A stretch of DNA of 31,643 nucleotides from a virus. Of the stretch, positions 1-31,643 are shown piece after piece (within the stretch, counting starts at the first letter, position 1; every line of letters begins with the position of its first letter). Position numbers and translations under genes: made by a program. The DNA lies in the IMG/VR virus record IMGVR_UViG_3300013010_000042, positions 1 to 31,643 of that record. The stretch is one strand, 5' to 3'. The notes under the pieces were generated by a model, which searched no databases, was not told the origin of the DNA, and saw only the letters and a list, made by a program, of their open reading frames with translations.

Positions 1-8
1 AACATCAT
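1..8 (-). CDS. Start of an unidentified gene leaving the window
   Basis: Two consecutive minus-strand ATG codons lie at 8-6 and 5-3, directly after the stop codon of the primase-like gene (TAA at 15-13). A good ribosome-binding sequence, GAGGTAAGCAC, precedes them. The reading frame continues beyond base 1, so only the first two or three codons are visible and no product can be named. It is probably the next member of the leftward replication operon. The call rests only on the Shine-Dalgarno/ATG arrangement and operon spacing. Confidence 0.35.
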
Positions 9-12
9 GTGC

Positions 13-384
13 TTACCTCATCCTCGGTGGTATGTAGGCAGTGCCGCCCCCCGTTGTGCGGCCACTGCGCTCACGGCCAGTGCGACCCTTAGCCCGTCCA
101 CGGGCCCCCGTGTCTGTTCCGTTAAACAGTTCACCCGCAATCGTGAGGGCTTCACGGAACTCCACACCCTCGTGGTGCATGATGACTGTGTAAACGTCAC
201 CTTTGAACTCGCAAGCCATGCAACGCACTACACCTAAGTCATAGTTGACTCGGCACGACGCACGTGTCTCGTCGTGCACTTGACACTTGACTGACGACCA
301 CCCACCCCGCTCACCTGGCGGGCTCCAGCCGTAGTGATCGAGTACGTCGTACAGTGACGGGCGACCATCATCGGGTGTGGTCAT
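13..384 (-). CDS. Primase-type zinc-finger protein (CHC2-like)
   Basis: A 123-residue protein whose central part has the zinc-binding pattern of DnaG-type primases: C34-x2-H37, then C55-x2-C58, in a short beta-rich context (VKCQVHDET ... GVVRCMACEFKGDV). DnaG-family zinc domains help primase recognise template DNA. No TOPRIM catalytic domain follows, so this would be a stand-alone zinc domain or half of a split primase; the C-terminus is a basic, Gly/Arg-rich tail. I chose ATG 384 over the upstream ATG at 432. It has a GGGGTGGTGG-type ribosome site and overlaps the upstream gene by 17 bp, whereas 432 would overlap by 65 bp. It is the fifth or sixth gene of the leftward replication operon. The zinc-finger call is good; the primase role is inferred from family and context. 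Confidence 0.72.
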   Translation of the reverse strand: MTTPDDGRPSLYDVLDHYGWSPPGERGGWSSVKCQVHDETRASCRVNYDLGVVRCMACEFKGDVYTVIMHHEGVEFREALTIAGELFNGTDTGARGRAKGRTGRERSGRTTGGGTAYIPPRMR

Positions 385-718
385 GAATCCACCACCCCAA
401 CTCTTGAACCACGTATCCACGATCAACCCCATGAGATCGACGCTTCACTACGACCAGGGGCCGTGCTTCTTCCAGCCTGTTTAAACTGGCGTAGTGCCTG
501 GCTTCAACTTCGGCCTGCTTGAGGAACCCAGGTAGGTCTATCGCCTTCGTTGCCTTCGCTTCAATAACGTAATGCACTCCGTTGATCTCTACACTCAGGT
601 CACCGATGTCTTGAGCACCGTTCATCGGGTTTCGTCTGACTGCAATGGAATGGTCAAGGAAGTGTTCACGCAGTGCGATCTCCCAGGCCGAGCCTTTACG
701 CTTCGATGGGTTACTCAT
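368..718 (-). CDS. Holliday-junction-resolvase-like PD-(D/E)XK nuclease
   Basis: A 116-residue protein resembling small Hjc/VRR-type nucleases found in phage replication modules. Visible motif residues are E13 in an N-terminal helix, D40 in the IGDLSV strand, and E53-x-K55 in VIEAKAT. This is the expected E...D...ExK order of a PD-(D/E)XK metal-dependent nuclease. Such enzymes resolve branched DNA made during phage replication or recombination. The start at ATG 718 (MSNPSKRKG) is preferred over the upstream ATG at 790 because GAGGTG precedes it. It also overlaps the end of the ATPase gene by only 8 bp, and the extra upstream residues look like out-of-frame ATPase coding. Substrate preference cannot be read from sequence. 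Confidence 0.7.
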   Translation of the reverse strand: MSNPSKRKGSAWEIALREHFLDHSIAVRRNPMNGAQDIGDLSVEINGVHYVIEAKATKAIDLPGFLKQAEVEARHYASLNRLEEARPLVVVKRRSHGVDRGYVVQELGWWIHDHTR

Positions 719-1502
719 AGGGCACCTCATCAAGGTCAACCAGTTGCATGTTGGCTGGGTCGTAACGCAGCCACACGGGGTCAGTGCCACCGGGTGATGC
801 TTTGCCGTACCTGTTCTTTACCGCTGCCACTCCCATGAATCCCGGCTCCGCCGTGGATGTCAACGTCAACACCAGCGCAGGAACTTGCGAGATCTTTCCG
901 TGCAGTGATGACTGCGGGGGAGCGGGGTTACCTTCGCCCTCACGGGTGTGATGCAGCACAACGAATGCTGCCGCTGTATCGCGGGCGAACCAACGCAGTT
1001 CACGCATGAGTGTTCGTAGAGAGCCGAACTCGTCACCTGAGTCGAACGCAACGTCTCCCGCATTGTCGATGATTACGAGGTGAGGATCTTCGCCCTGTGC
1101 TTCACGGAACGCCTCGATGGTTAGTTCAATGTGTTCCAGCGACGGGTTGGACCGTGTATCCCACACGATGTGAGACGCTTGCGCCAGGACTTCTGATGCC
1201 CATGCGCGATCCTGAGTCATTGCCTGTTCGGCTTCGGCTTGATCAATATCAAGCAGCATGGCCAGCAGCCTCACACGTTGAGTGTTCTCCGTGGAGTCTG
1301 CACTCATGTACAGGGTGGGTGCACCTGAACGCACTGCAAGTGCGAGTGCAATCGTTGACTTACCCGCACCGGGTGGGCCTGCAATCAGCGTGATCTCGCC
1401 GGATCGTAGACCCACCCCACGGGCGGCAAGTGCGGGAAACATGTTGGGTACGGTCACAACTTCCCGGTCAGGGACCAGGACAGTTTGGTGAAACCTCCGC
1501 AT
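711..1502 (-). CDS. DnaB/RecA-type replicative ATPase (helicase-like)
   Basis: A 263-residue RecA-fold ATPase. Walker A is GPPGAGKST at about residues 42-50. Walker B is HLVIID at about 141-146. A motif with two histidines (VVLHHTREG) near 190 matches the sensor region of DnaB- and RepA-like phage ATPases. It is shorter than a full DnaB and lacks the N-terminal DnaB domain, so it may be a single-domain helicase or helicase loader acting at the replication fork. The ribosome site GAGGAGGTGAGC is strong. A 14-bp sequence upstream (1517-1530) is shared exactly with the scaffold gene. Neighbours (nuclease, primase zinc finger, Cas4-like exonuclease) place it in DNA replication. The ATPase call is firm; helicase activity is inferred. 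Confidence 0.8.
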   Translation of the reverse strand: MRRFHQTVLVPDREVVTVPNMFPALAARGVGLRSGEITLIAGPPGAGKSTIALALAVRSGAPTLYMSADSTENTQRVRLLAMLLDIDQAEAEQAMTQDRAWASEVLAQASHIVWDTRSNPSLEHIELTIEAFREAQGEDPHLVIIDNAGDVAFDSGDEFGSLRTLMRELRWFARDTAAAFVVLHHTREGEGNPAPPQSSLHGKISQVPALVLTLTSTAEPGFMGVAAVKNRYGKASPGGTDPVWLRYDPANMQLVDLDEVPYE

Positions 1503-1516
1503 TGCTCACCTCCTCG

Positions 1517-1530
1517 GTGTGTTTAAACGC
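1517..1530 (-). promoter_or_regulatory. 14-bp start-associated motif, copy 1
   Basis: On the minus strand this reads GCGTTTAAACACAC. It lies 15 bases upstream of the ATPase start codon, just before its ribosome site. The identical 14 bases occur at 15685-15698, also exactly 15 bases before a start codon (scaffold gene). The function is unknown; it could be a promoter or a translation or transcription control site. Confidence 0.5.
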
Positions 1531-1538
1531 AGGACGGG

Positions 1539-1943
1539 TCAGGCTGATATCTTTTTGGCGCACTGTTGCTCGCGGGGGCGAGCACACACACTGAATCCCC
1601 GGTAAGGCTTACCGGCCTTGGAGATTCCGGGCGGGATGAACTTCATCGGCTCACCGTGCTCACACAAAGGGCCCGCTGCGTCGTTAGTGGGGGCGGGAGC
1701 ATGGTCGGGTAGTGCTTGCACTGTTGCCGTGGCCTGCTGTGTGGGAGGTGCGAGAGCACCAGCCTTGGCTACGTTCCCTGCGCCCACGATCAGCGATTCA
1801 ACTGCGACGATCTTCGGGATTAGGGCTTCAAAGGCATCCAGCATCTCGCTTAGTTCTTCTGCATTGGTGGCATACACGTTGAGCAGGCCGCCGCTGGGAG
1901 TCTTGTAGTTCACTTGGTACGCCGTTGATTCTGGTGCACTCAT
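1539..1943 (-). CDS. Replication-module protein with C-terminal zinc ribbon
   Basis: A 134-residue protein with no confidently known function. The first ~50 residues form a short alpha/beta domain (YQVNYKTPSGGLLNVYATNAEEL). A Pro/Ala-rich linker follows (about 60-90). The C-terminal stretch has CEHGEPMKFIPP ... GFSVCARP ... QQC, a C-x-H plus C...C arrangement that could bind zinc. Similar-looking proteins sit beside DnaB-like and Cas4-like genes in actinobacteriophages, so an accessory DNA-binding role (for example with single-stranded DNA) is possible. The ATG at 1943 has AAGGAAC upstream. Gene position in the replication operon is solid; the biochemical role is speculation. Confidence 0.65.
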   Translation of the reverse strand: MSAPESTAYQVNYKTPSGGLLNVYATNAEELSEMLDAFEALIPKIVAVESLIVGAGNVAKAGALAPPTQQATATVQALPDHAPAPTNDAAGPLCEHGEPMKFIPPGISKAGKPYRGFSVCARPREQQCAKKISA

Positions 1944-1971
1944 GATTGTTCCTTTCCTAGGTGTCAGTTAC

Positions 1972-2784
1972 TTATTTAAAAGAACGTGTGGGGGGAGTTC
2001 CCCCAACTGCTTCGCAGTACGGTGCGACGGAGCAGGACGGGCACAGTGGCCCCACATGGGGCACGAACAGCCCCGCTTCCACGATGGCTTTGGCACGGTC
2101 GTACCAGCGACCCAGCATCTCTTCTGTGTAGTGGGTCAGCGAGTGGATGCTCGGCTCGTAGTCGGCCTTACCGCTGCGGGTCATGAAGTAGGTTCCCAGG
2201 AATGAGTCGGTCCCGGTGGTCTTCAAGTAGCCCTGCCGGTAAACACCCAGTTGCACGGTCGATTGTGGCTGACGTGCACCGGTCTTAAGATCTAGGATCA
2301 GGGTCTCGCCGGTATCAGTTACAAACACGCGGTCAATAAATCCACGCACTGACGTGTCACCGAAGGTGACCTCGAAGGAAGCCTCAACTTCCATCAACGT
2401 CCACCCTCGCGCCTGTTTATCCTTTAACCATTCGCGCCAGCCCTTGACTTGCTCTAGGCCAGCCTTACTCCACCATTCCTGGTCTTCCTTGTTGGGGTTT
2501 GCTTTCGTGGCACGACCCGCTGCACGCACCTTGCTTGCGTCAGCGACCCGCTCCATCTGCTTCGCCCAGGCAATCTCCCAGGCTTTCGCGGGATCTTCCT
2601 GCTCATTCTTATCGAGCAATTCCGTGGCCTCATGCACTGCACTCCCACCGAATAGGTACCACGCATCCGACTGTGGTGCACCGAGAACCTTGGTTAGCCG
2701 GTACTTCTCACCGCACGTGAGCAAGGTGTCTAGGCTTGAGTACGACAGGCTCTGTGAGCCTGTGAGATCTTTGAGGCTAGTCAT
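1972..2784 (-). CDS. Cas4/RecB-like exonuclease with Fe-S cluster cysteines
   Basis: A 270-residue nuclease of the PD-(D/E)XK superfamily. Motif residues visible are H51 (GSAVHEATE), D151 (RGFIDRVF), D165-x-K167 (ILDLKTG) and Q178 in the downstream helix. One cysteine near the N-terminus (C24) and three near the C-terminus (C248, C251, C257) match the four-cysteine iron-sulfur arrangement of Cas4 and AddB proteins. Phage Cas4-like exonucleases resect DNA ends for recombination or replication. No CRISPR array or other cas gene is present, so adaptation is not implied. The start overlaps the upstream gene's stop as ATGA, suggesting coupled translation. The family call is strong. Confidence 0.82.
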   Translation of the reverse strand: MTSLKDLTGSQSLSYSSLDTLLTCGEKYRLTKVLGAPQSDAWYLFGGSAVHEATELLDKNEQEDPAKAWEIAWAKQMERVADASKVRAAGRATKANPNKEDQEWWSKAGLEQVKGWREWLKDKQARGWTLMEVEASFEVTFGDTSVRGFIDRVFVTDTGETLILDLKTGARQPQSTVQLGVYRQGYLKTTGTDSFLGTYFMTRSGKADYEPSIHSLTHYTEEMLGRWYDRAKAIVEAGLFVPHVGPLCPSCSVAPYCEAVGGTPPTRSFK

Positions 2785-3044
2785 GCTGTCGCTTTCGACA
2801 TGATCCAGACATCGGTTGTGGTTCCGTCTTCCTCAACTTCGACAACGTAATCCCAGTCGCCCGCCAGTTGCTCTAGCACTTCCTCGGGGACTGCCGCTTC
2901 CCACTCTTCCTCAGTCCAGCCTTCGCCTGCCGTGATGATGATCAGGTCTGCCGTCTCTACCACATGTACCTTGGCCGATGTCTGCATTTGAGTAACGTAC
3001 CCCATGATATCCCCACATCCCGCGCACTTTGCGCTACGTTTCAA
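2781..3044 (-). CDS. Small acidic protein with N-terminal CxxC, first gene of leftward operon
   Basis: An 87-residue protein of unknown function. It opens with a CAGCG knuckle, followed by a short alpha/beta, strongly acidic segment (GEGWTEEEWEAAVPEEVLEQL; WDYVVEVEEDG). The start is uncertain. TTG at 3044 has no ribosome site but keeps the CxxC motif. ATG at 3005 is preceded by a GTGGGGATATC stretch and would give a 74-residue protein. The stop overlaps the Cas4-like start by 4 bp. It is the first gene after the candidate leftward promoter at 3069-3077. The acidic character could fit a regulator or inhibitor, but nothing in the sequence shows this. Confidence 0.6.
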   Translation of the reverse strand: MKRSAKCAGCGDIMGYVTQMQTSAKVHVVETADLIIITAGEGWTEEEWEAAVPEEVLEQLAGDWDYVVEVEEDGTTTDVWIMSKATA

Positions 3045-3068
3045 ACTATTTTAAAACAATCTAGCGCG

Positions 3069-3077
3069 ATTATCTCA
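3069..3077 (-). promoter_or_regulatory. Possible extended -10 promoter for the replication operon
   Basis: On the minus strand the sequence TGAGATAAT fits an extended -10 element (TG-n-GATAAT). A start of transcription near 3062 would follow, about 20 bases before TTG 3044. No good -35 hexamer lies 16-18 bases upstream. The element overlaps one of two direct copies of CTTGAGA spaced 10 bp apart (3073-3079 and 3083-3089), one helical turn, which could be regulator sites. Confidence 0.4.
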
Positions 3078-3108
3078 AGTTTTCTCAAGAAAGAGTGAAA
3101 CACTCAGG

Positions 3109-3123
3109 CTAGCCGCCGACGAT
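3109..3123. repeat. 15-bp noncoding repeat, copy 1
   Basis: CTAGCCGCCGACGAT occurs here and again, identically and in the same orientation, at 9048-9062. Both copies lie in gaps upstream of minus-strand genes, about 65-75 bases from the next start codon. This hints at a shared regulatory site. Confidence 0.5.
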
Positions 3124-3187
3124 ATGGCTTGGTGTCTGTTACAATATGTCTTAAGAGCACTTGACTTTCGTGGTAGTTGACCTTGGT

Positions 3188-3352
3188 GGGGTTAAGCCCC
3201 GGCCTTAGCCGGGGCCTAGCGAGTGGTACTTAAGTAGAGATCCTAGGGAAGGCCCTTAAGGGCCTTCCCATCTAGGCTTAACTTTTTTATAGACCTTTCC
3301 CTCAGAGTCAACCGCGATAGAAAGAGCCCCCGACCTCAAGGTCGGGGGCTCT
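3188..3352. promoter_or_regulatory. Hairpin array A
   Basis: Successive stem-loops lie between the HTH gene and the replication operon. The first has an 8-bp stem GCCCCGGC/GCCGGGGC with loop CTTA (3196-3215). The second is a perfect 10-bp stem GGGAAGGCCC/GGGCCTTCCC with loop TTAA (3246-3269). The third is the terminator at 3323-3352. An alternative GGGG-TTAAG-CCCC pairing is possible at 3188-3200. A T-rich run (3283-3288) follows the second hairpin on the plus strand. Words flanking these stems recur in a second array at 30.39-30.55 kb. Confidence 0.65.
3323..3352 (-). terminator. Rho-independent terminator after the HTH gene
   Basis: AGAGCCCCCGACCT and its exact reverse complement are separated by two bases, giving about 12 paired bases and a four-base TCAA-type loop. 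It begins 22 bases after the stop codon of the minus-strand HTH gene. On the minus strand it is followed by a short pyrimidine run (TTCT). The stem is symmetrical, so it could also stop plus-strand transcripts. Confidence 0.75.
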
Positions 3353-3374
3353 AGTCTTTACTTGGTTTAAACAG

Positions 3375-3827
3375 TTATTTCTGAGGGTTTACGTGCACAC
3401 GTTCTTTCCTGATCGGAAGTTCAGGGTCGTCTTCTGGACGACGCATCACGTAGAAGATAGATGGGTTCTGGTCTGGGTCGAATGCGACCACAGCCTTGTT
3501 CTCCTCCATCTTAAGCAACCAACTCTGAAGCCGGTGTGCTTCCTCAACCGTGAGGGATAAGCCTCGCCTCTGGCGGGCGAGTAGGCGAAGCATCCTGACC
3601 GGGTATGACTTGAGGTCTTTCCCGCTGAGGCTCCAAGGAATCTCATCCTGGTACCGCTCTTTAGGATCGACCAGTCCGGCTCGGTGTAGTGCTACCGACA
3701 CCGCTGATCGGGTGACCTGATACCCAGTCGTGTCTGTGATACGGGTTGCTATCTCCTGATGGGTGAGCCCTTGTTTGCTTAGTGCCAGTAGTTCATCACT
3801 GTTTGGTAGTATTTGTGGACGAGACAT
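3375..3827 (-). CDS. HTH DNA-binding phage regulator
   Basis: A 150-residue protein with an N-terminal helix-turn-helix at about residues 15-50 (LALSKQGLTHQEIATRI ... VTRSAVSVALHRAGL). A basic stretch (RMLRLLARQRRGL) and a C-terminal domain with VVAFDPDQNPSIFYV follow. The same architecture is common in actinobacteriophages as an uncharacterised DNA-binding protein. Its place next to attP and the divergent integrase, with its own terminator, is where a lysogeny regulator or repressor would sit; that role is inferred. ATG 3827 has AGGAAGGG upstream. Candidate binding sites in the 256-bp divergent gap are an inverted AATGTAAC pair and a 10-bp palindrome. Confidence 0.75.
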   Translation of the reverse strand: MSRPQILPNSDELLALSKQGLTHQEIATRITDTTGYQVTRSAVSVALHRAGLVDPKERYQDEIPWSLSGKDLKSYPVRMLRLLARQRRGLSLTVEEAHRLQSWLLKMEENKAVVAFDPDQNPSIFYVMRRPEDDPELPIRKERVHVNPQK

Positions 3828-3867
3828 CTGATTTCCCTTCCTGTCGTCCCCCTCGATTAACGCAACG

Positions 3868-3934
3868 AATGTAACCCATTGGGGGAAGGAAGTCCAATTA
3901 CAAAGTAAGGATTATTAGGTGGTCTCGTTACATT
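3868..3934. promoter_or_regulatory. Inverted AATGTAAC pair between regulator and integrase
   Basis: AATGTAAC at 3868-3875 and its reverse complement GTTACATT at 3927-3934 flank a 51-bp stretch directly upstream of the HTH gene. The layout is compatible with paired operators for a dimeric regulator. Only sequence symmetry supports this. Confidence 0.3.
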
Positions 3935-3963
3935 AAAATAGTGCCCGTGGTTTCCCACGTCAG

Positions 3964-3986
3964 TGTCCGGAGGGGGATTTGAACCC
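3964..3986 (-). other. Candidate attP core (tRNA 3'-end fragment)
   Basis: On the minus strand the segment GGGTTCAAATCCCCC followed by TCCGGACA is a typical tRNA T-loop, T-stem 3' strand and acceptor 3' strand. The T-stem 5' side and the rest of a tRNA are absent, so it is not a functional tRNA. Tyrosine integrases often recombine at tRNA 3' ends, and this fragment lies 98 bp upstream of the integrase start. It is probably the attP core, allowing the host tRNA gene to be rebuilt after integration. The implied acceptor 5' strand would be GTCCGGA; the tRNA identity cannot be fixed. Confidence 0.65.
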
Positions 3987-4024
3987 TACCCCCAGTATCC
4001 GGGGTTTTGGTGTGTGTTACCACG

Positions 4025-4034
4025 TCACATGTGA
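4025..4034. promoter_or_regulatory. Palindrome ahead of integrase
   Basis: TCACATGTGA is a perfect 10-bp palindrome 50 bases upstream of the integrase ATG. It overlaps a TGTGATAC sequence that resembles an extended -10 element on the plus strand. It could be an operator on the integrase promoter; evidence is limited to symmetry and position. Confidence 0.3.
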
Positions 4035-4083
4035 TACGGTTACAAACAACACAGACCACCTCCCGAGATGAAGGGCTTATACC

Positions 4084-5121
4084 ATGAAGACAAAAAGGCT
4101 CAGTGAGGCTACCGAAGAATACTTAAACCACCTCATTGCCAGAAACCTCGCCAACTCCACGATAAAAAACAACCGTCAGGTGCTCAACCAGGCTTTGAGG
4201 ACCTGGGGAGATGTCTATGTCGGCACCATCGACGACACTTACGTGGACCGGCTGTTCGCTACGGCAGCCTGGGCTGCCCGCACCAGGAACCTGTACCTCC
4301 AAAACATCCGGTCGTTCTTTAAGTGGTGTCGGCTCCGCAAGTTTATGGCGAAAGACTACGACCCGACAGAGATGTGGAATAACCAGAAGGCGTCCACGAA
4401 CGTGGACAAACTGAGGCTCCCAGTGGAGCGTTTCGCGGAACTGTTGGACGCTGCCCCGCACCCCCGTGACCGAGCAATCTGTGCGCTAGGCCTGTTCACC
4501 TTTTGTCGTGGATCAGAGATAGCCACGATGCGAATAGGGGATCTTGACTTCTCTCGTGGTGAGTTGAAGATTACCCGACACAAGACTCATGACGAGGATG
4601 TGCTTCCGGTGTCCAGTGAGTTGGCCACGGAGATGGCCAGGTGGTTGAACTTTTACCGGGACAACCAGGGAGTCCTGCTTCCTGAGTGGTACCTCGCACC
4701 AGCGAAGAACCCTGACCTGTGGGTGCAAGGCCCTGACGGGCGTCTGGTCCAGTCAAAAGTGATGTCAGCACTCAGGCCATACACGATGGAATCTAAGCCC
4801 TACAGGGCCGTGCAGAGGGCCCTTAAGGGAATAGGCGTGTCTTTCTCTGGGGAAGGTGCCCATACTTTGCGAAGGTCAGGGGCCAGGGCACTGGCCGACA
4901 GCCTGCGAGATCAGGGCTATGACTCAGCCCTGCTGCGAGTGGCTTCTATGTGTGGCCATAAGTCCACGAAGGTCACGGAGCATTACATCGGGTGGGGCTT
5001 GGAGCGCACTCAACGGAATGAGATGATCGCAGGCAAGCCACTGTTCCCAGGTATGGTCAGTGGCGGTGGACTGCGAGTGGTGGGAGGTAGTCATGAAGGT
5101 AGTCATGCTCGTGTGCGATAA
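4084..5121 (+). CDS. int: Tyrosine site-specific integrase
   Basis: A 345-residue tyrosine recombinase. An N-terminal SAM-like core-binding domain covers about residues 1-105, with the catalytic domain from about 115. The catalytic residues are all visible: R142 (FCRGSEIATMR), K167 (RHKTHDE), H260 and R263 (HTLRRSG), H292 (CGHKS) and the nucleophile Y301 (EHYIGWG). It would integrate and, with a helper, excise the phage at attP/attB. The start at ATG 4084 has AAGGG about nine bases upstream. It is one of only three plus-strand genes in the window, and its end overlaps the next gene by 29 bp. The last ~20 residues (GGSHEGSHA) are encoded by the tandem duplication described at 5085-5107. Confidence 0.92.
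   Translation: MKTKRLSEATEEYLNHLIARNLANSTIKNNRQVLNQALRTWGDVYVGTIDDTYVDRLFATAAWAARTRNLYLQNIRSFFKWCRLRKFMAKDYDPTEMWNNQKASTNVDKLRLPVERFAELLDAAPHPRDRAICALGLFTFCRGSEIATMRIGDLDFSRGELKITRHKTHDEDVLPVSSELATEMARWLNFYRDNQGVLLPEWYLAPAKNPDLWVQGPDGRLVQSKVMSALRPYTMESKPYRAVQRALKGIGVSFSGEGAHTLRRSGARALADSLRDQGYDSALLRVASMCGHKSTKVTEHYIGWGLERTQRNEMIAGKPLFPGMVSGGGLRVVGGSHEGSHARVR
5085..5107 (+). repeat. Duplicated ribosome site plus start codon
   Basis: AGGTAGTCATG occurs twice, 12 bases apart (5085-5095 and 5097-5107). Each copy carries a ribosome-binding sequence and an ATG in the same frame. The downstream small gene therefore has two in-frame starts, at 5093 and 5105. Confidence 0.6.
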
Positions 5122-5323
5122 GTGTTCGGACACGTCTGCTGGCACGTACGCGATCACTTATGGTGAGGACACGTGGGAGGTGGATCTGTGTTCAGGATGC
5201 TCCAGCGTTCTGTATCCGAGCAAGGTTAAGGGCCCAGCGAATAGGGGAAGACCTTCTAAGAGGGCACGATTCACGATCGTTGACCTTCCAGACGACCCAG
5301 ACATATCCTTAACGGGGCCGTAA
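5093..5323 (+). CDS. Small zinc-ribbon protein downstream of integrase
   Basis: A 76-residue protein with two cysteine pairs, CDKC near residue 9 and DLCSGCS near residue 34. They are separated by a short beta segment, and the fold should be a zinc ribbon. The basic stretch NRGRPSKRARF contains an RGRP core like that of AT-hooks. Similar small proteins occur widely in actinobacterial phages without known function. Overlap with the integrase end implies co-expression, so an excision or integration helper role is possible; there is no winged-helix excisionase motif to support it. ATG 5093 is preceded by GGGAGG; ATG 5105 is an alternative. Confidence 0.6.
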   Translation: MKVVMLVCDKCSDTSAGTYAITYGEDTWEVDLCSGCSSVLYPSKVKGPANRGRPSKRARFTIVDLPDDPDISLTGP

Positions 5324-5330
5324 GGGCCCC
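5314..5330 (+). terminator. Minor stem-loop at the end of the integrase operon
   Basis: GGGGCC and GGCCCC pair around a five-base loop that includes the stop codon of the zinc-ribbon gene. It has no T-run and may only support the stronger terminator 11 bases downstream. Confidence 0.35.
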
Positions 5331-5340
5331 CTAACGAACG

Positions 5341-5374
5341 AAGAAGCCCTCCCTTGGTTAGGGGAGGGCTTCTT
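5341..5374. terminator. Bidirectional terminator between integrase operon and late operon
   Basis: A 13-bp perfect stem (AAGAAGCCCTCCC and its complement) with an 8-base loop is followed by GTTTTAG on the plus strand. It lies 18 bases after the zinc-ribbon stop codon and 30 bases beyond the minus-strand stop at 5404. It sits exactly where converging transcripts would meet. Confidence 0.8.
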
Positions 5375-5403
5375 GTTTTAGTCCGTTAACGTGGCTTACA
5401 GGG

Positions 5404-7266
5404 TCATGAACTGACTAGGCGTAGTAGAACAGTAGCAACGCCACCAGCGTTATTTTCCCCACGGAACGGGGGAGTCAGTCGTGTAAACGACACCCGCTCA
5501 ATGTAAGCAGTCTCCTGCTCACCAGTCGTGTAGTCAGTATAAGTAGCAGTAGCCACCCCAGACTCCAGTGCTTCCAAGGCAGCAAGTCTCTCCCAGGAAT
5601 AACCACTCCTACCTGTGACCTGGCCCTGGCGGTCCTGCTCCCAGTCCCAGCACGCAATCGGCACAGAGAGAAGACGGGACCTGTCAGGGGCGGGAATCGC
5701 TGACACCTGATACCCGGTAGAGATAGGTGACGTTAACCTCAAGCCCGAACCAGACAGGTTCGGCTGCATCTCGATACGGACATTCAAGTCCGGTCCCAGA
5801 GTTGGAGACACAATGGTCCCCTGCTCTGACCGTGTATCCACCGGGTCCGACGGACCCATCGAAACAGCCAACGACCAGGGACCATCCTCATCATCAGACG
5901 TGTAAACACGGATCTCCATACTGTCCACATACTTAGGTGAAGGCTCCCTCATGATTGTGAGTTCGCGCCAAGCCTTCGGCTGCAATGTGCCCATCCGAAT
6001 GCGGCCCGTCTCCAGCCAACCCTCGGTCACAAACTCCTCGGCCTCCGCTAGTAGGCCGACACCTTCGACAGTAAAAAACAGTTTCCCTGAAAGTGACGTG
6101 ACGGACACGCACTCTCCTGAAGATTCCCCGATGGAGCCGTCCAAGTCGGAAGCGACTGCAAACCTCAAGTCACCGTCCAGAGGCGTACCCAAGTCGATTC
6201 TCCACAGGCTTTCTCGTTCGTTGTTGCCGACCGCGCACCACACGTACCGACCGATAGCAACAAAGTCCATGCCACCTAAATCCAACGTGCCGTTAGTCTC
6301 AATCAGGAGGGGGCCAAGGACGAGGCCCCCATCGGTACGAGTCTGTGCAACCCGCACGCCCTTAGATGTACCGACGATCAGGTACGTACCCAGGTAGGAG
6401 TAGATCGTGTTGACGATCTCGCCCCGTGGCAACTCTGCCACGTTTATCGGAACCCCCAAGTCCAAGGCTCCACTATTCTCTGTCGCCGTGATGAGCATGA
6501 TGGCCGACTGAGATCCCGACGCACCGGACACGTAGATGCCGGATGGGCCCTCGGCGGCATCAGACCAGCGCCAGTCCGGGTCCGGGTGAGAGTAGTAGGC
6601 CGTAGGCAGGGATGCCGGAGCGGCCACCGGGGACAGGTCCGTTACCTCGATAAGGCTGTTTAAATCAGCGACCAGGATTCGCTGCTTTACCCACCTGGCG
6701 AAGTTGATGAGCGTTCCACCGTTGTACACCGGGTCCAAGGTAAGTGGCCCAGTAGCCAACTCGGCCAACTCGGTCGCCGTTGCAACCCAGGCCGTTGAGC
6801 CCGTCGATGTTAGAGACTTAATCTCCCCAGTGGTTCCGTTGGTCACCGACTCTTCACCAACACCCGGAGTGAAAAGCGAGAAGGTGCTGGACCGGAAGTA
6901 GGCGATGGAGTCATCTAGTCCAAGACATCCCTGTGTGGCTATGGAAGTGTTTGAGATGGCCGTCTCCGTATCTCGGAGAAGGGTGAGGCTTCCGGCTGTC
7001 CAGGGATCGAGACCTCTTGAACGAGCGAATCGAAAGCGAGCCTCGTCGGGCGACACACCCAGGGGTTCGGCGGATTCCAGTCCTGCACCGAAATGGAAGG
7101 ATGCCTGCGACCTTAGCCAATACCCAGAGTCCAAGGACTGCTCCCCAGTCTCACGTTCCTGGTCGATGCGCTGACGACGAAACTCTGCCGTCTCACGACG
7201 GTAGGGTGATTGCTGGTTAGTGGCAAAAAGGAATGGCAGTCCACCTATTTCAACGTCCCACTTCAT
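5404..7266 (-). CDS. Large tail structural protein, probable beta-propeller
   Basis: A 620-residue protein rich in short beta-strand repeats typical of propeller-like virion proteins (LGTYLIVGTSKGVRVAQ; YVWCAVGNNERESLWRIDLG; LSGKLFFTVEGVGLL). A conserved-looking GWLETGRIRMGTLQPKAWREL segment falls near residue 435, and a beta-rich C-terminus follows. Proteins of this look are annotated as minor tail proteins in actinobacteriophages, and the tail nozzle of short-tailed phages is also a propeller. It is the last gene of the late operon. The listed start is ATG 7266, which has GGAGG eight bases upstream; an upstream TTG at 7281 is less likely. The structural class is inferred from strand pattern and context; I see no enzymatic motif. 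Confidence 0.6.
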   Translation of the reverse strand: MKWDVEIGGLPFLFATNQQSPYRRETAEFRRQRIDQERETGEQSLDSGYWLRSQASFHFGAGLESAEPLGVSPDEARFRFARSRGLDPWTAGSLTLLRDTETAISNTSIATQGCLGLDDSIAYFRSSTFSLFTPGVGEESVTNGTTGEIKSLTSTGSTAWVATATELAELATGPLTLDPVYNGGTLINFARWVKQRILVADLNSLIEVTDLSPVAAPASLPTAYYSHPDPDWRWSDAAEGPSGIYVSGASGSQSAIMLITATENSGALDLGVPINVAELPRGEIVNTIYSYLGTYLIVGTSKGVRVAQTRTDGGLVLGPLLIETNGTLDLGGMDFVAIGRYVWCAVGNNERESLWRIDLGTPLDGDLRFAVASDLDGSIGESSGECVSVTSLSGKLFFTVEGVGLLAEAEEFVTEGWLETGRIRMGTLQPKAWRELTIMREPSPKYVDSMEIRVYTSDDEDGPWSLAVSMGPSDPVDTRSEQGTIVSPTLGPDLNVRIEMQPNLSGSGLRLTSPISTGYQVSAIPAPDRSRLLSVPIACWDWEQDRQGQVTGRSGYSWERLAALEALESGVATATYTDYTTGEQETAYIERVSFTRLTPPFRGENNAGGVATVLLRLVSS

Positions 7267-7561
7267 GCTTGTTGCCTCCAAGTTCTTTAATCATGTCTTT
7301 CAGTAGTGACAACTCAGAGTGCAGACGACTATTTTCCACACGTAGTAATTCAGCCTCAACTGTTAAGTCAGCGACCTCCTGACGCAACTGCTCCAACACT
7401 TTCAACATGGCATCTACTGCAAAGTTTGCCCCTGAAGCAATGTGTGATTCAGTCTCGGCGGCGTGCTTCTTCCGGTAGAGACGCCACGTGACAGTGGCCA
7501 GTATCGGGGCAACCAGTAAGCCCAGAAACGCAGCGATCACTTCACTTGAAGTAACACCCAT
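7250..7561 (-). CDS. Lysis-cassette membrane protein with coiled coil
   Basis: A 103-residue protein with one N-terminal membrane segment at about 7-26 (EVIAAFLGLLVAPILATVTW). A basic turn (RLYRKKH) and a long amphipathic coiled coil at about 46-93 (LEQLRQEVADLTVEAELLRVE) follow. It follows the endolysin and holin genes and has a strong GAGGGGG ribosome site. The topology resembles accessory lysis proteins (second holin, or LysZ-like membrane proteins of actinobacteriophages). A tail-associated role cannot be excluded because a tail gene follows with a 17-bp overlap. Confidence 0.6.
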   Translation of the reverse strand: MGVTSSEVIAAFLGLLVAPILATVTWRLYRKKHAAETESHIASGANFAVDAMLKVLEQLRQEVADLTVEAELLRVENSRLHSELSLLKDMIKELGGNKHEVGR

Positions 7562-7626
7562 GAAACCCCCTCATCTTGTGACATCTACCCACCCAAACTG
7601 TCAGACAAAGAGATTTCCCCAAAGAG

Positions 7627-7863
7627 TCACTTCCGCATCTCTGCTTCTTGGCCAAACGACGGACCAGGGGTTCCCACTCGATCAGCGGTCATGGACGTGA
7701 GGAGAGACAAGACCGCCGCTGTAGCAGATACCCCAGCCACATATGGCCAGTCAATGTCGATCACGGAAACGGCTACGTCAACAGCGATCAATGCAGCAGC
7801 GGTTTGAGCGAAGGTCCGGATGGCCCGCTCCAAGGCGGCCATCCAGAAAGGCTTAGAGAACAT
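7627..7863 (-). CDS. Holin, r1t type
   Basis: A 78-residue protein with an amphipathic N-terminus (MFSKPFWMAALERAIRTF) and two membrane segments at about 17-35 and 40-57 around a short polar turn (DIDWPYV). The end is SLLTSMTADRVGTPG. This pattern, including the FW..A.ERA.RTFAQ opening and the LTS...RVG.PG ending, matches r1t-family holins of Gram-positive phages. Holins open the membrane so the endolysin reaches peptidoglycan. It lies 35 bp downstream of the endolysin and has a GGAGTG ribosome site. Confidence 0.82.
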   Translation of the reverse strand: MFSKPFWMAALERAIRTFAQTAAALIAVDVAVSVIDIDWPYVAGVSATAAVLSLLTSMTADRVGTPGPSFGQEAEMRK

Positions 7864-7898
7864 GTGTCACTCCGAATCTATTTGTGTGATGTTACAAA

Positions 7899-8801
7899 CT
7901 ATGGCTTGTCGGCACCGAAGATGCGCCGCCATGCAGCCCTCGACGGGGCACCCTGCCCCGCAGGCCATCCCTGAGCGACCCTGAATGCCTTCACGGAAGA
8001 CGTTGGATACGTCTGCTTTCCGTTCTTGGCGGCAGGCTTGTTCTTGTAGCCGAGGTCGTATAGTCGGCAGGCAAGCCGCCAGGCGGCCTTGTTCGCTGTG
8101 CCCTGATCTTGGGCAGCCTTAGCGGTTGAGCGGAACGGGATCGTTCCATCCCAAGTGCCGGAATCTTCATGCCGATATCGGTCAGCCAGAGCCCGCCAGT
8201 AGGGGGCGTTGTAAGGCTGAGCGATGTTTGATCCAGGGAACTCACGCCATTGACCATCATGGGTGTCGTTCTTGCGACCAAGGTTCTTTCCAGGTTTCGA
8301 TGCACCCGTGTGACACAAGTCTGTCCAGCACTTGTGTGTTCCGATGGAACGCTCATCAGTCCAGCCGAAGAAGTCGTACAGTGCTGCTGAGATCTTCCCC
8401 GAGTTAGCGACCTGATAGTCAGTCAGTGTGTTCTTCCCGTACGCACCGGGATCATCTATCTCTACACCGAAAAGCATGTCCGGTCTGTTACCGGCAGGGA
8501 TGCCAGCGAAATCCCAAGGCCCACCCTGACCGCAATGATAGGCGGGGCCAGAGGCCAGAAGGTACGTGTGGCCAGGAGTCTTTCCGACCAACATGTTTGC
8601 CACTGGCTTGTCGTAGGCGTTTAAACACCACGACAGTGTGGGTGCCGGGTTAGTAACCGATGCTGAAGCAGTGGCCGTGTGGTGCAGCAGGACGCCACGA
8701 CACCTGTTATTCCACCAGCCATAGTTATCCCAGCCATTGACTGTCTTAACGTCAACACCGTGATCCTTAAACGCTGCCAGCAGCGCGAGTCCATTACTCA
8801 T
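7899..8801 (-). CDS. Endolysin: N-acetylmuramoyl-L-alanine amidase
   Basis: A 300-residue Amidase_2-type endolysin that cleaves the bond between muramic acid and the peptide stem. Zinc-ligand candidates are H40/H41 in VLLHHTATAS and H156 in IGTHKCWTD; RKND near residue 177 follows as in the family (usual HTTA ... H ... GRKxDP pattern). The C-terminal ~80 residues (RLYDLGYKNK ... AFRVAQGWPAGQG ... AWRRIFG) look like a peptidoglycan-binding repeat. The ATG overlaps the stop of the small charged protein as ATGA. No signal peptide is seen, so it depends on the holin immediately downstream. Confidence 0.88.
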   Translation of the reverse strand: MSNGLALLAAFKDHGVDVKTVNGWDNYGWWNNRCRGVLLHHTATASASVTNPAPTLSWCLNAYDKPVANMLVGKTPGHTYLLASGPAYHCGQGGPWDFAGIPAGNRPDMLFGVEIDDPGAYGKNTLTDYQVANSGKISAALYDFFGWTDERSIGTHKCWTDLCHTGASKPGKNLGRKNDTHDGQWREFPGSNIAQPYNAPYWRALADRYRHEDSGTWDGTIPFRSTAKAAQDQGTANKAAWRLACRLYDLGYKNKPAAKNGKQTYPTSSVKAFRVAQGWPAGQGAPSRAAWRRIFGADKP

Positions 8802-8974
8802 GCACCAGGCTCCTCATTCTTGTCACGAACAATCCCAGCAAGGTCAGGGTCATCGTCGTTCACTACCTGAACGCGGGCCGTCCAGGCGAGCGCCTGCCGA
8901 GTGAACTCCTCGATCTCTTCCAGGGGAGCATCAGCCGCGTCGCGGTCTGGTGCATGTTTCTTACGTTTAAACAT
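8798..8974 (-). CDS. Small charged protein preceding the endolysin
   Basis: A 58-residue ORF read as MFKRKKHAPDRDAADAPLEE and onward, ending DKNEEPGA. It has a basic N-terminus, an amphipathic helix (EEIEEFTRQALAWTARV) and an acidic tail. The ribosome site AGGAG lies nine bases upstream of ATG 8974. Its stop overlaps the endolysin ATG by 4 bp. These two facts make it a credible gene although it is short. Codons 2-3 form a GTTTAAAC site. The function is unknown; a chaperone or regulator of lysis or a small virion protein would fit the position. Confidence 0.65.
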   Translation of the reverse strand: MFKRKKHAPDRDAADAPLEEIEEFTRQALAWTARVQVVNDDDPDLAGIVRDKNEEPGA

Positions 8975-9080
8975 CTATAGTTGCTCCTGTAATAGAACCC
9001 CCCCCGGTGTTGTCGGGGATTGGCGCTTACTTATTGGTTTCGGACAACTAGCCGCCGACGATGGCGTCAGCCTCTAGTGT
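8975..9080. promoter_or_regulatory. Intergenic gap with 15-bp repeat copy 2
   Basis: This 106-bp gap separates the sulfotransferase stop from the lysis genes. It holds the second copy of CTAGCCGCCGACGAT (9048-9062). It also has a weak CCCCGGTGTTGTCGGGG hairpin near 9002-9018, and an AGGAG ribosome site. As one of the few real gaps in the late block it is a plausible site of an internal promoter for lysis genes, but no clear -35/-10 pair is visible. Confidence 0.4.
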
Positions 9081-9770
9081 CTAGGTACTCCTGCTTATAG
9101 TCGGTCGTACGTCATGCATTCCGGCTAGGCCGTAGACGTGATCGTTCTCGAAGTGTGGGTCTTTGACGTTATCCAGGTCGTGCAAGAACGGATCCCATCC
9201 ACAAAAACGATAGATGGCGTCCAACACGTCGCGTGTGCTATCTACAAGGTCGGCGTATTCAATAAACAGAAACTCGCCCGAACCTGACTCTTTGGCGCTC
9301 TCGACACCGGCAAGTGACCGCATGATTGGCTCGCTTCCCTCATCCAGCAGGCCCGCCTCAAGATCGCCCGTCCATCCGTTACGTTGTCGCAACCGAACGA
9401 ATGACGCGACCACCTCGTCTATCGGCCTCGTCAGGACGACGACGCGGGGGTCGGGCGAGATGTGGCGTCGTATCATGTCCATGTTCTCGGGGAGCGTCCA
9501 CGAACGGCATTTGTCAACGATGTGACTAGCGTTTACGTTGCGGTAGTACACCGAGGGGACGGAAGCGACGAGCGCGTCTGCTGTGTCGCTTCTTCCCGTG
9601 GCCGACAATTGTTCGAAAGCGGCGTTTCGGCATGACTCCTGCAAGTCCCACATAATTTGACATACAGCACTGTTGCCTTCCGTGTGGATGTCTGGGTTCT
9701 GATGCAGTATGGCTGAGAGCAGCGTGGAGCCGGTACGGGGCAACCCTGACATGAAGCAGTACGTCTGCAT
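9081..9770 (-). CDS. PAPS-dependent sulfotransferase
   Basis: A 229-residue cytosolic-type sulfotransferase. The 5'-phosphosulfate loop GLPRTGSTLL is at residues 9-18. The 3'-phosphate site follows the usual pattern in RPIDEVVASFVRLRQRNGW at about 115-135. A strand/helix ending with EYADLVDSTRDVLDAIYRFCGW is typical of the C-terminal half. Such enzymes move sulfate from PAPS to a hydroxyl or amine on sugars, lipids or proteins. It sits inside the tail/lysis block and its ATG overlaps the preceding tail gene's stop (TGATG), so it is made late with virion proteins. A role in modifying the virion or host surface is inferred; the acceptor is unknown. A GTG one codon upstream is a less likely start. 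Confidence 0.85.
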   Translation of the reverse strand: MQTYCFMSGLPRTGSTLLSAILHQNPDIHTEGNSAVCQIMWDLQESCRNAAFEQLSATGRSDTADALVASVPSVYYRNVNASHIVDKCRSWTLPENMDMIRRHISPDPRVVVLTRPIDEVVASFVRLRQRNGWTGDLEAGLLDEGSEPIMRSLAGVESAKESGSGEFLFIEYADLVDSTRDVLDAIYRFCGWDPFLHDLDNVKDPHFENDHVYGLAGMHDVRPTISRST

Positions 9771-10075
9771 CACTCACCGATCTGGGGGATTGGTATCCAA
9801 TCTCCCAGACTCTCGTCCCATGTGTAGCCCGTGTCGTCTTGCGGATACGGGCTAGGCGCATACCACCGCCAGTCGTCTTCATTCCAAAGCCACGAATCGA
9901 ACGGCTTCGGCATACGAAAACGTCCACCGATTTGATCCCCGAGGATGTAGGCAGGGCCAGTCTCGTCTGTTGTCAGGATTATGTCAGCAGCCGAAGGAAT
10001 GAGAAGACGCAAACCATCGTGAGAATCTGGGGCATCCGTCACGACGATATTCTCGACAACTCCATCAATGTCCAC
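9770..10075 (-). CDS. Trp-rich tail-associated protein (start disrupted by AT repeat)
   Basis: A 101-residue protein. Its N-terminal half is a beta-rich segment (VDIDGVVENIVVTDAPD). Its C-terminal half carries the pattern PFDSWLWNEDDWRWYAPSPYP ... YTWDESLGDW. The same W/P-rich module is common in tail-associated proteins of marine phages. The in-frame start is GTG 10075 without a ribosome site. An ATG at 10098 has AAGGTGG upstream and overlaps the previous stop (TGATG), as at other junctions here. It is in another frame: ATG-initiated reading gives MTSAYMQ and a stop overlapping the GTG. Removing one AT from the ATATAT run would join them as MTSAYAVVDIDGVV, which looks like the natural N-terminus. 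Confidence 0.65.
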   Translation of the reverse strand: MDIDGVVENIVVTDAPDSHDGLRLLIPSAADIILTTDETGPAYILGDQIGGRFRMPKPFDSWLWNEDDWRWYAPSPYPQDDTGYTWDESLGDWIPIPQIGE

Positions 10076-10098
10076 TACTGCATATATGCACTAGTCAT
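10075..10098 (-). other. Seven-codon leader or frame-broken start
   Basis: ATG 10098 starts a mini-ORF (MTSAYMQ, stop TAG 10077-10075). Its last base is shared with GTG 10075 of the tail gene. Its ribosome site and overlap with the upstream stop are better than those of the GTG. It may be a re-initiation leader, a true frameshift by an AT insertion, or a sequencing/assembly error. Confidence 0.5.
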
Positions 10099-11123
10099 CA
10101 CGCCCACCTTAGGATTAGTACTCGGCCTGCTCCGCCTGCTCCACCGGCGCTACCAGGAATAGCGCCACCGGGTGAACCCGCTACACCACCACCACCGCCA
10201 CCGCCGCCACCACCGCCGCTGCCGGAGGTGTTACCGCCTCCGCCACCGCCAAAGATGCCGCCACCGCCGGAACCTCCGTAATCGCCACTGCCGCCCGTGG
10301 ATGCGGCGAAGGCCGCGATGCTGAAACCGCTGCCTGCCCCACCTGCTCCACCTCCATAATAGCCAGCCGCACCAGCGGCACCGTTGCCGCCGCTGTTACC
10401 ACCGGTGCCACCGTAGCGTCCGGAGGAGGTGCTACCACCAGCGCCGCCGCCGCCTCCACTTCCTCCGGCACCGCCGGTGGCACCGCCACCGTATGCCCCA
10501 CCGCCACCACCGAGCCCGCCCGTGGCCGTCACAGCGCCGAAAGATGTAGTGCCACCCGTCCCGCCTGAAGCGGCACCTGCGCCGATGGTCACAGAGACCC
10601 CAGAGCCTGTCAGTTGCAAACTAAAGATCGTCGCGTATCCAGAGCCACCACCACCACCGCCACCTCTGTTGGGACCACTGCCGGCGGCATTGCCGCCACC
10701 GCCGCCACCGCCGATGACGCACACGACTGCGACACCTGCCGAGGCGGGAGTGTAGGTTCCCGTCGCGGTTACTGTGTCTAGGGTTCCTGCTGTGCCGGAA
10801 CCCGCCAGGACGCCGGACAACTGCACCCCAATACGGACGTTTGTCCCCGTGCTGACTCGGTAGGTAACCCGCGCACACGGCGCTGACAACGACACGGTTC
10901 CCGTCCCGGTCAATGTTTCCCCGCTGGCAAGAAGCGAACCATCAGATGCCCAGAAGTCTACAATCGCGACTGTCGTGCTAGGACAAGAGATGGTGTAGAC
11001 GCCCGCCACCAACTCAAGGGTTTCCTCGTAGATGTCTGTGTCTGCGGCGTCGATGAAGTACGCCACCGAAGACCCGCCGGAAGACCCGCCGGAAGCCTTG
11101 GCGGGGATCTGTTGCACGCTCAT
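10098..11123 (-). CDS. Gly-rich tail fibre / adhesin protein
   Basis: A 341-residue protein with a beta-structured N-terminal half (about 1-120; YTISCPSTTVAIVDFWASDG). The junction ATGTYTPASAGVAVVCVIGGG then leads into a very Gly-rich C-terminal region of about 190 residues with many GGGGG runs and short hydrophobic interruptions. It ends RVLILRWA. This matches the glycine-rich domain used in phage tail fibres and adhesins, where polyglycine helices pack and the exposed loops bind the receptor. It is therefore the best candidate for host recognition in this window. The ATG overlaps the preceding stop as ATGA. Extended Pro-rich ORFs on the opposite strand are only its shadow. Confidence 0.72.
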   Translation of the reverse strand: MSVQQIPAKASGGSSGGSSVAYFIDAADTDIYEETLELVAGVYTISCPSTTVAIVDFWASDGSLLASGETLTGTGTVSLSAPCARVTYRVSTGTNVRIGVQLSGVLAGSGTAGTLDTVTATGTYTPASAGVAVVCVIGGGGGGGNAAGSGPNRGGGGGGGSGYATIFSLQLTGSGVSVTIGAGAASGGTGGTTSFGAVTATGGLGGGGGAYGGGATGGAGGSGGGGGAGGSTSSGRYGGTGGNSGGNGAAGAAGYYGGGAGGAGSGFSIAAFAASTGGSGDYGGSGGGGIFGGGGGGNTSGSGGGGGGGGGGGVAGSPGGAIPGSAGGAGGAGRVLILRWA

Positions 11124-11452
11124 GCCGTGATCTCCGATCCAAACGCATTGAAGGAAATATCAGCCGATGATGCATACACTGTGATGATGTCCGTGTCTCC
11201 CATCGTGATACCGATAGTCCACGGGATCGTCGCACTTGCATCTAGGGCAACGTCATAGGCGATGTAATGCTCATCCGCCAACGTGGCTCCATCCGGACGA
11301 ACCGCAATGCGGAAGGTGCCTGCATCCGCGCCACGGTTGCACACACTGATCGTGGAGATCACCGCCTCCGTCGCAGCCGGAACGGTGTACAGCGTTGTCG
11401 CTGTTGTCGCCGCCGGAGCCGTTTGGCCCAGCACCTTGTAACTCGTTGCCAT
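11120..11452 (-). CDS. Small beta-sandwich virion protein
   Basis: A 110-residue protein with the pattern VLGQTAPAATTATTLYTVPAAT ... CNRGADAGTFRIAVRPDGA ... IGITMGDTDIITVYASS. It is a recurring small phage structural family (Ig- or jelly-roll-like) found among tail genes. GGGAG precedes the ATG, and its stop overlaps the adhesin start. It probably decorates the tail or fibre base; the exact location cannot be read. Confidence 0.62.
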   Translation of the reverse strand: MATSYKVLGQTAPAATTATTLYTVPAATEAVISTISVCNRGADAGTFRIAVRPDGATLADEHYIAYDVALDASATIPWTIGITMGDTDIITVYASSADISFNAFGSEITA

Positions 11453-11453
11453 C

Positions 11454-11792
11454 TCAGGCTCCCATCAATAAGAATGGATTGATCGTAGAATTAGCAGCCT
11501 CATTCGCTTCCCGGAAATCACGCGCAGAGACGCCGTGCACAGCGAGAGTCCCAGCCGCATGTGTCTTAGCGGTCGTGCCGTCCACGCCACGTGTAATCGT
11601 GTAAACGAATCCAGACTTCTCCGTCACGTCTACCACTTCTTCATTTACCGAGTCCGGTGCCAGAATTAGAGTGAACGGAACTAACGGAAAGTTTGTGTCC
11701 TCGTGAGTCAGCGTGACAGTCGTGTCACCTGGCGAGATGCCGGACGACATTGTGGTGTTTGGGGAAACCGACGAATAGTTTCGTAAAGCCAT
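11454..11792 (-). CDS. Small tail-fibre-like structural protein
   Basis: A 112-residue protein that opens MALRNYSSVSPNTTMSSGIS. It has strands with the recurrent motif NEEVVDVTEKSGFVYTITRG and ends VHGVSARDFREANEAANSTI. This domain is common in tail fibre and connector proteins of actinobacteriophages. A related beta module is embedded in the N-terminal part of the next upstream gene product (GAELIHVASVDASSNTVTFS). The ribosome site is GAGGTAGG. The role is structural, the exact site unknown. Confidence 0.62.
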   Translation of the reverse strand: MALRNYSSVSPNTTMSSGISPGDTTVTLTHEDTNFPLVPFTLILAPDSVNEEVVDVTEKSGFVYTITRGVDGTTAKTHAAGTLAVHGVSARDFREANEAANSTINPFLLMGA

Positions 11793-11798
11793 GCTTGC

Positions 11799-12692
11799 CT
11801 ACCTCGTGTAGTGGGATCGAATTGGGTACGCGGTCTGCAATGCAGACAGTTCTTCTTGTAAACGCAACTGGTACGCCTGCACGAGGAAGCGACCCAAAGA
11901 CGTAGGTGAGGTGGCCCGGCCCAGACCGGCTGAGTAATTCGACTCGGCGTAGTTACCGGGAGCGTGCCCGACCTCCAGCCAAGGGACCAGCCGGTAAGCC
12001 GCCCCCAGGCGGATAAGATCCTGGGCAGATTCCCGAAGGCCGCTATCCGTGAACAGGTCACCAGATGTCAGAGGGGTTGGCTGGTGAGAGTAAGTCACCA
12101 GCACGTCTCGGCCAGGAGTAATCGAGTCGTAGATAGACACAGTTGACCCTGTGGGGAACGCCGTTGCGTCAGCGCTGGCGTCCATTCTCCAGCGTCGAAC
12201 GGGTAACCATTCCGCCGACGGACCCGTAGTATCGGCCATGACCGATATAACCTTCTCCGCACCAGCGGGAAGGGGGTAGGTAGCAACAGCGGCACGGTAG
12301 GGAAAAGTAACCGAGGCTACGCCATAGACCATCGGCCAGACTCCAGTGATGGATTCATTGATTGCTGTCTCCACGCTGAAGCGTGGAATGGCGGGGGATA
12401 TGGTCACCCTGGAGTCCAGGGAATGACTGGATGCGGTTGACCCGCGATACCCTCGGCCAAACGGAGAGAACGTCACCGTATTGGAAGATGCGTCCACGGA
12501 AGCAACGTGAATGAGTTCAGCACCCACCTCGATCACCGCGCCAGCAGACACGTTTGACGTGTCAAACACTGTCACTGACGTATCACTTACGGTTAGCGGC
12601 TCGGTGATGTGAGTCACTTGCTCTTGACGATTTGTGTACCCACCGACCATAAGGCAAGTGGATTCCACGAACGAATCCCAGGTGACGCTCAT
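11799..12692 (-). CDS. Tail adaptor / head-tail connector-like protein
   Basis: A 297-residue protein with a beta module at about 30-100 (TVFDTSNVSAGAVIEVGAEL ... RGYRGSTASSH). A middle segment has YPLPAGAEKVISVMADT, and a helical C-terminus has DLIRLGAAYRLVPWLE ... AYQLRLQEELSALQTAYP. A beta core with a long C-terminal helical pair resembles the adaptor proteins that join portal to a short tail. ATGA overlap with the upstream gene indicates coupling. It could alternatively be a minor tail protein; I see no enzyme motif. Confidence 0.52.
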   Translation of the reverse strand: MSVTWDSFVESTCLMVGGYTNRQEQVTHITEPLTVSDTSVTVFDTSNVSAGAVIEVGAELIHVASVDASSNTVTFSPFGRGYRGSTASSHSLDSRVTISPAIPRFSVETAINESITGVWPMVYGVASVTFPYRAAVATYPLPAGAEKVISVMADTTGPSAEWLPVRRWRMDASADATAFPTGSTVSIYDSITPGRDVLVTYSHQPTPLTSGDLFTDSGLRESAQDLIRLGAAYRLVPWLEVGHAPGNYAESNYSAGLGRATSPTSLGRFLVQAYQLRLQEELSALQTAYPIRSHYTR

Positions 12693-13009
12693 GCGGCACC
12701 ACCCGCAACGAAACGTCCAGCGTTCTTAGTTCGGATCAGGCGTGCGGGCGGATCGACGTTAGCGTTGTAGGGGCGACCCAAGTTCTCTGTAGCCATCTTG
12801 GCTGCATTGATCTTTTCCATTGTCGTGCCTTCGGGTTGAATCCCTTCGGCCCTTACCTGCCGGTAGGTACTCAGTTCCCTGTCAGTCTTGTCGTACGTGG
12901 ATCGCAGCGGGGAGCCCATGCGGGCTCCCACTGAAAGGTTGGCACTGCGAGCACACTCAGCCCACGTAGCGTGGGCACCAGGCGTAGTACATCCAGATCG
13001 ACAGTTCAC
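12689..13009 (-). CDS. Small Cys-containing head/connector protein
   Basis: A 106-residue protein starting MNCRSGCTTPGAHATWAECARSANLSV. Three cysteines and a histidine lie in the first 20 residues, a pattern seen in actinobacteriophage structural operons. The rest is polar and helical (YDKTDRELSTYRQVRAEGIQ). The start was set at GTG 13009 because GAGGAGG lies seven bases upstream and the preceding gene stops at 13011. The open frame reaches back to 13036 without a better signal. The function is unknown; metal binding by the Cys/His cluster is possible. Confidence 0.62.
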   Translation of the reverse strand: MNCRSGCTTPGAHATWAECARSANLSVGARMGSPLRSTYDKTDRELSTYRQVRAEGIQPEGTTMEKINAAKMATENLGRPYNANVDPPARLIRTKNAGRFVAGGAA

Positions 13010-13010
13010 G

Positions 13011-13739
13011 TTAAGCCTCCTCAATGAGATCGCCAAAGCCAGCGGAGATAATTAACGCTCGGTCAGCGGGAGTTATTTGATGTTGGTATCCACCCAGGTA
13101 GAAGGCGTCACATTCCTTGAGTTCTGTGTGGGATGGGTATTCGACGAGGCGACCAGCGCCACCTTCGATGAGTAGGGAGACCCCTTTTGTGATAGAAAAT
13201 CTTTCAAAGAACGGATCGTCTGTGTAAACAGCGTCCACTGTTGGCAGTCGCAACCTCAACACCGGCAAGACGAGTACGGTGAGATGGGAAACGGATGCCA
13301 TGGGGTCGGCAGTTGCCGTAAAGACCAATCCACCCGTACCGACGAGCGTGGCACTACCGGACATGTCCTCCGCCGCTGCTGGGTAGGAGATACCCCCGGC
13401 TGCAACGACCGTTCCATCCATGTCTACATAAGAAGACGCAAAGAAAGTTTGCGTCCCGACAAAGTTGGACGTTGCCGAAGCGGATAGGCCACTCGTTGAA
13501 GTTGTCACCTTTGTGCCAGACCCGGAAATAAACGCTTTAGCGGCTAGTTGGCTTCTAGCGAGCCCGTCGATTGTCACGCCTGATATTTCAAGCGTCCCGC
13601 TGGCGGTCAGGTGTGCCATTCCTCCACGAACAAAGTGCCCGCTACCAGTAGCAGTAGCGGCTGACGTGAACGTGGCTGCGCCATCTACGCGCACTGGACC
13701 GCCGAGCAGGATGATGGTCCTACTCGGGAAGGTACTCAT
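13011..13739 (-). CDS. Virion protein with Thr/Ser/Gly-rich beta repeats
   Basis: A 242-residue protein. The first two thirds are repetitive, Ala/Thr/Gly/Ser-rich strands (TATGSGHF; ISGSGTKVTT; LVGTGGLVFTAT) with the look of a beta-solenoid or fibre segment. The last ~80 residues form a distinct module, RLRLPTVDAVYTDDPFFERF ... VSLLIEGGAGRLVEYPS ... GGYQHQITPADRALIISAGF. In other phages this module is a stand-alone small structural protein. The gene may therefore be a fusion of the two. TGATG overlap with the upstream gene. A role at the head-tail junction or as decoration is inferred from position. Confidence 0.58.
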   Translation of the reverse strand: MSTFPSRTIILLGGPVRVDGAATFTSAATATGSGHFVRGGMAHLTASGTLEISGVTIDGLARSQLAAKAFISGSGTKVTTSTSGLSASATSNFVGTQTFFASSYVDMDGTVVAAGGISYPAAAEDMSGSATLVGTGGLVFTATADPMASVSHLTVLVLPVLRLRLPTVDAVYTDDPFFERFSITKGVSLLIEGGAGRLVEYPSHTELKECDAFYLGGYQHQITPADRALIISAGFGDLIEEA

Positions 13740-14116
13740 CAGCCCAGGGTCAGGGTAATAGCGCTAGGAGCGAATTGAAGTGTGTCACCAGAGGTGAGCG
13801 CTTTCGATGCGGTAAGTGGTCCGTACGCTAGACGGACGTTAGCGTTGTCGTAGAACTCGATACCGACAACGGTTGTCGTGGGCATGTTCCCGAACGTCAC
13901 GGTTGTGTTATTGCCAATGGAGCCACCCGAGGCAGCGTTGAATGTGATTGTCTGACGGGAGTACCCGCCACCGATCACCTCAGTGCCCTCAGTCGCGTCG
14001 TTTCCGTTTGAGGTGACTAGGGCTAACTTGATTGGGGTGGTGGGGTTGAAGGCTGCTGTGCCAACAAGAGTGTCTAGGAGTGCGTTCTCAGCGAGGTTGG
14101 TTAAGTTGTCGGCCAC
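13739..14116 (-). CDS. Small structural protein, decoration/tail family
   Basis: A 125-residue protein beginning MADNLTNLAENALLDTLVGT when read from GTG 14116. It continues with LALVTSNGNDATEGTEVIGGGYSRQTITFN and ends LTASKALTSGDTLQFAPSAITLTLG. This order (short helix, then GTEV.GGGY.R strand, then SGDTL.F) is a widespread small phage structural family. GTG 14116 was preferred over TTG 14128 because GGAGGG lies five bases upstream. As the first gene after the capsid gene it may decorate the head or join it to the tail. Confidence 0.6.
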   Translation of the reverse strand: MADNLTNLAENALLDTLVGTAAFNPTTPIKLALVTSNGNDATEGTEVIGGGYSRQTITFNAASGGSIGNNTTVTFGNMPTTTVVGIEFYDNANVRLAYGPLTASKALTSGDTLQFAPSAITLTLG

Positions 14117-14154
14117 AAGGCCCTCCAAAAACTAGAAGAAGAATGAGAGAGCGC

Positions 14155-14185
14155 GGAAGGGGCCCCTTTGTGAGGAGCCCCTTCC
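14155..14185 (-). terminator. Stem-loop downstream of the capsid gene
   Basis: A 9-bp stem GGAAGGGGC/GCCCCTTCC with a 13-base loop starts 20 bases after the capsid stop codon. On the minus strand it is followed by a pyrimidine-rich run (CTCTCTCATTCTTCTTCT). This looks like a partial terminator, letting capsid messages outnumber downstream tail messages; the leak-through is inferred. Confidence 0.6.
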
Positions 14186-14204
14186 ACTTCTGCATCGCCT
14201 CAGA

Positions 14205-15140
14205 TCAGGCGATACTCGAAGACGAACGGATCTGGTAAAGCGCGTCGTCTCGGTAGACCGAGTGGCCGAGAAGTCCGTACCACCCGATGCTGCGGTAGCG
14301 CATCAGGGAATCGACCACGGGCCCAATCACCACTCCGGGCTCAACAGCCACGGCTTCCGCCAAGGCTTGCTTGCCCACAATGAAGGTCGTGTAAACCTTG
14401 CCCGCACCGGCACCGTCAGGGGTGACAGGCACGCGGGGAGTCTCGATGAAAACGGCACCGTGCAAGACGCCAACGATTCCGTTAAGCGGCTTGTCAACGT
14501 TGCGCTCGGTGTACTTGTTGAGGTCATCGAATGAGCCTCCACCAGTTTCGGCACGAAGGTCATGAGCCACCTCGGGGTGGATCATGGCCGTGTACAGCGA
14601 GCCCTCACGGGGCACGGCATTGTTGGTTCGCAACTTTGCCACCACTTTGCGAACATCAGCAGCGGTAATCACGTCCTCGGCAGCAACTTCCCCGTTTGCC
14701 GTGGGAAGTGTTGCACCGCCACTGCCGTACAGGAGTTGAGTGCCACCCAGGAGTGTGTTACCAACTACCACATCAAGGCTGTCTGCCATGTTGTAGGCGA
14801 TGATGTCGGCCACTGCTGGATCGACATCCGCGAATGCGAACTCGTTCAACTTGCGGGTCCGAAGCACGGAGCGCCCACGCTCGTTGAGCGTCACCGAAAC
14901 GGTAGACACGTCGGGCATAGCCGTCGCATCCGGGTCAACGTTCTCATCCAGCGTTGCCGTCGTGGGTGCTAGATCGTTGTACAGGCTAAACACCACGGAC
15001 GAGCCGGGCATTGCCTGCTGCACCGGGCGCTTGTCAGCAAGCGAACGGAGCAAGGGTTGGCTGCGGAGTTCAAACTCCACGTAGCGGTCATAGGCTGCCT
15101 TTACAAGGCCAGCCAATGCAGTTGTGTCCGTGTTCGCCAC
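14205..15140 (-). CDS. Major capsid protein, N4-gp56 family
   Basis: A 311-residue coat protein. The opening ALAGLVKAAYDRYVEFELRSQPL is followed by GSSVVFSLYNDLAPTTATLDE, the LNERGRSVLRTRKL segment, and TAMIHPEVAHDLRAETG. Near the C-terminus are RYRSIGWYGLLGHSVY and the end YQIRSSSSIA. This layout matches the N4-gp56 type of HK97-fold capsid proteins, found in many short-tailed phages. The start is GTG 15140 with GGAGGTGAT upstream. It directly follows the scaffold gene and is followed by a stem-loop, as is usual for a highly expressed coat gene. The family call is by recognition, without a search. Confidence 0.85.
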   Translation of the reverse strand: MANTDTTALAGLVKAAYDRYVEFELRSQPLLRSLADKRPVQQAMPGSSVVFSLYNDLAPTTATLDENVDPDATAMPDVSTVSVTLNERGRSVLRTRKLNEFAFADVDPAVADIIAYNMADSLDVVVGNTLLGGTQLLYGSGGATLPTANGEVAAEDVITAADVRKVVAKLRTNNAVPREGSLYTAMIHPEVAHDLRAETGGGSFDDLNKYTERNVDKPLNGIVGVLHGAVFIETPRVPVTPDGAGAGKVYTTFIVGKQALAEAVAVEPGVVIGPVVDSLMRYRSIGWYGLLGHSVYRDDALYQIRSSSSIA

Positions 15141-15175
15141 GGAACATCACCTCCAAGGTGAGTTAAATGAATGGA

Positions 15176-15670
15176 CTAGAAAGCGGCGGGGCCGCCCTCA
15201 GAACCGAAGAGAACTTTGTTGAGTTCCTCCGGGCTGCGGGCACTCTGAATGAGTGCCGCTAGTTGGCCTGGGTCGCCGTTGAACTGGCTGCCAGACTGTT
15301 GCACCTGCCCGTTTTGTGAATACCCACTCGTGTCTATTTGTGGAGCGGAAGTTTCGGCTTCATCAGTGTCGCCTTCCACCTGTGTCGCTCCACCGAACAC
15401 ATCTGCGTACTCGTTGATCCACGCTGCTACGTCCTCATCGGAGGTAACGTCTTCGGGAACGAAACGGGCAATCTTCGGGTTGAGACCCTTCGCGGTGAGC
15501 ACGTCTCGGACGCTGCGTTCACGAGTCTGTGTGTTAATTGCAGACAACTGCTCTTGCAGTTCTTTAATCTGCTTCTCCTTCGATCTGTTCTCCTTGCGGA
15601 GTTGACGAAGGACTGTAGACCCATCATCGTCGTAATCGTATTCGTCGTTGTCGTACTCGTTGCCAGACAT
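15176..15670 (-). CDS. Capsid scaffolding protein
   Basis: A 164-residue acidic protein. An Asp/Tyr-rich N-terminus (NEYDNDEYDYDDDG) leads to a coiled coil at about 20-50 (LRQLRKENRSKEKQIKELQEQL). A compact helical part follows (VRDVLTAKGLNPKIARFVPED). The disordered Gln/Ser/Gly-rich tail ends in SARSPEELNKVLFGSEGG. This is the standard layout of phage scaffolds, lying immediately upstream of the coat gene. AGGGAGTG precedes ATG 15670, and the shared 14-bp GTTTAAAC motif lies 15 bases upstream. The scaffold would organise coat assembly and leave before or during packaging. Confidence 0.85.
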   Translation of the reverse strand: MSGNEYDNDEYDYDDDGSTVLRQLRKENRSKEKQIKELQEQLSAINTQTRERSVRDVLTAKGLNPKIARFVPEDVTSDEDVAAWINEYADVFGGATQVEGDTDEAETSAPQIDTSGYSQNGQVQQSGSQFNGDPGQLAALIQSARSPEELNKVLFGSEGGPAAF

Positions 15671-15684
15671 GGCACTCCCTTTTT

Positions 15685-15698
15685 GTGTGTTTAAACGC
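15685..15698 (-). promoter_or_regulatory. 14-bp start-associated motif, copy 2
   Basis: GCGTTTAAACACAC on the minus strand is identical to 1517-1530 and at the same distance (15 bases) from the scaffold start codon. The 165-bp gap around it (15697-15861) also holds a GAGAGTC/GACTCTC hairpin with a four-base loop at 15830-15847. No other gene is visible in the gap; it may contain the scaffold/capsid promoter. Confidence 0.5.
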
Positions 15699-15861
15699 GA
15701 CCCTCAACATTCCCGCAGGGGAGCGGGGGTTGGCTGTCACTACCGGTCTTCTGACTCAGGCAGGGCCGGTCGATCTACCTGGAGTGGGGTGTGAGGCATG
15801 ACCCTCGCGCCGTCATCAGCGGGCACCCCGAGAGTCGGAAGACTCTCAATTCATAGCCCTC

Positions 15862-17082
15862 CTAGTAGGAGGTGTTACCGCCGAGAGTTCCCTGGAAGGC
15901 ACCCGACTGGCCAGAGAATCTGGCCCGTTCCTGGGATTGAAGTTTGCGAACCTTGTCACGGTTCTCCTTGTTGTAGCCGAACTCGCCCTCCACGACATCC
16001 TCATCAGTGAGGTCGTCGATTCCTTCCAGGGCAGAAAGCCGCCTAGTGGAATCAGCGAGGGCACCAGCCCTCTGGAAGGCAGGCCGGAGAGCCTGCTCAT
16101 TGCCGCCAGTCATCTGCCCAATCTGCTCACTGAGAGAGCGGCCAATCGTCAACCCTGACTGCTCGGCCGTGCGGGCAGTAATACCGGCAGACACCCTCTT
16201 CTCGATGTCGCCAATGGCCGTGTCAGCGTCCAACACGTACCCGTACAGGTCACCGATACTGGCCCCGTACAGGCGCTGCATTGACTCCACGACCAGTGGG
16301 TCTGCGTTGTCCACGACGCGCTGCCCCTGCTCCAAGCGAGCATCCACCTCAGCAGCAGATACGTCTTGGGAGATCAACCCAGCCAGGTAGTCCCTGGACT
16401 GAAAGCCTGCACTCATGCCACGTATCCGCATACGTGTAGCAATCGCGTCCTCAGTGGCCAAGTACTCCGCCTCGGAAAGCATGTTCAAACCGTTCTTAGT
16501 CCGTGCCAGGTTCCCCTTGAAGCGTTCCTGATAGATCTTGTTCTCACGTAACTTCACGGCAATGACTTGAGTGTTATCTCCCCACTCTTCAATGAGACTC
16601 GCAACAGACCCCGTAAGTTCCTTGAGACCGAAACGGTCCAGTAGGTCAGACAGAAAGACAGCGGCATTCGCCTTGTCGCGGTCAGTGGGTCCACCACCGC
16701 TCCAGCCGGGGATAGCGAACTGTCTCCAGTTCCCCAACTCGTCCTTACCCCACTCGTAGCCCTCGGCGGGAGGACCGGGAGGGTTATCAGTTACCGGGTT
16801 ATTCGGTGCCAGTGGGTCTCCGATACCGACGTTCACGTCATCGTCAGGCAGATTAGAGTTATCGCCACCGTCAGGTGGAGTGACGGGTGCAGGTGCAGGT
16901 GCAGGCTTAGATGTCGTCGTAGCACGCAGGGCCTCGTTCATTGCCTTACGGTCGGCTGCACCCAGGTTGCCGTCCTTATTGGCGTTCTGCCTAAGTTGCT
17001 GGATGATCTCCCGCTTCTCCGCCCGAGAAGCACCCCCAGTGGACTGAACCCGCGCGATAGCGCGCTCTAGATCTGTAGCCAC
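15862..17082 (-). CDS. Helical virion protein, candidate internal/ejection protein A
   Basis: A 406-residue protein. The helical basic N-terminus (ATDLERAIARVQSTGGASRAEKREIIQQL) is followed by a Pro/Ala/Asp-rich linker at about 60-115. A short GYEWGKDELGNWRQF segment then leads to a long helical body. That body contains FLSDLLDRFGLKELTGSVAS ... YQERFKGNLARTKNGLNML ... EAEYLATEDAIATRM. The YQERFKGN...R...GL..LSEAEYL pattern recurs in many marine and actinobacterial phage virion proteins of unknown function. It lies between the giant protein block and the scaffold. The start at GTG 17082 follows GAGG and the previous stop (17084). The structural role is likely; ejection is inferred. Confidence 0.6.
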   Translation of the reverse strand: MATDLERAIARVQSTGGASRAEKREIIQQLRQNANKDGNLGAADRKAMNEALRATTTSKPAPAPAPVTPPDGGDNSNLPDDDVNVGIGDPLAPNNPVTDNPPGPPAEGYEWGKDELGNWRQFAIPGWSGGGPTDRDKANAAVFLSDLLDRFGLKELTGSVASLIEEWGDNTQVIAVKLRENKIYQERFKGNLARTKNGLNMLSEAEYLATEDAIATRMRIRGMSAGFQSRDYLAGLISQDVSAAEVDARLEQGQRVVDNADPLVVESMQRLYGASIGDLYGYVLDADTAIGDIEKRVSAGITARTAEQSGLTIGRSLSEQIGQMTGGNEQALRPAFQRAGALADSTRRLSALEGIDDLTDEDVVEGEFGYNKENRDKVRKLQSQERARFSGQSGAFQGTLGGNTSY

Positions 17083-17083
17083 C

Positions 17084-18079
17084 TTAAACCTCAAATCCGA
17101 AAGTCTTCAACAGATCCCTGCCCACAGTGGCGTACTGTTCGTACGCATTGTTTGTCTTCTGCCAGTCGGGATCTTCACGGATCATTTTTTCAAACTCCCA
17201 ACCCGAGACGGGTCGGTTCTTCCCAGTCGCAGGGTCCACGTACTCCATGGCCTTACGGACAAGACGATGATCTAATCCGACCTCGTTCTGGTTCAACTCC
17301 AGCATTCGCGCAGTTGCGTTACGGAAGTCCAGTGAGATGTCAGTGACATCCAATCCTTCCTTGAATCGGTCAGCGTAAGCACCGTACTTAGATGAGAACA
17401 CTTGCTCTCTCATGTTCTGCTTGATCTGGTCAATGGTTGTCGCACCTGATTGCAAGTCACGCAGATACTTCTGCATAGCGTTTGCTCCGACCTGGACACC
17501 GTTCGCTGCAAACCAGCGAAGCAACGTGTCCTGACTATTGCCAGCGTCACCGCCCAGTTCAGTCATCGCATACGGGTCAGTGTCAGAAGGCTTCTCTTCA
17601 ACAATCAAATACTGAGACAGCCTCCGGTCAATCTCCGTCTTATCGAACTGACCAGACAGAAAACCTTCATCGGCGTACACCAGGGCGAGAGCCATCTTGC
17701 GGGCCTCTTTAGGATCAAGAGTCTTGCCCATCTTCCCCACAGCGATAGTGTTGATCTCTCGCTCCAGGTTGGCGAGGTTCTGTTTAAAGTCCTGGTTATT
17801 CTCCCGGTAGCGGGCAAGGTCGGCACTGATCTCAGAGGACGGGCGCTGCCCGAACTCTGTATCGTCGAGAAGTTTCTTAAACTCCCGGTAGATCTCACGC
17901 TCGTCGATCCGTCCTTTAGCGAGACGGTTACCCAACTTCTTGATGATGTCTTTGATCTCCGGGTGCATCCGTATCAGTCGGACAGCGAAACCTGCCTCTT
18001 CCAACACGTCACGCACTGAGTCAATGTTGTCAGCCACGTCCTTCTTGGCGTTTCCCTTTTCATCCTTGGCTTCAGCCAT
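17084..18079 (-). CDS. Helical virion protein, candidate internal/ejection protein B
   Basis: A 331-residue, mostly helical, charged protein. The N-terminus MAEAKDEKGNAKKDVADNID precedes MHPEIKDIIKKLGNRLAKGRI. A central region has DTLLRWFAANGVQVGANAMQ. A conserved-looking C-terminal block has YADRFKEGLDVTDISLDF and KNRPVSGWEFEKMIREDPDW ... LLKTFGFEV. That block resembles segments of large structural proteins in actinobacterial and uncultured marine phages. ATG 18079 overlaps the preceding stop by 8 bp; the longer frame from ATG 18097 has no ribosome site. Function unknown; position suggests an internal virion protein acting with the giant protein. Confidence 0.6.
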   Translation of the reverse strand: MAEAKDEKGNAKKDVADNIDSVRDVLEEAGFAVRLIRMHPEIKDIIKKLGNRLAKGRIDEREIYREFKKLLDDTEFGQRPSSEISADLARYRENNQDFKQNLANLEREINTIAVGKMGKTLDPKEARKMALALVYADEGFLSGQFDKTEIDRRLSQYLIVEEKPSDTDPYAMTELGGDAGNSQDTLLRWFAANGVQVGANAMQKYLRDLQSGATTIDQIKQNMREQVFSSKYGAYADRFKEGLDVTDISLDFRNATARMLELNQNEVGLDHRLVRKAMEYVDPATGKNRPVSGWEFEKMIREDPDWQKTNNAYEQYATVGRDLLKTFGFEV

Positions 18080-18998
18080 TGAAGACGCCCTTCTCATTCA
18101 AGTATTGCTGGAACATGCCAACCATTTGGCCGCCCACCTGAAACTCCGCGAAGTCGTCGTTCTTCCGCAGTTGGTCAGCCAAGACCTGCTCCCGACCAGC
18201 CGAACTCATGCCCGACTGTTGGACGACACTGCCGCCCTCCATAGACACCACTGTCGGGTTGGCGCGCTCCGCCGCGTTCAAGGCAGAAAAGTACTGCTCA
18301 AACTCTTTATCGTTGACTGTTCGACCGACCATCTGTAGGGCCAGGGTGTCGATAACCGACCGGGCATCTTCACGGTTCGATAACACGATGGTGGAGTTAG
18401 ATCCACCACCACCACCACCGTAACTACCAGAACCACTACCCGATCCATCGTCAGCCAACGTGGCTGCACCACGACTCAGGTCACTCATCAACAGTTCAAA
18501 GGGCGAGATCCTAGCCCCATCAGTGCTGGCATAGGCAGACAGTTCTACATAGTCTGCGTACAGGGAGTGGCCACTACGGCCCAGTTCAGCACCAGCCCGT
18601 TCCCACAACTTCTGCTCACCCAGCGACTGCTGGCGGTAAAAGCCAATAGTTCCCGCCTGAGACTTAGACACCTGATCGTAGGTGTAGTACTCGTACGAGA
18701 AGACGCCCTGCCCGCCAGTGCGGGGCATCGTTTTCAGTACCTCAGAGTACGGCGAGGCTACAGATGACAGGCCCTGCCCACGGACCTCGTACGCCGTGGG
18801 CGCGGAACGCTGGTTCTCAAAAGACAGGGCGTTGGTGTAGGAGTCCTTCAAGCCTCCAAGGCCACCACCACCTGACACGTTCTGCGTACCACTGTAAGTG
18901 CCGCTGGGGACTCTCCCCGTCATATTTGTTTGACCAGCCGCTCTAGCGGCATCCATCCGTGCCTGTCGTGCGATTTGATCCGCCGTGAAGTTGGCCAT
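18072..18998 (-). CDS. Gly/Ser-rich virion protein
   Basis: A 308-residue protein. The N-terminus ANFTADQIARQARMDAARAA leads to a Gly-rich stretch (SGGGGLGGL). An aromatic, helical centre follows (SYEYYTYDQVSKSQAGTIGF; ELGRSGHSLYADYVELSAYA). A Gly/Ser linker at about 185-200 precedes a helical C-terminus (QVGGQMVGMFQQYLNEKGVF). It directly follows the giant gene with AGGGA before its ATG. I do not recognise the family firmly; the linkers and location fit a modular structural protein of the same ejection block. Confidence 0.58.
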   Translation of the reverse strand: MANFTADQIARQARMDAARAAGQTNMTGRVPSGTYSGTQNVSGGGGLGGLKDSYTNALSFENQRSAPTAYEVRGQGLSSVASPYSEVLKTMPRTGGQGVFSYEYYTYDQVSKSQAGTIGFYRQQSLGEQKLWERAGAELGRSGHSLYADYVELSAYASTDGARISPFELLMSDLSRGAATLADDGSGSGSGSYGGGGGGSNSTIVLSNREDARSVIDTLALQMVGRTVNDKEFEQYFSALNAAERANPTVVSMEGGSVVQQSGMSSAGREQVLADQLRKNDDFAEFQVGGQMVGMFQQYLNEKGVFNG

Positions 18999-19004
18999 AG
19001 ATCC

Positions 19005-22000
19005 CTACTTTCCAGGTAGTTGCCAGCCCTGAGATAGAGCGCTAGTCATAATTTCCAAGATGCGCTCCCATTGGTCATTCCCAGGGAACCTCTGCAACTC
19101 TGTTGTCAATGCGCCATCCCATGCTTCTTTAAGAGTGGCGCGTTCAGCGTCATAGTTCGGGTTGGCGCTTTGATTGATTACCAGTTGATCTAGTTCGCTT
19201 TTGGCCCACGCATATCCCTCATATGCCCGCAGCACTTCCGGCCCCAGGCCGTTCCCGTCAGTCCCGATTGCTTCCGCTACCGTGCGAATCTCTTCCACAC
19301 GGTCAGCCCAGTACTCAGGCTGTTCGCGTTCATTGACGTAAAGGCGAGTGGACAGGCCATTCATGTCTGCGCGAGTACGCCATGACGCCAACGTGGCGTC
19401 CATGGATGACTGGCGAATCTTCCGCTGCTCCTCAGTGGGAGCGGCATCAACATCCGCCTGCATGTACCGCCTACCCAACTGGTAGTCGATGCGGGCTTCC
19501 TGGGTTGCCAGATCTTTCACCTGATCAATGAGCGTCTTAGGTGTGCGAACGTCAAACATGTTCAACACACGCATAGACTTCGTGGTGACTTCACCAGTGT
19601 TCGGTCCAAAAATGGACACGCCAATCGGGTACTCGGTCATCAGGTCGCTGTGACGAATAGCGAACTCTGCGTTACCCTCCAGCGGCTCCATGTAGCCCAT
19701 CTCCGCAGCCTCTGAGCGAGACAAGGAGTAAATGCCGAGACCTGGGTTTTCCGAAGTCCATTTTTCTATCCACTTCCAGTACCCGTCTATGCCGTCCTCG
19801 GATTCCATGGCTTGCTTCATTCCTTTAAGGAATGAGGGGCGCATGCCCGTGGAACCCAAGTCCCGGCCCAACTTGGAAACAGTGTCTTCCATTAATTGAG
19901 GTGCGGATGGGGCGAAAAGTCCCGTGACTATCATTCCAAAAACAACGGCAAGAGAAGTACTACGAAGTTCGTTGGCGTATGCCTCCGCCTTCACGGGGTC
20001 CTTGGAGTCAGCCATGCTGAGTCCTCGCCCCTGTGCCTGCATCATCATCGCGGCCTTCATGGTCGCGTTGTATGACAGAGTCCCGGGAAGTTCTATGCCA
20101 AGGGCCGCAGGTAGCAGGCCAAGGAACGCCTTGTCGATAATCGGCGGTAAGGCACCAGGAAGGCCCTCAATAACCTCACCAAGAATGCCGTCCAATGGAC
20201 CGTCAAGGTTCAGATCCTTATCTGCACCGATGGCACCGAACAGTTGGCGATCGATATCGCCAAAGATGTCATCGGGTCCACCGATTGCCCGAAGGACCGG
20301 ACGGTAAACAATTGACGCCCACGGTGATGCCAAGGTAGGCATCCACGAGTCGGGGTCGGCAGATGGCGACAGCCACTGCACTTTGCCACCGATCATGAAC
20401 CCGGCAGTGCTGCCGAACATCGGCAGCCACCGCGATAAGAACTCCAGTCCAGCGGCTGAACCGGGGTACACGAAGTAGTCCTGACCGTATTCGTCCGTGT
20501 GGCTGAAGCCGGATTCATTAGTCGCCTCCCAGATAAGTGAGGCCCGCCAGAACGCTATGGGGTCATTCTTGGCCACCCGATACATGCGGCGACCAAAGTC
20601 CTCAATGGCCCGATAGAACCGGGCGACGTTTCGGACACGGTACGCAGCACGTGACCTAACCGCTGGATTATCGACGTATGACATTGTGAGTGCGTAAGCA
20701 CGTTCGCTGGACTGCTTTGATGCCCAGGAACGTGCAGCATCTTCACCGAACTGTTTCGCATAGACCTCTTCCAAAGCACGGAACGTTTTACGTGATTCAA
20801 GGTAGTTCGCTTTAAAGATCGGTTCACGAGTCATGCGAGCCAAGGACCGACCCATGGCTGACCAGCCCTTGTCGATAAGTGCGTTAACACTGCCCATGTC
20901 GGCTGGAACAAGAAACGACTCGCCTGACACTGCCACAGTGTGATACGGAGGTTTAAACGTCCCTGAAAGAAAGTCCTCCATTGCAACCACTGGATCACCA
21001 GTGGCTTCATCAATGACGGAGTATCCCTTCTTCTCTGGGTTCCAGAGGGCGTCCAGCAACTCCTTGTTGAACTTACCCTCTGGGGTAGTGAAAGTCCCTG
21101 AAGCATCCTTGAAGCCTTTCTGCACAAACAGACGCTCATCAGCCGGTTCGTACAGACGAAAACGTTCCCGGTACACGGGCCACATCTCGTGGCTCTTAAT
21201 GTAGTTAAGAACCTCATCTTCGATCTTCCGCATATTTGCGGCATCAGATGAGCCTCTACGGTTCTCCGCAGCCCACCAGCGTTCCAGTCGCTGCAAGATT
21301 GCCTGGCCCCTGGGGCCATCGGACGTGACGTTGTGCAGGGCGCGAACAGCACCCTCCGCCTGGGGTGGTGTGACCCTGCCGACTACGGTTCGCTCGGACA
21401 CGTACTGGGCTGTCTGGTCAACCCTGACACGCCGGTACCACTTGCCACCAACCTTAACCAAAGGTTGAAGATCTCCGTCTGCTGGCATGAGACTGTCAGC
21501 CAAGTGCCGTGACGTTTCCGCAGCCTTCTGCTCGTACGCTTCGCCCGTCGTAGACTTAAGCAAATCGTCCATGTCTCTCAGGATCTCCTGTTGACGCGGG
21601 CTCAAGTCTTCAATCTCAGCACCGCGACGTAAACGCACAGCGATACCGCGAGCCTCTGGGTCTTTAACCAGAAGTAGACGTTGACGTGCCAATGCCTTCA
21701 TCTGCAAAGCCACCACGCCGTCGCGGCCAAGTTTTGCAGCCGCAGCCCGCTCAGCGGGTGAGGTCATGGGCATGAAGATGGCTGCCGCTAGGCGTGCCCG
21801 CAGAGTGTTCTCCCTGCCAGCCAGGCCAGCATTGTTTGACAACTTAACCGCAAGAGTCATCCGTGCCGTGTTGACGATACCTAACTTCCGTGGCTTCAGC
21901 CCCGCCCTCTCCAGTTTGGCTAGACGCTCCGCAGCCCTCGCCTCAACGTTCTCGGCAGCGTCAATGACCGATTGATCAGTGGCCCTCTTTCGAACGTCGT

Positions 22001-25000
22001 CGGCTTTCTTCGTGGCCGCTTCCAGTTCACCCTTGGCTTTCTGAACATCCTGATCAAAGCGTGCTGTCGCGCTACGCACAATGGTGGAGATACGGCGGCC
22101 CTCGGAGAATGCACCCATCTTTCCGCCAGTGATGACATAGAGAACCATGTCCTCAAGTCCGTTACGTAACTGAAACCGTGGCCCCGCAAGGGTGCCAAAC
22201 GTCCACAGGTCTGTGACAGTCTGACCAACACGGTTATTGACCAGCAGCGCGTTCATGTACGAACGTCGTGCGGCGAAGTTATCCAAGGCACCGAAATTAG
22301 GCATGGCCAGGGCATCATTGGTTTGCGACAACCAGACAGCACCCTGACGGGTACTGCCACCCACGTTCACTTCACCAGGGTTGGAAAGGTTAGCCTCATC
22401 CATCCAAGACTGCTTGGCTATCTTCACCTGTCTTTTCATGTCTGCCCGCAGCCCTTTCGCCACCGGCTTCCATGCGTCTTGCGCTTTCTCTACGGCCCGC
22501 TCTTGGGCCGCCCTTGCCAATAAAGGTGCATTCGCTGAGTTCAAGCGATCCAGTTCCAGGCGTGCCGCAACAAGGTCCTGGTACACGGGATGCTCGGAAA
22601 TGGCAGCATCTAGGATCAGTTGTCCTTGCGCGTCCGCGTCGCGCATTGCGCCACCGAAACGATCGTACTGATCCGCTGCGTACCGCTCGTTCATTCGAGT
22701 GCCGGAGACACCCTTGAGTAGTTCATCAAACTTTGTCGCCCCAGTGGAATCCAGCAACACCCGGTCAAGGCCGGAGGCTCGACCGTAAGTGCGAACCATT
22801 CCAGCGAAAGCCAGTTCGCGTTGAGCCTGATTCATCTTCGCCCACTCGGCGCGGAACATGGAGGCCATGGGCCGGTTCACGCCCGCAAGGCGCATCATCT
22901 GATAGATCTTGCCAGCGTCCCTGGCATCGAGAGTGACAATACCGCCACGAGTGTCAGGCATCCGTGCCCACACTGCCGCGAAGCGGTCAGCGGCACGAGA
23001 CAGTGCCAAGGATGCGTCATCACCACGGAGCACACCTTTCTTAGCCCACCCTGACCGGGATACGCCAAGGGCATTGCGCCACTTGGTTGCACGCTCGCCG
23101 TTCCCAGACAGCACGGAATCCAGTGCCTGCCCTGCCACGGTGCGCTTCGGGGCACCGGCAGCATCAACAGACCAGTCACCCACCTCGCGGGCCAGACGGT
23201 CTACGAGGGCGTCATCAGCCATCACGGAGGCGAGGCGAGTTGACCGTTCACTGGAAGTCAAGGTCACCCAGTCCGAACCCAGCACGTCATCCAGCACAGG
23301 AGTGGATCGTGCCAGATATTTGGTTATGTCAGCAGCGCCACGGACCTGACCAATGGTCTGCTTGAGCACCGTCGTTGCCGCACTCTGGTGAGGAACGTAG
23401 ACACGGTTAGTGCGCTTAGCGACCTGTGCTTGTGCCTGGCTCGCCGCAGCCGCAATAGCGTCCTCGGCGGTAGACGGCACCTGCCCTGACCGCTGACTAC
23501 GCTTACCACGGCCCTCGCGGTTACCTGTCCCCTTCTTGCCACGGGCACCGTAGCCTTCAGGCTTCGGGCGCATCTTTGATGCTTTACCGGCAGCGATCTT
23601 CTCCACAGACTCCATGGACATGTAGAAGTCTCGCGCCGAATCGGCGTCAAAGATCCCGTGCTTTGTGAACAGTCGAATAGTCTCATCGTTCGCGTACTTC
23701 TTCGACTGGCTTACAAGAGTGGTGTACTTGCGACCGTAGGCAACGGTGTCACCGGCATCGTCCAAAGCCTTCAAGGTTTGAAGTTCTTTACCGAACCAGT
23801 TGTACCAGTTCTGGACCTTCGCTCGTGTAAACGCCTTCTCCACGTTCACCGTCTTACCGAGAAGCCAGAAACCGTACTTGGCTCCCTTGAGTGCGACACC
23901 GGCACCAAACGCAGCATTGAGAGGGTCCAACGTCAGCATTGCCGTCGTGTTCGTAACGTCACGAATACCAGTAGCCCACGCAGAAGTGGGGTCAATGAAT
24001 GGCATGGCCCGAACGAGGGCATTGCCCGGATTGCCTTGGTCCGCGAAGGCAATCTTCGTGTACAGGTCAGAGTAGGATGTGTTGCCGCCAATGGAGGCGT
24101 CCATCATCCCCTGCTGGATTAGACTCCAAGCCTCGGGATTGTTCTCATACTTGGCGAAAGTCTTCTCAAGCAGGTCATCATCGCCCCTGGCGTAGCCTTC
24201 GTAAACATCGGCCAGTACGTCTACAGCGAAGTCACCGTACTCGTTGCGAAGGTCAGACATTTCTGCCTGGTTCAGTGTGCCCTTGTCTGCCTCACCGTAA
24301 GACCCATCCACGAGTGTAGAGAGAGGCGCTGCCGGGGAGAGACCTAGCAGAGTGTTGCCGATTCCGCCAGCGAAGTCACCGTTCCCGAAGTCGCTGAATG
24401 CCTCCATCTGCCGGTTAGCCATTGCCGTAGCGAACTGCACCATCGTGTCGTTGCCGAGCATGAGAAAGTTGAACACTGGGGCAGCCAGCGTGCCAAGCAT
24501 GGCAATGCCCTGTGAAGTCCAGTTCTCTCCATTGTCATCCGCTTCAGATCCACTGTTCAAAATGTCCTGAAAGAACATTGCCACCACGCCCTGATCACCT
24601 TCATCCTCAACGGAAGCGATGATCTGGCGTGCAGCAAGGAAGCCTTGCTGTGATCCTTTCGAGGCAGCGACACGAGTGAAAGCAACCTCAGCAACATTCT
24701 TCGCCGCCAGGATACGGGCGACGGAACCCATTTCACTCGGAGCCAGGCCGGAAACAGCGGCCTTGGCGAGGATAGCCGGGTTCAACTCGGCCAGACTGGC
24801 CGCATACTCTTCGGCATCCATCGAGCCATGACGCGCAATCATGTCCGAATTGATACGGGCAGCGTCCTTGTTTGCTACCGAATCCTTGAAAACAATCCCG
24901 AAAGTGTTACCGCTGTTGAGCGTTCCTACGAGGGTGCGCTCTTTATCTGTCATCAAGTCGGGAGCATTGGCCCAGTATTCGCCATCATTTGTGACGACCG

Positions 25001-25406
25001 AACGGCCATCCTTCAATCCCTGAATGAACTCAGGAAAAGAGGAGAACGAGTCGGGGGAGTAGGCTGCTCCACGTCGAGTCTCGTCATAGTTCATTGGGCC
25101 GACAGGCCGATTGGCGTAGAACTGTTGGACCAGTTGAGCCTGACGTTCCTGAGAGTCCTGATATTCCTGAAAAGTAGTTGCAGGAGCGGTGCGCTCAAAG
25201 GCACGACGACGCCCCATCGGGGCATCCGTGTCAGCGTAAGGAGAGTCCACCACCTCGTTTGGGGACATCGGCTCCGGGTAACGGATCGTGTTAGTGGGTG
25301 TCTCCGCAGCGCCAGGGTTCTTCCGAGACGGGCGAGCATTGATGCTACCGACGTTACCTAGATAGTTTGTGTTATCGGTCTGATCATTGTTCTCGGGAGA
25401 AGCCAT
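19005..25406 (-). CDS. Giant 2133-residue virion protein
   Basis: One uninterrupted ORF covers 20% of the window. Visible regions: a disordered N-terminus (1-60); hydrophobic segments near 300-320 (IAMLGTLAAPVFNFLMLG) and 490-520 (LTLDPLNAAFGAGVALKGA). A basic Gly/Arg linker lies near 620 (GNREGRGKRSQRSGQ). A helical block near 1055 has TLAGPRFQLRNGLEDMVLYV; the block near 1595-1650 has FGRRMYRVAKNDPIAFWRAS and DEYGQDYFVYPGS. A Gly/hydrophobic segment with membrane-active character lies near 1740-1840. The centre resembles giant structural proteins of some actinobacterial podoviruses, by recall only. It lies between portal and scaffold, unlike a tape measure. I see no lysozyme, protease or polymerase motif. 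A DNA-ejection role is inferred. ATG 25406 has only a weak ribosome site, so coupling to the upstream gene is likely. Confidence 0.7.
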   Translation of the reverse strand: MASPENNDQTDNTNYLGNVGSINARPSRKNPGAAETPTNTIRYPEPMSPNEVVDSPYADTDAPMGRRRAFERTAPATTFQEYQDSQERQAQLVQQFYANRPVGPMNYDETRRGAAYSPDSFSSFPEFIQGLKDGRSVVTNDGEYWANAPDLMTDKERTLVGTLNSGNTFGIVFKDSVANKDAARINSDMIARHGSMDAEEYAASLAELNPAILAKAAVSGLAPSEMGSVARILAAKNVAEVAFTRVAASKGSQQGFLAARQIIASVEDEGDQGVVAMFFQDILNSGSEADDNGENWTSQGIAMLGTLAAPVFNFLMLGNDTMVQFATAMANRQMEAFSDFGNGDFAGGIGNTLLGLSPAAPLSTLVDGSYGEADKGTLNQAEMSDLRNEYGDFAVDVLADVYEGYARGDDDLLEKTFAKYENNPEAWSLIQQGMMDASIGGNTSYSDLYTKIAFADQGNPGNALVRAMPFIDPTSAWATGIRDVTNTTAMLTLDPLNAAFGAGVALKGAKYGFWLLGKTVNVEKAFTRAKVQNWYNWFGKELQTLKALDDAGDTVAYGRKYTTLVSQSKKYANDETIRLFTKHGIFDADSARDFYMSMESVEKIAAGKASKMRPKPEGYGARGKKGTGNREGRGKRSQRSGQVPSTAEDAIAAAASQAQAQVAKRTNRVYVPHQSAATTVLKQTIGQVRGAADITKYLARSTPVLDDVLGSDWVTLTSSERSTRLASVMADDALVDRLAREVGDWSVDAAGAPKRTVAGQALDSVLSGNGERATKWRNALGVSRSGWAKKGVLRGDDASLALSRAADRFAAVWARMPDTRGGIVTLDARDAGKIYQMMRLAGVNRPMASMFRAEWAKMNQAQRELAFAGMVRTYGRASGLDRVLLDSTGATKFDELLKGVSGTRMNERYAADQYDRFGGAMRDADAQGQLILDAAISEHPVYQDLVAARLELDRLNSANAPLLARAAQERAVEKAQDAWKPVAKGLRADMKRQVKIAKQSWMDEANLSNPGEVNVGGSTRQGAVWLSQTNDALAMPNFGALDNFAARRSYMNALLVNNRVGQTVTDLWTFGTLAGPRFQLRNGLEDMVLYVITGGKMGAFSEGRRISTIVRSATARFDQDVQKAKGELEAATKKADDVRKRATDQSVIDAAENVEARAAERLAKLERAGLKPRKLGIVNTARMTLAVKLSNNAGLAGRENTLRARLAAAIFMPMTSPAERAAAAKLGRDGVVALQMKALARQRLLLVKDPEARGIAVRLRRGAEIEDLSPRQQEILRDMDDLLKSTTGEAYEQKAAETSRHLADSLMPADGDLQPLVKVGGKWYRRVRVDQTAQYVSERTVVGRVTPPQAEGAVRALHNVTSDGPRGQAILQRLERWWAAENRRGSSDAANMRKIEDEVLNYIKSHEMWPVYRERFRLYEPADERLFVQKGFKDASGTFTTPEGKFNKELLDALWNPEKKGYSVIDEATGDPVVAMEDFLSGTFKPPYHTVAVSGESFLVPADMGSVNALIDKGWSAMGRSLARMTREPIFKANYLESRKTFRALEEVYAKQFGEDAARSWASKQSSERAYALTMSYVDNPAVRSRAAYRVRNVARFYRAIEDFGRRMYRVAKNDPIAFWRASLIWEATNESGFSHTDEYGQDYFVYPGSAAGLEFLSRWLPMFGSTAGFMIGGKVQWLSPSADPDSWMPTLASPWASIVYRPVLRAIGGPDDIFGDIDRQLFGAIGADKDLNLDGPLDGILGEVIEGLPGALPPIIDKAFLGLLPAALGIELPGTLSYNATMKAAMMMQAQGRGLSMADSKDPVKAEAYANELRSTSLAVVFGMIVTGLFAPSAPQLMEDTVSKLGRDLGSTGMRPSFLKGMKQAMESEDGIDGYWKWIEKWTSENPGLGIYSLSRSEAAEMGYMEPLEGNAEFAIRHSDLMTEYPIGVSIFGPNTGEVTTKSMRVLNMFDVRTPKTLIDQVKDLATQEARIDYQLGRRYMQADVDAAPTEEQRKIRQSSMDATLASWRTRADMNGLSTRLYVNEREQPEYWADRVEEIRTVAEAIGTDGNGLGPEVLRAYEGYAWAKSELDQLVINQSANPNYDAERATLKEAWDGALTTELQRFPGNDQWERILEIMTSALSQGWQLPGK

Positions 25407-25411
25407 GAGGG

Positions 25412-25825
25412 TTAGAGACCTTTCGATGTAAGGAGGTTGGCGATGTACTCCAACTCCCCGGTCTCATCACCTGCCGTCGCAATCCGGTTAAACAGTTGCG
25501 CGACACGAGACGGGGGAGCGGATAAGTCCTGGCCAGGGCCAGGGCCGAAAGCGGCACCAGCCGTTACTGGCTCAGCGGGTCGTTCAGAAGGCGCGCTCAA
25601 TGGTGTGAATGCGACAGGTTTGCGAGGCTCAGTCCCAGAGGAGTTCATCGGTGCACCCGACTGAATATCCCTAAAGTCTTTTCTCCCCCCGTACTCGAAG
25701 CCACCCACATCCTGCACGGACTGACCGTCAATAGGTCCACCATCCGTGCGCTTAGACATTGATCCGGGGCCACTCACCGGGGAGGGTCGGCCAGGTTTCC
25801 GATATCCGCCATGTCCATTGGCCAT
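25412..25825 (-). CDS. Small disordered head-associated protein
   Basis: A 137-residue Gly/Pro/Ser-rich protein starting MANGHGGYRKPGRPSPVSGP, with SKRTDGGPIDGQSVQDVGGF following. A short helical C-terminus ends in RVAQLFNRIATAGDETGELE and YIANLLTSKGL. The HGGYRKP..P.PVSGPG..S.RTDGGP opening is a recurrent signature of small proteins next to portal genes in actinobacterial and marine phages. The start was set at ATG 25825, which overlaps the previous stop as TAATG, rather than an ATG at 25840 lacking that coupling. Function unknown. Confidence 0.68.
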   Translation of the reverse strand: MANGHGGYRKPGRPSPVSGPGSMSKRTDGGPIDGQSVQDVGGFEYGGRKDFRDIQSGAPMNSSGTEPRKPVAFTPLSAPSERPAEPVTAGAAFGPGPGQDLSAPPSRVAQLFNRIATAGDETGELEYIANLLTSKGL

Positions 25826-26145
25826 TACTCGCCCCCCCACTCATCCCCGGAGTGGTTCTCCTCGTTGTCACCAGAGCATTCGTCACATTCGCACTCCTCA
25901 TCACCAGACCCACTGAGCAGCGACTGCAAGGCTGACAGTGACGTATCCAATCTGTCGATTTCGTCATCGTCGGGAACAGCCTCATATTCGGACGTGTCTT
26001 TCAGTAACTGTTTCCATCCACGATTCGCCTGAAGCATGATGTCGTTCATTGAGTCAGGCGAGTAAGGCATACCGGCTGCATGTATCGACAACTGAATACC
26101 TTGCCACTTGATCTGAAGAGCGATAGCAGTGTCTTGTTCAGCCAT
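25825..26145 (-). CDS. Small acidic protein downstream of portal
   Basis: A 106-residue protein. The helical first half (IALQIKWQGIQLSIHAAGM ... MLQANRGWKQLLKDTSEYE) is followed by a very acidic, disordered tail with a CECDEC cluster and many Asp/Glu/Ser/Gly residues. AAGGA precedes ATG 26145. It lies between portal and the disordered head protein and is coupled to the latter. The Cys cluster could bind metal, and the acidic tail could mimic DNA or act in assembly; neither is shown. Confidence 0.6.
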   Translation of the reverse strand: MAEQDTAIALQIKWQGIQLSIHAAGMPYSPDSMNDIMLQANRGWKQLLKDTSEYEAVPDDDEIDRLDTSLSALQSLLSGSGDEECECDECSGDNEENHSGDEWGGE

Positions 26146-26158
26146 GGCGTGTCCTTAA

Positions 26159-27997
26159 CTAGATGGGCAGGCGTCGAGTCACCCCGGCCTGTAAATTGGG
26201 GCGACCGCTACCCGACAGGGACGCTAAAAGCGTCTGCATGTCGGGGCGACCACCAGGAGCCATTCCGGCCTGACCGGATGCCACCCCTTGCATGAGGCCC
26301 GTTCCGTCGTTTAAACCAGACAGAGCAGCGCCCTCCGGGGACATACCTTCTTCTAGGGAGCCTTCTAGACCAGGCTCGGCACCAGGAGGTTCCGCGCCGG
26401 AGGGCGCTGCTGGCTCTTCAGGAGCGAAGGCTTCCGCCACCACATCCTCAATAGATCGGCCTTTCTGCCGACCAATAATGATCTGCGAAAGCCGAGAAAG
26501 AATGTCGCCCGGATCTTGACCGGCCTGTGCGAGAACCGGGATGGCTTGGGCGTAGCCTGCCACCGCCTGCTTCAACGCATCACGCATCTCCTCGATGTCA
26601 ACCTTCGACTCTTCCTCCATTGCGTCAAGAGCGAATGGCATCTGAGAGCGGAGGAAGTCACGGGAAATCAGTTTGTCGCCACGTGCCTGCAACCCGAACA
26701 CGAGCGCACGGTTAGGGTCCAGCCCAGCCATCAGTCCGTACTGCACGTCACACGTGTAGTCGCCCTTGATGTCCTTCATGGGGCGGTAACGGATCTCATA
26801 CGGGGTTCCGTTCGCGTTACCGCGAACAGTCTTGGATTCCTCACCCCACACCAACTCATCCACCATCAACGCTTTACGTACAAGGTTGGCGAAGCCGGTA
26901 GCAAACATGGCCTGAGCGGTACGCACCTGAGTGTCGAAGCCACTCATCAACGCCTGTACGCCACGGCCAGTAACGACTGACCCGTCGATGTTTCCGCCAC
27001 GAGCCTCCGGGTAACGTGAACCGTTACGCAATTCGGCATCAAGGATTCCCTGCTGCGCGAATGCTGACTGTGGCACCTCAATAGGCACACGACGTACCTG
27101 CTGGCCATTCGATGTACGAATGACAGCATCAGGACCGAGCGCTAGTTCCTGAGCGTCTGGCGGTAGAACGATAGGAGCCTGTACTGCTTTCTGCGCCGCC
27201 TCAAGTGACAGCAGCGCGAAACGGGCCTTAGCCACCTGTACAGCCAGAACGTCATCGAACTGTCCGTGAGACTCGTCATCGACTCCAGGACGTTGAATCC
27301 ATTCGGCAAGACATTCGCCAATAGGATTCGGGATAGATGAAAGGATGGCCCCTTCACGACCGGGGAGGAAGATCACATCCTCCAATGCGCTGTGGTAGCG
27401 CAACACTTCAACAAGATCGGAACCTGACCCTGGGACACTCTTCTGAAAGAGAGATATTTTGTCCGGGTAGGAGGCGATTAATTCGTCGCGGGTTTTAAAG
27501 AATGAGAAAAATACTGCCGACAGGCATCCCCATCGGTCAAAGATGGGGTAGGCGCCCCGTGAGTCTAGGAAGTGAATACGGGGGAGTCGCGCGTCATCGT
27601 CAATCTCTACCATTCCGATGGTGAAACCGTACGTAACATAGCGATCAGCAGCCGTATACATCTGACGCTGGACATCAGAGTGAAGTATGTAGCCGTTGAC
27701 GATCTTTGTGCGCTTCTCCGCGAAGTCGCGGGCAGAGTCAGAGACGCTGGAAGACGAAGAACAGTTGAAAGACGGAAGAGGCGCAATAACTTCGGACAGG
27801 TCGCGTGCCGCAATGTCCACCATGTTACCGACGATGCCCGAGTCGAACGGCCCTTCAGGGAACAGGGCGGGAAATACGTCGCGCATACGGCCCTGGCGTA
27901 CAGCCAGAACCTTGTTCATGCGGCCATCTCTAGCCGAATACTTAGTTTTCGTTCGCTCCCATAGGGAGCGCAGTTCCTTCAACTCGATTGGATTCAT
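26159..27997 (-). CDS. Portal protein
   Basis: A 612-residue portal. Segments typical of phage portals are the helical opening LKELRSLWERTKTKYSARDGR, then VVDIAARDLSEVIAPLPSF-like and DRYVTYGFTIGMVEIDDDAR strands. The HFLDSRGAYPIFDRWG wing follows, with a stem/crown helix region (AMFATGFANLVRKALMVDEL). The Glu/Pro/Gly-rich disordered C-terminus is about 110 residues long. It forms the ring through which DNA enters and leaves the capsid and anchors the tail. The ATG overlaps the TerL stop as ATGA, the usual terminase-portal pairing. A GTTTAAAC site lies in the tail-coding part. Confidence 0.85.
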   Translation of the reverse strand: MNPIELKELRSLWERTKTKYSARDGRMNKVLAVRQGRMRDVFPALFPEGPFDSGIVGNMVDIAARDLSEVIAPLPSFNCSSSSSVSDSARDFAEKRTKIVNGYILHSDVQRQMYTAADRYVTYGFTIGMVEIDDDARLPRIHFLDSRGAYPIFDRWGCLSAVFFSFFKTRDELIASYPDKISLFQKSVPGSGSDLVEVLRYHSALEDVIFLPGREGAILSSIPNPIGECLAEWIQRPGVDDESHGQFDDVLAVQVAKARFALLSLEAAQKAVQAPIVLPPDAQELALGPDAVIRTSNGQQVRRVPIEVPQSAFAQQGILDAELRNGSRYPEARGGNIDGSVVTGRGVQALMSGFDTQVRTAQAMFATGFANLVRKALMVDELVWGEESKTVRGNANGTPYEIRYRPMKDIKGDYTCDVQYGLMAGLDPNRALVFGLQARGDKLISRDFLRSQMPFALDAMEEESKVDIEEMRDALKQAVAGYAQAIPVLAQAGQDPGDILSRLSQIIIGRQKGRSIEDVVAEAFAPEEPAAPSGAEPPGAEPGLEGSLEEGMSPEGAALSGLNDGTGLMQGVASGQAGMAPGGRPDMQTLLASLSGSGRPNLQAGVTRRLPI

Positions 27998-29895
27998 GCC
28001 AGCCTTCCAGTAACGGGCATGAGCGCCCCATTCATTTCTAGTTCAGTCAGATTCACGCTGGTCTGCTGCGCCCTATCCCATTCCGTAAGGAACGGGTTCA
28101 CTGCATGTGTGCGACCAAACGTGCTGTGCGCGATCACGCGGTCCCTGCACGCCAACTCCGCGAACCACATCGCCATAACGCAGTCAGTCTTTTGGGTCTT
28201 CGATATACTTGGACCCCACGTGACCAACTGCTCGACCAGAGCCTTCACACCTTCAGAGAACTGGGTGGAAGGAAGTTCAAGCAACTGAGTGCCAGATTCA
28301 TATCCACTCAACAGCATTGTCATAGATGCGACACCGAAGTCGGCATCATGCTTGTTGTTTCCAGTGAAGTGGCCCTGGATGCGTACACCTCGCGTAGCGA
28401 GGTACTGGTTAACGTCAGCGTCATGAACCAAGAAGCCCTGAAAACCATTCTTCTCGATACGCCACTCAGCGATCCCGTAATGATCAGTCCACTCTTTGAT
28501 CAAGTCACGGATCTCATCGGGCCTAGCACCAGCCTTATTGAACACATTCAACACGTGTCGTTTCTGGTTCATTGGGTCTAGTGCCAAAACCACGGCAGCG
28601 GTATGCCCAGACGTTGCCGGGTCAAGACCAGCCACCACCACAGTGCCTTCCATTCCGCGCCCCTTGCGTACCGGGTTCACGTTCGAGGGCATCAGTCCAG
28701 TTGTTCGTGCGCCATTGATGCACGCCGCCACGGCGGCGGGCTGAAAAATGGCTTCCTCGTTGACCTGGGATTGCATGTAGACCATTGACCAAGTACGGGC
28801 AGCCATACGATTACGTTTCTTACTTAACCGTTCGCCATTCCATTTGACATACAGGCCGTCTTCGTCAGGAACAGTGTCGTCCCCTTTAGCGCCAATCTCC
28901 ATCGTGTTAGATGCAGGCCACAACGTGACCCAATCCTCGGCCTTGTCGTGGAACTCCAGGACTGCTGGCATGGCCAGGTATGACCACGGTGACTCCTCAT
29001 CGGGATACCGATCAGGATTCTGCAACTCCAGGTACAGATCCTTGGACGCTAACCGCGTCCCCACCACGAGCAAACTCCCCGAGGGGGAGAGACGTGAGAT
29101 CACCTCCGACTGAATCCACTCAATCTGCTTCTCGTAGTCATGCGCGTTCGTTCCATCAATCACGTCATCGAGGATGATGAGGTCAGCACGGGCACCATAA
29201 ATATGTCCACGGATGCCAAGGGCTTGAACGGTGGGGTCTTTCTCCCCGGAGTCCCTGGCCTCACCTGAGACGTAAATGATGTCCTGGGTCCAGGAGGCGG
29301 AGCCGGAGGCGTAGCCGTTAGGGGGACCGAACGTGCGCTGCATCTTGGAATAGCGGTCGTGGGTCAGACGGTCCTTGATACCGAAAAGGAACTTCCGGGC
29401 CATCGTCTGTGTCTTGGAGACGATCATCACCCGGATATTCGGATCTTTGGCGATCCGGTAGGCCACATAGTTCATGGTGATCGAACTGGACTTACCGTGC
29501 TCGGGGGGCATGTTACATATCACGAGATCTTTCTCGCCCCGGCGGTACGTCATCGAGTCATGCAGCCAGGAAGGCTCCTGGCCCTCAATCATGTCCACGA
29601 CGTTCATCATGTGGGGGAAGACCCGATGGCCGAGATATGTCTCAGAGAACTCGGGAAACGCAATATCTGTGACTTTCTCGTGCTGCCATTCGTCCAGGCG
29701 CACGCTGCGGGCGCGGTCCATCTGAATGCAGAAGTCAGGGTCAGTGGCACGCCACGACTCATACGACTTAATCGAACGCCCAATAATTGAGACGGCATTC
29801 TTAACCGTGTGGCCCTGGGCCACCAGTTCCACCATGCGTTTCTTCGACTCAGCCACTGGACGCCTAGGGTCGCTCGCGGTCTTACCTTGAGCCAT
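27994..29895 (-). CDS. terL: Terminase large subunit
   Basis: A 633-residue packaging motor. The ATPase domain has Walker A MPPEHGKSS at about 129-137 and Walker B ADLIILDD at about 237-244. The RNase-H-like nuclease domain has D425 (VAGLDPATSG), E481 (RIEKNGFQ) and D519 region (NKHDADFG). The first ~60 residues form an extra helix-turn-helix-like module (KRMVELVAQGHTVKNAVSII ... YESWRATDPDF), as if a small-terminase DNA-binding domain were attached; no separate TerS gene is visible. It would cut and pump genome concatemers through the portal encoded just downstream. The ATG at 29895 has GGAAGG upstream. Confidence 0.92.
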   Translation of the reverse strand: MAQGKTASDPRRPVAESKKRMVELVAQGHTVKNAVSIIGRSIKSYESWRATDPDFCIQMDRARSVRLDEWQHEKVTDIAFPEFSETYLGHRVFPHMMNVVDMIEGQEPSWLHDSMTYRRGEKDLVICNMPPEHGKSSSITMNYVAYRIAKDPNIRVMIVSKTQTMARKFLFGIKDRLTHDRYSKMQRTFGPPNGYASGSASWTQDIIYVSGEARDSGEKDPTVQALGIRGHIYGARADLIILDDVIDGTNAHDYEKQIEWIQSEVISRLSPSGSLLVVGTRLASKDLYLELQNPDRYPDEESPWSYLAMPAVLEFHDKAEDWVTLWPASNTMEIGAKGDDTVPDEDGLYVKWNGERLSKKRNRMAARTWSMVYMQSQVNEEAIFQPAAVAACINGARTTGLMPSNVNPVRKGRGMEGTVVVAGLDPATSGHTAAVVLALDPMNQKRHVLNVFNKAGARPDEIRDLIKEWTDHYGIAEWRIEKNGFQGFLVHDADVNQYLATRGVRIQGHFTGNNKHDADFGVASMTMLLSGYESGTQLLELPSTQFSEGVKALVEQLVTWGPSISKTQKTDCVMAMWFAELACRDRVIAHSTFGRTHAVNPFLTEWDRAQQTSVNLTELEMNGALMPVTGRLA

Positions 29896-29930
29896 GAGCC
29901 GACCTTCCTATAAGTGACGCTAGGGGGTGC

Positions 29931-30197
29931 CTACCACTTGACTTTGTTCGCCCAGTAGGCGGCAGACATTTTTCCTTTGGCGATGTTCTTGGCGTGACGC
30001 GCCTTAAAGGCGGATTGACGCTTCGACGGCTGGCGGTCACCAGTCACGCCCTGCTGCCCAAATCGGATCGTCTTCACCTGCTCCCCGTCCTTGGCCACCA
30101 CTACATGAGACTTCGTAGGATGCTTGGGGGTTCGCTTGGGCTTGTTGTATCCGTCAACCCCGGCCCGCTCTAATCGTGGATCTTTGTCTTTAGGCAT
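29931..30197 (-). CDS. Small basic protein upstream of terminase
   Basis: An 88-residue, strongly basic protein: MPKDKDPRLERAGVDGYNKP, then TKSHVVVAKDGEQVKTIRFGQQGV, and the ending FKARHAKNIAKGKMSAAYWA. Proteins with this same start and end are frequent in marine phages, including those of cyanobacteria and Pelagibacter, with unknown role. As the first gene of the late operon, directly before TerL, it could bind nucleic acid or take part in packaging; that is inference. ATG 30197 is chosen because GGAG lies nine bases upstream; an ATG at 30206 abuts the same GGAG too closely. Confidence 0.78.
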   Translation of the reverse strand: MPKDKDPRLERAGVDGYNKPKRTPKHPTKSHVVVAKDGEQVKTIRFGQQGVTGDRQPSKRQSAFKARHAKNIAKGKMSAAYWANKVKW

Positions 30198-30210
30198 GAG
30201 TAACATCTCC

Positions 30211-30288
30211 GTGGTGGTGGTGGTGGTAGTTCCCCCCTAATAGGTGGTTTCACCACCACCCCCCTCCATGGGTTCCCTTCTGGGAACC
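30211..30288 (-). promoter_or_regulatory. 5' leader hairpins of the late operon
   Basis: A (GTG)6 run at 30211-30228 can pair with CACCACCACC at 30251-30260. The latter can instead pair locally with GGTGG at 30243-30247 (GGTGG-TTTCA-CCACC). A third stem, GGTTCCC/GGGAACC with loop TTCT, is at 30271-30288. The structures end next to the ribosome site of the first late gene, so alternative folding could affect its translation. This comes from base pairing only. Confidence 0.4.
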
Positions 30289-30388
30289 GGAGAGAGAGCG
30301 AAGCGAACGCGGAGGGTAAGGTATTCCGAACGCGGTTGACGAAGCCCCAGGGCGTAGTCGAACGAGGTTGTTTCATAGCCTTTAGTAG

Positions 30389-30550
30389 GAGACCCCTCAA
30401 TGGGGTCTCTATAGGGGCTCAGCCCCCCCAAGGGGCTTAAGCCCCATCTAGGTACTTGACTTAAGATCTATCTCGCTAGGGAAGCCCTCAAGGGGCTTCC
30501 TGATCCCGGCTTTAGCCGGGGCTGGAGTCGCCGCTCTTTAAGGAGGCGGC
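30389..30550. promoter_or_regulatory. Hairpin array B
   Basis: Six stem-loops in 160 bp. The stems are GAGACCCC/GGGGTCTC (30389-30409), GGGGC/GCCCC (30414-30426), GGGGC-TTAA-GCCCC (30432-30445), GGAAGCCC/GGGCTTCC (30480-30500), CCCGGC-TTTA-GCCGGG (30505-30520) and GCCGC/GCGGC (30530-30550). Short words around them (CTAGGGAAG, CATCTAGG, GCCGGGGC, GGTACTT) also occur in array A, in a different order. Most loops are 3-5 bases and lie close to TTAA, TCAA or TTTA. Possible roles are terminators, antitermination sites or RNA processing sites in the late leader. Confidence 0.65.
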
Positions 30551-30868
30551 TCCTAGTACCTAAAAGAAAAAGGCTCTCACTGTATATAAGCCTGGAAATA
30601 AGCACTATCGGACACTCCGAAAGTAAAAATCTCCAAAGTTGTCCGTTTTGGGGGGATATAGAGCCTCTTTCTCAGGGAAATCTGAGACTCCTGTTACTTA
30701 TCCGTCACATTGTAGGAGGGGTCCAAAGGTCCACCTTCCACAGAATTAAAAGGTGATATATGTATATATAGACGACGAGTGTTAAGCAATGATGGGGTCA
30801 AGATCCATGCGCGATCGATCGTCTGAGGCCACCCCCGACCCCCTCCGTTGGCACATGTGTTCGATAGT

Positions 30869-30884
30869 CCACCCCCCGGGGTGG
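30869..30884. promoter_or_regulatory. Operator-like palindrome, copy 1
   Basis: CCACCCC-CC-GGGGTGG is a perfect inverted repeat with seven-base arms and a two-base centre. It shares the core ACCCC-NN-GGGGT with two further copies. Confidence 0.5.
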
Positions 30885-30909
30885 GTCTCCCGTGCCTTCG
30901 ACCGAGCCG

Positions 30910-30923
30910 TACCCCCCGGGGTA
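30910..30923. promoter_or_regulatory. Operator-like palindrome, copy 2
   Basis: TACCCC-CC-GGGGTA is a perfect inverted repeat running straight into a TATATAGA box. This arrangement would let a bound regulator cover a -10 element. Confidence 0.5.
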
Positions 30924-31008
30924 TATAGATCGGCAGAAGTCCGGGCGGTTGGACTATCACATATATAGAGAGACATGTATATAGACAGGCATCGATGTCA
31001 CCTCCACT

Positions 31009-31080
31009 GACAGGAAGACAGGCCGACAGGCCGACAGGTGACGGAAGATAGGAAGGCAGGAAGGCAGGCTAGAAGACAGG
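31009..31080. repeat. 8-bp periodic purine-rich direct repeats
   Basis: GACAGG recurs at 31009, 31017, 31025 and 31033, exactly 8 bp apart. After a 2-bp phase shift, GGAAGATA, GGAAGGCA and GGAAGGCA follow at 31043, 31051 and 31059, and GACAGG returns at 31075. Further GACAGG copies lie at 30984 and 31144. Iteron-like arrays of this kind are used at origins or as cooperative regulator sites. Confidence 0.6.
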
Positions 31081-31157
31081 TCGGCTAGACATCTCTTCGA
31101 TGTCTGGCCTAGGCCTCTCATCGGAGATGAGGGACCGCATAGGTGACAGGCCACGAG

Positions 31158-31173
31158 ATACCCCTGGGGGTAT
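31158..31173. promoter_or_regulatory. Operator-like palindrome, copy 3
   Basis: ATACCCC-TG-GGGGTAT is a perfect inverted repeat with seven-base arms. It is followed by TATAAA-like sequence on the plus strand (GGGGTATAAACAGA), echoing the TATA box beside copy 2. Confidence 0.5.
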
Positions 31174-31509
31174 AAACAGACACACTGTGACACGCCGATT
31201 CCCTCTAAGAAATTCGGACATATCGGAAGACTTTCGGATCTGACTTGTAACACCTACCGTTCTCGGGTATTGTCTTACTTGTCAGCACCGCTTGGGAAGT
31301 CCGAAGGCCGCAAGGCACGCGGAATCCCAGGCCGTGAACCAGGACACCGGCCCAGCAGAATAGGGGTCGATGATAAACAGAGGCACAACGCACTCCCGAC
31401 CGACACCCCGCATGGCGGGGGCGGACACGGCGAGCCCGCCACCTTAGGGAAGAGCGGCCCGGTAGGGGAGTGACGCGCAAGCACGGTCTAGCACCCGTGC
31501 CTTGCGATG

Positions 31510-31532
31510 GACACACGGATAACCCGCGTGTC
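31510..31532 (+). terminator. Stem-loop upstream of the rightward gene
   Basis: GACACACGG and CCGCGTGTC pair with one A-C mismatch around ATAAC, followed by TTT. It lies 28 bases before the ATG at 31561 and could be an attenuator or a leader structure. Confidence 0.4.
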
Positions 31533-31538
31533 TTTCGT

Positions 31539-31558
31539 GAGAGAGAGAGAGAGAGAGA
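31539..31558 (+). repeat. (GA)10 dinucleotide repeat as ribosome site
   Basis: Ten GA units end two bases before an ATG. GAGAGA is a weak match to the anti-Shine-Dalgarno sequence, so the repeat is probably part of the ribosome site. Dinucleotide runs can vary in length, which would change spacing. Confidence 0.55.
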
Positions 31559-31560
31559 AC

Positions 31561-31643
31561 ATGAGCAACAATCGATACATAACCGGCCCGACCGATGATG
31601 GCGGCTATTCCATGTGGTGCCTAGAGATTCAACCGGGCACCGT
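31561..31643 (+). CDS. Start of a rightward gene, truncated by the window end
   Basis: An open frame begins MSNNRYITGPTDDGGYSMWC and continues LEIQPGT to the last base. It follows the GA repeat that can serve as ribosome site. It is the only plus-strand gene outside the integrase module and probably opens the rightward early operon. The 27 visible residues do not match a family I can name. The GTG/ATG context and codon usage look coding, but the length is too short to be certain. Confidence 0.55.
   Translation, partial: MSNNRYITGPTDDGGYSMWCLEIQPGT

What the first reader, a model, noticed from the sequence alone, without database searches (positions are those of the whole stretch)
19005..25406. 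Giant 2133-residue protein between portal and scaffold
One gene takes a fifth of the window. It sits in the head block, not in the tape-measure position, and has several hydrophobic segments, a basic linker and no enzyme motif I can recognise. Giant ORFs are known in a group of Microbacterium podoviruses; this may be a shorter relative with an ejection or genome-protecting role. With the three proteins after it, it forms a 9.5-kb block of undescribed virion proteins.
Basis: partly seen in the sequence, partly recalled or inferred. Interest (0 to 1): 0.65.

Follow-up and report, generated by a model that had tools for sequence, protein, structure and literature searches.

The report
Giant cysteine-free phage ejection protein
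A short-tailed virus of (probably) actinobacteria carries a 2133-residue protein without a single cysteine, which is most likely packed in the virus head and threaded into the bacterium ahead of the DNA as part of an entry machine shared by hundreds of environmental viruses and two isolated groups.

Summary
The gene is real: 19005-25406, minus strand, 2133 aa, between portal and scaffold. It belongs to a large family. Its nearest isolates' homologues are the 1764-aa protein of Planktophila phage LanE43-AprE7 (blastp 2e-38) and the 1635-1648-aa gp9/gp10 of Streptomyces podoviruses, Beephvirinae (hhalign 1e-12). At least 595 viral contigs match its core motif. Gene order is the same wherever it could be read: TerL, portal, ~140 aa, giant, 2-4 proteins, scaffold, N4-type capsid protein.

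The telling feature is cysteine. The family has 0 in-frame Cys codons in 96,596 (1,811 and 7,009 in the other frames). Known ejected proteins share this (N4 gp50-52, T7 gp15/16, P22 gp7/16/20), while other virion proteins of the same phages mostly do not. In all seven Beephvirinae checked, the six-protein block holds one Cys, the catalytic one of an NlpC/P60 hydrolase. Between E7 and F5, near-identical phages of one host strain, this block is what is exchanged: it accounts for their published, unexplained '8 kbp island'.

Best reading: the largest subunit of a DNA-ejection machine, working like T7 gp16 or the ejected N4 gp50, but with no detected homology to them. The polymerase reading is disfavoured. 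Virion presence was not tested.

The parts
19005..25406 (-). giant protein, 2133 aa, 0 Cys; proposed largest ejection protein
20463..20672 (-). residues 1579-1648, most conserved core (DNPxxR...RxYRAxEDFxRR...GxxYFxYP)
   Evidence: invariant columns of alignments A2 and A7
23487..23573 (-). basic, disordered linker, residues ~612-640; subgroup-specific
25412..25840 (-). 142-aa protein (phrog_8200), 0 Cys; an ORF of this size lies upstream of the giant in all 57 loci compared; E7/F5 exchange begins inside this gene
18072..18998 (-). 308-aa block protein d1, 0 Cys (homologue of FlowerPower gp10)
17084..18097 (-). 337-aa block protein d2, 0 Cys; homologous to the C-terminal part of both the NlpC/P60 and the SLT protein of Beephvirinae, without the enzyme domains
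15862..17094 (-). 410-aa block protein d3 (phrog_8424), 0 Cys
26159..27997 (-). portal protein (context)
27994..29895 (-). large terminase (context)
15176..15670 (-). scaffolding protein (context)
14205..15140 (-). major capsid protein, N4-gp56 family (context)

Best explanation
The giant protein is the largest subunit of a DNA-ejection machine. It is packed inside the capsid, probably near the portal. On infection it is threaded through the short tail in an unfolded or beads-on-a-string state together with its block partners (142, 308, 337, 410 aa). It then refolds in the host envelope, where the set forms or crosses the conduit through which the DNA enters. It works like T7 gp16 or the ejected N4 gp50, but no homology to them was found and it is probably not a polymerase. 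Shown: the family, its gene order, the near-total selection against cysteine, and block exchange between E7 and F5. Inferred: virion location, ejection, refolding, conduit role.
For: (1) Cysteine: 0 in 2133 aa, 17 expected from the other window proteins, P about 2.5e-8; 0 of 96,596 in-frame codons in the non-redundant family against 1,811 and 7,009 TGY in the other frames. By role per 1000 aa: ~140-aa neighbour 0.12, d1 0.15, d2 0.13, scaffold 1.0, MCP 1.6, TerL/portal 6.0, genes after MCP 9.8. (2) Benchmark: N4 gp50/51/52, T7 gp15/16, P22 gp7/16/20 and ICP2 gp6 all 0 Cys, T7 gp14 one; most other virion proteins of those phages contain Cys. (3) In 7 Beephvirinae the six-protein block has one Cys, Cys33 in DCSG of the NlpC/P60 protein. 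(4) Same gene order across relatives of a podovirus lineage (Abafar is podoviral by TEM). (5) Planktophila phages E7 and F5 are 96-98% identical on both sides of the block, but block proteins are 26% identical or unalignable. In P22, Sf6 gp16 or gp20 alone does not work, and exclusion-escape changes map to gp16 and gp20. (6) Wall-degrading or wall-binding domains sit in block proteins of some relatives. (7) Models mostly helical.
Against: No virion proteomics or structure exists for any member that I could find. Low cysteine also marks scaffold and capsid proteins (1.0-1.6 per 1000), so it is not exclusive to ejected proteins. No homology to a known ejection protein was found, and no known fold. 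Structure models are only moderate (pLDDT 66 and 71). The review read here reports ejection proteins from Gram-negative hosts (it lists mycobacteria among them) and none in phi29-like phages of Gram-positives, so the machine would have to suit another envelope.
Confidence: 0.8

Rival explanations
1. It is a virion-packaged RNA polymerase (as in N4 or phi14:2), ejected to transcribe early genes. A published analysis of Stenotrophomonas phage StenR_269 read a 2270-aa, cysteine-free, helical protein beside an N4-gp56 capsid gene this way.
For: N4-type capsid protein, similar neighbourhood to N4 gp50, zero Cys as in gp50, precedent in PMC10747016.
Against: No invariant Lys and no aligned T7-type motif B or DxDxD motif in 55 members. 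hhalign to gp50 is noise. No polymerase among fold matches (inconclusive). Zero Cys also marks T7 gp15/16 and P22 gp7/16/20, which are not polymerases. Relatives encode sigma factors, which suggests use of host RNAP.
Confidence: 0.08
2. It is an internal core or genome-organising protein that stays in the capsid and is never ejected.
For: Gene sits between portal and scaffold; low Cys is shared, more weakly, by scaffold and capsid.
Against: The giants' Cys level is far below scaffold and capsid levels. The block is exchanged together while portal, scaffold and capsid stay 97-99% identical. PG hydrolases belong to the block in Beephvirinae.
Confidence: 0.08
3. It is a tape-measure, tail or receptor-binding protein.
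For: Large helical protein; weak Foldseek rows to tape measures (E 0.02 or worse).
Against: Relatives are podoviruses; Abafar has a 16-nm tail. The gene lies before the capsid gene, not after tail-tube genes. External tail proteins contain Cys (N4 gp65, T7 gp12, phi14:2 g071/g086). Fibre-like genes are elsewhere.
Confidence: 0.03
4. It is an injected effector or toxin acting on the host rather than a conduit part.
For: Subgroup-specific N-terminal 200 residues and linker could carry extra functions.
Against: The core is present in every relative with synteny and no enzyme domain is detected in libraries.
Confidence: 0.03

Closest known systems
Beephvirinae giant, gp9/gp10 (Streptomyces phages FlowerPower, Manuel, Immanuel3, Abafar), 1635-1648 aa, hypothetical protein
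   Same: Homologous (hhalign E 1.4e-12 over 757 columns; Foldseek E 2.4e-7 to the Manuel protein); same gene order; 0 Cys
   Different: ~490 aa shorter; no blastp match to the window protein; NlpC/P60 and SLT proteins in the block; tRNA genes between block and scaffold
Planktophila phage LanE43-AprE7 giant, 1764 aa (OX376640; host 'Ca. Planktophila' LanE-43)
   Same: 25-28% identical, blastp 1.6e-38; same order; 0 Cys
   Different: ~370 aa shorter; two block proteins instead of three. Sister phage F5 carries a different 1711-aa giant, also 0 Cys
N4 gp50 (virion RNA polymerase, ejected)
   Same: Largest protein of the head/ejection gene block, 0 Cys, N4-gp56 type capsid
   Different: No sequence homology or polymerase motifs; 3500 aa; host Gram-negative
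T7 gp16 / gp15 and P22 gp16 / gp20 / gp7
   Same: Podovirus ejection proteins, 0 Cys, exchanged as sets in P22
   Different: No detectable homology; placed after the capsid and tail genes; smaller
Microbacterium phage Akoni gp31 (cluster EK2, 4487 aa)
   Same: Giant, 0 Cys, next to the portal gene, podovirus of an actinobacterium
   Different: No homology detected; lies before the portal
StenR_269 2270-aa protein and Zobellviridae internal virion proteins (ICP2 gp6)
   Same: Large, helical, 0 Cys; StenR_269 has an N4-gp56 capsid protein
   Different: Gram-negative hosts; homology to the StenR_269 protein not tested

Membership tests
Beephvirinae/Planktophila-phage giant family | sequence homology over the core | tested here: met
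   blastp 1.6e-38 to E7; hhalign 97.7% probability, E 1.4e-12 to Beephvirinae, reversed-profile control negative
Beephvirinae/Planktophila-phage giant family | gene order TerL-portal-~140 aa-giant-block-scaffold-MCP | tested here: met
Podovirus ejection (internal virion) proteins | no or nearly no cysteine | tested here: met
   a correlate found here, not a formal definition
Podovirus ejection (internal virion) proteins | encoded with partner ejection proteins in one operon-like block | tested here: met
Podovirus ejection (internal virion) proteins | sequence homology to T7, P22 or N4 ejection proteins | tested here: not met
   hhalign noise
Podovirus ejection (internal virion) proteins | present in virions and released into the host with the DNA | not testable with these tools
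   needs proteomics and injection assays
N4-type virion RNA polymerase | T7-like catalytic motifs (two Asp, Lys of motif B) | tested here: not met
   no invariant Lys, no aligned K-x6-7-YG
N4-type virion RNA polymerase | single-subunit polymerase fold | tested here: inconclusive
   mostly helical model; no polymerase among fold matches, but long models hide single domains
crAss-like (phi14:2 g066) virion RNA polymerase | conserved DxDxD catalytic motif | tested here: not met
   no aligned DxDxD in 55 members
Microbacterium cluster EK giant | homology to Akoni gp31 | tested here: not met
   hhalign E 0.18 and 0.66
Tape-measure protein | long-tailed virion and position after tail-tube genes | tested here: not met
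   no tail-tube or tape-measure gene found in the window; gene lies before the capsid gene; relative Abafar is a podovirus

The most novel reading that the evidence does not exclude
This is a separate class of DNA-ejection machine of short-tailed phages adapted to actinobacterial envelopes, unrelated to the T7, P22 and N4 sets. It is exchanged as one cassette between phages of the same host, perhaps to escape superinfection exclusion or to meet a different inner receptor.
Probability: 0.35. Interest if true: 0.75.

Novelty: new variant of a known kind. Interest (0 to 1): 0.6.

Why it matters
The molecular steps of podovirus DNA entry are known mainly from T7, P22 and N4 in Gram-negative cells. 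This finding points to a counterpart in phages of Streptomyces and of the abundant freshwater 'Ca. Nanopelagicales', with cultured phages (Abafar, Manuel, E7, F5) in which it can be tested. It offers an explanation for an unexplained 8-kb difference between two isolated phages. It also turns cysteine absence into a simple marker for ejected proteins, and suggests that cysteine-free giants should not be called RNA polymerases on that ground alone.

Tried and rejected
Homology to N4 gp50-52, T7 gp14-16, P22 gp7/16/20 and Akoni gp31: hhalign noise. PDB sequence search with profiles: nothing. Fold search: N half no match in BFVD at E <= 0.001 and only weak PDB rows; C half matched in BFVD six proteins at E <= 0.001, among them the Manuel homologue, the rest unnamed or uncharacterised phage proteins, and nothing in PDB at that level. 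Prophage or host search in genome contigs, twice, found no relative, so the host is unknown. Homology of the F5-type giants to the family: only weak signals (hhalign E 0.006-0.015), left open. Repeated cassette exchange: only one exchange (E7 against the F5-type backbone) is supported by the sampled contigs. Hydrophobic segments as a conserved membrane anchor: only one recurs, in under half of members. Scaffold in window: moderate profile support plus position. Genus-name literature search gave only unrelated papers.

Full report
WHAT IS THERE. The ORF 19005-25406 is on the minus strand, starts with ATG and encodes 2133 aa. The record is a linear virus contig without end repeats, 99.9% identical over shared parts to three other IMG/VR contigs, so the virus recurs across samples. 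Reading along the minus strand: TerL, portal, 106 aa, 142 aa, giant, 308, 337, 410 aa, scaffold, MCP, then small head and tail/fibre-like genes, a 625-aa protein and replication genes, with an integrase and a repressor. The MCP passes the NCBIfam cut-off for the N4-gp56 family.

RELATIVES. MCP, portal and TerL are closest to Streptomyces podoviruses of the subfamily Beephvirinae and to two records named ct2KA10. A giant gene lies in the same place: 1635-1648 aa in Beephvirinae, 1764 aa in OX376640. The window protein matches the latter at 1.6e-38, and the latter matches Immanuel3 at 6e-4. With a deep alignment the family matches Beephvirinae at E 1.4e-12 over 757 collinear columns, with a reversed-profile control at noise, and the model of the C half finds the Manuel protein by fold at 2.4e-7. 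Gene order was the same in the loci with enough flank. Abafar is a podovirus with a 16-nm tail.

CYSTEINE. The window protein has no Cys; 17 would be expected from the other proteins of the window, P about 2.5e-8. Across the non-redundant family there is no in-frame TGC/TGT in 96,596 codons, against 1,811 and 7,009 in the other two frames. Among all 151 family ORFs (247,049 aa) there are four Cys, all in truncated ORFs, two of them within 30 residues of a contig end. Cys per 1000 aa by role: ~140-aa neighbour 0.12, d1 0.15, d2 0.13, d3 0.61, scaffold 1.0, MCP 1.57, TerL/portal 5.98, genes after the MCP 9.81. Known ejection proteins behave alike: N4 gp50, gp51, gp52, T7 gp15, gp16 and P22 gp7, gp16, gp20 have none, T7 gp14 has one; most other virion proteins of the same phages, tail proteins included, contain Cys. 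ICP2 gp5 and gp6 have none; the phi14:2 virion polymerase has two in 2180 aa. In all seven Beephvirinae checked, the six-protein block (about 3,290 aa) has exactly one Cys: Cys33 in the DCSG motif of the NlpC/P60 protein, by established knowledge of that family the catalytic residue. Selection seems to remove every cysteine not needed for catalysis. The likely reason (inference) is that these proteins are unfolded and threaded through the tail. Cysteine absence in large podovirus proteins was noted before in StenR_269 and Zobellviridae and read as a sign of a virion polymerase (PMC10747016). The benchmark here suggests it marks ejection, not polymerase.

THE CASSETTE. OX376640 and OX376641 are Planktophila phages LanE43-AprE7 and AprF5, isolated on one strain; their description mentions an unexplained 8-kb island of hypothetical proteins without homologues in the other phage (PMC10202952). 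I find that the island is this block. Flanks are 96-98% identical; identity breaks at E7 8372, inside the 147-aa gene, and resumes at 16922, at the end of the last block gene. F5 has its own 1711-aa giant and 364- and 482-aa partners, all without Cys; the giants have no blastp match and the last partners are 26% identical. F5-type giants form a set of their own (27 ORFs, 39,536 aa, 0 Cys) whose homology to the family is suggestive at best. Sampled contigs support one exchange, with E7 as the exception on an F5-type backbone. The proteins therefore behave as a matched set, as in P22, where Sf6 gp16 or gp20 alone fails and mutations escaping SieA exclusion map to ejection proteins 16 and 20 (PMC10883804).

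MECHANISM. Proposed: the giant and its partners are packaged near the portal; on adsorption they leave first through the tail, refold in the envelope and form the path for DNA. Wall hydrolases or LysM domains occur in block proteins of some relatives, but not in the window, whose 337-aa protein keeps only the part shared by both Beephvirinae hydrolases. The N4 polymerase model (beads on a string through a ~35 A channel) is the nearest described analogue. Shown: family, order, cysteine pattern, exchange. Inferred: location, threading, conduit.

AGAINST A POLYMERASE. Conserved charged residues form an Arg/Asp/Glu/Tyr cluster around residues 1579-1648; there is no invariant Lys and no aligned motif B or DxDxD. 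Models are mostly helical, with about 60 strand residues in the C half. No solved fold matched, which is inconclusive for single domains.

VERDICT. It is a new family doing a known kind of job, for phages of actinobacteria. Virion proteomics would settle it.

Noticed in passing
window 29931-30206 (-); L006 20119-20373: A 91-aa ORF (phrog_7595) is 82% identical to an E7 ORF, far above the capsid protein (53%), and sits before TerL here but after the MCP in E7.
   Followed up: no
window 4084-5121 (+), 3375-3827 (-): Integrase and repressor genes: the window virus looks temperate, while relatives such as Abafar are described as virulent; no related prophage was found in genome contigs.
   Followed up: partly
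L005 12173-14767 (FlowerPower gp11, gp12): The NlpC/P60 and SLT proteins share a C-terminal domain, and both match the window 337-aa protein: two hydrolases on one apparent delivery domain.
   Followed up: partly
L093 17984-31447 (Akoni gp31): The unexplained 4487-aa giant of Microbacterium cluster EK phages also has no cysteine, which suggests that it too is an ejected protein.
   Followed up: partly
L164 266-12201 (phi14:2 g066, g067): The crAss-like virion polymerase and its large neighbour are cysteine-poor (2 in 2180, 1 in 1797) but not cysteine-free.
   Followed up: no
alignment A10, about two members each: LysM, transglycosylase and endolysin-like domains are sporadically fused to block proteins of relatives.
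   Followed up: no
L048 8336-13005: In one contig the giant is split into two ORFs of 727 and 778 aa; frameshift, sequencing error or true split not examined.
   Followed up: no
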